The notes beneath the pieces were generated by a model, which was given only the letters and a program-made list of their open reading frames with translations, made no database searches and was not told the origin of the DNA. A stretch of 47,818 nt of DNA from Verrucomicrobiales bacterium (GTDB lineage Bacteria; Verrucomicrobiota; Verrucomicrobiia; Verrucomicrobiales; DEV007), in the NCBI GenBank assembly GCA_014239335.1, contig JAAZZC010000119.1, forward strand, positions 1 through 47,818, written 5' to 3'. Numbering within the stretch: the first letter of the stretch is position 1; every line of letters begins with the position of its first letter. Both the position numbers and the translations under genes were made by a program. Positions 1 to 47,818 of the stretch are shown here, piece after piece.

Positions 1-1
1 A

Positions 2-2647
2 TCGATATGGATATCCAGTTGGGGTAGACAATATGGAGCTCATTATGAAAATGGGGCACTTGCCAATGAAGGACGCATCTATAGAATTTGGCCAAAAACA
101 ATTAAGCCAATTAAAGAACAGCTCAAAAAAAGAGCCGAAAATATTCAAGATTGGTCATTCAAGGAATTGCTCGAAGACCTCGGCAGCCATTTACCTGCAT
201 GGAGGACTAACGCACAAGATGAACTTATCAGAAGAGGCAATCAATCCTTGGCTATTCTTGAAGAGACTATTGAAAAAAACAAACAAAACAAATCCTTAGA
301 GACATGGGCAACTTGGACAATTGGCAGGATCAAAACAAATCCTAATTTGCCAGAAACAACTCTAAATCAAAAAATCCAGTCGATTAGAATACAGGCACAC
401 AACAAAAAAATTAGGCCTGATTTCGATAAATACTTAAGCGACTCTAATGCGCGAGTAAGACATGAGGCCGTAATCGCAATACGCCAATGCAAAGAAACAA
501 AGTTTACTGCTCATTTAAAAAATCTAGCCGAAGAGGAAAAAGATAGAGTTGTATTCTATTCGGTATGGGGAGCCCTAATGGATTTATGTACCGTTGAGGA
601 ACTAAAACATCAAATCAACGAAAAATCGGCAGGTCTAAAACTCTCTGCTCTTCTGGCACTCTTAGAAAAGGACACCCTGCCTAGTAAATTAATTGAAAAA
701 CTCTGCTTAAATCTTTTCTTCACTGAGGAGCAAGACCCCAGAATCAGGAAAATTGCGATGCGTCGATCAAAAGGCAAAGCAGTATTTGAAAGTCGAGGGA
801 GACCATTAACAACTGAGGGATTACCTCCTACTAAATTTCACCCTACTACTATCAACCCTTTCTCAAATCTAAAGCCTTCAACAAAAAATAATTATTCTGT
901 AGATACGCTAGAAAACGGAAAGAAAATTTATACTGATAGAAATTATCTACTCAGAACAATTCCAGCACAGCTAAAAAATGATATCTTTATAAAAACGGCT
1001 TGTGCTGATGCAGAATACTCTAAGGACTTTCAACTGACTTTTAACCTAAAATATCCTAGCACATTATTTTTAATAGATGATTCAAGAGCTGAAGAATTAC
1101 CAGAATGGGCTAGGAGTGACTGGAAAAAAACAAACCTTATAATTAAAACTGATGATCCAAAAGAAATGAAGGTCTTTCAAAAAGATTTTCCTGCAGGCAT
1201 CGTAAAACTTGGCCCTAATAGAGAAGGTATTAATACGCGAAAAGGAAACTATTTGATTGCTGCTAAACCAAAGCTTTTAAGCAAAATAAATGAAATAACC
1301 ACTGTGAAATCAGTGATCGAATCATTGCCGTTTGCTGATGCAAGGAAAGGCGAAGACCTGTTCATGAGTATTTATGGAGCAAATTGTTCTTCATGCCATC
1401 AAGTATCAGGAAAGGGTAAAAACCATGCTCCAGATTTAAGTAATATTGGCGATAGGGCCGATCCTAAAATACTCGCCGAAGCAATACTCAATCCAAGCCA
1501 GAGCATTACCGAAGGGTTCGCTGCTCAAATGTTTAAACTAAAAAGTGGAATTATACATACTGGTATCGTTCTTGAGGAAACTGGACGCGCAATTAAACTT
1601 GCCATGACTGGAGGCATCGCAGTCAACATTCAAAGAGATGAAATAATTGAACGAAAAGGATTACCAATCTCCGCAATGCCTGCAAGCTTTGCTGAATTGC
1701 TTAATCCCAAACAAGTGGCTCATATCATTGCGTATCTATCTGATCAAAGGAAAACTGATAGCAAGAAGTCTAATGAATCTAGAAGTTTTAATTTTGAAAG
1801 AAACAATGCCAATAAACTCACTATTAATTTAGGAAAGCAACCAATAGCCACTTACTTGATTGATGATCCAATCTTAACTAGAAGAGGGTTAATAAATATT
1901 AAATCTCCGTCTGGAGTTCCAATCACCCGACCCTTTCCAGCTCCTAAAAATGAGGATCACTCCAATATGCATCCTGGAATATGGTTAGGTTATGGATGGA
2001 TTGATGGGAACGATTATTGGAGACTTAAATCCAAAGTGAAATTTGAAGGGTTCTTAAAAATGAACCCCACTTTAAATGAAAATACTGCATTTTTTTTAGC
2101 AAGGAATCGCTACTTAAATGAAAATTCAACAGAAACGATCTGCATTGAAGACAGTACTTATAGCTTTAGTCCTCATCCAAAGGGTATCCTCTTGGAAATT
2201 TCAGCTACCTATTTTAACGATGAAAGAGAATTTGTTTTCGGGGACCAGGAAGAAAGCGGGCTTGCTTTAAGAATGGCTAAACCTTTAACTGTTAAGTTTG
2301 GTAATGGAAGAATATTAAATGATACGGGTGATCTAAATGGCAAAGGAACATGGGGCAAGCCATTTAAATGGATTGATTATTCAGGAATCCACGATGGAAA
2401 AAGAATTGGCCTACTTCTTATACCAAGCAATAAGAATAAAAGAGAAAGCTGGGCTCACAGCAGAGACTATGGAGTTCTTGTTGCTAATCCTTTCCCCAAG
2501 CAACCTCAAGAGCGACGTGAGCCATACGTGAAAACATTAATTAAGAAAGGTGAGAAACTAAAAATGCAATACCGAGTACTTATTCACGAAAATCAAAAAG
2601 GGGAATTTGACCCAAAAAGAATTGCTGATCATCTATTGAATCAGTAA
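2..2647 (+). CDS. PVC-type haem-binding CxxCH protein with HEAT-like region and C-terminal PmoA-like (DUF6807) domain, 5' truncated
   Basis: The frame is open to the left edge of the window without a stop, so the true start lies outside. A TTG at 167 is only an internal codon. The first visible residues (…ENGALANEGRIYRIW) look like the end of a beta-propeller of the kind found in PVC dehydrogenase-like proteins. A helical, HEAT-like stretch follows (about 400-760). A single c-type haem site, CSSCH, lies at 1385-1399, followed by DLSNIGDRAD and ILNPSQSI, typical of the planctomycete/verrucomicrobial haem-binding domain. The last ~270 residues (PGIWLGYGWIDG, WIDYSG, SRDYGVLVANPF) match the PmoA-like family DUF6807. 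The protein is probably exported and works in extracytoplasmic electron transfer or sugar oxidation. The substrate is unknown. Domain calls are from motif recognition. Confidence 0.8.
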   Translation, partial: SIWISSWGRQYGAHYENGALANEGRIYRIWPKTIKPIKEQLKKRAENIQDWSFKELLEDLGSHLPAWRTNAQDELIRRGNQSLAILEETIEKNKQNKSLETWATWTIGRIKTNPNLPETTLNQKIQSIRIQAHNKKIRPDFDKYLSDSNARVRHEAVIAIRQCKETKFTAHLKNLAEEEKDRVVFYSVWGALMDLCTVEELKHQINEKSAGLKLSALLALLEKDTLPSKLIEKLCLNLFFTEEQDPRIRKIAMRRSKGKAVFESRGRPLTTEGLPPTKFHPTTINPFSNLKPSTKNNYSVDTLENGKKIYTDRNYLLRTIPAQLKNDIFIKTACADAEYSKDFQLTFNLKYPSTLFLIDDSRAEELPEWARSDWKKTNLIIKTDDPKEMKVFQKDFPAGIVKLGPNREGINTRKGNYLIAAKPKLLSKINEITTVKSVIESLPFADARKGEDLFMSIYGANCSSCHQVSGKGKNHAPDLSNIGDRADPKILAEAILNPSQSITEGFAAQMFKLKSGIIHTGIVLEETGRAIKLAMTGGIAVNIQRDEIIERKGLPISAMPASFAELLNPKQVAHIIAYLSDQRKTDSKKSNESRSFNFERNNANKLTINLGKQPIATYLIDDPILTRRGLINIKSPSGVPITRPFPAPKNEDHSNMHPGIWLGYGWIDGNDYWRLKSKVKFEGFLKMNPTLNENTAFFLARNRYLNENSTETICIEDSTYSFSPHPKGILLEISATYFNDEREFVFGDQEESGLALRMAKPLTVKFGNGRILNDTGDLNGKGTWGKPFKWIDYSGIHDGKRIGLLLIPSNKNKRESWAHSRDYGVLVANPFPKQPQERREPYVKTLIKKGEKLKMQYRVLIHENQKGEFDPKRIADHLLNQ

Positions 2648-2793
2648 GAGTTAATAGATTAGCCTAGGAAAATTAATTCTTAAAACTTTCGAATAAAGAG
2701 GACTTTATAAAAGAACAAACAGCTTAACTAACAACAATTAATTTGAGCTCAACTAATCACAACCAGTCCCACTCGGATAATGAGGATATAATA

Positions 2794-4005
2794 ATGCAAT
2801 CATTACGATTTATTATTATTCCCGTCATCATACTTGGTCTTGGATATCTCATATACAGTCAAATAAAACAACCAACCACCAAACCAAAAAAACCACCCGG
2901 AATTCGCAAAGCTCCTAAAACCAAAGTCATTGAGCTGCATGTCGAAAATTACACATCATCCATCGAATCCAATGGAATCATTAATGCTCACAATGAAGTC
3001 AATTTAACCTCTCAGGTACCCGGAAGAATCGTGAAAATACACCCTCAATTTGAAGACGGCGCCTTTTTCACAAAAGGAACAATCTTACTCGAATTGGAAG
3101 AGGCTGACTTTCTTACCTCAGTAGCAAGTGCCGAAGCGATGCTCGCTCAGGCATCAGCATCTCATGCACAAGAAAAAGCAAGATCAGAACAGGCCAGACT
3201 CAACTGGGAAGATCTGGGCTATGACGAAGAACCCAATGAATTAGTTCTTAGGCTCCCACAACTACGTGAGGCTGAAGCGCGGGTCAATTCCGCGTCAACT
3301 CAATTAGCACAAGCAGAACGTAACTTCAACAGGTCTAAAATAAAAGCACCCTTCGATGGAAGGGTAAGAAAAAGACTAGTCGGCGTGAGTCAGGCAGTTT
3401 CTGGCAGCACACCGTTAGGAAACATTTTTGCGGTGGATTACGCCGAAGTAAGGATCCCAATCAGCGCTAAAGAAATGCGTCATTTAAATTTACCTGAAAA
3501 CCCTGACGACCCATCAGTTGATATTACATTGTATGACGCATTAGACGAAAAAAATCAAACCATATGGCCCGCTAAAATAATAAGAACTGAAGGTACTTTA
3601 GACGAAAGCTCACTGGAACTTTTTGCAATTGCTAAAATCTCAGATCCTTTTGGACGCAATTCTACTCTGCCTCCATTGAGAATAGGACAACCCGTCAATG
3701 CTAAAATACCTGGAAAAATACTGGAAAAAGTCATTAAAATTCCTCGAGGTGCTGTGAGGCAGCTAAGGAGAATTTATATTATTGATAGAGAAAAACTAAC
3801 AATGCATGGAATATCAGTTGAACCCATAAGAGAGACTCAATCACATATTATTATTCAGGACGATTCAATAAAAGAAGGCACCCTACTTTCCACTACTCCC
3901 ATGCCCTGGATCCCAGACGGATCTAAGGTTGAGATCACCTTTGAGGAAACCCTTAAAGAATCAGATGATGCTGAGGACGGGAAAACTACATTAATCTCTC
4001 CTTAG
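2794..4005 (+). CDS. RND efflux periplasmic adaptor (HlyD/MFP family)
   Basis: This is the membrane-fusion subunit of a tripartite RND pump. The N-terminus has one hydrophobic anchor (RFIIIPVIILGLGYLIY). A lipoyl-like half (VNLTSQVPGRIVKIHP … KGTILLELEEADF), an alanine/glutamate-rich coiled-coil hairpin (SAEAMLAQASASHAQEKARS), the second lipoyl half (KIKAPFDGRVRKR) and beta-barrel domains follow. The frame can be extended to a TTG at 2743. I prefer the ATG at 2794 because GAGG at 2782-2785 is well spaced and the hydrophobic segment then follows directly. The pump gene begins 4 bases after this stop, so the two are co-transcribed. No outer-membrane TolC-like partner is in the window. The cargo cannot be told from sequence. 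Confidence 0.88.
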   Translation: MQSLRFIIIPVIILGLGYLIYSQIKQPTTKPKKPPGIRKAPKTKVIELHVENYTSSIESNGIINAHNEVNLTSQVPGRIVKIHPQFEDGAFFTKGTILLELEEADFLTSVASAEAMLAQASASHAQEKARSEQARLNWEDLGYDEEPNELVLRLPQLREAEARVNSASTQLAQAERNFNRSKIKAPFDGRVRKRLVGVSQAVSGSTPLGNIFAVDYAEVRIPISAKEMRHLNLPENPDDPSVDITLYDALDEKNQTIWPAKIIRTEGTLDESSLELFAIAKISDPFGRNSTLPPLRIGQPVNAKIPGKILEKVIKIPRGAVRQLRRIYIIDREKLTMHGISVEPIRETQSHIIIQDDSIKEGTLLSTTPMPWIPDGSKVEITFEETLKESDDAEDGKTTLISP

Positions 4006-4009
4006 CCAT

Positions 4010-7000
4010 ATGATCCGTTGGTTTACTAACAATGGCATTGCTGCCAATCTGTTAATGATAGGAATCCTTCTCGGGGGTATTTATACTGCTTTCAAGCTCC
4101 CTCTTGAAGTCATTCCATCAACGGATTGGCAAACTGTTTCCATGGAAGTTATATACCCAGGGGCTACTGCAAAGGATGTAGAAAAAGGTGTTCTTATTCC
4201 TGTAGAGGAAGCCTTGGAAGGTTTGAGCGGTATCAAAAAAATCAATTCCGATGGAGAACGCAATCGAGCAAAGTTTTATTTTCAGGCGGAAAAAGGAACT
4301 GACCTGATTGAACTCCGTGAAAATATTCGAGGCCGGATCGAACGGATTTCTTCTTTCCCCCAAGAGACCGAACCCCCCAGAATATACATACCCAACACTT
4401 CTAATTATTTTCCTGTAATAAGCATAGCGGTTACCGGTAATCTTCAAGAGCAAGATCTTCGGGAAATCACTCATCGGGTACGTGATGATCTACTTGAAAT
4501 TGAAGGAATCAGTCAGGCTAGGACTCAAGGAGACCGCGATTACGAAATTGCAATTGAAGCAAATATGTCAAAACTCGAATCATACAATGTCGGGTTCAGG
4601 GAATTATCCGATGCTATACGAAGGTCTTCAATCGATCTTCCTGCCGGCTCAATTAATAGTGAGAGCGGTAATCTCGTGGTTAGGACTCGAGGTCAGGCAT
4701 ACGTTAAAGAAGACTTTGAAAAAATTCCAATCCGCGCATCTAATGGCGCCAATGTTTTGCTGGGTGAAGTGGCAAAAATAAATGATGGCTTTGAAGAAAA
4801 TAATGTAATTACTGAATTTAATGGTAGGCCCGCGATGTTTGTCCAAGTGATGCGGACAGGAGATGAAAGCGCCATAGATATATCAAATAAAGTACAAGAA
4901 TACATCCAAGGATCCCCGAACAGATTCCCGGAGGGTATTTTCCTCTACACTTGGGACGATAAGTCATTATCAATGCGAGGGCGACTGGGAACTCTGACCA
5001 GCTCCTTATTGCAAGGATGTCTTTTGGTGTTTTTAGTTCTTAGTTTATTTCTTCGCCCTAAGTTAGCATTTTGGGTCGTCCTCGGCATCCCAATAAGCTT
5101 TGCTGGAGGCGTGATGCTAATGCCTGTAATGGGCATTACTGCAAATGTAATGAGTTTATTCGGATTCATTATAGTATTGGGCGTAGTTGTCGATGACGCA
5201 ATCGTTACAGGCGAAAACGTATACTCTAAACTTCAGGCCGGCATGAATCCCTTAGAGGCTTCGGTTCTTGGAACAAAGGAAGTCACTGTGCCTGTCACTT
5301 TTGGTATTCTTACCACAATCGTAGCCTTTGTACCCCTACTCTTCTTCGAAGGACGCTGGGGAAGTTTTGCAGGACAGATACCTCCAATAGTTGCTCCTGT
5401 GCTACTATTCTCTCTAGTTGAATCAAAGCTTATTCTTCCTGCACATTTAAAACATATTACCCCCCGTGGAAATAATTTAAGTGCGATTGGACGTTTCCAA
5501 AAAAGAATCGCCTCCAGTTTGGAAATTTTTGTTGAAAAGATATATGAACCTTCTCTTCAATTCGCAATAAGATGGAGATTCAGTGTAATAACAACCTTCG
5601 TAGCAATGGCTCTAATAATGGCAGGCCTCTGCACAAGTGGACGCCTCGGATTTTCATCATTCCCATCAGTTGAAAGCCTCAAAGTCACGGCTTCTCTTAA
5701 CTTACCAAACAACTTAAAAATTGATAAAACAAAAGAGCTAATTAATCAAATCAGTGCAGCGACTGAAAAACTAAAAGAAGAATTCATTGATCCAGGAACT
5801 GGCAAAAGCCTCATTAGAAATGTGGCTAAGGTCACTGGATCATATCGGTTAGGAGGGCGATATGATCACTCCAGAGGACAGGTCATTGCTGAAGTAATTC
5901 CTCCAAGCCAGCGCTCCGAGCCTGGACCTCGCAACAGTAAAATTGCAAGCAGATGGAAAGAAATTATTGGTGAAATTGAAGAAGCAGATAATTTTTCTAT
6001 TCGTGCGGAATTGACAGGCAGAAGAAGTAGTGATGACGACAAAGAGGCTGATCCTCTTGAATTGGAACTGAGAGGTCCCAACTCTGTAAAAAAGAATTAT
6101 ATCGCCCAAGAAATAAAAGAATTACTGGGTAAATTTGAAGGTATAAATAGCAGTTGGGCCCAAATTAATCGAGGCCAGGACGAACTCGAATTCACTTTAA
6201 AGTCTCGGGCAATTGAATTGGGCCTGACTCAACAATCATTGGCCCGACAAGTCCGACAATCTTTTTATGGTGAAGAAGCCCAAAGAATCATGCGAGGCAC
6301 TGATGAAATTAAAGTCATGGTCCGGCTCCCTCAAAAAGATCGCGAATCGTTACACACTCTTTCAAAAATAAAAATTCGCACTCCCAGTGGAACCGAAGTT
6401 CCCCTGTCAACCGTCGCTGAATTTAAACCTACAAAATCACCAACACACGTCGAACGTAATGACGGAGCCGAAGTGATCCGTATAGGTGCCGCTCCAGCTG
6501 ATGAAGAAGTTGATATAATTGGCATAGCACGAGAATTAACTCCCCAAATACAAGAAAAAGTAAATCAGGAAGAAGGTCTTTCCTTTCAATTCACAGGACA
6601 CGTTGCCGAACACGAAGAGTCTATAAAAAGAACTAAAATAGGAGCTATTGCCTTATGCTTTGCCTTGTTCACATTGTTAGCGATTCCCTTCAAATCAGTA
6701 ATGCAACCAATATATGTGTTACTAGCAATTCCCTTTGGCGTCATAGGTGCATTACTGGGGCATATGATTATGGGTATTAATATATCTTTCCTCTCTATTT
6801 TCGGAATGCTTGCTCTGGCAGGTGTGGTTGTGAATGATTCACTCGTCATGGTCGATTACATAAATAGAAGGCAAGCCGAAGGGCTTAGCCTTCGTGAAGC
6901 TTGCATGAAAGCAGGACCACGAAGATTCAGGCCCATATTGCTCACTTCACTGACAACTTTTGCTGGACTTGTGCCATTACTAATGGATCAATCACTTCAG

Positions 7001-7168
7001 GCTCAGTTTCTAATTCCGATGGCAGTCTCGCTTGGTTATGGAGTTCTTTTTGCCACCGCCATAACTCTTTACTTAATACCATGCTCCTTGATCTGCGCTG
7101 AAGACATTGGCAAGTTAATCAGATTCTATTACAGAAAAGTTTATCCCAAAACAAATAGCTCTTCTTGA
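4010..7168 (+). CDS. RND efflux transporter permease (AcrB/ACR_tran family)
   Basis: A 1052-residue inner-membrane proton-driven exporter of full family length. It has the typical two-fold layout: N-terminal TM1 (GIAANLLMIGILLGGIYTAF), a large periplasmic porter region with PGATAKDVEKGVLIPVEEAL, a TM2-6 block around residues 330-470, a second porter region, and TM8-12 (about 880-1040). The TM4 acidic pair is present in GVVVDDAIVTGENVY. The TM10 motif reads AGVVVNDSLVMVDYINRR, so the lysine used for proton relay in E. coli AcrB is not at that place. This form is seen in other RND branches. It follows its adaptor by 4 bases. Substrate unknown. Confidence 0.9.
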   Translation: MIRWFTNNGIAANLLMIGILLGGIYTAFKLPLEVIPSTDWQTVSMEVIYPGATAKDVEKGVLIPVEEALEGLSGIKKINSDGERNRAKFYFQAEKGTDLIELRENIRGRIERISSFPQETEPPRIYIPNTSNYFPVISIAVTGNLQEQDLREITHRVRDDLLEIEGISQARTQGDRDYEIAIEANMSKLESYNVGFRELSDAIRRSSIDLPAGSINSESGNLVVRTRGQAYVKEDFEKIPIRASNGANVLLGEVAKINDGFEENNVITEFNGRPAMFVQVMRTGDESAIDISNKVQEYIQGSPNRFPEGIFLYTWDDKSLSMRGRLGTLTSSLLQGCLLVFLVLSLFLRPKLAFWVVLGIPISFAGGVMLMPVMGITANVMSLFGFIIVLGVVVDDAIVTGENVYSKLQAGMNPLEASVLGTKEVTVPVTFGILTTIVAFVPLLFFEGRWGSFAGQIPPIVAPVLLFSLVESKLILPAHLKHITPRGNNLSAIGRFQKRIASSLEIFVEKIYEPSLQFAIRWRFSVITTFVAMALIMAGLCTSGRLGFSSFPSVESLKVTASLNLPNNLKIDKTKELINQISAATEKLKEEFIDPGTGKSLIRNVAKVTGSYRLGGRYDHSRGQVIAEVIPPSQRSEPGPRNSKIASRWKEIIGEIEEADNFSIRAELTGRRSSDDDKEADPLELELRGPNSVKKNYIAQEIKELLGKFEGINSSWAQINRGQDELEFTLKSRAIELGLTQQSLARQVRQSFYGEEAQRIMRGTDEIKVMVRLPQKDRESLHTLSKIKIRTPSGTEVPLSTVAEFKPTKSPTHVERNDGAEVIRIGAAPADEEVDIIGIARELTPQIQEKVNQEEGLSFQFTGHVAEHEESIKRTKIGAIALCFALFTLLAIPFKSVMQPIYVLLAIPFGVIGALLGHMIMGINISFLSIFGMLALAGVVVNDSLVMVDYINRRQAEGLSLREACMKAGPRRFRPILLTSLTTFAGLVPLLMDQSLQAQFLIPMAVSLGYGVLFATAITLYLIPCSLICAEDIGKLIRFYYRKVYPKTNSSS

Positions 7169-7215
7169 ATCTAAATTGCCTTTAGGAAATACAAATATTA
7201 ATACTCAGATCAAAC

Positions 7216-7710
7216 TTACCCTCGATAAAAATCTATCCATCTCAACTCAATTTGTCGAGCGTCCATTAGTTTGCTCTGCGGAAGCTCAACTTCAAAATAG
7301 CCTGGTATCTTTTTTGATCCTTTTAGCAAGTAACGCCCCTTCAAAGAATTTCCTTTAGAATCAAGCATCCTAATTTTCAATTCTTCTTCTGCCAAGATTT
7401 TTCCTTTAATTTTCGCAGTCAATCCTTCTAACCCTGATAAATAGAATCGAAGAAAAACTTTATCAGGCCATTTTTTATTTTTTGAAATTAGTGATCCTTT
7501 CCCAATACCAAACTGATCACGGACCTCAAAAACAACCGAATCGGTTTTCTCTATTATCTTTATTCCCCTTGTTTTTGCATGTGCCGCATCTTTTGGAAAT
7601 TTAACTTCAAATCCAGAAACATCCTCAGAATCACTAGCATGCGAAAAAAAAACAAATATTAGTAAACCATAAACACAAAATTCAAGAGACCTAACTATTC
7701 TAATTAACAT
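7216..7710 (-). CDS. Small secreted protein of unknown function
   Basis: This 164-residue product starts with a plausible signal peptide (hydrophobic FCVYGLLIFVFFSHA, cleavage likely near residue 26). The mature part is short, lysine-rich and predicted beta-rich (VVFEVRDQFGIGKG, PDKVFLRFYLSGLEG, GYFEVELPQ). I recognise no family. It converges on the RND pump gene (47 bases between stops) and diverges from dapL. No cysteines occur in the mature part and no lipobox is visible. It could be a periplasmic or surface beta-sandwich protein, but that is only inference from composition. Confidence 0.6.
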   Translation of the reverse strand: MLIRIVRSLEFCVYGLLIFVFFSHASDSEDVSGFEVKFPKDAAHAKTRGIKIIEKTDSVVFEVRDQFGIGKGSLISKNKKWPDKVFLRFYLSGLEGLTAKIKGKILAEEELKIRMLDSKGNSLKGRYLLKGSKKIPGYFEVELPQSKLMDARQIELRWIDFYRG

Positions 7711-7745
7711 TAATCTATCAGATCATATTTTACGATCGGGATTAA

Positions 7746-7774
7746 TTGTGTAAAACACTAAAAATCATTATAAT
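7746..7774 (+). promoter_or_regulatory. Candidate sigma70-type promoter for dapL
   Basis: TTGTGT at 7746-7751 and a consensus TATAAT at 7769-7774 are separated by exactly 17 bases. The predicted transcript would carry a leader of about 45 bases before the dapL ATG at 7828. The -35 hexamer overlaps a short inverted repeat, GTGT-AAA-ACAC (7748-7758), which could be an operator or chance. This is by eye only. Confidence 0.45.
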
Positions 7775-7827
7775 TTTACAGCACTCTACTTGACCTGCTC
7801 TGCTGATGAGATCAATATCTGCGATCC

Positions 7828-9063
7828 ATGGCTAAACTTAACAACAACTATCTTAAACTAAAGGCAGGTTATCTTTTCCCTGAAATTGGCAGAAGAGTCA
7901 AATCATTCTCTGATAGTAATCCAGAGAATTCTGACAATCTCATACGATGTGGAATTGGCGACGTTACCGAACCTTTACCATTAGCTGCACGCAATGCCAT
8001 GAAAAGCGCAGTCGACGAACTGGGAAATCATGACACATTCAGAGGTTACGGACCTGAACAAGGATATGATTTTTTACGTACTGCCATAGCTAATGGAGAT
8101 TATAGAGATAACGGAATTTCGGTAGAAGATGATGAGATATTCGTTTCTGATGGATCAAAATGCGACACTGGCAACATCTTAGATATATTCGGAAATGGTA
8201 ATAAGATAGCAATCACTGATCCCGTGTATCCGGTTTACGTAGACACCAACGTCATGGCTGGAAACACTGGCGAAGCTAATGAAAGCGGCGCGTATGAAGG
8301 AATTCATTACATGCCATGCAATGCAGAAAACGGCTTCGTTCCAGAAATCCCTCAAGAACGAGTTGATTTAATTTATCTTTGTTATCCGAATAACCCTACA
8401 GGAGCCACTGCGACAAGAGAGCAGCTCGAAAAATGGGTTAGCTATGCAAGAGAACACGGCGCAATCATACTCTATGATGCCGCCTATCAAGCATTTATTC
8501 AGGACCAATCAGTACCACGATCAATCTACGAAATTGATGGTGCACGAGAATGTGCGATTGAATTTAGATCCTTTTCCAAAAACGGAGGATTTACCGGTGT
8601 CCGATGTGCTTTTACCGTCGTTCCAAAAGAACTAATGGCCGAAGATGAAAATGGTGAAACCCGCTCACTTCATCCTTTATGGTCGAGGAGGCAGTCCACT
8701 AAGTTTAATAGTGTCAGCTATCCCGTTCAAAAGGCAGCAGAAGCTTTGTACTCAGATGACGGAAAGAACGAAGTAAAGAGTTTAATAAATCATTACATGG
8801 AGAATGCCGAGAAGCTTAGGTCAGCCTGCTCTGAAATTGGTCTTGATGTATATGGTGGAGAAAATGCCCCTTATGTATGGGTCGCTTGTCCTGACTCGAT
8901 AGACAGCTGGGGAATGTTCGATAAAATGCTCAATGAAGCCAAAGTCGTTATAACGCCTGGAGCAGGTTTCGGTGAAGCTGGTGAAGGGTTCTTTAGAATT
9001 TCGGCATTCAACTCTAAATCCAACGTTGATACCGTTTGCGAACGATTAAAGGCCACTCTTTAA
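7828..9063 (+). CDS. dapL: LL-diaminopimelate aminotransferase
   Basis: A PLP-dependent class I/II aminotransferase that converts tetrahydrodipicolinate and glutamate directly to LL-diaminopimelate. It therefore supplies lysine and peptidoglycan synthesis by the short route used by Chlamydiae, plants and many PVC bacteria. Its 411 residues match the family length. Visible motifs are the N-terminal [24 protein letters not shown] in the cofactor domain, and [12 protein letters not shown] with the Schiff-base lysine at about residue 251. The C-terminal [18 protein letters not shown] is also typical. The ATG fits the normal DapL N-terminus. It stands alone on the plus strand between minus-strand genes, with a promoter-like sequence 54-82 bases upstream. 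Confidence 0.95.
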
Positions 9064-9064
9064 C

Positions 9065-9095
9065 CAGTTTCTTTTTATTGAATAAAAAGAAACTG
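9065..9095. terminator. Perfect inverted repeat between dapL and the convergent DUF1549/DUF1553 gene
   Basis: A 15-base arm (9065-9079) and its exact reverse complement (9081-9095) flank a single central base. A folded transcript would have a small AT loop and an A/U-rich stem. It begins 2 bases after the dapL stop and covers the last codons and stop of the gene coming from the other side. A bidirectional terminator is the simplest reading. There is no separate U-tract beyond the stem, so efficiency is uncertain. Confidence 0.5.
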
Positions 9096-11222
9096 CTGTG
9101 TGTTCAATGTGGACCACAATATACTGCGAGCTGCCATAGCGCCGGAGATTGAAGCCTCATCTCTGAGTAGACTCTTTTCATCTATACTAGGACGCCTGGA
9201 AAAGACAGTCAGATAAATAATATCAATAAGTTCGTCAGAATCCTGTGCAGAATTCATTCTTTGAGAAATCACTGAGTTAGGATTTATTAAAAATTTTAAG
9301 AAATCTCCATTCATCAATGACAGTGCTTGAGTCGTAGATGCCTTATAATTAGCATTTTCAATTAATGACCTATCGGACTGTCCAAAGTCACGTAAGAAAT
9401 GACCATCAGGTGCCGGACTTGAAATTTCAGAGGCTCTAACATATCCACGAAACATTCTATCTCTCTTGTCAATACGTGTCTTCTTTCCATTTTTTTGTGC
9501 ATTGCCAATTTGAGTTTTCATCTTTGCACTTGCCGTTTGCTTATAAATATTTGGATATTTTTTACTGGGGAATGCTTTCTTTAATTCCGCAACGAGTGCT
9601 CTGGGAGTATTTCTAAAAGGAGTTCTAAAGTAACCCTTGAAATCAGAAGGGTCCCAGAAAGTAAGCCTAGCATATTCGGCAGTAGCTTTTTCATTAAAGT
9701 TTAAAATTTTTCTGGCTAGCGGCAGCGCCTTGCTCTCTTTTTTCTCAGAGATAACTTCCTTAACTTGTAGACGAAATTGATCCATCTTTTTCTGTGTCTC
9801 CTTGTTGAAAGAAGCGACCTCTTTAGTCCTTTTAATGAGAGCCTCTGGGGTCTGTTCATTTAACTTTTCCCATGCCTTGAGCCGAGAGTTATAAGAGATC
9901 TCATTAGAGACTCCATCAATATCTGATCTAATCATGGACACGACGGAATCCCATATTTGCTCGGCACTCATTCTTTGAAGTCTAGGACCTTGAAAGTGAA
10001 ACCCCTCCCCTGAGTTCAGTTCAAATGATTGAGATTCCCTGCTAAATGCATCAGTATTGTATAGGACGGCATTGAATTTTCTCATGTCATATTCCAAATC
10101 GACCACCAATTCCTCTAGATAAGCCATTAATTGAGCATCAAAAGGCTCCGTAGAATCATCTATTTTATCAACAGGTTCATACAATCCCACTCCAAACACT
10201 TTTTTCCACATCCTGTTAACAATAGTCTTAGTGAATCTGGGATTCTCTGGAGAGGTCATCCAATCAGCGTATGCTTCTACTCTGCTATGACCGTTCTTTA
10301 CTTTAATACTTTTGCCAAAAGGCGTTGCCGGAAATATCACTTCATTAGGTTTTGCATCATCATATTGATAGTCATCAGGGAGTTTGAGTGGAGTCTTAGT
10401 TTCCCTGACAATCGAATTACGAAAATTATCTGTTAGCCCCTGGAAAGCTCGCTGAAGTTCCCGCGTCTTATTTTTCCTGATAGCATTGACCTTGCCCTTA
10501 TTGCCACGAGGCACTTTAAGTTCATTCTGTGCAATTTGGATTGCCCTGTCCATTGACTCGGTTCGCCTAACTGATCTTACGGGCGTGCTAAAAGCAGCAA
10601 GCTGGTAATAGTCCATCTGACTCCAATCATCGAATGGGTGATCATGACATTGGGCACATACTAGCTGTGTTCCAAGAAAGACCTGAGCAGTAGTAGCCAA
10701 ATGATCAAGCTCCATACCGCGGTCACGAAGATAAAATCCGACAGCGCCATTCTCATCAATCATCCCCTCCGCCGTAATTAAATCTTTCACAAAATTATCG
10801 TAACTCTTATTCTCACGGATCGACCGCTTAATCCAATTAGCATAAGCAATTCCGTTCGCCGGACTCTGACCTTGCATCCTGGTATTGACTCTCAGTATGT
10901 CCGCCCACCAATTGTACTGGTGACTCACGTATCCTTCTGAACTAATGAGGTTATTAATGAGTTTCGATCTTTTATATTTTTCCTTTGAATTAATAAACCT
11001 AGTGGTCTCGGACGCTGTCGGAATCCGGCCGACTATATTTAAATAGGATCTCCTAACAAAGACTGAATCATTAGCTCTCGGATTCAGAGCAACCTTATTA
11101 TTATTGTGATAGGCGGAAATAAGTGAATCTACCCTCTTCGTATAAATCGATAAATCTTCATTTGCACTAAGAAAAGAAAAGAACCAGAGATTAACTAAGA
11201 GCGTGTAGTAAATTATTTTCAA
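9075..11222 (-). CDS. DUF1549/DUF1553 (PSD1-type) secreted protein
   Basis: A 715-residue exported protein of a family greatly expanded in Planctomycetes and Verrucomicrobia. A signal peptide is visible (IIYYTLLVNLWFFSFLSA). DUF1549 follows (RRSYLNIVGRIPTASE … WWADILRVNTRMQG), with a CAQCHDHPFDDW motif that could hold c-type haem. The C-terminal DUF1553 part contains TKTIVNRMWKKVFGVGLYEP, EELVVDLEYDMRKF and RMSAEQIWDS. The middle is lysine-rich and poorly conserved. The gene starts 23 bases after the stop of the DUF1501 gene upstream, so the two form an operon. The biochemical role of the family is not settled. Extracytoplasmic redox work linked to polysaccharide or organic-matter use is often suggested. 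Its 3' end lies inside an inverted repeat. Confidence 0.85.
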   Translation of the reverse strand: MKIIYYTLLVNLWFFSFLSANEDLSIYTKRVDSLISAYHNNNKVALNPRANDSVFVRRSYLNIVGRIPTASETTRFINSKEKYKRSKLINNLISSEGYVSHQYNWWADILRVNTRMQGQSPANGIAYANWIKRSIRENKSYDNFVKDLITAEGMIDENGAVGFYLRDRGMELDHLATTAQVFLGTQLVCAQCHDHPFDDWSQMDYYQLAAFSTPVRSVRRTESMDRAIQIAQNELKVPRGNKGKVNAIRKNKTRELQRAFQGLTDNFRNSIVRETKTPLKLPDDYQYDDAKPNEVIFPATPFGKSIKVKNGHSRVEAYADWMTSPENPRFTKTIVNRMWKKVFGVGLYEPVDKIDDSTEPFDAQLMAYLEELVVDLEYDMRKFNAVLYNTDAFSRESQSFELNSGEGFHFQGPRLQRMSAEQIWDSVVSMIRSDIDGVSNEISYNSRLKAWEKLNEQTPEALIKRTKEVASFNKETQKKMDQFRLQVKEVISEKKESKALPLARKILNFNEKATAEYARLTFWDPSDFKGYFRTPFRNTPRALVAELKKAFPSKKYPNIYKQTASAKMKTQIGNAQKNGKKTRIDKRDRMFRGYVRASEISSPAPDGHFLRDFGQSDRSLIENANYKASTTQALSLMNGDFLKFLINPNSVISQRMNSAQDSDELIDIIYLTVFSRRPSIDEKSLLRDEASISGAMAARSILWSTLNTQQFLFIQ

Positions 11223-11245
11223 AAGAGCGGACTTCTAATTGAACA

Positions 11246-12544
11246 TTATGAGAACAGCTGCATGACAGGATCACCATGGTTTGCCACGGTGAATGGACGA
11301 GCATTTTTCGTGAATAGTCGCTGATCTAGAGGTAATCCACATCCATAAGCAATCGTTGCGTTAAAATCAGCTATTGTAACAGGGTCGTCCACAGGCTCAG
11401 CACCTTTGTCATCAGTTTTACCATGTATGTATCCACCTTTAACACCCCCACCAGCGAGAAGCGCTGAGAAGGCTTTAGGATAATGGTCCCGACCTGCGTT
11501 CTGGTTTATTTTTGGAGTTCTTCCAAACTCAGTAGTGAGAACAACAAGTGTTTCCTGAAGCATACCACTGGTATGAAGATCATCCAACAAAGCACTGAGT
11601 GCCTGATCAAGTATGGCCGTATTTGATTGGACTCTCTGGAAATTATCTTGGTGAGTATCCCAACCTCCAAGCTGAACTTCAACGGATCGCACCCCAGATT
11701 CACTCAAGCGGCGAGCCAAAAGACACCCTTGTCCAAAAGCATGATCACCATAACGTTCTCTGAGCGGTTGGCTTTCCTGAGATATATCAAAAACCTTAAG
11801 ATCAGAACTTTTCATGAGGGTAACAGCTTCTTCATATATGGCAGTATATGCATTGGCATTCTTATCCTTATACTTGGCATGGAATTTTTGATCGATGCTC
11901 TCAGAGAGTTTCCGTCTCCGCATGAAATCAGTTTCAGAAATTCCTGTGAAATGCTTACTGTTCTGAAGTCCCGCCTCTGGTTTCCCGATGATTAACGGCT
12001 GACAATTGATTCCAAAAAAACCAGCACCAGCCTCTTTACTGCCACTGGCAATCGATACAAATCCAGGCAACTGTTGATTTATTCTATCCTCATATTTTAA
12101 TAACCATGCCCCCATATGAGGATGTTGAACTGTTCCTCGTTTCGCATAATTAGTCTTCATGAGGTAACGAGCCTGCTCATGAGCACCTGTTTTTGAATGC
12201 AATGAATTCACAACCGCAACCTTATCCATGTGCTTTGCAATGTTCGGCAAGTACTCACTGACTCGCACTCCATCTGCACTCGTTTTAATTGAAGAAAGGT
12301 TACCTTTAATCTCAGATGGCGCTTCTGGCTTCGGGTCAAAAGTATCGAGGTGCGACATTCCTCCAGCCATGTATAGATAAATAACTTTTTTTGCTGGGTT
12401 TTTTCGGAATGGAATTTTCCGATCCTCGCCCCCTGCCGCCATTAAATCTTGAGACAGAAAATTAACACCAAGATAAGCTTTAGCTGCTCCAGCCATGAAA
12501 GCCCTGCGATCTGGTGAATGTGATAGTTCTTGCGAGAAGTTCAT
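11246..12544 (-). CDS. DUF1501 family protein
   Basis: This 432-residue protein belongs to DUF1501, a family distantly related to sulfatases and alkaline phosphatases. Visible motifs are VIYLYMAGGMSHLDTFDPKP near the N-terminus, GCLLARRLSESGVRSVEVQ, GGWDTHQDNF, VLTTEFGRTPKIN and GRDHYPKAFSALLAGGGVKGG. These hold the aspartate and histidine residues usual for metal binding. The start region (SPDRRAFMAGAAKAYLG) contains a twin-arginine-like RRAF motif, so Tat export is likely. It is the first gene of a pair with the DUF1549/DUF1553 gene. The 163 bases upstream are AT-rich with no promoter I could define. Function unknown. Confidence 0.86.
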   Translation of the reverse strand: MNFSQELSHSPDRRAFMAGAAKAYLGVNFLSQDLMAAGGEDRKIPFRKNPAKKVIYLYMAGGMSHLDTFDPKPEAPSEIKGNLSSIKTSADGVRVSEYLPNIAKHMDKVAVVNSLHSKTGAHEQARYLMKTNYAKRGTVQHPHMGAWLLKYEDRINQQLPGFVSIASGSKEAGAGFFGINCQPLIIGKPEAGLQNSKHFTGISETDFMRRRKLSESIDQKFHAKYKDKNANAYTAIYEEAVTLMKSSDLKVFDISQESQPLRERYGDHAFGQGCLLARRLSESGVRSVEVQLGGWDTHQDNFQRVQSNTAILDQALSALLDDLHTSGMLQETLVVLTTEFGRTPKINQNAGRDHYPKAFSALLAGGGVKGGYIHGKTDDKGAEPVDDPVTIADFNATIAYGCGLPLDQRLFTKNARPFTVANHGDPVMQLFS

Positions 12545-12707
12545 CTTAATAAATAATAGTAAGGTCTAATGATTGCTCTTTGATTATGTTTGTGGTCAAT
12601 TTTTAAGATAAAAATAAAATTCTTATAAGATAACTCCAAATCAACAAGAATTCTCATGTTTAAAATAGAATTTAAATACAAATAATAGGACCTTAATTTT
12701 TAGAATG

Positions 12708-13808
12708 TTAATAATTCCAATGCTCTAAAGCAAAGCGCCATCGTTCCATTAATTTCTTCTTAATGCTATCTGATAATTGATGCGTATTCTTTTGATATTT
12801 TTTCTGATCTTCAATATATTGCCCAATCTTAACCATTGATTCTTTATTTACTTCGATCCCGAGGCTTCGATAAATATCATTAACGACTGACATCGGATTG
12901 GAATCAAGGTCCTCGAATCGAACTTCATGGTAATCTTGATTGGGAATTTTCTGACGCTCCTTCAAATGGGCTTTCATGACTCTCTCATAGAAAGCAAAAG
13001 TCATTTCCTCATAATTAATAGATGCACTTCGATGCCATGAAAATGATGGCGTCATACGACCCCATAATTTCATCATCGAAGGAAACACTTCATAGGGGTT
13101 GCGAATGATATGAACAAACTTAGCATTCGGAAATATCTCTTTAAGTAAAGTCATCCTGCTTGTGCAGGCAGGATTCTTATAAAGCATAGTCTTTCCATCG
13201 TGAGCATAAGTCATTTTTTTTGTTAAATAAAGATATGCTGATTCAAGTGATTTCCTTTCTTCATCACTCATGCATTCCATTAAAACAGAAGAGTTAAAAT
13301 ACCCTTCAATATTTCTGGGAAAATAAAGGCATTTTAAGAAAGAAACAGACCCCAATGCAGCCAATGCGAATTCCTCTTCTTGAGGAGTATCCGGACCTAT
13401 AGCAACTTTATCCATACCGCGATTCTTTGGCATCATAATTTTCATCAATGCACGAGCAGGCCGTAACTTACCAAGGCAATCCAAAGGCATAAGAGACCTT
13501 GAAAAAGAAATGAAAGCAAATTGATCATCCTGACTCAATAAATTGTGTAAGTGTGTCGTCCCGCTACGCCAATGACCAATTATGAATATTGGTCCATCTT
13601 TGACCTCTTGTAAGTTTATCGCATTCTTATGTTTTATTTTTTCAAGAAATACAGTCGGAACTCGAAAGGTTACAGCCATAAGAGAAAGCAATCTCGATGG
13701 AAGAGAATAGAGAGTATAGGGCCAATTATTGAAGTAGAGTTTCCAAAATTGGATGAACCCACATCCTCCGATCGGATGTAAAAGATCTGGAAATTTTTTC
13801 TTTGCCAT
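12708..13808 (-). CDS. Sulfotransferase family protein coupled to the PKS-NRPS
   Basis: A 366-residue PAPS-dependent sulfotransferase of the bacterial Sulfotransferase_3 type. The 5'-phosphosulfate loop is PIFIIGHWRSGTTHLHNLL at about residues 70-88, and the 3'-phosphate site is FVHIIRNPYEVFPSMMKLW. A conserved late stretch VRFEDLDSNP is also present. Its ATG lies 3 bases after the stop of the PKS-NRPS gene, so the two are probably translationally coupled. That spacing is the best argument that it tailors the synthase product, by putting sulfate on a hydroxyl. It may instead act on a lipid or glycan. There is no thioesterase or decarboxylase domain next to it, so the CurM-type terminal-alkene mechanism is not supported. 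Confidence 0.85.
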   Translation of the reverse strand: MAKKKFPDLLHPIGGCGFIQFWKLYFNNWPYTLYSLPSRLLSLMAVTFRVPTVFLEKIKHKNAINLQEVKDGPIFIIGHWRSGTTHLHNLLSQDDQFAFISFSRSLMPLDCLGKLRPARALMKIMMPKNRGMDKVAIGPDTPQEEEFALAALGSVSFLKCLYFPRNIEGYFNSSVLMECMSDEERKSLESAYLYLTKKMTYAHDGKTMLYKNPACTSRMTLLKEIFPNAKFVHIIRNPYEVFPSMMKLWGRMTPSFSWHRSASINYEEMTFAFYERVMKAHLKERQKIPNQDYHEVRFEDLDSNPMSVVNDIYRSLGIEVNKESMVKIGQYIEDQKKYQKNTHQLSDSIKKKLMERWRFALEHWNY

Positions 13809-13811
13809 AAG

Positions 13812-16800
13812 CTAACCATTTATGTTGGTTGACTCAGAACTGGACTGCCCTCGAAATTTCTGAACCGCTTCATCAGTAACAAAATAACTCTGCATTTGCA
13901 AACGAGCTGCACCAAGGCCCAAATCATTAATGAATTCATAATGAGATAACGCTTCAGTTCCGGTGAATTCACCCAGAGTAACACCCACTCCGGAATCCAT
14001 TTCAGTGAAAATACTAGCCAAAATACAACCGGTCATTTCTCTGGAATCTCTTACTATAATAGATTGTAGTTTTTCAGGATTAATAATTTCAAGCATCTCT
14101 TCAGCAACTCTTGGAAGATAAATAACCTCTTCAATTTGTTGCCCCAATCGCAATTGGCCTCCTGAAGTAAATATTAAGTCCCCATCCCTTTCTGCCCTCT
14201 TTGCCGCATCAATGAGACTGAATGAACTAGGAAATGAATAATCTACAATCATGGTCCCCGGTCGAACCTTTTCAATATTAATTATATTAGGAACATTTGA
14301 AGCCGCTATTATCAGCTCGCTTTCATAAACTTTATCAGGGAGTTCACTACGACAAGAGCATATATCAATTTCTCCAACAAAGCCACTCGCCAAGAGTCTA
14401 TCCTGCAATTCTTCGAGTCGATCTTCTTGTCGATAAATATCTGACATAATAATACCACGAGGATGCGGCAAAACATCCAATAACAGGCCAAGGGTCCCCT
14501 TTCCAATTGATCCAAGACCAATAAAAGACACCTTAAGGTCAGACATATCACGCCCCGAATTGGCAAGGATACCTTCTACAGATTTCACGATTGTTGCGCA
14601 CCGCGTTGCATTACCTGTAGTAATGATTGGTAAGTTCACCTCTTCGTCATTTTCCCTCATCCAATTAATCACATCCAATCCATCATTAGTCACTAAAGGA
14701 AGCACCCCTGTAAGTGATGCTTTCCGCGCGCCTAGTTTTGCAGATAAACGCAATCCATCCATAATAATTGATCTTATTGGATTAGAATCATCATACAGAT
14801 CAACTTCAAAAATCGGCAACATTATAAGACCTATAGTCCCCCACTGGGTCCTATATAAATTAGTTAATCGAGCCTTATTTCCAAACCATTTATTGAGTAA
14901 TTCGGATTTGCCTAAACCTGTCACTTCAATAAACGATTGAGGTATGTAAGAAAGAGCAACTGCATCAATATTTGGCAAAGAGTCTAGTTTATCATTGTCA
15001 GTGAATTGGAAAGAAAGGTATTCGGTATCAACTTCTTCCCCACTAATTAATGGCTCAGAAACATTCTCCATAGATGCAGGCGAATCTACAAATCCTGCGA
15101 ACTTTTCAATAGTTGGATATCTGAAAAAAGCCTCTAAAGGGATATTCTTTTCCAGAGCATTCGAAACTCTAGTGACAATTTTAACTGCCATTAAAGAATC
15201 CCCTCCCATGTCAAAAAAATTATACTTGATGCTTACCTTAGGAATATCAAAAGCATCAGAAAATATCTCAGCAAGTTTAGTCTCGGTAATGGTTGATGGG
15301 GAAATGAAATTATGCTCCAATTCCATCATACTGTATTCAGGAGATGGAAGTGCTTTCCGGTCAATTTTCTGGTTAGGTGTCAGAGGCAACGCTTCCAGAT
15401 TAACAAAATATGCAGGCACCATCGCATTCGGCAATCGATCACGCAAATGCTCCTTAATACCAGTTAATAACTCATTTGTCAGTTCAGATTCTATAACAAA
15501 ATAAGCCACAAGAGCTTCTCCACTTGGCAGATCATCACGCTTGATAACCACTGCAGAACTAACTGCCTCATAACTCATTATCGCAAATTCAATCTCACCA
15601 AGCTCAATACGAAAGCCCCTCAGTTTAGTCTGAAAATCAATTCGCCCTAAACATTCCAATGTCCCATCAGGACGCCATCTACCCAAGTCGCCGGTTTTAT
15701 AAAGTCTTTGATGGCCCTGACCAGGAATATCAACTTCAATGAAGGATTCATCCGTTAATTCTTCTTTCCCTCGATAACCTCTGGCAAGACCTGCTCCACC
15801 TATGCAAATCTCCCCAACAAAGGATATCGGTTGAATATTATTGTTATCACCAAGTATATAAATCTTTGTATTGGATATGGGTTTCCCAATACTCAATTTC
15901 TCTTCACTTGAGAGAACTTTAGTACAAGTAGACCAGACCGTTGTCTCTGTCGGCCCATATAGGTTCCATACTTCATCAGCGCTATTAACAAGAAAATCGG
16001 CAAGGTCTCTAGGCATCGATTCACCACCACATAAAATCTTGAGTCCGTTACGCCCTTCCCACCCACTCTCCATGAGAATTCTCCAAGTAGTCGGAGTCGC
16101 CTGCATAATTGTTACTGCATGATCGTTGAGCAATCTCGAAATCCGTCTCCCATCTCTAGCATCCTCTTTAGTCGCAACAACAACCTGAGCCCCTGTAATT
16201 AGCGGTAAAAAAATCTCAAGTATTGAAATATCAAAAGAAAGAGTCGTTAGGGCCAAGAGCCGATCCAATCTAGTAATTCCTGGATTTTGCCGCATTGACG
16301 TCAAAAAATTAACTGCTGCAGAATGGGAGATTTCGACGCCTTTCGGTTCACCAGTCGATCCTGAAGTATATATAACGTAGGCTAAGTTATCAGCATTAAA
16401 TAGAGGACGATCGGGTAACTCTATAATATCAGCACATTCCTCTACTCTAAAAATACCAGTGAAATCCGGAGGCGCTAAATGATGCGTACCTTCCGTGACA
16501 AAGAGTAATGAAGAACCCGAATCCTTCAACATTTTCTGAATCCTATGACAAGGATAGTCAGGGTCAATCGGGACATAATGCGCACCAGACTTCAGAACCC
16601 CCAACATCGCGGCAATCATCAGAGCATTTCTTTCAACAATCAGAGCAACAGAGTCATCTGGCCCAATATTCTGATCTATCAGAGTTCCTGCCACATTATT
16701 AGCTAATCTTTCAAGTTCCTGATAAGTGACTTTTTGTTCTCCAAAACGAACAGCAACTGTGCTCGGTGTTTTTAATGCCTGCTCTTCAACGAGATGATGA

Positions 16801-19800
16801 ATGCCTTTATCTTTCGGATAATCAGCATCGGTTGAATTCCATGAAGAAATGATCAGTTCCGACTCTTCTTTACCCAACAATTCTATCTCAGAAATCCTAA
16901 TATCTGGATCCCGGGTTATATGTTCCAGTAAAAGGGAAAAAGTTTCACTTAGCTTTTGAATCGTTTCTGGCTTAAAAAGATCTCGATTGTATTGCCAGCA
17001 ACCGAAAATTTGACCTCCGCTCTCCTCAACTACAAGAGTAATTTCAAATTGTGCCTGACGTAAATTAAGATCAATGGTTTCAACCGTCATGTCGCCAACC
17101 GAGAATTGATGTCCTCCCTTCCCGATCAGGAAAACAGCAATGCCCTGCTCGTCAATGCCAGGCACACGCTCCATGGCAAATGAGACTTGAAAAAGCGGTG
17201 ATCTTGCCGGATCACGCGGCATTTTTAAATCATTAATAATCCGAGAGAATGGGTAATCCTGATGTTCAATGGCTCCATTCACGGATGCTGATGTTTGATT
17301 CAAAAATTCAATGAAACTAGGGTCATCATGCGTACTACTACGCAAAGGAACCATATTCACAAAATATCCAAGCATATCACCGATCTCCTTTTGATTTCGT
17401 CCCGCCATCGGACTTCCAATCACAATATCATCCTGATCACAATAACGATGAAATAAAGCATTGTAGGCAGTAAGCATCGTCGAATAAAGTGTCGTGCTTT
17501 GGCTTTGCGCTAACTCTAGAACCTTTGAAGCTAAGTTATCCTCAAGGATGAAACTGAGTCTTCCTCCGTTAAATGTTTGAACGGCAGGACGAGGGTAGTC
17601 AGTTGGAAGGTCAAGAGAACCAGACACACCGCTAAGTGATGAACCCCAATACTCAGATGCTCGTATTTTGTATGGGCCTGCAAGATTATGCTGTTGCCAA
17701 TTAACGTAATCCTGATAGCTGTATTCGATCGGATTAAGATCAAGATTTTTCCCCGACTTAATCGAAAAATAACTTTCGATTAAGTCGTTCATTAACAAAG
17801 AAACGGACCATGCATCAGAAATGATGTGGTGCATTGCCAGTAAAACGAAATGTGAACCTTGATCATTCCGAAAAAGTTCCAACCTGATCACGGGACCTTT
17901 TTCTAAATCGAAAGGCAATTCGGCATGTTCTTCAATGAGTTCTTTGATTTGCTCCTCATTCATACTAGATGCATCATGTTCCCGAAAATCGATCGTCTTC
18001 TTAGGTTCAACTCGTTGAATAAGCTCTCCATTGACTTGATGAAAAGTTGCACTCAGCATCGGATGACGTTCAAAGAGAGCCCTGAAAGCAGATTCCATTG
18101 CTTCAATATCAACAAGAGGAGTAAGCTTAGAACTAAATACCAAATTATATGCGGCACTTTCCGGTGAAAGCTGATACAAAAACCACAAAGCTTTCTGTCC
18201 CTCAGAGAGGGGAAATTCCATCGATTCTTCGCCCGCTCTTTCGAATGAAGCTATATCACTTGATGACAGATTTCCAGCCGAGGATATCTCAGAAGCATTT
18301 TCATCTACGGCAAGAATTTGCTCTAGAAGGCTAGCCGCTAGCTCCTTTATGTTCGGACCATTCAGAACACTCCCCATCGGTAGATTAATTCCAAGCTCAG
18401 ACTCCATTCTATTCATTAGCTCAATTGCCATAAGGGAGTCTAATCCAATATTGGTAAGCGCTGTGTCACGGTCAATTTTTGCAACTTTAGTACCAAATAC
18501 ACTCGCTACTTGGTCAGTAATAAAATCTTCGAGTATTTTCAGTCTTTCTTCACCTTGAGCAGCCAAGACCTTGGGACGAACAGATCCTCCCGATCCTCGC
18601 ACCGATAGTCTCTGGACTACTTTACTATATAATGGAGCAGTTGAAAGCGCAGGGCTCAACTTAACCAGTTGAGCCCAATCAACTACAGAGGCAACGACCT
18701 GAGCATTCGACTTTGGAAGAAAAAGTGATATCACGTGCTGAGTATCCAACATCCTATATGGCTTCATCCCGAGTTTGTTTAGATAAGTCGCAGTTTTCTG
18801 GTTACGCTCAACAAATCCAGCCTCAATCAATGCTCCCCAGTTAATTGTTAATGCCGAAAGGCCTCTGGAATGACGATAGTGCGACAAGGCATCTAAAAAT
18901 GCATTTCCTGCATTATAATTGGCCTGCTTAACTGCACCAATGACCGTCGAGAAAGAAGAAAATTGGATGAAATGGTCTAAATCAATATTCTGAGTCGCCC
19001 GATGTAAATTCCAGGCCCCTAACATCTTTGGGTAAAGAACCTTATTAAAACATTCCTCATTCATATCAATCATGAACTGGTCATCAATGACCATTGCCCC
19101 ATGAATTATGCCTTTTAAAGGTGGAAGCTCAGAACCTATTTTGACCATGATCTTTTCCACTTCTTGGAGCGAAGTCACGTCAGCTCTGAAGTCTACAATC
19201 TCTTTTCCTTCGGATCTTAAATACTCAATATCTTTAATAATAGATGCATCTCGAGCGCCGCTCCGGCTAACGAGGATCAGGTGATAGGCTCCGTTGCGAA
19301 GCATCCATTTTGCCAGTTCGAAACCGAACCCACTCATGCCTCCAGTGATCAGATAGGTTGCATCCGATTTGAATAAGTGACCTTCCTCAGTGCATGGAGC
19401 AATAGGAATCGAATCGCAATCAAAGCTAAGTACATTCTTACCAATGTGCTTCCCTTGGGCCATGTAACGAAATGCTTCTGCCGCTTCTGTTATAGGAAAA
19501 ACAGTATGGTCTAAGGGAGAATATTCGCCAGAATCAAAGCTCTTCGCTAATTTAGCAAATATTTCTGCAACATAATCCGGCCTATCTTGTAAATGTTGTG
19601 CAAGATCAACAACGAAATAAGAAATATTGTTACGGAGTTGCTGGAGCCCAATCTTTGAATCGTTATAAACATCTATTTTACCAATTTCAATAAAGCGACC
19701 GAAAGGACTCAATACTGAAAATGACTTTGAAATAAAATCGCCGGCCAGCGAATTAAGAACACAATCAACACCTTCACCATCTGTGATATTCATGATCTCA

Positions 19801-20471
19801 TCAGCAAAAGATAGCGTCCGTGAATTCATTACATGGTGAGCTCCAAGTTTGAGAAGCAGATCACGCTTTTCAGGAGTTCCAGCAGTTGCGAAAATTTCTA
19901 GTCCTAATCCACGAGCAATTTGAATTGCAGCCATTCCCACTCCGCCCGTACCAGCATGAATAAGAACACTTTCTTTTTTTCTCATCCTCGCTAGTTCATG
20001 CAAACTGTAATAAGCAGTCAAAAAGACAGTCGGCAATGTCGCCGCTTGTTCAAAAGTCATTGAATTAGATTTTTTAAAAATCATCTTTTCACTGACCGTG
20101 ACAAATGAACGAAAACAATAAGGAGCCATGCCGACGACCTCATCACCAATCGCAAAATCTTTAACTTTTTTTCCCACACTGACAACGGTTCCTGAGAAAT
20201 CATCGCCAAACCATTTCAAATCAATCGGATTGCCTGGATACATTCCCAGAGCCTTCATCACATCTCGAAAATTAATCCCTCCCGCCTTAATTTGAACTTC
20301 AACTTGATCTGGATCAGGCGAGCATCTGATCGTCTCATTGAGAGACAAATTAGTCAGTACTCCAGGTGAACTAATCTCTAACTTGAAAGGAATTATCGAC
20401 TCCTCTGACAAGACAGCTTCGGCTAAACGGTCAGATTGCTTTTCAGCTTTAAGAGGGTATAACCGATTCAC
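13812..20471 (-). CDS. PKS-NRPS hybrid, C-terminal half: ER-KR-ACP-C-A(Gly)-PCP-acyl-ACP-reductase-like
   Basis: 2219 residues from a GTG start. Domains: enoyl reductase 30-350 (VLIHAGTGGVGMAAIQIA); ketoreductase 365-560 (Tyr519 in QANYNAGNAFLDAL, IDD at 462-464 as in B-type KRs); ACP with Ser679 (GLDSL); condensation 752-1190 (HHIISDAWS, 881-889); adenylation 1225-1710 (YTSGSTGEPKG, Lys1702); PCP with Ser1759 (GGDSL); and a reductase-like domain 1820-2205. The A-domain pocket is D1414, I1415, L1418, Q1457, L1480, G1482, L1504, V1512, W1513, K1702, matching the glycine code with Val for Ile. The last domain has TTGNATRCAT, VSFIGLGSIGKG and Cys2149 in REMTGCILASIF, resembling fatty acyl-ACP reductase. 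The start lies seven codons after the stop of the preceding gene, in the same frame, in the middle of a linker that is continuous in related synthases. The chain is probably released reductively. No phosphopantetheinyl transferase is in the window. Confidence 0.9.
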   Translation of the reverse strand: MNRLYPLKAEKQSDRLAEAVLSEESIIPFKLEISSPGVLTNLSLNETIRCSPDPDQVEVQIKAGGINFRDVMKALGMYPGNPIDLKWFGDDFSGTVVSVGKKVKDFAIGDEVVGMAPYCFRSFVTVSEKMIFKKSNSMTFEQAATLPTVFLTAYYSLHELARMRKKESVLIHAGTGGVGMAAIQIARGLGLEIFATAGTPEKRDLLLKLGAHHVMNSRTLSFADEIMNITDGEGVDCVLNSLAGDFISKSFSVLSPFGRFIEIGKIDVYNDSKIGLQQLRNNISYFVVDLAQHLQDRPDYVAEIFAKLAKSFDSGEYSPLDHTVFPITEAAEAFRYMAQGKHIGKNVLSFDCDSIPIAPCTEEGHLFKSDATYLITGGMSGFGFELAKWMLRNGAYHLILVSRSGARDASIIKDIEYLRSEGKEIVDFRADVTSLQEVEKIMVKIGSELPPLKGIIHGAMVIDDQFMIDMNEECFNKVLYPKMLGAWNLHRATQNIDLDHFIQFSSFSTVIGAVKQANYNAGNAFLDALSHYRHSRGLSALTINWGALIEAGFVERNQKTATYLNKLGMKPYRMLDTQHVISLFLPKSNAQVVASVVDWAQLVKLSPALSTAPLYSKVVQRLSVRGSGGSVRPKVLAAQGEERLKILEDFITDQVASVFGTKVAKIDRDTALTNIGLDSLMAIELMNRMESELGINLPMGSVLNGPNIKELAASLLEQILAVDENASEISSAGNLSSSDIASFERAGEESMEFPLSEGQKALWFLYQLSPESAAYNLVFSSKLTPLVDIEAMESAFRALFERHPMLSATFHQVNGELIQRVEPKKTIDFREHDASSMNEEQIKELIEEHAELPFDLEKGPVIRLELFRNDQGSHFVLLAMHHIISDAWSVSLLMNDLIESYFSIKSGKNLDLNPIEYSYQDYVNWQQHNLAGPYKIRASEYWGSSLSGVSGSLDLPTDYPRPAVQTFNGGRLSFILEDNLASKVLELAQSQSTTLYSTMLTAYNALFHRYCDQDDIVIGSPMAGRNQKEIGDMLGYFVNMVPLRSSTHDDPSFIEFLNQTSASVNGAIEHQDYPFSRIINDLKMPRDPARSPLFQVSFAMERVPGIDEQGIAVFLIGKGGHQFSVGDMTVETIDLNLRQAQFEITLVVEESGGQIFGCWQYNRDLFKPETIQKLSETFSLLLEHITRDPDIRISEIELLGKEESELIISSWNSTDADYPKDKGIHHLVEEQALKTPSTVAVRFGEQKVTYQELERLANNVAGTLIDQNIGPDDSVALIVERNALMIAAMLGVLKSGAHYVPIDPDYPCHRIQKMLKDSGSSLLFVTEGTHHLAPPDFTGIFRVEECADIIELPDRPLFNADNLAYVIYTSGSTGEPKGVEISHSAAVNFLTSMRQNPGITRLDRLLALTTLSFDISILEIFLPLITGAQVVVATKEDARDGRRISRLLNDHAVTIMQATPTTWRILMESGWEGRNGLKILCGGESMPRDLADFLVNSADEVWNLYGPTETTVWSTCTKVLSSEEKLSIGKPISNTKIYILGDNNNIQPISFVGEICIGGAGLARGYRGKEELTDESFIEVDIPGQGHQRLYKTGDLGRWRPDGTLECLGRIDFQTKLRGFRIELGEIEFAIMSYEAVSSAVVIKRDDLPSGEALVAYFVIESELTNELLTGIKEHLRDRLPNAMVPAYFVNLEALPLTPNQKIDRKALPSPEYSMMELEHNFISPSTITETKLAEIFSDAFDIPKVSIKYNFFDMGGDSLMAVKIVTRVSNALEKNIPLEAFFRYPTIEKFAGFVDSPASMENVSEPLISGEEVDTEYLSFQFTDNDKLDSLPNIDAVALSYIPQSFIEVTGLGKSELLNKWFGNKARLTNLYRTQWGTIGLIMLPIFEVDLYDDSNPIRSIIMDGLRLSAKLGARKASLTGVLPLVTNDGLDVINWMRENDEEVNLPIITTGNATRCATIVKSVEGILANSGRDMSDLKVSFIGLGSIGKGTLGLLLDVLPHPRGIIMSDIYRQEDRLEELQDRLLASGFVGEIDICSCRSELPDKVYESELIIAASNVPNIINIEKVRPGTMIVDYSFPSSFSLIDAAKRAERDGDLIFTSGGQLRLGQQIEEVIYLPRVAEEMLEIINPEKLQSIIVRDSREMTGCILASIFTEMDSGVGVTLGEFTGTEALSHYEFINDLGLGAARLQMQSYFVTDEAVQKFRGQSSSESTNING

Positions 20472-20492
20472 ATATCTGACACCATCCCTTTA
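20472..20492 (-). other. In-frame TAA and short linker separating the two synthase genes
   Basis: On the minus strand the PKS frame runs …GAA ATT GCT TAA AGG GAT GGT GTC AGA TAT and continues into the GTG start of the next gene. No frame change is needed. Translated through the stop it reads ENEIA-*-RDGVRYVNRL. Highly reducing PKSs normally have an unbroken EIALRxGxRYVxRL-like linker here, between the pseudo-KR and ER domains. One base (TTA Leu to TAA) would explain the interruption. AGGG lies 14 bases before the GTG, a poor distance for a ribosome binding site. Confidence 0.85.
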
Positions 20493-23400
20493 AGCAATTT
20501 CATTTTCTTGGTCAGATAGAAGGAATTCTTCAAAAATATCATATGATTCAGATCCGCGACTTTGTTCATCTAAATCAATATGTTTCCAATGAAAATCAGG
20601 ATACTCACCTCTAGCTACACGAATGATACCCACTACAGGGGACATTGCGATCCCATTAAGCATATCACCTCCTTTAACGTGCACAGTGCCTCGGGTTAAG
20701 ATCAAAACTTTCGGGTTTAACTCGAAGTCTTTAGACGATAATGTTTTGACGAGCTCTAGCAAATGCATAGATCCAGTTCTCTGAGCACCTATTAAATCAG
20801 CTTCTGAAGAACTCCCATCTAATGGCCCTGCCTCAATACCAAATGCATGAACAATTGCATCCACTTGAGGCATGTTAGCAATTACCGTACCTATTTCCTG
20901 ATCAGGTAATAACCTAACAACTTGATTGGATTCATCTTTAAAGCGTTCAGACAATTCTTTAAAGAAAGAATCATCCTCAGAGAAAATAATTACGGCCCCT
21001 TTGTTGTTTAAATCTCCAAGATCCCCCAAGCCGTTCTCTTCTTTGTTGAGATCACCCTCTTCAATTAGTGATGAAGAGCCCCTATGAGCCATGAAGGCAG
21101 TCTGACCAGACTCATCTGGGTCAGGTGTATTGACAAATGATACTACGCCCTCGTATCCACAACTTAATAATAAATCTTTCCACTCTGGACAATTCAATAA
21201 TGCCGAATTGGGCCTCAGATCAGTGTCAGTATATTGCCACCAACCTTTCAACAATCCGAAAATAAGATCCAATGCACTACGAGAACGAGTTACTTCCAGA
21301 AAAATGAGCAAGCCATCATCTGCCAGGCAGCACTTTAATTGTTCGAGAGTATTTTTAAGATCAGAAGTGGCATGAATTACATTAGTTGCTAGAACCAAAT
21401 CAAAAGATTCAGGAACAATTCCCTGATCTGATGGAGATTTCTCTATATCAAAAAGACAAAATTCAACTGACGCATTATTAGTAAATGCCTTCTTCGCCTC
21501 AGCAATGAAGGCCTGACCAGTATCAGAAAAGGTATAATCGAATTTATTGGGAGATAATTTTTCAAGAACGCTCCGGGTCAATGATCCTGTCCCAGCTCCA
21601 ACTTCAAGAATTCTGACTGCACGGTCCTCCGAAACGCCCTCTATGGCTTTTTGGACAGCAGCTGAAATCATCTCGTTATTTGCAGGAAAATCAGCTCCAT
21701 TAACATAAAAAGATTCCAGCACTTCAGAGGATCCTTTTGGGAAAAGAACCTCAAGAGAATAAGCCTCTCCTGAAAGCACTTCAGTGAGCCTAGGCCAAAC
21801 TAGTTGATAAAGATCAAGATCCGCTCCTTGGCTCGGGTACTTCATCCTAAGATGATCCAATTCCTGCGTTACATCAATACCGCGGACTTCACGTATTATT
21901 CTCCATTCCCCTTGACCTAATTCTTCTAAGGGTCCCTCAACTGATAAAGCCTTCAGTTGAGCCATGACTAAGCGTTCATGTTCGAGAGAAATACCTAACT
22001 CTTCTATAATCTTGCTCGTTGTATAAATAGAGCCACAATCAGGATTCCAGCCTAGCTGCATTAATGAACTCTCAAAACAGTGGCGTGCCAAGCTGTCAAC
22101 TTCTTGAATGAAATCCTTATAGTAAATTGCTAGATCATACCTTTCATACCTTTCATTTTTTCCAGCATTAACTTCCTCCAGAATCTGGTCAAAATTTGAA
22201 AATGCTATTTTCCCTTCCACTCGACTGCCCCTTAGCCGCTTAGGTTCCCAAGAAAATTCATAGAAAGAATTATTAATTGATTCTATTTCTTCATCTTTCT
22301 GATCAATTCTTTCAACACAAAAACCCAAAACATCGGCAACTCTTTGTCCTTCCCCGTTCATAACAATAATGTCAGCTATGACACTTTCACCATCATCAAA
22401 TGTGACTGTGGCATGTGCCCACAACTTATCTGGAAGAGAATCCTTATACAGGTGCACTCTGCGAATAGAAGAAGGCAGGTAAAAATTCTGACTAGGCCTT
22501 GATCCTTCTGGGATAACTTGTGCCCCTTTGAGTGCATGAAAACATGCATCGAGAACGGCAGGATGAAAATGATAATTTGAAAGTGTATTGACTATTGCGG
22601 GGGGGACTTGAATCTCTGCAACGGATTCATTGGGCTTACTCCAAACATTAAGGAGCTGACGAAAGTTGGGACCAAACTGATAACCTGCCTTATCATATTC
22701 TTTATAATAATCCTCATGAGTGGAATGCTTTTCCATACGGGATTGGATAGAATTAAGAGATTCATCACAGGAATCTGGTTCTGGATTTGCCCGTCGAATT
22801 AATCCCTGAGCATTAAGTTCCCAAGTCTTACTCTCATCAGTGGAAGAATATACACGAAATGACTTTTGCGATTCAGTATATGCTACACGAACAGTAGGAA
22901 CATTCTTATCTGAAATAAAGAGCGCCTTCTGTGTCTTTATTGATTCAACAGCATAAGACTCTTCGGGGAACAAGTTTCTGGCAACTGCAAGACCTATCTC
23001 TGCATAGCCTGCTGCTGGGAAAATAATACTATCCCAAAAACAATGGTCTTGGAGATAATCGTGCTCTCTTGGGTCAAGGCGAAACTCCCAACAAGTCTCG
23101 GGGGATCTCTGTCTTAACCCAAGTAGAGGATGATCCATAGCTTGTAGCCGATGCCTGAAGGATTCGTCACATTCAATCCAGAATCTTTCATGATTCCACG
23201 CATGCCTTGGAACATTCACTACTTTACCCGACCCCTGATTAATAGCAGCCCAATCAACTTGTACTCCCTCTATATGAAGTCTCGCTAAATTCTCAAGAAT
23301 AGCTTCCAATTCTCTTTCTTTGCGCCTCAGAGAACAAAGGACTGAACATTTTTTCCCGAGGGCTCCGACGGAATCAGCAATTGGAGCAGCAAGTGCAGGA

Positions 23401-25835
23401 TGAGGACCTAATTCAAGAAATAGCTCAGAACCATCATTGGATAATGACTCAATGGCTGAGGAGAACAGAACGGGTTCCCTGACATTTCGCCACCAATAAT
23501 TATTATCTAAATCGCCACCCTCGAAGAGTTCGCCAGTAACAGTTGAGTAAAATGGAATTTCGGAACTCTTTGCAGAAATTGTCTCTAACGCATTAATTAG
23601 ATCATCTTTAATAGGATCCATTTGATGAGTATGGAACGCGTAATCAATACGAAGCCACCGCACAAAGGCCCCTTCCTTTTCAATACTTTTAACAATGCCT
23701 TTCAATGCCTGAGTGTCTCCTGCAAGGGTGACCATTGTAGGCCCATTGATAACAGCTACCTGAACCTCATCTTCTTGACCTTTGATTACCCTTTCCGCCT
23801 CAGCTCTGGAAAGTCCCACAACTGCCATCTTACCCTTTCCGCCTGTCTTATTTTGCAAATGACTCCGATGAAAAATAACCTTAATAGCATCTTCAAGACT
23901 GTATACTCCTGCAACGTATGCTGCAGCAACCTCACCAACGCTATGCCCAACAACTTTCTTAGGCAAGACTCCCCATGTTTTCCACAATTCGGCAAGAGCA
24001 ACTTGCAGAGCAAAAATAGCAGGCTGCGCAATATCTGTCCGATCGATCCTTGATAACTCTTCATTAGAATTCATTTCTTCGACCAAGGACCACCCAGTCA
24101 ACGGCTCTAATATGGAATTAATTTTTTCTATTGTTCCTCGAAAGACAGGCTCATTCCGGAAAAGTTCTTGCCCCATACCCCACCACTGTGCTCCCTGCCC
24201 AGTAAATACAAATACTGGATCAGCATTAGTAACAGAACGTTTGCCAATAATACATCCTGGAGATTCTATATGATTTAAAATCCATGATTTTAAAGTCGAT
24301 CTTATTGATCCATTATCATCACCAATGACAACCATTCTCTCATCAAGGCTCTGAAGATTTAACCCGACCGAAGTGCAAACTTCACTAATATGATCAGTAT
24401 CGTTTTTAAGAAATTCGCAGTACGATTTAGCTGCACACTCAAGACCCGCTTCACTGTTTCCACTGACTGGCAACAAAAATGGGCGGCCAATCAAGTTTCG
24501 ATAAGATTCGTCACTTATTAGGCAAGGTTCATTTTTTACTGACTCAAGAACAACATGGGCATTGGTTCCGCCAAACCCAAAAGAATTCACAGCGCTAACA
24601 GGAAGAAAATCGCCCATTGATGGCATGGGCATATTTTCCCGAGGAACCCTTAACTTCAACTCTTTGAAGGGAATGTTAGGGTTGGGCGTTTCGTAATTAA
24701 GGTTTTTAGGAATTCGCCGATTATGCAAAACTAATGCTGCCTTTATCAGGCCCGCAATCCCAGATCCAGATTCCAAATGACCTATATTGGATTTTACAGA
24801 TCCTATGATGCACTGTTCAGATTCTGATCTTCCCTCACAAAGAACTTCTCCAAGAGCCCGCGTCTCAATGGGATCACCAACAGGCGTGCCCGTGCCATGA
24901 GCCTCCATGTAACCTACTCTGCTAGGGTCAATACCGGCTTGTTGGTAAGCCTGACGCAACATAGCCGCTTGTGAATCTCTACCAGGAACAGTCATCGAAG
25001 ATGTATTACCGTCCTGATTTACTACCGTAGCCTTGATCGTAGCATATATACGATCGCCGTCCCTATGCGCGCGAGCAAGAGGCTTAATAAGAATCATTCC
25101 TGCACCTTCACCTCTCACATATCCGTTAGCTCGGGCATCAAAAGCAAAACATTGACCACTCGGCGACAGCATCGACGCTTTGGAAAAACCAATTGAACTA
25201 TCAGGCATCAACAATGCATTAACTCCACCAGCAAACGCAGCATCACATTCCCCACTCCAAATACTCTTACAAGCAAGATTAACCGCTACGAGAGCAGATG
25301 AACATGCCGTATCAATAGAGATGGAGGGTCCTTTTAAATCATAAAGATAACTGATACGGTTCGAAGCGATTGATAGTGTGCTGCCAGAATTTGTATGAAC
25401 ATCAATGTCTGACTCCCCCATCATTTGGATCGATCCATACTCATTAGATGATATACCTACATAGACACCAGTGGCTGAACCTCTCCAATTAACAGGCTTT
25501 TCCCCCGCATCTTCGAAGGCTTCCCATGTTAGCTCAAGCAACCAGCGTTGTTGCGGATCCATGCGCTGAGCTTCTCTGGGGGAAATGCCAAAAAAAGATG
25601 CGTCAAATTTGTCCACATCGTCAACGAAACCTCCCCACTTAGTTATCATCTTGATAGGGATTGAACTATCAGGATGATAGTAACGGTCTGCATTCCATCG
25701 ATCATCGGGAACTTCCCGAATTCCCGATTTTCCTTCTATGAGAAGATCCCAGAACAAATCCGGGCTATTAGCTCTCCCCGGAAACCGGCATCCTATTCCA
25801 ACTATCGCGAGAGGCTCTTGCTTTGATTCTGGCAT
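20490..25835 (-). CDS. Highly reducing type I PKS, N-terminal half: KS-AT-DH-C-methyltransferase-pseudoKR
   Basis: 1781 residues. Ketosynthase 1-430 has all three active-site residues (Cys178 in DTACSSAL, His313 in EAHGTGT, His353 in NIGHLE). Acyltransferase 540-850 has GHSVGE (Ser632) and YAFH at 732-735, a mixed form between the malonyl HAFH and methylmalonyl YASH signatures. Dehydratase 900-1190 has His931 in DHCFWDSIIFP, where the usual HxxxG glycine is Asp, and Asp1096 in LDACFHAL. The SAM methyltransferase (about 1300-1560) carries ILEVGAGTGSLT near 1410. A pseudo-KR structural region follows from about 1600. The ORF stops at TAA within the pseudo-KR/ER linker, and the next ORF resumes in the same frame. 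It carries no ACP, ER or active KR, so it must work with the next gene. The 164 bases upstream are AT-rich and probably hold a promoter, which I could not define. Confidence 0.92.
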   Translation of the reverse strand: MPESKQEPLAIVGIGCRFPGRANSPDLFWDLLIEGKSGIREVPDDRWNADRYYHPDSSIPIKMITKWGGFVDDVDKFDASFFGISPREAQRMDPQQRWLLELTWEAFEDAGEKPVNWRGSATGVYVGISSNEYGSIQMMGESDIDVHTNSGSTLSIASNRISYLYDLKGPSISIDTACSSALVAVNLACKSIWSGECDAAFAGGVNALLMPDSSIGFSKASMLSPSGQCFAFDARANGYVRGEGAGMILIKPLARAHRDGDRIYATIKATVVNQDGNTSSMTVPGRDSQAAMLRQAYQQAGIDPSRVGYMEAHGTGTPVGDPIETRALGEVLCEGRSESEQCIIGSVKSNIGHLESGSGIAGLIKAALVLHNRRIPKNLNYETPNPNIPFKELKLRVPRENMPMPSMGDFLPVSAVNSFGFGGTNAHVVLESVKNEPCLISDESYRNLIGRPFLLPVSGNSEAGLECAAKSYCEFLKNDTDHISEVCTSVGLNLQSLDERMVVIGDDNGSIRSTLKSWILNHIESPGCIIGKRSVTNADPVFVFTGQGAQWWGMGQELFRNEPVFRGTIEKINSILEPLTGWSLVEEMNSNEELSRIDRTDIAQPAIFALQVALAELWKTWGVLPKKVVGHSVGEVAAAYVAGVYSLEDAIKVIFHRSHLQNKTGGKGKMAVVGLSRAEAERVIKGQEDEVQVAVINGPTMVTLAGDTQALKGIVKSIEKEGAFVRWLRIDYAFHTHQMDPIKDDLINALETISAKSSEIPFYSTVTGELFEGGDLDNNYWWRNVREPVLFSSAIESLSNDGSELFLELGPHPALAAPIADSVGALGKKCSVLCSLRRKERELEAILENLARLHIEGVQVDWAAINQGSGKVVNVPRHAWNHERFWIECDESFRHRLQAMDHPLLGLRQRSPETCWEFRLDPREHDYLQDHCFWDSIIFPAAGYAEIGLAVARNLFPEESYAVESIKTQKALFISDKNVPTVRVAYTESQKSFRVYSSTDESKTWELNAQGLIRRANPEPDSCDESLNSIQSRMEKHSTHEDYYKEYDKAGYQFGPNFRQLLNVWSKPNESVAEIQVPPAIVNTLSNYHFHPAVLDACFHALKGAQVIPEGSRPSQNFYLPSSIRRVHLYKDSLPDKLWAHATVTFDDGESVIADIIVMNGEGQRVADVLGFCVERIDQKDEEIESINNSFYEFSWEPKRLRGSRVEGKIAFSNFDQILEEVNAGKNERYERYDLAIYYKDFIQEVDSLARHCFESSLMQLGWNPDCGSIYTTSKIIEELGISLEHERLVMAQLKALSVEGPLEELGQGEWRIIREVRGIDVTQELDHLRMKYPSQGADLDLYQLVWPRLTEVLSGEAYSLEVLFPKGSSEVLESFYVNGADFPANNEMISAAVQKAIEGVSEDRAVRILEVGAGTGSLTRSVLEKLSPNKFDYTFSDTGQAFIAEAKKAFTNNASVEFCLFDIEKSPSDQGIVPESFDLVLATNVIHATSDLKNTLEQLKCCLADDGLLIFLEVTRSRSALDLIFGLLKGWWQYTDTDLRPNSALLNCPEWKDLLLSCGYEGVVSFVNTPDPDESGQTAFMAHRGSSSLIEEGDLNKEENGLGDLGDLNNKGAVIIFSEDDSFFKELSERFKDESNQVVRLLPDQEIGTVIANMPQVDAIVHAFGIEAGPLDGSSSEADLIGAQRTGSMHLLELVKTLSSKDFELNPKVLILTRGTVHVKGGDMLNGIAMSPVVGIIRVARGEYPDFHWKHIDLDEQSRGSESYDIFEEFLLSDQENEIA

Positions 25836-25999
25836 TCAGTTTGCAAAAATTAATTTGTTTTATGCGTTATTAATTTAAACGAATCCATAATAAAGGAATC
25901 GATAAAAAAATAAAGCAAACCAAATAGTTTATTAATATCTAAAATAGATTTATAATTTATAGAGAAGCACAAATGATTTACATCCAGTCTCCTAAAACA

Positions 26000-26767
26000 T
26001 TAAAATCCAATCGAAGCTCCACCGTCAACCGTTAGAAGAGAACCTGTTACAAAGCTCGCTGCTGGCGAACAAAGAAAAACCGCAGCATGACCAACCTCGT
26101 CAGGTTGACCCATTCTGCCCATCGGCGTTCTACCAAGAACTTTCTGCCTCCTAGGCTCGTCTCCTTTAAATGAATTTAATGCCATTGCGGATTCAATCCA
26201 ACCAGGCAAAATTGCATTCACTCTGACTCCATTCGGAGCAAATTCAGCTGATAAATTATATACTGCTCCATGCATAGCAGACTTCGCCATTGAATATGAA
26301 GTGACAAGTGGCAACCCTATCACAGTTGCCATAGAGGAAATCCACAAAATCGAACCAGATTGATTGTCGAGCATTGCAGGAACAAATTCTTTCGTAATGG
26401 CAAGGGCCCCTCGTATATGGACATCAAAAACCTCCATGAATTCTGAATCCTGTAAGTCAACGAATGGCTTCTTGCAGTTAATTCCAGCATTATGCACCAG
26501 ACAAGTCGGCTTCCCATGATCAGAAAGGACCTTTTGAGCAAAGTCTGGAATCTCATCAATCCGCGCGATATCTTGAGAAAGATAACTGACCCGTTCACCA
26601 AGTTCAGCAGCGGCTTCGGTCAGCACCGTTTCACGCCTTCCGACAAGAATCACTCTTTCGGCCCCTGCAGCAAGCATGCATCTTCCAATACCTAGACCAA
26701 TGCCTGTTCCTCCACCTGTTATCAAAACTGTTTCTCCGGACATGCTGTAAGGATTTTCCATACTCAT
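26000..26767 (-). CDS. SDR family oxidoreductase
   Basis: A classical short-chain dehydrogenase/reductase of 255 residues. It has the cofactor loop TGGGTGIGLGIG, an NAG motif in VHNAGINCKKPF, catalytic Ser in ILWISSMATVIG, and YSMAKSAMHG (YxxxK). The C-terminal FVTGSLLTVDGGASIGF is usual for the glucose/gluconate dehydrogenase-like group. It lies 30 bases downstream of the enolase-superfamily dehydratase gene, so the pair probably acts in one sugar-acid pathway such as oxidation or reduction of a keto sugar acid. It sits 164 bases upstream of the PKS start on the same strand. A role in modifying the polyketide is possible but less likely than sugar metabolism. An in-frame ATG two codons downstream is an equally good start. 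Confidence 0.85.
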   Translation of the reverse strand: MSMENPYSMSGETVLITGGGTGIGLGIGRCMLAAGAERVILVGRRETVLTEAAAELGERVSYLSQDIARIDEIPDFAQKVLSDHGKPTCLVHNAGINCKKPFVDLQDSEFMEVFDVHIRGALAITKEFVPAMLDNQSGSILWISSMATVIGLPLVTSYSMAKSAMHGAVYNLSAEFAPNGVRVNAILPGWIESAMALNSFKGDEPRRQKVLGRTPMGRMGQPDEVGHAAVFLCSPAASFVTGSLLTVDGGASIGF

Positions 26768-26797
26768 AAGTTATTATATTTATATAATATTAGATAT

Positions 26798-27916
26798 TTA
26801 GGAAACCTTTTTTCCATACTTGCTCATAGCTTCTTCGGTCAGAGTGGTGCCTGCTCCTGAGTTTTTAGGGAAATCAAAATAACCTGACCTAATCTCAAGA
26901 GGTTCAATAAAGCAGTCCTTGATCCAAGGTATAAATTCCAACAACTCAATTCCTGGATGGGCAATACTAAGATGAATTTGAGTTTGAGCCATATCACCTG
27001 CATGAGGTGTTACGGGGAGGTTTGCTTCGTAAGCAACATTAGATACTTCTATGGTCTCAGTAATCCCTCCAAGCCGAGTTGCATCAGGTTGAACATAATG
27101 AACTGCCTTAGAGAAAATAAATTCCTCAAAGTGAGCCAACGAGTATAACATTTCACCCAAGGCAACCGGCGTCTCTATAGCATCTGAAAGAGCTTTGTGC
27201 CCACGCACATCATCATGCCATAGGGGCTCCTCTATCCAAGTAACGTTATAATCTTTCAACTTACTCGCCACACCCAATGCCTCAGGCATGCGCCAACGAC
27301 CATTCGCATCAGTCATTATACGAACCTCTGAACCAACTGCATTTCTGACCGCTTCGACTCGTTGCAAATCCTCATTATGATCCGGCTTACCCAATTTCAT
27401 CTTTATACTTTTGTAACCATCCACTTCAGTGAGTCTTAGCACATCATCTATCAACATTTGAGTTGAAAGGTTCAACCAACCACCGTCTGTATTGTACGCT
27501 TCGACTTTATCCTTCTCGGTTCCGCCGAGAGTCTTCCATAATGGTTCATTTGAGGCCTTTGATTTAATATCCCACAGAGCAATATCCACAGCTGCCAAGG
27601 CCATCTTTGTAATACCTGCCCGTCCAACCCATTGGAGTGGCGGATGATATGCCAATCTTTCCCACAATAAGGAAATATCAGACACTTCCTGACCTATTAA
27701 TAACTCAGCATAACAATTGGATATGCAGTCCGTAATTAATCTATCACTGGCTAAATGGGCATGCGTTCCGGTAAATCCATAACCAGTGAATCCTGTATCA
27801 GTAAAAATTTTTACTCCGGGCATGCCCCAATGAGTAATCGAATGCGTACTGTCAGATATATGGTTTCGAGTAACCGGAACATGCAAAATAAATGTTTCAA
27901 GCGAAGTTATAATCAT
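26798..27916 (-). CDS. Mandelate racemase/enolase-superfamily sugar-acid dehydratase
   Basis: 372 residues in the enolase superfamily. Visible are the KxK motif (IKMKLGKPDHNEDL), metal ligands in MTDANGRW, WIEEPLW and ALGEML, and the late QPDATRLGG and TPHAGDMAQ holding the Asp/His pair. This set fits acid-sugar dehydratases of the mandelate racemase subgroup. These abstract the proton alpha to a carboxylate and lose water. I cannot name the exact substrate (fuconate, rhamnonate and galactonate are candidates). The frame could extend one codon to a TTG, but the ATG at 27916 is the better start. It is followed by the SDR after 30 bases. The DUF1501 gene upstream ends 67 bases before it. Confidence 0.82.
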   Translation of the reverse strand: MIITSLETFILHVPVTRNHISDSTHSITHWGMPGVKIFTDTGFTGYGFTGTHAHLASDRLITDCISNCYAELLIGQEVSDISLLWERLAYHPPLQWVGRAGITKMALAAVDIALWDIKSKASNEPLWKTLGGTEKDKVEAYNTDGGWLNLSTQMLIDDVLRLTEVDGYKSIKMKLGKPDHNEDLQRVEAVRNAVGSEVRIMTDANGRWRMPEALGVASKLKDYNVTWIEEPLWHDDVRGHKALSDAIETPVALGEMLYSLAHFEEFIFSKAVHYVQPDATRLGGITETIEVSNVAYEANLPVTPHAGDMAQTQIHLSIAHPGIELLEFIPWIKDCFIEPLEIRSGYFDFPKNSGAGTTLTEEAMSKYGKKVS

Positions 27917-27983
27917 CAATTTAAAGGGGGACAGGAGAATCTAAATTCGCCTCATAAAATATTTATTAAAGATATAAAGAAGA

Positions 27984-29390
27984 TCATCCAAATAGCTGGT
28001 GATGGATCCTTGATTCTTCAGTCCCTGTGAGGCGCTGGTCCAGACCCTGAAACCTGAAAGTGACCCGTTCATGATCCATTCCTAGAGCATGCAAAATCGT
28101 TGCGTGCATGTCTCTTACTATGACAGGATCCTTCTCAACATAATATCCAAAATCATCAGTCTGTCCGTAAGAGATACCACCTCTGATGCCGCCTCCAGCC
28201 ATCCAAATTGTATAGGCTTCTTTATGATGATCTCGGCCTGCTCCATTTAATTTTGACCCCTGAAACATGGGAGTTCTTCCAAACTCTGCACCCCAGACAA
28301 GTAAAGTCTCATCCAAAAGACCTCGCATCTTTAAATCTTTGATCAAAGCAGCAATTGGCCGATCAATCTCTTTAGCCTTTTTCTTTATATTATTTTCGAT
28401 GCCTCCAGGGTGATCCCATCCAGAATTGTAAAGTTCGACGAATCTTACTCCGCGTTCGACGAGCCTCCGAGCCTGCACGCAGTGATTAGCAAATGATCCT
28501 TTTCCATACATATCCCTAATATGTTGAGGTTCAGTTGTTATATCAGTTAGTTCAGGCACTGATATCTGCATTTTAAATGCCAACTCATATTGATTGATAC
28601 GGGTTCTGATTTCAGGATCACCTATGTTTTTTAATTCCAATGCATTCAATTCATTGACCCCATCAATGATGCGCTTCCTACGAGATCTATCAACGCCCTT
28701 CGGATCTGATAAGAATAGGACCGGATCACCAGTGCTACGAAACTCAATGCCCTGATAGGTGCTTGGTAAAAATCCATGGCTCCAAAGAGTGGAACCTGCT
28801 CCTGGAACACTCCCGGAAACCATTACCACATAAGCTGGTAAGTCATTTGATTCTGAGCCTAGTCCATAAGTGACCCAAGATCCCAGACTCGGACTACCTA
28901 TACGGTTAAGACCTGAATGAAAAAACATTTGCGCAGGAGCATGATTAAAATCCTCAGTCTGCATCGATCGAATAATAGCAACTTCACCAGCGACCGACTT
29001 TAGATGCGGAAGGACCTCTGAAATCTCTTGGCCATCATTGATTCTTGCAAATTCAAAAGGCGAAGCCATCATCTTTGGATGCCCTCGAAGGAAAGCGAAT
29101 CGCTTCCCTTCAATGAACTCTGCAGGGGCTGGTTCGCCGTGAAATTCCCTAAGTTTAGGTTTGAAATCAAAAAGATCCAATTGGGAAGGCGCTCCTACCA
29201 TATGTAAAAAAATGACTGATTTTGCCTTTGGCGCAAAATGGGCAATTCCTTTGTCATAATCTGCAATAGAATTCGATGGAGATTCTCTAGACAGAAGATC
29301 ATTGAAGGCCAGAGAGCCCACACCGAGACTACTTGAATTGCGTAAAAAAGCCCTCCTAGATAATAGGCGTTGAGTCAGATCCTTTTCCAT
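27984..29390 (-). CDS. DUF1501 family protein (second copy), Tat-like signal
   Basis: A 468-residue DUF1501 protein. The N-terminus LLSRRAFLRNSSSLGVGSLA carries a twin-arginine-type motif, so export in folded form is likely. Conserved blocks are FLHMVGAPSQLDLFDFKP, HSGLNRIGSPSLGSWVTYGL, CVQARRLVERGVRFVELYN, GWDHPGGIENN, WGAEFGRTPMFQG and GRDHHKEAYTIWMAGGGIRGG. These cover the predicted metal-binding Asp/His residues of this sulfatase/phosphatase-like family. It follows its DUF1549/DUF1553 partner by 19 bases, the reverse order to the pair at 9075-12544. The two DUF1501 copies share motifs but differ clearly in length and sequence. Function unknown. Confidence 0.87.
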   Translation of the reverse strand: MEKDLTQRLLSRRAFLRNSSSLGVGSLAFNDLLSRESPSNSIADYDKGIAHFAPKAKSVIFLHMVGAPSQLDLFDFKPKLREFHGEPAPAEFIEGKRFAFLRGHPKMMASPFEFARINDGQEISEVLPHLKSVAGEVAIIRSMQTEDFNHAPAQMFFHSGLNRIGSPSLGSWVTYGLGSESNDLPAYVVMVSGSVPGAGSTLWSHGFLPSTYQGIEFRSTGDPVLFLSDPKGVDRSRRKRIIDGVNELNALELKNIGDPEIRTRINQYELAFKMQISVPELTDITTEPQHIRDMYGKGSFANHCVQARRLVERGVRFVELYNSGWDHPGGIENNIKKKAKEIDRPIAALIKDLKMRGLLDETLLVWGAEFGRTPMFQGSKLNGAGRDHHKEAYTIWMAGGGIRGGISYGQTDDFGYYVEKDPVIVRDMHATILHALGMDHERVTFRFQGLDQRLTGTEESRIHHQLFG

Positions 29391-29409
29391 TATCAGTCAC
29401 CGTTTTGGA

Positions 29410-31551
29410 CTACTTTGTTATCGTTCCATGAAGGTTCAGTAGCGTAGTTGCTATTTCGAACCAGGCGCTTTCAGCAGATCCTTCCGTATCAAGAGCTATG
29501 AAATATATTTTTTTTAACGCTGTAATCTCAGCGCCATTAGGATACCGAGAAAGAGCAAGCCTAAAGGCATATTCCAACTGTTGAGGCGCATTTAATTCAG
29601 CAGTCTCTTTTTTTATTCGGGCCGCAAAGGCCTTAGCAATTTCCACATAGACTGGATCATTTAAGAGCGTCAGGGCCTGTAATGGAGTGTTACTGAATTT
29701 CCTCATTACATTACAGGCTCCCCTACTTGGAGCATCAAAATTAGCAAAACTAGGATAATGAGCAGAACGGCGCCAAATAGTATATATGCCTCTACGGTAA
29801 AGGTCTTCATTTTCCGATATATAATATTTGTTATCTACTTCACCAATGACGCGCCAAAAATTTGCGGGTTGCAATGGCCTCACTGGCCTTCCGTACATTT
29901 TGGTCGAAAGTAGTCCAGAAATATATAGAGCATTGTCCCGAATTAATTCGGCCGGCAAACGAAGGCTCGGGCCCCTAGCATAAAAACTATTATCAGGATC
30001 ATTACCTCGCTCTAATTTAGACACTATGGAGCTCTGTAAGTACACAGATGAAAGCACAATCCGCTTGATTGTCTTTTTCAATGACCAAGAATCATCAGAC
30101 TGAAAAGTCACCGCTAACCAATCAAGCAATTCGGGATGAGTAGGATATGCCCCATTAGTTCCGAAATCTTCTATCGTTGTGACTATTCCTCTGCCAAAAA
30201 GTTCTGCCCATATTCTATTCACAGTGACTCTCGCCGTGAGAGGATTTTCTTTAGATACAAGCCACCGAGCCAACCCTAAGCGGTTACGAGGATACTCAGC
30301 ACGAAACAGATGTAATGATGGAGGTGTATTTGCACTTACTGTTTTGCCAACATCTCTAAAGTCCCCACGCAACATGATATGTGTGACTCTCTTTTCCTCC
30401 ATCTCTTTCATAACGCGAGAAGTATAACCGATTTGAAAAGCCCCCCCCTTGGAGCGGTTCTTGTTATTAGTAATATCTTTCTGTAATTTATTAAGTGATT
30501 CCGAAGATTCTCCTTTCTGAAAAAGAGCCTTACTTATTTTTACAGCTTCCTTAAAATCTATTTTGGATTTTCTAATTAAATCAATTTCTTTGGGATGCTT
30601 TTTAACTAGCTCATTTAATTCATTATCAGAAAATGATTCGCAAAGCTCTTCGATCTTACTCACATAAATCTTCTCTGCCTCGCGAACTTTATTCGATGCC
30701 TCATCTCTCTTGTGTAACTCATCTGCGGGGACTGGAACCTTAATGTCAGAACCTGCATAATCCATGGACGCATCATTGCCTCCGGGCCTGCGCTTACCCT
30801 CAATCGGAGTATTGTTAAAAAAAGCAAACATCGAATAATAGTCATGAATCGAAAAGGGATCATGCTTATGATCATGGCACTGAGCACATTGCAGCGAAGT
30901 TCCTAGCCAAACCGTAGATGTAGTGTTGACGCGGTCCACGACCTGCTTGACTCGATCCTCTTCAGGATCAGTTCCCGCCTCTAGATTTAATATCGGTCCA
31001 CGATGAAATCCCGTAGCAATGATTTGATCATTAGTAGATTCAGGGAGCAGATCCCCAGCTAACTGCTCGATAGTAAATTGATCAAAAGGCATATCTGAAT
31101 TAAAGGCCCTTATGACCCAGTCCCTGTATGGCCAAACATTCCGAAACCCATCACGCTGATAGCCATCAGAATCAGCATATCTTGCAAGATCCAACCAACT
31201 CAATGCCCATTTTTCACCAAAGTGCTTTGAGTTCAAAAGCTCATCAACGATTTGCTCTAAATGTTCATCAGAAGGGTCTAACAGAAATGAATCAACTTTT
31301 CCTATTGAAGGAGGTATTCCTATGAGGTCTAAAAAGATCCGCCTCAACAAACGTGCGGCAGATTCCCTTTCTTTAGAAACATGACCCCGCGATTCCATTC
31401 TCGATAAACAGAAAAAATCAATTTCATTCCGAGCCCAATCAGCATGCTCTACTTTTGGTAAATCCGGTTTAGTTGGAGGAACATAGGCCCAATGCAAATC
31501 CTCGGCCTCTGCTGTAAAAACAGCAAAAAGGATAAAGCAAAGGGTTCTCAT
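29410..31551 (-). CDS. DUF1549/DUF1553 (PSD1-type) secreted protein (second copy)
   Basis: 713 residues. A short signal peptide (TLCFILFAVFTAEA) leads into WAYVPPTKPDLP, the usual start of mature PSD1-type proteins. DUF1549 motifs are RRIFLDLIGIPPS, WALSWLDLARYADSDGYQRD and FTIEQLAGDLLPES. A CAQCHDHKHDPFS site follows, then THIMLRGDFRDVGK and the DUF1553 blocks RLGLARWLVSKENPLTARV, NRIWAELFGRGIV and KFSNTPLQALTLLNDP. This copy is closer to the family consensus than the one at 9075-11222. It sits between the giant DUF1080 protein (14 bases upstream) and the DUF1501 gene (19 bases downstream), so the three form an operon. Likely an exported redox protein of unknown substrate. Confidence 0.88.
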   Translation of the reverse strand: MRTLCFILFAVFTAEAEDLHWAYVPPTKPDLPKVEHADWARNEIDFFCLSRMESRGHVSKERESAARLLRRIFLDLIGIPPSIGKVDSFLLDPSDEHLEQIVDELLNSKHFGEKWALSWLDLARYADSDGYQRDGFRNVWPYRDWVIRAFNSDMPFDQFTIEQLAGDLLPESTNDQIIATGFHRGPILNLEAGTDPEEDRVKQVVDRVNTTSTVWLGTSLQCAQCHDHKHDPFSIHDYYSMFAFFNNTPIEGKRRPGGNDASMDYAGSDIKVPVPADELHKRDEASNKVREAEKIYVSKIEELCESFSDNELNELVKKHPKEIDLIRKSKIDFKEAVKISKALFQKGESSESLNKLQKDITNNKNRSKGGAFQIGYTSRVMKEMEEKRVTHIMLRGDFRDVGKTVSANTPPSLHLFRAEYPRNRLGLARWLVSKENPLTARVTVNRIWAELFGRGIVTTIEDFGTNGAYPTHPELLDWLAVTFQSDDSWSLKKTIKRIVLSSVYLQSSIVSKLERGNDPDNSFYARGPSLRLPAELIRDNALYISGLLSTKMYGRPVRPLQPANFWRVIGEVDNKYYISENEDLYRRGIYTIWRRSAHYPSFANFDAPSRGACNVMRKFSNTPLQALTLLNDPVYVEIAKAFAARIKKETAELNAPQQLEYAFRLALSRYPNGAEITALKKIYFIALDTEGSAESAWFEIATTLLNLHGTITK

Positions 31552-31565
31552 ATAAAATTAATTCA

Positions 31566-34500
31566 TTAGTTTGTGACCTTGAGCGTTCCAAACATCAGCT
31601 GACCATGACCAGGATATGTACATACATAGGGATAATTTCCAGAGGCAGACGGAACAACCATGTATAGGACATATTTGCGACCAGGAGCAACCTGAGGCGT
31701 TGAAGCAATTACTTCGGGAATATCAGGTACAAAGTTCTGTTCGATAGCTTTCGGGCCAATAGTTAGCGCAGATGCCACAACTTTTTGCCTGCTACCAGGA
31801 GCACAAACCGCAAGATTGTGCATAAGTCCGGTAGGATCATTATTGATGAATTCTATACCTATCTTTTCTCCAGCTTTTGCTTCGAGTGACTCAATATCAA
31901 ATTTCATACCTGGCTTTGCTCCGACTTTAAGAATTCTAGCCCCTTCAAATCCTTCCGGAACGAGTGCTATTTGCTTTTTGCTCAAGGAATCCATTTCAGC
32001 TCGCACGTCTGCATCTTTAATTTTACTCAATGATTCGTTTCTGAAATTATTTATAAACCCTCCAAAGCTTGCACCTCCCTTGAAATTTCTGGATTTAGCA
32101 AACCAACCGAAGAACTGTTTTCTAAGGTTTTGATTCCAACCTTCTTCAACGTTCTTGAGTGCATAAGCATACCATATTTGCTGTCTCTGTGGATTGCTCG
32201 CTTTTTGGTTTTGAAATGATTTTCCATACTGACCTGATCGAGCCAAGAGCTTGTCATCAAATTCAATTTCCTCCAACCCAGCTGCCTCCTGATTCATTAA
32301 AGGAATAGTTTTAGCAAGAGCATCTTCAGCCTTTAAATAAACTAACATAGCTACTAACTCCCTGTTCATAGCATCAGATGATGCAGGATAGAGGGGTGAA
32401 ATAGCTTCGGCTATTTCTTGGGCTGTCTCCTCATCTGGTCCGCCCATTCGAATAAAAGTAAGCCCCATGACCCTCAAGGCTTCAAGTTTCTGACTTTCCG
32501 TCATTTCTGAAACCTGCAACATGGAAAGAGCATTAAGAATGTCCTCCTTCAGAGCTGCATCACCCTGACGCGAAAGAGCGAGGAGAGCAGAGAGTAATGT
32601 TTGTGGATCTTCTTCTTCGAGTGCTTTTTCTTGCCACTCAACAACAGGTTGATGCTCTAGAGCAACACGAGCCGAGTATCGAACAAAGCGGTCAGCATGA
32701 CTTAGTTTAGGCCAGATCTTTTCGATAGACCCCTGAACCTCTTTACCATGGAAAGCCTCCAGACTTCTTCGAGTTTCAATCACTTTTGTCTCGGAATTGG
32801 CTCTAGTTTTGATGGCCACAGTGGACTCAGAGCCTGAATATTTCACACGATAAAGCGCAGACTGAGTTCCTCGACCTCCGACTGCAAAATACATGTTTCC
32901 ATCTTTTCCAATGACTCCATCCGTAACATTCAGAGGAACGCCTGTAACAAACTCTTCTTTCTTTGCTTGATAGGAAGATCCATCAGGATCCAAATGAATT
33001 GCGTAAATTGTTCCATAGGTCCAATCAAATGCATAAATAGCGTCCTGATATTTTGCCGGGAACTTTGATCCCAAACCAGACATAACACCAGTCGGACAGC
33101 CCGGTCCAATGTCCAAAGTCGGAGGCAAGACATCTGGATACCACTCGGGAAATTTTCCAGTGCCTGTTCTCCAGCCAAACTCAGATCCACTAGTAACATG
33201 ATAGATTCTTGTCGGGCGGTACCAAGGAGTCCCACTGTCCCACTCCATATCCGAATCAAAAGTGAACATTTCTCCATCCCTATTAAAAGCAATATCGTAC
33301 TGGTTTCTAAACCCCGCCGAATAAAGATGAAATGATTTACCTTCAGGATCAGTACGGGCTATCCATCCTCCCGGAGCCCTTATATTTCTTGCATGCCCAC
33401 GTGCGTCAGGCATCCGTGGAAGTAACTGATCTTCTGCGTAGTTCATTTTTAGCGCAGAACTTTCAGGCTTAGGAACGGCAGTATGATTACCACCAAGAAC
33501 GTAAAGATGCTTTCCATCTGGTGAAAGGGAAACTGCATGAGGACCGTGCTCACCTCCACCGGCGAATCTCCGTATATCTTGAACCTTATCTAGAAGATCA
33601 TCGCCATCCGAATCAGTGATGCGATATAATCCTGAACCAGGCTTGCCACCATTAGTACATACGTATAACGAATCGAATGCCCAAAGTAATCCTTGCGCTC
33701 CAGAAACTGGCACTGGCACTTTTTCAATCTTAGGTTCTTCAGAGCTCAGGGTGATTCTGAAAATCCCCTTACCTCCCTGATCTCCACAATAAAGTCTACC
33801 CTTTGAATCAACTGCCATTGAAACCCATGAACCTTGTTCTCCTTTAGGAACATTATAAATTTTTTCCACCTCAAAGCCTTTAGGGTGCACTTGCGCAGCC
33901 CCTTTAGCGGCAACAGCGACTTGAACACCAGGCTTTTTTGAAAATACATCTCCCCATGGTGAATCGCCCATTTTACCTGCTACCACGGCATTTTTCCACC
34001 CAGTAGTGTCCACACTTGGCGCCATCCATCCGGGAGCCTTTTTGTTGGCTACAATCCACTCATTATCACTGACAATGTGCCTAGTGGCACCATTAGCCGC
34101 GACCAACTTAATTTTGGCAGCTAATCCCGCTGATTGGCCTTCATTGTGAGCCTGCACTGCAAGAACGTTATCTCCATTATGGAGATATTTCTTTATATCA
34201 AATTCATAATGAGTTTCCCACTGAGAACCTGAACCAACTTTCTGACCATTAACAAATGCCGTGAAACCATTATCACATGTAATGCTCAATTTAGATGATT
34301 TGAGAGGAGAACTTAAAGTCCACTGGCGCCTAGCGTAAATTGTTTCTGTCCTAGCAGACTTACTATTCCATATCCATTTAACTGGAGCCACTGAATTTTC
34401 TTTGGCCGCATTAATGAGAACAATGTTATGATCTTTTAAGAATTCTCTAGCTTTGGCAGATTCTTTCTTCTTTTTAATTAGAACAATATCCTTTACCTCT

Positions 34501-35135
34501 AATCTCATTGCGCCTCCCGCATGCAACTGTAGCGCCAAGATGCCTTTGGATGATTTCTTGGAAATTTCATTATCCTCAATCTCCACAGTCACCTGACCAT
34601 TCACTTTATGAACTAGGCGATTGCCTGATGCGGATATAGAATATTCATTCCATTCGCTAAGATCGCATTTCTTTTTGGCATCAGGGTTACCCTTCAATGA
34701 TCTCTTTCCTTTGTCATCAATGACTGCAGTCTGACCGCACTGAGCAATGATTCCACGTCCCCGCTCTTCATAAAGCATGCCAAGATAATTTGGGGCAGGG
34801 TGCATGTCCATTTGATATCCACCAACGGACCAGCTCTTAGCATTAATCACTTTTGATCGGTATTGTATACCCGAATTATTATTGCCCTTAACTCTCGCCT
34901 TAAGGATCAGATCAAAGTCTCCTATCTCCCCACCTTTCCAAATTAAGAAAGTGTTACCTGGGGTCTTTTTATCTGCGGTCGTTTCTCCGACAATGACACC
35001 GTTCTCCACACTCCAAAAATCCGGATTACCGTCCCATCCTGAAAGATCCTTACCGTTAAACAATTTCTCAGCTGATAGAGCATTAATTTTTATTGCGAAG
35101 ATAAGCGTTGTGATAATTAAGATTTTTTTGGCCAT
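31566..35135 (-). CDS. Multidomain secreted protein: DUF1080, galactose-binding-like, beta-propeller, HEAT, C-terminal cupredoxin
   Basis: 1189 residues from the ATG at 35135. The frame extends to an ATG at 35204, but only the inner start places the signal peptide (KKILIITTLIFAIKINALSA) at the N-terminus. Order: DUF1080/3-keto-disaccharide hydrolase-type lectin fold (KLFNGKDLSGWDGN, SGIQYRSKV); a galactose-binding-like sandwich (NGFTAFVNGQKVGSG, GDNVLAVQAHNEG); a sorbosone-dehydrogenase-like propeller (SWVSMAVDSKGRLYCGDQGG, GFRNQYDIAFNRDGEMF); HEAT-like helices; and, in the last ~130 residues, a plastocyanin-like domain with ligands in GLMHNLAV and PYVCTYPGHGQLM (His, Cys, His, Met). The copper site suggests electron transfer where relatives carry a CxxCH haem. 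It is the first gene of the operon with DUF1549/DUF1553 and DUF1501. Probably oxidative attack on a carbohydrate outside the cytoplasm. Confidence 0.85.
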   Translation of the reverse strand: MAKKILIITTLIFAIKINALSAEKLFNGKDLSGWDGNPDFWSVENGVIVGETTADKKTPGNTFLIWKGGEIGDFDLILKARVKGNNNSGIQYRSKVINAKSWSVGGYQMDMHPAPNYLGMLYEERGRGIIAQCGQTAVIDDKGKRSLKGNPDAKKKCDLSEWNEYSISASGNRLVHKVNGQVTVEIEDNEISKKSSKGILALQLHAGGAMRLEVKDIVLIKKKKESAKAREFLKDHNIVLINAAKENSVAPVKWIWNSKSARTETIYARRQWTLSSPLKSSKLSITCDNGFTAFVNGQKVGSGSQWETHYEFDIKKYLHNGDNVLAVQAHNEGQSAGLAAKIKLVAANGATRHIVSDNEWIVANKKAPGWMAPSVDTTGWKNAVVAGKMGDSPWGDVFSKKPGVQVAVAAKGAAQVHPKGFEVEKIYNVPKGEQGSWVSMAVDSKGRLYCGDQGGKGIFRITLSSEEPKIEKVPVPVSGAQGLLWAFDSLYVCTNGGKPGSGLYRITDSDGDDLLDKVQDIRRFAGGGEHGPHAVSLSPDGKHLYVLGGNHTAVPKPESSALKMNYAEDQLLPRMPDARGHARNIRAPGGWIARTDPEGKSFHLYSAGFRNQYDIAFNRDGEMFTFDSDMEWDSGTPWYRPTRIYHVTSGSEFGWRTGTGKFPEWYPDVLPPTLDIGPGCPTGVMSGLGSKFPAKYQDAIYAFDWTYGTIYAIHLDPDGSSYQAKKEEFVTGVPLNVTDGVIGKDGNMYFAVGGRGTQSALYRVKYSGSESTVAIKTRANSETKVIETRRSLEAFHGKEVQGSIEKIWPKLSHADRFVRYSARVALEHQPVVEWQEKALEEEDPQTLLSALLALSRQGDAALKEDILNALSMLQVSEMTESQKLEALRVMGLTFIRMGGPDEETAQEIAEAISPLYPASSDAMNRELVAMLVYLKAEDALAKTIPLMNQEAAGLEEIEFDDKLLARSGQYGKSFQNQKASNPQRQQIWYAYALKNVEEGWNQNLRKQFFGWFAKSRNFKGGASFGGFINNFRNESLSKIKDADVRAEMDSLSKKQIALVPEGFEGARILKVGAKPGMKFDIESLEAKAGEKIGIEFINNDPTGLMHNLAVCAPGSRQKVVASALTIGPKAIEQNFVPDIPEVIASTPQVAPGRKYVLYMVVPSASGNYPYVCTYPGHGQLMFGTLKVTN

Positions 35136-35219
35136 AAATTTATTTATTTGAGGGATTATTTTATACCGAAGAATGACAGACGTAAAGGTGCGTTTGATGG
35201 GCATTTATCATTGTTTAAA

Positions 35220-35229
35220 ATGACGTCAT
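35220..35229. promoter_or_regulatory. Palindrome ATGACGTCAT upstream of the DUF1080 operon
   Basis: A perfect 10-base palindrome in the 295-base gap between the coiled-coil gene and the DUF1080 giant, 85 bases upstream of the preferred start. It could be a regulator binding site, but no second copy was noticed and a 10-base palindrome may be chance. The rest of the gap (35136-35430) holds no gene and no clear promoter. Confidence 0.2.
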
Positions 35230-35430
35230 CGATCTAATTATCACTATTATTTTTATCCTCTTAGCAATTAATCGCAGCCTTCTTATACCAACTATAAGTA
35301 AATTTAATCTTAGTCAGGAAAAGCCCTATCAATATTTCACCTAAGAACTACTAGCTCAGGTCAACACAATAGCCGAGTCACAGTATGTTATACAGCATCC
35401 GATCAACGGAAAAATGAACCAATTCAAAAA

Positions 35431-36765
35431 CTACTTTTCTGCAAAGGGTTGATCAGGCTGCTCTAGATCCCTTATCTCGGCATTAAGCCTTTCGATCTCC
35501 AGTATCAATTTCTTTAACTGCGAATCCGATAAATCCAGCTTTTCACGCATCATTAAAGAATTAGATTTCTCCTGCTCCAGCATCTCATTAGCTTCTTTTA
35601 AATCATTTTCGACAATTTGAATTGCCGTCATATAATTATTGAGTGCTTTTTTAGTAGCCGCTTCAGCCGCTGACACTGCTTTACTTAATTCACTTTTCTC
35701 TTTATCTAAAGATGTAACCTTTTGAGTCAGAGATTCATTGTTTTTATCGGTTAGTAAGATTTGAGCCTGAGCCTGTTTGTTTTTCTCTCCGACATTAGCA
35801 ATTTCAGATTTTAATTCCTGAACCTCTTTCATATTCAAAGCTTTTGATTTCTCATAATCATCTTTAATCTTATCCCGCGCTTTGATTAAGAGTCCCACTT
35901 CTTTAACTTTACCGAGAAATGCCTCATTAGCCTTTTGAATTTTAATTCTCGCAACTTCTTTAGCATTCAAAGACGCCTTCTTGTTTGCATCCCGCTCACT
36001 AATGAGTGCTTTCTCTAGATCAGAAATCTTTTCTTCCTTATCAACCAGGTCTTTATCAGCTAAAGAGATTTTCTTGTTAGCTGATTCAAGGTTACCTTTG
36101 ACTGATGCAAGTTCATTTGCTCTAACAAACATCCAGATTATTGCAGCGACTAATAAAATAGAAAAAACAATGGGAACGAGATCTATTTTTTTTTCTCTAG
36201 AGCTGGACTCTTCTGGATAATATTCACTCACTGAATCAATTATTGATTCATCTTCAATTAGAGCAGCCTCATTATTTGATAGCTCTATTTTAACAAATTT
36301 TGATTCGGCTACCGCTGCCGGCGTAATCCATATCGTAAAACATTTTGAGGTTAAGCTGATCAAATTATCTCTGCCGAGTCGAATCGATGCTTTATCCTCA
36401 TCAGTTTGGCTTTCATCAAATGCTTCGATCGGCAAAGTTGGGATTTCTTCATCCTGTTCTTCTGAAATTTCAGTCCAAACACTAAAAGCCTTAGATGGTG
36501 GCAATGAAATAAATTCAGCTTCAGAGATACAATCATCGTTGCCTCGGGACTCTACTGAACTTGAAAAAACTTCATCTAAAAATTGTAAGTCCTTGCATTT
36601 TTCAATTGATCTAACCCATACAGTGAATGCTTCTGAACGATCCAGACTAATGAGAAGCTTTTCACTTTTGGAGCGTTCGTTCCATATCCTAGCAAACCAT
36701 CCCCCTTCGGGACGGCTAATTGCTGTCGGGTTCTTTTCTATATTTTCGCCTACTGATCGTGCCAT
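35431..36765 (-). CDS. Membrane-anchored coiled-coil protein with three N-terminal ISL…FxVW repeats
   Basis: 444 residues with no family I recognise. The N-terminal ~190 residues are acidic and hold three related segments: KLLISLDRSEAFTVWV (36-51), EFISLPPSKAFSVWTE (84-99) and NLISLTSKCFTIWITP (134-149), spaced by about 49 residues. One transmembrane helix follows (about 194-214, LVPIVFSILLVAAIIWMFV). From about 218 to the end the protein is a long charged coiled coil rich in Lys, Glu and Ala. The layout suggests the repeats lie in the cytoplasm and the coil in the periplasm, or the reverse. It is a single gene, divergent from pabA. A role in envelope structure or a stalk-like tether is only a guess. 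Confidence 0.7.
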   Translation of the reverse strand: MARSVGENIEKNPTAISRPEGGWFARIWNERSKSEKLLISLDRSEAFTVWVRSIEKCKDLQFLDEVFSSSVESRGNDDCISEAEFISLPPSKAFSVWTEISEEQDEEIPTLPIEAFDESQTDEDKASIRLGRDNLISLTSKCFTIWITPAAVAESKFVKIELSNNEAALIEDESIIDSVSEYYPEESSSREKKIDLVPIVFSILLVAAIIWMFVRANELASVKGNLESANKKISLADKDLVDKEEKISDLEKALISERDANKKASLNAKEVARIKIQKANEAFLGKVKEVGLLIKARDKIKDDYEKSKALNMKEVQELKSEIANVGEKNKQAQAQILLTDKNNESLTQKVTSLDKEKSELSKAVSAAEAATKKALNNYMTAIQIVENDLKEANEMLEQEKSNSLMMREKLDLSDSQLKKLILEIERLNAEIRDLEQPDQPFAEK

Positions 36766-36848
36766 TTTTAAAGAGAATCTCGATTATGATTAACGCAAAA
36801 GTAACACATATTTAACTCTAAAATAAAGTCTCTTAATAAATTCTTCAT

Positions 36849-36897
36849 TTTTGCACCCCGCTATGAAGCATTGCGTTTATCGCAATGGGTGGCAAAA
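36849..36897 (+). promoter_or_regulatory. Extended hairpin or operator in the pabA leader
   Basis: An inner perfect stem CATTGCG (36869-36875) and CGCAATG (36881-36887) encloses TTTAT. An outer stem TTTTGCACC (36849-36857) pairs with GGTGGCAAAA (36888-36897) apart from one bulged G. An 11-base one-sided bulge separates the two stems. The structure ends 44 bases before the pabA ATG and lies in the divergent gap between the coiled-coil gene and pabA. It may fold in RNA or serve as a DNA binding site. Confidence 0.4.
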
Positions 36898-36941
36898 TGT
36901 CTTCTCAGGCTATAAATCAAAAGCTTAAATACAATTGAAAA

Positions 36942-37511
36942 ATGTTACTCGTTATCGATAACTACGATTCTTTCACATATAATCTGGTCCAATACTTTGG
37001 TGAACTTGGTGCCGTTATGGAAATTCGGCGCAATGATGAGATTTCAATCGAAGAAATTAAAAATCTCGGCCCAGAAAAAATCTGTATATCTCCTGGCCCA
37101 TGTACCCCTACCGAAGCCGGTATAAGCTGTAAAGTGGTAAAAGAATTTGGACCATCAATTCCTTTACTGGGGGTGTGCCTAGGCCATCAATCAATCGGCC
37201 AAGTCTTTGGTGGCGAAATTGTACGTGCAGAAAAACTAATGCATGGCAAAATATCCATGGTAGAACATGACGGGAAGGGCCTTTTCGATGATATTCCAAA
37301 CCCTTTCGAAGCAACACGTTATCACTCACTACTCATAAAAAAGGATTCGCTCCCTAATTGTTTAGAAATTACAGCAGAAGCAAAAACAGATGAAAAAGAA
37401 ATCATGGGTATCAGGCACAAAGAATATCCGATACATGGTTTGCAATTTCATCCTGAATCCATACTCACTGGAGAGGGGAAAAGACTTTTGTCTAATTTTC
37501 TTAAGCTTTAA
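36942..37511 (+). CDS. pabA: Glutamine amidotransferase of anthranilate/aminodeoxychorismate synthase, component II
   Basis: 189 residues, the usual length of a free-standing TrpG/PabA subunit. It hydrolyses glutamine and passes ammonia to a chorismate-using partner for folate (PabB) or tryptophan (TrpE). The N-terminal [18 protein letters not shown] is diagnostic. The nucleophile is Cys79 in [11 protein letters not shown] and the His170/Glu172 pair is in FHPES. The symbol is ambiguous because neither trpE nor pabB is nearby and one subunit often serves both pathways. The ATG is followed directly by the diagnostic sequence. The dGTPase-family gene starts 14 bases after the stop, so the two are probably co-transcribed. 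The gap upstream holds an extended hairpin. Confidence 0.92.
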
Positions 37512-37525
37512 TACTTGGCGAATAG

Positions 37526-38791
37526 ATGAAAAATCAGTTCTACAATGACTTTGACATCACCTCCAGAAATGAAAAAGAAAATGATCGTCCAGATGATTAT
37601 CGAAGTCCCTTTCAAATAGACCGCGATAGAATAATCTACACGCCTTCTTTTAGAAGGCTGCAAAGTAAAACGCAGGTCTTTCTTTCTGGAGAGTACGATT
37701 TTTATCGGACTCGCTTAACCCATTCCCTAGAAGTCGCTCAAATTGGAAGGTCAATATGCAACCGGTTAAAAAGAAGAAGTCCGCTTTTAAATGAGGAGTA
37801 CTTTATAGATTCTGATCTAGTCGAAGCGGCTTGCTTGTCTCATGATTTAGGACATCCTCCTTTTGGCCATGCCGGCGAACGAGTTCTACATTCACTAATG
37901 CAAGATCAGGGAGGATTCGAAGGGAACGCACAAACACTGCGGCAACTCGCAGAGACTATCTACGGTCAACGTGGCTTGAATCCAACGCGAGCTTTCCTAG
38001 ATTCTACCCTCAAATATAAAACCCTATTATCTGAGATTCCTGAAGCACCTAATCATTTCATATATGACTATCAAATCAAACATCTTGAATTTGCATTCGA
38101 AGATAAAAATCAAATACTCCAATTTGATGCTGGGAACGTAAGAAATGCATTTAAATCTGTGGAATGCCAAATCATGGACTGGGCTGATGACACTGCCTAT
38201 TCTTTGAATGACATTGTTGATGGAACCAATGCGGGATTCATCAACCTTGAAAATCTGGAGCGTTGGGCTGAATCAAATAACCTTAAAGGGAATGATGCAG
38301 ATAATTTAAGTCACCTTTGTAGATCCATCAGCAGGAAGCGGCTCGAACCGCTAATGGGCCGAAAGGTCGGCGACTTTATAGCTGCAGCAAGTATCATTGA
38401 ATCTGAAGACAACTTTATGTCTGCTAAAACCGCACGTTACAAATACCAAATTCATGTGAATTCAGATATCGCGCAAGAATCTAAATTATATAAAAATATA
38501 TCTCTCGACCTTGTATTTAAATCGCCACAACTCCAGCAACTAGATCATAAAGCTGGACGAGTTCTTGGAGAATTATTTAATATTTTTTCTGGTAATTATA
38601 TTTCAAACACTAAAAAACCACTCAGACTAGTTAGTGAAGAAGCCGAAAAACTTATAGCGAATGCAGAAGAAAATTCGGCAAGGGCTAGAGTCATTACTGA
38701 TATTATTTCTGAAATGACAGATAAGTTAGCTGTTCGTACTTATCGCAGATTAGTAGATCCAAATTTTGGTTCCATCTTAGATCTTGTCTGA
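37526..38791 (+). CDS. dGTPase-family HD-domain triphosphohydrolase
   Basis: 421 residues of the deoxyguanosinetriphosphate triphosphohydrolase-like family, which cleaves dNTPs to deoxynucleoside and triphosphate. Family marks are SPFQIDRDRIIYTPSFRRLQ near the N-terminus, [33 protein letters not shown] with the metal-binding HD pair, GGFEGNAQTLRQL, and the late ADDTAYSLNDIVDG. These metal ligands are intact. It lies 14 bases after pabA. A second family member begins at 47389. In this housekeeping setting dNTP pool control is the likeliest role. Confidence 0.9.
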   Translation: MKNQFYNDFDITSRNEKENDRPDDYRSPFQIDRDRIIYTPSFRRLQSKTQVFLSGEYDFYRTRLTHSLEVAQIGRSICNRLKRRSPLLNEEYFIDSDLVEAACLSHDLGHPPFGHAGERVLHSLMQDQGGFEGNAQTLRQLAETIYGQRGLNPTRAFLDSTLKYKTLLSEIPEAPNHFIYDYQIKHLEFAFEDKNQILQFDAGNVRNAFKSVECQIMDWADDTAYSLNDIVDGTNAGFINLENLERWAESNNLKGNDADNLSHLCRSISRKRLEPLMGRKVGDFIAAASIIESEDNFMSAKTARYKYQIHVNSDIAQESKLYKNISLDLVFKSPQLQQLDHKAGRVLGELFNIFSGNYISNTKKPLRLVSEEAEKLIANAEENSARARVITDIISEMTDKLAVRTYRRLVDPNFGSILDLV

Positions 38792-38846
38792 GACTTCCAT
38801 TAATTTGAAATAAGAGCTAATATAGAAATAACCAAAATTATTTATC

Positions 38847-41800
38847 GTGAATCGTCCCTCAAATTCTATTAACAAAATATTTATTTCTTGCTTATATTTT
38901 TTCTGCGGAATCAGTCTCAGTTTTAGTGAAATTGTTATTAATGAAGTCCATTATAACAGTGAACCTAACAATGCATTAAATGAATTTATTGAGCTTCACA
39001 ACATTTCAGGTGATTCCATCAATATTTCTGGATGGTTCTTTTCCGATGGAATTGAATATCAATTCCCTCAAAAAACGGAAATCGGAGCAAATGGTTATCT
39101 TGTAATAGCAGAGAACCCAGAAGAGTTACTTAAGACTTATGGCCAAGAGGCCTTAGGGCCCTATTCTGGCAATCTAGGAAGTGATGGCGAACGCATTGAG
39201 TTACGACGTTCTGATGGAACAGTGGCTGATACTGTACTTTACAAGTCCAGGTTCCCTTGGCCTGTCGGTGCAAATGGAACGGGATCCTCAATGGAGCTCA
39301 TTAATCCATTACTCGACAATGATTTAGGAGGTTCCTGGCGCAGTTCTTCGGTGCCAGGAATATTGCCAGAACTATCATTAATTGGAACAGGGAACAGTGA
39401 TTGGAGGTGGAGACCAGGAAACACTGAAGCTTCAAATCCAATTAGCGATTGGCGAAAAACAGATTTTATTGAAGATACTTCATGGGCCAATGCAACTCTT
39501 CCAATTGGCTACGGGAGCGTGCGTGGCATTGATATCGCAACAGAAATAAATGGAATGCGCAATTCATTTACCTCAGTCTTCCTCCGTAATGAATTTCATA
39601 TTGCGCCAGAGGAAATCCCTCAACAGCTCCAAATAAGATTCATGCTCGATGACGGAATGATTATTTGGATCAACGGCACTGAAATACTCAGATATAACAT
39701 GAACGCAGGTGAACTAGCCGCAAACGGTACTGCCAGCAGGAATGGACAAGAAGGGTCATGGAAAGAAGAAATTATTGATGGTGTGGCTGGATACTTGCGG
39801 GAAGGAAAAAATACAGTTGCTCTCCAGCTCTTTAATGTTAGCAGCAATAGCAGTGATCTTGGACTAGAATTAGAAATCATTCGACCAAGTCGCGGAGAAG
39901 GAGAGCCACCCATTCCCTCTCCGGGAGCAAAGAACTCAACTTTCACAAGCAATGCTCCACCAATCACTAGACAGGTCAATCACTGGCCAAAACAACCCAA
40001 TTCCAATCAAGAAACAGTCATTACAGCAAAGGTAACTGATAATGAGGGGGTGAAGAGTGTCAGGCTCGAATATCAAGTCGTAGCTCCCGGCTCTTATGTA
40101 CCGGCATTTCTTCCAAGATCGACAAGCAAACTCATTTCTAGTCCTAACTCTCCGCGTGAACCCAACCCTGTTTATCATGATCCGGAGAACTGGAAATCTG
40201 TTACGATGTTGGATAACGGGATTGGTAATGATGAAACCGCTAATGATAGCACCTTTACTACGACCGTACCAACCCAACCAAACCGAAGCCTCTTAAGATA
40301 CAGAATCATTACAGAAGACAACGATGGTAATAGTGTTCAATTACCTTACAAAGACGATCCAGCATTGAATTTTGCCTCTTTCGTTTATGATGGCATACCC
40401 GATTATGTAGTTCAAAAAAGCAGAACATTTCCTACTCCTCACACTTATCCATCAGAACTCATCAATTCAATACCGGTCTACCACATACTTACAGACTCAA
40501 AAGATTTTGATCAAGCCGTAGCATATAATGGCGGAGACCAAATAAGTCGTGGCAATTATGATGCAAGAAGTGCTTATAACTGGAATTGTAGCTTTGTCTA
40601 TAAAGGCAAAGTATATGACAATGTAGGGTATCGTTTGCGGCAAAGAAATGCCCGGTACTCAGGCAACGGAAGACGGAGCTTTAAATTTCGATTCAATATA
40701 GGAAGCTATCCACAATTTCACGATACTGACGGGAAAAGCTACTCTACAGAATGGAAATATCTGGCAACGCACAAAATGAAAGGTTCGCGTGGAAATCACA
40801 CATGGGGGATAGAACAAGCGGCTAATCATATCCTTTGGAACATGACGGGAACCCCCGCACCCTACACTCATTGGTTCCATATGCGAGTGATCCGAGGAGC
40901 CGAAGAAGCTCCAAAAGAAAACAATGGGCAATATCAGGGAGACTATTACGGAATGCTATTGGCAATGGAGGAATTCGATGTTCGATTTCTTGATGCCCAT
41001 AATCTTAAAAAAGGAAATCTATACAAGCTCATAAGCGGACGCACTGACGGAGTTTCAGTGAGGCGTTATCTGGCGAGAGAAGGCGTCGATGACGGATCTG
41101 ATTTTAAAAATATAATATTCCAATTAAAACCAAACAAGTCAGACGATTGGATAAACCAGCATGTGAACTATAATTCTTGGAATCACTATCATGCTATCGT
41201 AGATGCGGTGCGCCATTATGATGTGCAACCAAATACAAGTGAGCATCTAAAGAATCGTGCATTTTATTTTGAGCCTTCAAAAGAAACAAATTATGGGAGA
41301 CTCTGGGTCTTACCTTGGGATTCAGATACTAGCTGGGGACCAAACTGGAACGGCGGCATGGGTTTTTGCAAACAAGCCATTTATGGGACCAATCCTCCCA
41401 GGCCCGAATTCGATCTCGAATATCGTAACGTTGTAAGAGAGATACGAGATCTGATTTGGACAGAAGAACAAATTAATTTACTACTCGATCCTCTAGCTGC
41501 ACGCATTTCTGGTCTAGTTAATGCTGACCGTGATCGATGGATAGGGGCTAGCGGAGGCAGCGAAAGCCCTCCTCCCATAGAAAACGTAATTAATGATATG
41601 AAAAAGTTCGCATTCATTGGAGGGTCTTGGGTAGGAGGAAACGACGGAAATATGGCCTCCATTTCCAGAGATAGTGGAACATCAGGAAGATCAGGCAGGG
41701 ATGCTTATCTGGACGCACTTGGTTCCGATTCTTTAATACCAAGGACACCTTCAATAACATATAAGGGTATAGAAAGCTATCCACAGGGTGGACTGAAATT

Positions 41801-43553
41801 CGAAAGCTCCGATTTCTCAGATCCTAATGGCCCCGGAAGCTTTAGAGCCATGGAATGGAGAATCGCCGAAATAAGTAAAGGTCAAACTACTTTTATGAAT
41901 CCCGGCTCAGAATGGAAATATCTTGATAATGGAACAGATCAAGGAAATTCATGGAAAGAGATAGACTATGACGATTCGAACTGGTCCCAAGGAAAAACTC
42001 CCGCTGGATTTGGCAGTATCCAGAACACTCAAATAGTGACAACTTTAGATTTTGGATCTCTGGCTTCAGAAAAACACCCCACTTACTATTTCAGAAAAAT
42101 AATCAATATTGAGGACCCCGAACAATTCAGCCAATTCGTCTTCAATCTACATGTTGATGACGCGGCAATCGTATATGTTAATGGACAAGAAATTCTAAGA
42201 GACGGATTCTCTGATAGTGACATTGTTAATTATAATACTTATGCCCCTTCTGGAGGAAAAGAAGGCGTCTTCGATACCTTTGAAATCCCTGCGAATGCGT
42301 TTTCAGAAGGCACGAACTTGATCGCTGTCGAACTACATAATCAGTCACCAGGAAGCAGTGATCTGGTTTTTGACATGTCCATTACCGCTGACGCTTCAAT
42401 ACTGGATCCGAAATTTGAGTGGAATGCCAATTGGGAATCAGGTGAAATTAAAACGTTTTCCTCAGAAATAGCCCCACCGGCTAATGCCGTGAGAGTCGGG
42501 AAAACATATAGAGCAAGAGTCCGCCATATGGATAATACAAACCGTTGGAGCCATTGGTCTGGGCCAGCTCAGTTCACAGTCACTGAACCCGATTTGTCTC
42601 CATGGTCTAACTTAGTGATAAGTGAAATAATGTACAATCCCTCCCAACCCAGCATCGCCGAATTGAATGCCATGCCTGAGCTTAATAATAACGACTTCGA
42701 ATGGATAGAATTCCAAAACATTGGTCCAGTTTCAATAGATCTTGAAGAATTACGATTTACAAAGGGAATCGAATTTGATTTCTCAGTCAGCTCAACAAAA
42801 GAAATAGAACCAGGAGAAAGATTACTGTTAGTAGCTAATGTTGCTGCTTTCAATCTTCGTTACGACCATCCTTCGACACCACAATTCGTAGCAGGAATTT
42901 TTTCCAAGAACCTGTCCGACTCAGGAGAACGAATAAAACTAAGTTTCGGAGCAGGAACTCCAGTCATTGATTTTAATTATGATGACAATTCTCCCTGGCC
43001 AGAAGGCGCTGACGGTGATGGATTCAGCCTTGAATTGATTTCTCCAGACTCGAATCCGGACCACAATGAGGCAAAGAACTGGCGACTAAGTTCGGAAATT
43101 GGCGGATCTCCTGGTGAAGAGGGTGCTGTTATTGAAGAACAGACATTTGCAAATTGGTCAGCAGAGAATGGGGGCGTTGAAGCTAACTCTGACACGGACA
43201 ATGATGGCCGAAGTGCCTTAGTTGAGTTTGCGATGGGAACCAATCCTCGAGTCTTCGAAAATGAGAGTAATCTAATCAAGGTTGAGTTTGTGACAGAAGA
43301 GATAGAAGGAGCTGTGCAAGAGGCATTGAAGATTACTTTTCTTAAGCAATCAAATATTGCGGGAGTTACAATAGTACCTGAATGGTCTGATGACCTAGTT
43401 AAATGGACGACTGACAGTCAGCAAGGAGGCCACAAAATAATTTGCGTTATGACACCTATTGGCAATCGAAAATTTAAGTATGTATATTATGTAATAGATG
43501 ATGGTAAGGGCGCAGCGCAAGTCTTCCTGAGGCTCAAAGCTACTCTGCGATAA
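38847..43553 (+). CDS. Large exoprotein with two lamin-tail domains and a CotH kinase-like core
   Basis: 1568 residues from GTG. A signal peptide is visible (IFISCLYFFCGISLSFS). The order is nearly mirrored. Lamin-tail domain 1 starts EIVINEVHYNSEPNN and has WPVGANGTGSSMELI. A galactose-binding-like sandwich follows (FMLDDGMIIWINGTEIL), then a linker. A CotH-like segment (about 520-870) contains YRLRQRNARYSGNGRRSF and LWVLPWDSDTSWGPNW. A second sandwich (LHVDDAAIVYVNGQEIL) comes next, then lamin-tail domain 2 (LVISEIMYNPSQPS, WPEGADGDGFSLEL). The end has SDTDNDGRSALVEFAMGTNP, a calcium-binding thrombospondin-3-like sequence common in Verrucomicrobia exoproteins. CotH relatives can phosphorylate secreted proteins. 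Whether this one is active cannot be told. Probably secreted or surface-bound. Confidence 0.85.
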   Translation: MNRPSNSINKIFISCLYFFCGISLSFSEIVINEVHYNSEPNNALNEFIELHNISGDSINISGWFFSDGIEYQFPQKTEIGANGYLVIAENPEELLKTYGQEALGPYSGNLGSDGERIELRRSDGTVADTVLYKSRFPWPVGANGTGSSMELINPLLDNDLGGSWRSSSVPGILPELSLIGTGNSDWRWRPGNTEASNPISDWRKTDFIEDTSWANATLPIGYGSVRGIDIATEINGMRNSFTSVFLRNEFHIAPEEIPQQLQIRFMLDDGMIIWINGTEILRYNMNAGELAANGTASRNGQEGSWKEEIIDGVAGYLREGKNTVALQLFNVSSNSSDLGLELEIIRPSRGEGEPPIPSPGAKNSTFTSNAPPITRQVNHWPKQPNSNQETVITAKVTDNEGVKSVRLEYQVVAPGSYVPAFLPRSTSKLISSPNSPREPNPVYHDPENWKSVTMLDNGIGNDETANDSTFTTTVPTQPNRSLLRYRIITEDNDGNSVQLPYKDDPALNFASFVYDGIPDYVVQKSRTFPTPHTYPSELINSIPVYHILTDSKDFDQAVAYNGGDQISRGNYDARSAYNWNCSFVYKGKVYDNVGYRLRQRNARYSGNGRRSFKFRFNIGSYPQFHDTDGKSYSTEWKYLATHKMKGSRGNHTWGIEQAANHILWNMTGTPAPYTHWFHMRVIRGAEEAPKENNGQYQGDYYGMLLAMEEFDVRFLDAHNLKKGNLYKLISGRTDGVSVRRYLAREGVDDGSDFKNIIFQLKPNKSDDWINQHVNYNSWNHYHAIVDAVRHYDVQPNTSEHLKNRAFYFEPSKETNYGRLWVLPWDSDTSWGPNWNGGMGFCKQAIYGTNPPRPEFDLEYRNVVREIRDLIWTEEQINLLLDPLAARISGLVNADRDRWIGASGGSESPPPIENVINDMKKFAFIGGSWVGGNDGNMASISRDSGTSGRSGRDAYLDALGSDSLIPRTPSITYKGIESYPQGGLKFESSDFSDPNGPGSFRAMEWRIAEISKGQTTFMNPGSEWKYLDNGTDQGNSWKEIDYDDSNWSQGKTPAGFGSIQNTQIVTTLDFGSLASEKHPTYYFRKIINIEDPEQFSQFVFNLHVDDAAIVYVNGQEILRDGFSDSDIVNYNTYAPSGGKEGVFDTFEIPANAFSEGTNLIAVELHNQSPGSSDLVFDMSITADASILDPKFEWNANWESGEIKTFSSEIAPPANAVRVGKTYRARVRHMDNTNRWSHWSGPAQFTVTEPDLSPWSNLVISEIMYNPSQPSIAELNAMPELNNNDFEWIEFQNIGPVSIDLEELRFTKGIEFDFSVSSTKEIEPGERLLLVANVAAFNLRYDHPSTPQFVAGIFSKNLSDSGERIKLSFGAGTPVIDFNYDDNSPWPEGADGDGFSLELISPDSNPDHNEAKNWRLSSEIGGSPGEEGAVIEEQTFANWSAENGGVEANSDTDNDGRSALVEFAMGTNPRVFENESNLIKVEFVTEEIEGAVQEALKITFLKQSNIAGVTIVPEWSDDLVKWTTDSQQGGHKIICVMTPIGNRKFKYVYYVIDDGKGAAQVFLRLKATLR

Positions 43554-43626
43554 AACCTAAGATAACCTTCCTTAGTTGAAGACCAACTGATATCAAATTG
43601 AGTAGGCTGAAAAATTTTAGGGCCTT

Positions 43627-43644
43627 AATTACTAGGAAGTAATT
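43627..43644. terminator. Short inverted repeat between convergent genes
   Basis: AATTACT (43627-43633) and AGTAATT (43638-43644) with a 4-base loop lie in the 112-base gap between the convergent CotH-protein and rho genes. The stem is AT-rich and short with no long U-tract, so this is a weak bidirectional terminator candidate only. Confidence 0.25.
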
Positions 43645-43665
43645 TAAATTGATAATCGACTCATG

Positions 43666-44973
43666 TTAGTGCATTGGCTTAATATCCAATAACATCTGCG
43701 CATTACTCGGAAATCTTTCCATGATCGATAATATACGTTCAATTGCCTCAATCGGACGGTGACCAGCTAGCCCTCGACGTATTATGGAAATTTTCTCCCA
43801 CTGATGAGGAGGTATTAACAACTCCTCTCGACGAGTACCTGAACGGAATATGTCCACTGCCGGATATATATATTGCTCAGCAATGGCACGATCTAAAACT
43901 AGCTCCATATTACCAGTACCTTTAAGTTCCTCAAATATCCGGTCATCCATTGCACTATTAGTTTCAACTAATGCAGTGGCAATAATTGTCAATGAACCTG
44001 CATCCCGTGTATTTCTTGCCGCGGCAAAAAGTTTCCTAGGCATTTCTAAAGCTCGAACCGTCAGTCCTCCAGTGCCCGTAGGCCCTCCTTTACTAGTCGC
44101 ATTATTAAATGCTCTGGCTAGTCGAGTAATTGAATCCATTAGCATGAAAACATGTTCACCTGATTCAACTAACCTTTTGGCTCTCTCAATCGCAATTTGA
44201 GCAATTCGACAATGCATCTTAACCTCCATATCATTAGAACTTGCATATATCTCGGCTTCCGGCAAAGCCCTCCGCAATTCAGTGACTTCCTCTGGCCTCT
44301 CATCAACCAACAATACCATCACCTTAACTCCGCTATGATTCTTGATAACAGACTCAGCCATGTGTTGAAGAATAGTCGTTTTACCTGACCTTGGGGGGGC
44401 CACTATAAGTCCGCGCTGACCACGGCCTATGGGAGCAATTAAGTCAATGATTCTCGTTGTCATTCGGCCTTCATCAGTCTCCATCTGAAGTCTGCGATCA
44501 GGGTTCACGGCTTTCAACTCTTCAAACCATGGCATCGTTTTAAATTCATCAGGGTCACGCCCATTAATATCTATAAGCTTTGTTAGTTGCGGCCCCCTTC
44601 TACCCATCCGAGTCTCGGCCTTAACCCACAGACCATCCCTAAGGCCAAAATTGCGAACTATTTCTGGTGTAACAAAAACGTCATCTGGAGTCTGCCTGAA
44701 ATCCTTACTAGGCTCTCTCAAAAATCCAAATCCCTTACCTGAAATCTCCAGAATTCCTTCCTGTTCGGTAGGCGGGCCTAAAAGTTCTTCTTTAAAGTGA
44801 TTATCTTTCGAAGATTTCTTTTTCTTGTCATTCCTATTGAATTTAGGCCCCTTCCTCTTCGGTGATCTTTTCTTCTCCTTCGAAGAACTTGAACTATCCG
44901 CCATAGGATTATCTTCGGTCTTCTTCCCAATATTCACTTTTTTGTCAGAGTCTTGAATTTCTGTCTCACTCAT
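43666..44973 (-). CDS. rho: Transcription termination factor Rho
   Basis: 435 residues forming the hexameric RNA-dependent ATPase that ends transcription. The first ~75 residues are a charged, lysine/serine-rich extension (SSSSKEKKRSPKRKGPKF) in place of a canonical N-terminal helix bundle. The cold-shock-like RNA-binding domain follows (GILEISGKGFGFLREP). The ATPase core has the Walker A loop VAPPRSGKTT, Walker B region HVFMLMDSITRLARAFN, LLVDERPEEVTELRR, and KGTGNMELVLDRAIAE. The secondary RNA-site region reads ALVETNSAMDDRIFEE, where E. coli has DTGSKMDEVIYEE. The gene starts 39 bases after yebC on the same strand, so the two are probably co-transcribed. Basic N-terminal insertions are common in Rho outside Proteobacteria. 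Confidence 0.95.
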   Translation of the reverse strand: MSETEIQDSDKKVNIGKKTEDNPMADSSSSSKEKKRSPKRKGPKFNRNDKKKKSSKDNHFKEELLGPPTEQEGILEISGKGFGFLREPSKDFRQTPDDVFVTPEIVRNFGLRDGLWVKAETRMGRRGPQLTKLIDINGRDPDEFKTMPWFEELKAVNPDRRLQMETDEGRMTTRIIDLIAPIGRGQRGLIVAPPRSGKTTILQHMAESVIKNHSGVKVMVLLVDERPEEVTELRRALPEAEIYASSNDMEVKMHCRIAQIAIERAKRLVESGEHVFMLMDSITRLARAFNNATSKGGPTGTGGLTVRALEMPRKLFAAARNTRDAGSLTIIATALVETNSAMDDRIFEELKGTGNMELVLDRAIAEQYIYPAVDIFRSGTRREELLIPPHQWEKISIIRRGLAGHRPIEAIERILSIMERFPSNAQMLLDIKPMH

Positions 44974-45012
44974 ACTTTATTTGATGTGTACTAAATAAAA
45001 TAAAAAAATAAT

Positions 45013-45759
45013 TTAAATCGTCTCCATTAACTGTTCCGGTATATCAAAATTCCCATAGACGCTCTGGGTGTCATCGTAATCATCAATAGCTGCAAAAAGT
45101 CTTAACACTTGCCGCGCTATTGAAGGATCACTGATAGTCGCAGTCGTTTTAGGAACATAAATTAGCTTCTGCGACTCAATATGTGCACCTGATTCTGAAA
45201 TCGTATTCGCAACATTTGAAAGTTCCTCATTAGCAGTGATAACATAAAATAATTTATCATCATTAACGACATCCTCAGCGCCCGCATCAATTGCTAAGCT
45301 CATAACTTCTTCTTCGCTACTTGATTTTTCTGATAATTTAATTTCACCTTTTCGATCAAACATATGAGACACACTGCCTGGCCCTCCTAAATTTCCATTA
45401 TTTTTATTAAATAAAGTCCGCAAATCTGCAAAAGAACGATTTTTATTATCTGTGATTATTTCAACAATCAATGCTATACCGCCGGCTCCGAATCCTTCAT
45501 AACAAGCCTCCTCATATGAAACACCTTCGATCTCTCCGGTACCTTTTTTAATCGCTCTTTCAATAGTATCTCCAGGTAAACTTTGTTTTTTGGCATTGGT
45601 TACAGCTTGCCGCAACCGAGCATTCAAATCCGAATCCCCCCCTCCATCACGCGCAGCCACAGTTATCTCTTTCGCAAGCTTACTGAAAAGCTTGCTACGC
45701 TTCGCGTCGGCAGCACCTTTAATATGCTTCACCTTGGACCATTTGTTATGTCCGGCCAT
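45013..45759 (-). CDS. yebC: YebC/PmpR-family DNA-binding regulatory protein
   Basis: 248 residues, normal for the family. The N-terminus AGHNKWSKVKHIKGAADAKR is the family hallmark, followed by LFSKLAKEITVAARDGGGD, GAGGIALIVEIITDNKNR and LGGPGSVSHMFDRKGEI. Members act as transcription regulators, and some help translation at polyproline-type stalls. The genomic partner here is rho, 39 bases downstream, rather than ruvC. The ATG gives the canonical start. Upstream is a 427-base gap shared with the divergent histone-like gene. Confidence 0.95.
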   Translation of the reverse strand: MAGHNKWSKVKHIKGAADAKRSKLFSKLAKEITVAARDGGGDSDLNARLRQAVTNAKKQSLPGDTIERAIKKGTGEIEGVSYEEACYEGFGAGGIALIVEIITDNKNRSFADLRTLFNKNNGNLGGPGSVSHMFDRKGEIKLSEKSSSEEEVMSLAIDAGAEDVVNDDKLFYVITANEELSNVANTISESGAHIESQKLIYVPKTTATISDPSIARQVLRLFAAIDDYDDTQSVYGNFDIPEQLMETI

Positions 45760-46186
45760 ATCATTAATTCCAGCTAGGCCAGAACATATTTTTAAATAAA
45801 AAAAGAGTATTTTGGTTGTTTTTTCCTAATTCTCAGCAGAATAAACTGCTTAAGTAATGGAAATTATGACCATTCACTTTGAAGTCCTTTTATTATTTGA
45901 TTTGCAACACCTTATTTAATTGGACGCTGCATCTCCTTAAACCTAAAGGAAAGATCATATTTCTCCGATTGGAGAACGGCAATATTCTAAGTAAAAAAAA
46001 TCCCAATGTCAATGGATGCTTCAAATTAAGTTGATCTATGCTAAATCAAAGCCCAAAATAATATTTTCTATGCAATATACTAAGCAACAAGGTGTTTTCT
46101 ACTTGATCCCAAGCACGCCTTTGCTAATGAAACACTGGAAACAAAATCACCTCTAGTTGCTAGGAAGCAAATCAAGGATCAAAAAA
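45760..46186. other. 427-base divergent intergenic region without a gene
   Basis: This gap between yebC (-) and the histone-like gene (+) is AT-rich. It holds a small perfect hairpin TTCTCC-GATT-GGAGAA at 45961-45976 and a 5-base stem around 45835-45850. No ORF with coding character, no tRNA fold and no clear promoter hexamers were seen. AAGGA at 46174-46178 is the ribosome binding site of the downstream gene. The region presumably holds two divergent promoters and may hide a small RNA, but nothing in it is recognised. Confidence 0.4.
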
Positions 46187-46519
46187 ATGGGCAAACAATA
46201 TAATAAACTGATTAAAAGAGTTCGACGCAAAAATTATCTCAAGCGCAAGCGAGAGCAACTATTGGCTAAGAAAAAATTAAGCAAGTCTTCCAGTGCAAAG
46301 GATGTAAAATCTAAGCCATCCACAGACTCAACACAAAAAGCACCAGCTAAAAAAGCCGCCGCTAAAAAAGCACCAGCTAAAAAAGCCGCTGCTAAAAAAG
46401 CACCAGCCAAAAAAGCCGCCGCTAAAAAAGCACCAGCTAAAAAAGCCGCTGCTAAAAAAGCACCAGCCAAAAAAGCCGCTGCTAAAAAAGCAACTGAGGC
46501 TGAGAATAGCGAATCTTAA
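46187..46519 (+). CDS. Small basic protein with histone H1-like lysine/alanine repeat tail
   Basis: 110 residues from the ATG at 46187, chosen because AAGGA (46174-46178) lies 8 bases before it. A longer TTG start at 46157 has no such support. The first ~30 residues are strongly basic ([20 protein letters not shown]). The C-terminal part is five exact copies of [10 protein letters not shown], encoded by five 30-base units at 46343-46492, then an acidic end TEAENSES. The tail looks like histone H1/Hc1-type chromatin proteins, so binding to DNA or RNA and nucleoid compaction is the likely role. The NYN gene follows after 18 bases. Confidence 0.8.
46343..46492 (+). repeat. Five 30-bp tandem units coding [10 protein letters not shown]
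   Basis: Five units of exactly 30 bases with no insertions. They differ only at third positions of alanine codons (GCT or GCC at two sites), so the encoded peptide is identical in all. Each unit contains two A6 runs. The unit length keeps the frame, so copy-number change would only lengthen or shorten the tail. Confidence 0.95.
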
Positions 46520-46537
46520 ATTAGAATTCATTACAAA

Positions 46538-46978
46538 ATGAATGAGATGAATAAGGAACATATTCCTTATCTCATTATTGATGGGCACAGTATAATCTTT
46601 GCTTGGAAGGATTTGCGAATTCTCCATGACCACAGCCAGTTAGCGGCTCGCGAGGACCTCATCAATAAAATGACTGGCTACCAAGACTGTACTGACGAAA
46701 GAGTAATCATCGTATTTGACGGGAAGGGAACAAAAACAGAAAGCCATTACGAAGAAGATGGCATTCAAGTTTTTTTCTCCAAAAAAGGGGTGTCAGCCGA
46801 TCAGATAATAGAACGGTTAGTTGGGAAGTATGGAAGAAAGAAAAAAATCACAATCGCATCACGCGACAAAGCCGTATTAGACACCTGCTCATCCTTTGGG
46901 GCACTTGCGATCTCCCCCAATTCCCTAAGAGAATCCCTTGAAAGCGCAGAAGAAAAATTAAGCAAAAAAACAATCTAA
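46538..46978 (+). CDS. NYN (YacP/Rae1-like) PIN-fold nuclease
   Basis: 146 residues with the NYN domain order: PYLIIDGHSIIFAW, VIIVFDGKGTKTES, FFSKKGVSADQIIERLV and KITIASRDKAVLD. These hold the four aspartates expected to bind metal. The length and the whole-protein match to the domain fit YacP-type proteins, of which Bacillus Rae1 is a ribosome-associated mRNA endonuclease. An RNA-cleaving role is therefore inferred. An ATG at 46547 is an alternative start. The gene follows the basic repeat protein by 18 bases, so the two are likely co-expressed. Confidence 0.85.
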   Translation: MNEMNKEHIPYLIIDGHSIIFAWKDLRILHDHSQLAAREDLINKMTGYQDCTDERVIIVFDGKGTKTESHYEEDGIQVFFSKKGVSADQIIERLVGKYGRKKKITIASRDKAVLDTCSSFGALAISPNSLRESLESAEEKLSKKTI

Positions 46979-47057
46979 TAAATTAAATAGTTATTTTGGA
47001 ATGATTATAAATCTCATGAAGGCTTCGATAGTTCATTAGATTATTCTATCTAAATCA

Positions 47058-47384
47058 ATGCTTTGGCAAACCATAGTTACCCTATTCTTAACAATCCTTC
47101 ACGATAAGCAAGCGCGCCGGAAAATGCTCTTCATTTTCTCAATAGCTACATTACTTTTTATAGTCTTGGGTTTTATTTTTTTGAGCGATTTCCTCGAACA
47201 ACATCCATTTGTTTTTTCGCTTTACTGGCTCTTCTCCTTGGCTCTCACAGCGTTAATGTTAATGATGGCAACTTATGATCTTTTAATTACAAAAAAAGAC
47301 ATAAAGAATCTAAAAGAAGTCGAATTACAAAGAATGCTAGGGGAAATAAAAAAAGAAGTCTCCAAAAAAAGAAATGACGAGTAA
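47058..47384 (+). CDS. Small membrane protein of unknown function
   Basis: 108 residues with two hydrophobic helices: about 23-43 ([20 protein letters not shown]) and 51-75 ([20 protein letters not shown]). A charged C-terminal helix follows ([19 protein letters not shown]), probably cytoplasmic. I know no family for it. It ends next to or overlapping the second dGTPase-family gene, which suggests co-transcription. Confidence 0.65.
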
Positions 47385-47388
47385 TCGG

Positions 47389-47818
47389 ATGCTGAAAACT
47401 CGTTCGCAAATTGAAAAAGAAGAACGTAAAAATTTTTCTCAATTCGGCCAATGCAATGCTGAAAGCGCTGGCAGAAAACATCCTGAACCACCTCATTCTT
47501 ATAGAACTGCTTTTCAAAGAGATAGGGCAAGGATTATACATTCGCGAGCTTTCCGTCGCCTAGAGTATAAAACTCAGGTATTTCTCAATGGCACTGGGGA
47601 TCATCTTAGAACTCGATTAACTCATACAATCGAAGTCGCTTCAGTCAGTCGAACCATCGCATGTGCACTCGGAGTCAACCAAGATCTTGCAGAAGCAATT
47701 GCCTTGGCTCACGACCTCGGCCACCCTCCTTTTGGTCATACCGGAGAAAAAAAACTGAACCAAATTATGTTAAAGGATGGCGGCTTTGAGCATAACATTC
47801 AAAGCCTCAGGGTGGTAG
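47389..47818 (+). CDS. Second dGTPase-family HD-domain protein, 3' truncated by the window
   Basis: The frame from ATG 47389 runs to the window edge. It includes [69 protein letters not shown] and [13 protein letters not shown], so the HD metal site is present. These are the hallmarks of deoxyguanosinetriphosphate triphosphohydrolase-like proteins. An ATG at 47374 in the same frame would overlap the preceding gene by 11 bases and is also possible. It is clearly different from the family member at 37526-38791 (FEHN against FEGN), so the two are paralogues and not a recent duplication. The C-terminal part is not in the window. Confidence 0.9.

Follow-up and report, generated by a model that had tools for sequence, protein, structure and literature searches.

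The window analysed here is a whole contig of 47,818 nucleotides from a 59%-complete Verrucomicrobiales MAG. Two large open reading frames (ORFs) on its minus strand encode a PKS-NRPS synthase. The first, at 20490-25835, specifies KS, AT, DH and methyltransferase domains identified by Pfam, together with a psiKR; the second, at 13812-20471, specifies ER, KR, ACP, condensation, adenylation and PCP domains, also identified by Pfam. The E-values for the synthase domains went down to 1e-111, and the C-terminal ~400 residues of the second product had no Pfam match. The full domain order is KS-AT-DH-cMT-psiKR-ER-KR-ACP-C-A(Gly)-PCP followed by a C-terminal NAD-type domain, that is, one PKS module with one ACP and no loading module (Table 1). 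An earlier note, made from the sequence of the window, had proposed this order from KS to PCP, and it was borne out by Pfam on both ORFs and by motif alignment. The description as one PKS module with a full reductive set and a single ACP agreed with the Pfam results, and the assignment to a PVC bacterium agreed with the named relatives, which are Verrucomicrobiales. The span proposed for the locus, 12708-25835, stood as far as the synthase is concerned; it also holds a separate PAPS-type sulfotransferase gene that the earlier note had left out.

Table 1. Features of the synthase locus; positions are those of the window.
Feature	Position	Strand	Evidence and remarks
KS	24540..25817	-	PF00109/PF02801; DTACSS Cys and the two His invariant among orthologues covering the site
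AT, predicted malonyl-CoA specific	23259..24215	-	PF00698 4e-82; GHSVGE and YAFH conserved
DH	22296..23132	-	PF21089/PF14765; catalytic His and Asp present
C-methyltransferase (outer limits approximate)	21156..21848	-	PF08242 1e-14; SAM motif ILEVGAGTGSLT; catalytic-type His in NVIHAT
psiKR (structural KR half)	20493..21083	-	Position and similarity to MAS/FAS-type modules
In-frame stop, psiKR/ER border	20490..20492	-	Same frame as downstream ORF; only in window copy
ER	19425..20381	-	PF00107/PF13602; NADPH motif GTGGVG
KR	18828..19361	-	PF08659 7e-59; catalytic Ser and Tyr present
ACP	18333..18524	-	PF00550; GLDSL
Condensation domain	16851..18218	-	PF00668 3e-111; HHIISDAW (HHxxxD motif)
Adenylation domain, predicted glycine	15366..16787	-	PF00501/PF13193; code DILQLGLVWK
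PCP	15087..15299	-	PF00550, second stretch; GGDSL
Release domain, TAD/AAR type	13815..15059	-	PDB 9e4s 4.7e-63; invariant Cys codon 14025-14027; NAD-type Asp
PAPS-type sulfotransferase	12708..13808	-	PF13469 2e-36; 3 bp downstream of synthase

Between the two ORFs lie no more than a stop codon and 18 bp, and the PKS and NRPS halves form one in-frame gene of ~4,007 codons broken by this single stop. The position is a sense codon in 17/17 aligned orthologues, and the orthologues (50-90% identity) have a single ~4,000-codon ORF wherever the contig is long enough. The idea that PKS and NRPS are separate natural genes was therefore rejected. A stop where 17 orthologues keep sense codons could mean that the window copy is a recent pseudogene that makes nothing in the source organism. 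We consider this unlikely, since the remainder of the 12 kb gene has no further lesion and the balance of nonsynonymous to synonymous changes (142/399) equals that of the closest complete relative, G295 (101/284). In addition, the break coincides with the border between two domains, a GTG start follows 18 bp past the stop, and a sequencing error is possible in a MAG of this completeness. Because the rest of the copy is free of lesions and its replacement pattern equals that of G295, the stop may have broken the gene very recently, may be an error in the sequence, or may divide the protein into two polypeptides at the domain border in a way that is tolerated.

The active sites were compared in an alignment with up to 17 orthologues per site; a few orthologues are truncated where their contig stops and lack the C-terminal sites. 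Catalytic residues were kept in every synthase domain and none was missing, the loss of such residues being one of the observations that the earlier note had named as damaging to its reading. The C-methyltransferase domain aligns to the LovB MT region, and the condensation domain is the sole C domain found in the source genome. Across the orthologues the A-domain code reads DILQ(L/F)GLVW plus the usual Lys, with positions mapped by hand on the alignment. We take DILQLGLVW(K) to be a glycine code, so that the glycine loading proposed earlier holds as a prediction. The searches of the source MAG did not find a phosphopantetheinyl transferase, a gap that can be ascribed to its incompleteness because 16/16 relatives have one. 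Taken as a whole, the proposal that a single-module PKS, fully reducing and C-methylating, is fused to an NRPS module for glycine was supported.

Placement of the KS and chain building

Against sequences from the PDB, the synthase KS scored higher with PikA1 (472 bits), CurL (446) and MAS (413) than with LovB (350) and PsoA (346). A maximum-likelihood KS tree of 38 rows was built, with plasmids, PDB alignments and genomes of Verrucomicrobiales as the only sources of reference KSs. In this tree the synthase KS grouped (89/95, a moderate support) with KSs of reducing PKSs that stand alone as single modules, of a PTM-like hybrid and of LovB, and with chain-starting KSQ domains; within this large group the branch of LovB is long and unresolved. 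Forcing the synthase KS together with CurL-type modular extenders was rejected (AU p 0.0015, a value that is somewhat optimistic as the groups were chosen after the tree). The grouping with modular single-use PKSs, which would have spoken against the earlier note, was not found, the KS standing apart from the modular extenders sampled. That note had left a choice between iterative chain building and extension of a supplied acyl starter. Because the KS groups with single-module and iterative PKSs, away from those extenders, iteration of the PKS module appears to be the better reading and is favoured on sequence grounds.

The other choice is a PKS module used a single time, on a fatty acyl starter that the host provides, in the manner of FAAL-primed hybrids. 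It would fit the presence of one module and one ACP, and a related hybrid of Streptomyces fungicidicus, also ending in a TAD, seems to be primed in this way. However, no loading module, FAAL, CoA ligase, second module or extra carrier was found in the synthase gene or conserved beside the synthase in relatives, and the KS sits with chain-starting and iterative KSs in a position where modular extenders were rejected. We regard single use as improbable and retain iteration as the working interpretation.

The layout had also been likened to that of fungal iterative PKS-NRPSs. The likeness holds for the domain order, which up to the PCP is near-identical to that of enzymes such as PsoA. It holds as an analogy only, since the KS is closer to bacterial PKSs and bacterial single-module equivalents exist (PMC10308959); in addition, the release domain is unrelated to the classical NAD_binding_4-type reductase of the fungal comparison. 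The order is not specifically fungal, because the single-module layout without NRPS occurs in cyanobacteria, Deinococcus, Burkholderiales, Bacteroidota and other Verrucomicrobiales. A fungal origin by gene transfer was not supported, the KS scores favouring bacterial PKSs over LovB and PsoA.

Two bacterial groups resemble the synthase more closely in part. The stand-alone fully reducing PKSs on plasmids of Planktothrix, Deinococcus QL22, Paraburkholderia and Persicobacter, and those of 2.4-3.0 thousand residues in Verrucomicrobiales, have KSs 52-56% identical to the one described here and the same single-module layout, some with a cMT. Unlike the synthase, they are not fused to an NRPS module and have no TAD. 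The PTM-type monomodular PKS-NRPSs (KS-AT-DH-KR-ACP-C-A-PCP-TE), which are bacterial and also found in Verrucomicrobia (PMC10308959), are alike in having one PKS and one NRPS module in a single gene and a KS of iterative class. They lack cMT and ER and release by a TE, whereas the synthase has both additional domains and a TAD in place of the TE; the PTM-like KS is one branch of the larger KS group and not the sister of the synthase KS. Thus, stand-alone modules of such type and monomodular PKS-NRPSs are known in bacteria; what is new is that the two are combined, that this combination is near-universal in one family, and that it is linked to a sulfotransferase.

The terminal release domain

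The ~400-aa C-terminal domain that directly follows the terminal PCP had been called a reductase. A release domain is indeed present; its identity as a classical NRPS thioester reductase (NAD_binding_4) was rejected, as this family had no Pfam match in the 2,219-aa protein and the fold is different. A phmmer search of the PDB matched 9e4s and its relatives (4.7e-63, 31% identity, 216 bits), with acyl-ACP reductase (AAR) only at E 0.4. The NCBIfam models for PigE (8e-8, 31 bits) and AAR (0.003, 17 bits) both scored far below their cut-offs of 850 and 450. A model from 15 orthologues (pLDDT 86.9) superposed on 9e4s, entitled "TAD from Carmabin Biosynthetic Pathway", with a TM of 0.88 and then on AAR with a TM of ~0.6, and the fold search returned both TAD and AAR. 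The domain shares with 9e4s 47 of its 71 family-invariant residues, including Cys345, GLGSxG and Asp207, the last being typical of NAD rather than NADP sites. As modelled, it has the AAR fold with the catalytic Cys, and it scores below the AAR and PigE family cut-offs. By its position, the invariant Cys is likely the counterpart of Cys2238 of the carmabin TAD, which in PDB 9e56 is disulfide-linked to dephospho-CoA according to the title of that entry.

A 2025 structural paper reportedly named the carmabin domain a putative terminal amidation domain. The carmabin TAD (PDB 9e4s, 9e4u, 9e4x, 9e50, 9e56) and the terminal domains of HcaD and VatR are the same ~400-residue domain after the last PCP, with the same fold, invariant Cys and NAD-type pocket; those domains close modular peptide assembly lines of cyanobacteria in which the terminal residue is a different one, whereas the one described here follows a glycine module on a single-module PKS. 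The terminal domain that serves in the assembly of hectoramide and vatiamide, like its relative for carmabin, has been described as putatively amidating by a mechanism yet to be studied, and these three cyanobacterial pathways give products ending in a primary amide (PMC10949194). The reductase domains of PigE and TamH, which belong to the same superfamily, convert thioesters into aldehydes by means of the matching Cys (PMC8341465, PMC9594044). They share the superfamily and the catalytic Cys with the release domain, as does cyanobacterial AAR, but their sequence similarity to it is weak and they stand alone or are fused to a transaminase. The catalytic activity of any TAD is putative, and the aldehydes made by PigE and TamH, which are better understood, speak against the amide. 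The same release domain was also seen at the end of a FAAL-type hybrid on a Streptomyces fungicidicus plasmid, standing alone in a Pantoea stewartii cluster, and at the end of an NRPS in another Verrucomicrobiales family.

Reductive release to aminoacetaldehyde, as stated in the earlier note, was not supported, as the closest match of the domain is the carmabin TAD, with its putative amidating role. Since the pathways of that domain yield primary amides, release of an N-acylglycinamide is at least as likely as that of an aldehyde; we give the amide a roughly even prospect, and an outcome other than these two a small one. The AAR fold keeps the aldehyde in play, as a tentative reading. If the domain reduced the thioester by two electrons through its Cys, in the manner of AAR, PigE and TamH, it would release N-acyl-aminoacetaldehyde, to be reduced to an N-acylethanolamine and O-sulfated, or cyclised if a beta-keto group were left. 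This would agree with the fold and catalytic Cys common to AAR and with the aldehydes made by the PigE and TamH domains; the alcohol would give the sulfotransferase a hydroxyl, and upstream the window has an SDR gene (26000-26767). Nonetheless, the sequence is far closer to the carmabin TAD than to PigE or AAR, and the SDR is a neighbour of the synthase in the window genus and G312 alone, not in other genomic contexts. That no aldehyde-processing enzyme is conserved next to the synthase slightly favours amide release.

Sulfotransferase, distribution and proposed pathway

The search of related genomes suggested in the earlier note found the synthase to be widespread. Its release domain was present, in single copy and mostly in ~4,000-codon ORFs, in 50/74 genomes of the family (34/41 of those well assembled), and outside the family in one genome only among the 386 of the order that were searched. 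The sulfotransferase was likewise present in 50/74. Both genes occurred in 48 of the 74 genomes and neither in 22, the remaining 2 + 2 being discordant (Fisher p 2e-14); among the 41 well-assembled genomes 34 had both, 7 neither and none was discordant, and by genus the numbers were 11 with both, 6 with neither and 1 with the sulfotransferase only. These counts treat genomes as independent of shared ancestry and may include paralogues, so that the p-values overstate the strength of the association. The two genes are neighbours in the window genus, G312 and G304, and divergently in G311; elsewhere the sulfotransferase lies at unlinked loci, next to which no further conserved gene was found. A functional tie between synthase and sulfotransferase is suggested because such concordance across unlinked loci is hard to explain otherwise. 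Transport, resistance or regulatory genes conserved beside the synthase were not seen in relatives. The MR_MLE gene at 26798-27919 adjoins the synthase in the same restricted set of genomes as the SDR, and neither is favoured as a pathway enzyme.

What the sequence shows is the order of the domains, their intact active sites, the glycine code, the fold and residues of TAD type and the co-inheritance of the sulfotransferase; we infer iteration, the release chemistry, where sulfation takes place and the overall product. The synthase would start its own chain through its own AT, and the fully reducing, C-methylating module would iterate to give an acyl chain that is reduced and possibly methyl-branched, which the condensation domain would couple to PCP-bound glycine. 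The TAD-type domain would then take the acyl-glycyl thioester onto its Cys, next to NAD(H), and release the N-acylglycinamide, a primary amide, more probably than the N-acyl-aminoacetaldehyde. Finally, the sulfotransferase would sulfate one of the product's hydroxyls, such as a beta-hydroxyl that remains after KR action in an incompletely reduced cycle. This sequence of iterative synthesis of a branched chain, glycine addition, TAD release and sulfation has, as a whole, about the same chance of being right as of being wrong.

Synthase and sulfotransferase may thus make a sulfated lipid-like molecule. Given the single copy, the wide presence and the lack of conserved transport or resistance genes, a core lipid-like product would be favoured over an accessory antibiotic. 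The more specific idea that this near-universal, single-copy pair provides a sulfated branched acyl-glycinamide as a core cell-envelope lipid or signal, and not as an occasional secondary metabolite, is rather doubtful. About 50 natural TADs behind a simple glycine module offer a tractable setting in which to settle amide versus aldehyde release. For the family, uncultured members of the Verrucomicrobiales, the finding describes a putative two-gene pathway of synthase and sulfotransferase that most members have kept and that lacks conserved transport, resistance or regulatory neighbours, which would point to a core lipid-like product.

Plasmid loci that share features with the synthase

The C-terminal domain of a Streptomyces fungicidicus hybrid, whose existing annotation is NRPS/type I PKS only, is of the same putative terminal amidation domain (TAD) type as that of the window synthase. 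An NRPS cluster of Pantoea stewartii pCN101 contains a stand-alone TAD-like protein, which shares 42% identity with the carmabin TAD. In Deinococcus sp. QL22, a stand-alone fully reducing PKS has a KS close to that of the window synthase, and together with the NRPS gene beside it this PKS gene may form a two-gene counterpart to the window enzyme.

Features in the window and comparison plasmids
Feature	Location	Source
FAAL-ACP-KS-AT-KR-ACP-C-A-PCP-C-type hybrid	L040:1363-13140	Streptomyces fungicidicus plasmid p1
Stand-alone TAD-like protein, annotated "hypothetical"	L041:11812-13101	Pantoea stewartii pCN101
PPTase, stand-alone fully reducing PKS and NRPS gene, consecutive	L060:7903-19293	Deinococcus sp. 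QL22 plasmid
PSD1/PSCyt2-DUF1501 pair, first	9075-12544	window
PSD1/PSCyt2-DUF1501 pair, second	27984-31551	window
1,568-residue protein, lamin-tail and CotH kinase domains	38847-43553	window

Surroundings of the synthase and sulfotransferase genes

The cluster region is adjoined by a lamin-tail/CotH kinase protein. Two PSD1/PSCyt2-DUF1501 pairs bracket the synthase and sulfotransferase genes; their DUF1501 copies share ~30% identity, and the arrangement is conserved within the window genus. The cassette appears as if inserted into a planctomycete/verrucomicrobial-type degradation locus.

Follow-up and report, generated by a model that had tools for sequence, protein, structure and literature searches.

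The question raised by this locus is whether a PKS-NRPS hybrid is encoded by two adjacent genes or by one gene broken at a single in-frame stop codon. The 47,818-nucleotide stretch of DNA analyzed here, termed the window, corresponds to contig C42 in a marine Verrucomicrobiales metagenome-assembled genome (MAG) of 2.89 Mb, which is distributed over 293 contigs with an estimated completeness of 59%. The close relatives named below are likewise Verrucomicrobiales MAGs.

Layout and domain architecture of the synthase

The features of the locus are listed in the direction of transcription.

20490-25835, (-) strand: ORF1, 1781 amino acids, with KS-AT-DH-cMT and most of the structural ψKR, ending at the TAA of 20490-20492 (assigned from the ORF call, domain matches, and active-site motifs)
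20490-20492, (-) strand: private in-frame TAA, at a position occupied by Tyr or Phe in 26 of 29 orthologues
20472-20489, (-) strand: RDGVRY, six codons from the stop to the GTG, kept in the congeners and, from the alignment with mycocerosic acid synthase (MAS), probably continuing the last strand of the structural ψKR
20469-20471, (-) strand: GTG, the would-be start of ORF2, an in-gene Val codon in the congeners
13812-20471, (-) strand: ORF2, 2219 amino acids, with ER-KR-ACP-C-A-PCP-TR
13845-15023, (-) strand: AAR/PigE-type thioester reductase-like domain at the C terminus of ORF2 (PDB code 9e4s, E 3.9e-63; PDB code 9e4x, E 6.5e-63; NCBIfam PigE, E 8e-8; AcACP_reductase, weak)
12708-13808, (-) strand: sulfotransferase-family gene directly downstream of ORF2, syntenic in the congeners and in genomes G035 and G036

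The ORF coordinates confirm the arrangement described in the initial annotation, with the two synthase ORFs in one frame separated by the TAA and exactly six codons. The joined length (1781 + 1 + 6 + 2219) is 4007 positions and equals the open frame of the congener G045 (4007 amino acids). The gene is located in the middle of its contig, and at the stop itself nothing else points to misassembly. ORF1 and ORF2 were searched as separate queries throughout.

Pfam assigns KS, AT, DH, and C-methyltransferase domains to ORF1, which ends in a divergent ψKR seen as a weak match, and ER, KR, ACP, C, A, and PCP domains to ORF2, and the order is KS-AT-DH-MT-ψKR before the stop and ER-KR-ACP-C-A-PCP-TR after it. 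The domain set of a highly reducing PKS-NRPS (HR-PKS-NRPS) is thus complete across both halves, being held in a single frame in 32 relatives and broken by the stop in the window. The catalytic motifs are present in the KS (DTACS and its His motifs), AT (GHSVG), DH (His), MT (SAM motif), KR (Y..N), and carrier domains (GLDSL/GGDSL), as well as in the C domain, where the motif is a variant (HHIISDAW), and the A domain (A3 motif).

MAS (PDB codes 5bp4, 9d2y, and 9d2z) is a fully reducing iterative PKS with the same ψKR-ER-KR order. The alignment of the intact UWMA-0292 orthologue with the solved structures is unbroken through the stop position, the match of the intact congener protein to MAS having an E value of ~1e-115. 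MAS differs from the window synthase in that it lacks an NRPS half and a C-terminal reductase and has Trp where the stop lies. Homology to solved ER domains starts at about residue 27 of ORF2, ~30 residues past the stop. From the MAS alignment and general knowledge of PKS structures, we infer that the stop position belongs to the last strand of the structural ψKR subdomain, which would place the break within a conserved strand rather than between domains.

The single-frame form in orthologues

When the ER-KR-ACP portion of ORF2 is searched against the order, the enzyme appears as a single frame of 3991-4127 amino acids in 32 genomes of the family at an identity of at least 57%, which shows that the common frame of the two halves is no accident; the shorter frames, where checkable, run off the contig ends. 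With ORF1 as the query, no stop occurs inside an orthologous match in the 75 family genomes searched. The single ancestral HR-PKS-NRPS gene proposed in the initial annotation is therefore supported by the comparison of orthologous loci, which yields the one-gene form; far from all relatives carrying two genes, none of the orthologues examined is split at this site. The congeners DT_117, UWMA-0292, and SP164 have the same gene order as the window, and the ψKR/ER linker is conserved across the stop as originally described, with RDGVRY retained in the congeners. No second intact copy of the synthase was found in the source MAG, which is 59% complete.

The residue at the stop position in 29 orthologues is Phe in 14 (one of them assigned by eye over a shift of one codon), Tyr in 12, and His, Leu, and Ile in one each, and all three congeners have Tyr in both the protein and the DNA alignments. 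Leu is usual at this position in modular PKSs; it is not the rule in this family. The single TTA to TAA change first suggested as the origin of the stop is not upheld, the position being aromatic and not Leu.

An in-frame TAA is also present inside the ER-KR-ACP match of a distant paralogous PKS from another genus of the family (G055:C154:52134-54269).

Age and origin of the stop

Comparison of the window with DT_117 gives dN/dS values of 0.142 for ORF1 and 0.112 for ORF2, and the neighboring genes lie at 0.04-0.15 with the exception of the gene at 35431-36765 (0.36). No indel is present across ORF1 or ORF2 relative to DT_117 or UWMA-0292, and no further in-frame stop occurs across the 4007 joined positions. 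Columns invariant in all other orthologues were scored across ORF1 and residues 1-480 of ORF2, and unique changes at them number three in the window and likewise three in each of the three congeners. The dN/dS values show purifying selection of equal strength on both halves, and this result together with the absence of indels and of excess changes at invariant columns indicates that maintenance of the gene lasted until very recently or continues. Because the stop is private, the relatives are intact, and both halves are constrained, the interruption is either very recent or a consensus error, and we hold with high confidence that the locus contains a private single-site interruption, very recent or artefactual, of an otherwise continuous HR-PKS-NRPS gene. 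The finding is an ordinary one, a private stop in a single-gene HR-PKS-NRPS.

The stop is located inside a tract (~21695 to 20330) with mostly 93-98% identity to DT_117. A recombination breakpoint exactly at the stop was considered and rejected, as the DT_117-like tract runs past the stop and ends near 20330. Just after the GTG, at 20455-20471, six differences from DT_117 fall within 15 nt, forming the densest cluster in a tract otherwise 96% identical, and some of the alleles in this cluster are common to SP164. The cluster suggests local mosaic ancestry or else strain mixing or assembly mosaicism, and the stop itself is not explained by it.

Private stops were surveyed by comparing ~450 kb of the source MAG with ~1.6 Mb of UWMA-0292. 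Four interior stops were found among 148 non-overlapping orthologous genes of the source MAG, one of them lying upstream of a start codon; the remaining three are the PKS TAA, a TAA on contig C31, and a probable TAG on contig C8. The C31 stop (12217-12219) is private and in frame; the gene it interrupts encodes 374 amino acids, has no Pfam match, and is intact in seven congeners. The probable private TAG on C8 (19452-19454) lies in a very long repeat protein for which the compared relative is only 72% identical. In the reverse direction, 147 UWMA-0292 genes contain no real private stop, the three candidates being upstream of the start or antisense, and no frameshift was detected in either direction of the comparison. 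Private stops unaccompanied by frameshifts are slightly more in keeping with consensus error or strain mixing than with natural pseudogenes, the excess of 3 of 148 over 0 of 147 being small and a weak basis for preferring error to mutation.

As a matter of judgement and not of measurement, we put the chance that the stop is a consensus or strain-mosaic artefact of metagenome assembly a little above even, and a very recent natural nonsense allele, judged in the same way, is a real possibility at somewhat less than even chances. If the stop is real, translation would stop within the final strand of the structural ψKR, and the product would be without the ER, KR, carrier proteins, and NRPS half. 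The interrupted synthase would then be expected to have lost its function and the pathway would be off in this strain, barring a ribosomal restart at the GTG; this would amount to a very recent loss of a metabolite kept under strong selection in the rest of the family.

Such a restart could also underlie a two-protein enzyme, in which termination at the TAA is coupled to re-initiation 18 nt further downstream, at the GTG, and the two proteins reassemble. The short same-frame spacing, the GTG at hand, and the purifying selection on both halves are in keeping with this arrangement. The sole SD-like motif begins 19 nt before the GTG, and since hardly any of the 21 other ORFs inspected in the window has an SD motif ahead of its start, a weak motif is no bar to restart and a missing ribosome-binding site says little. 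However, none of the orthologues examined is split, the GTG is simply a Val codon that is conserved, and the break appears to fall within a conserved strand. Split orthologues and either diverged ends or docking extensions would mark an evolved split PKS; here the ends are not diverged and ORF2 has no docking-type N-terminal extension. Nothing suggests restart as an evolved mechanism. Termination and re-initiation followed by reassembly is accordingly rated as very unlikely, and the same low rating is given to a synthase made as two proteins through restart inside the last ψKR strand, with halves assembling without docking domains.

The undamaged coding frame past the stop would equally be seen if programmed readthrough of the TAA, or its decoding as an amino acid, yielded the full-length protein. 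However, TAA terminates 14 of the 21 other window ORFs inspected and is the main stop codon in the window, so that recoding was rejected as excluded in practice, and the sense codon in the congeners means that there is no selected readthrough site. The stop is not shared by relatives, and the scanned contigs of the source genome, a small part of the whole, contain no suppressor tRNA. Readthrough or recoding is thus barely credible. The initial annotation had considered the split to be recent or bypassed, and only its recency is retained, the stop being private, TAA a normal stop, and the context ordinary. An in-frame stop mid-gene could also signify an old pseudogene or a decaying cluster, but the low dN/dS and the invariant columns free of excess changes largely refute this explanation, and the absence of additional stops and indels from the 4007 positions and the presence of the catalytic motifs also stand against it; its probability is negligible.

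The M. tuberculosis pks15/1 locus is the textbook megasynthase gene split by a small lineage-specific change. The private interruption described here resembles it in that relatives have one ORF and two ORFs result from a small lineage-specific change, and differs in that it consists of a single stop in one MAG. The congener comparison shows that the apparent split is not an evolved one, and it does not look like a new mode of enzyme building. Caution is warranted, as a single private stop in a MAG gives a megasynthase the appearance of a gene pair.

Related hybrid synthases and the C-terminal reductase

The fungal-type HR-PKS-NRPS enzymes (such as PsoA, PDB code 9x29; LovB, PDB code 7cpx, for the PKS half) share the arrangement of a single KS-AT-DH-MT-KR-ACP module with one C-A-PCP module after it in one chain, with sequence matches for KS-AT-DH and for KR-ACP. 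In contrast with these hybrids, the window enzyme is bacterial, has an ER in the same chain, and ends in an AAR/PigE-type release domain.

The C-terminal 420 residues of the synthase are without Pfam annotation and match PDB codes 9e4s and 9e4x (E ~1e-63), with weak matches to PigE and cyanobacterial acyl-ACP reductase. These two entries are the nearest solved relatives of the reductase domain and are named only as adenylation-domain proteins; a literature search on 9e4s returned no paper. TamH has an AAR-related thioester-reductase domain (PMC9594044), and PigE is described as reducing a thioester (PMC8341465). The ORF2 C-terminal domain matches PigE (E 8e-8), and AAR weakly, within this group of thioester reductases akin to cyanobacterial acyl-ACP reductase, and differs from TamH and PigE in its fusion to the terminus of a PKS-NRPS. 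Orthologues down to ~50% identity align to the end of ORF2 and therefore share the reductase domain. The AAR/PigE-like domain suggests that product release is reductive, probably as an aldehyde. The sulfotransferase-family gene at 12708-13808 probably belongs to the same pathway as the synthase.

Elsewhere in the window, the gene at 35431-36765 on the (-) strand, which has no Pfam match, is fast-evolving with dN/dS values of 0.32-0.36, and its identity is 86% to UWMA-0292 and only ~60% to DT_117 and SP164.
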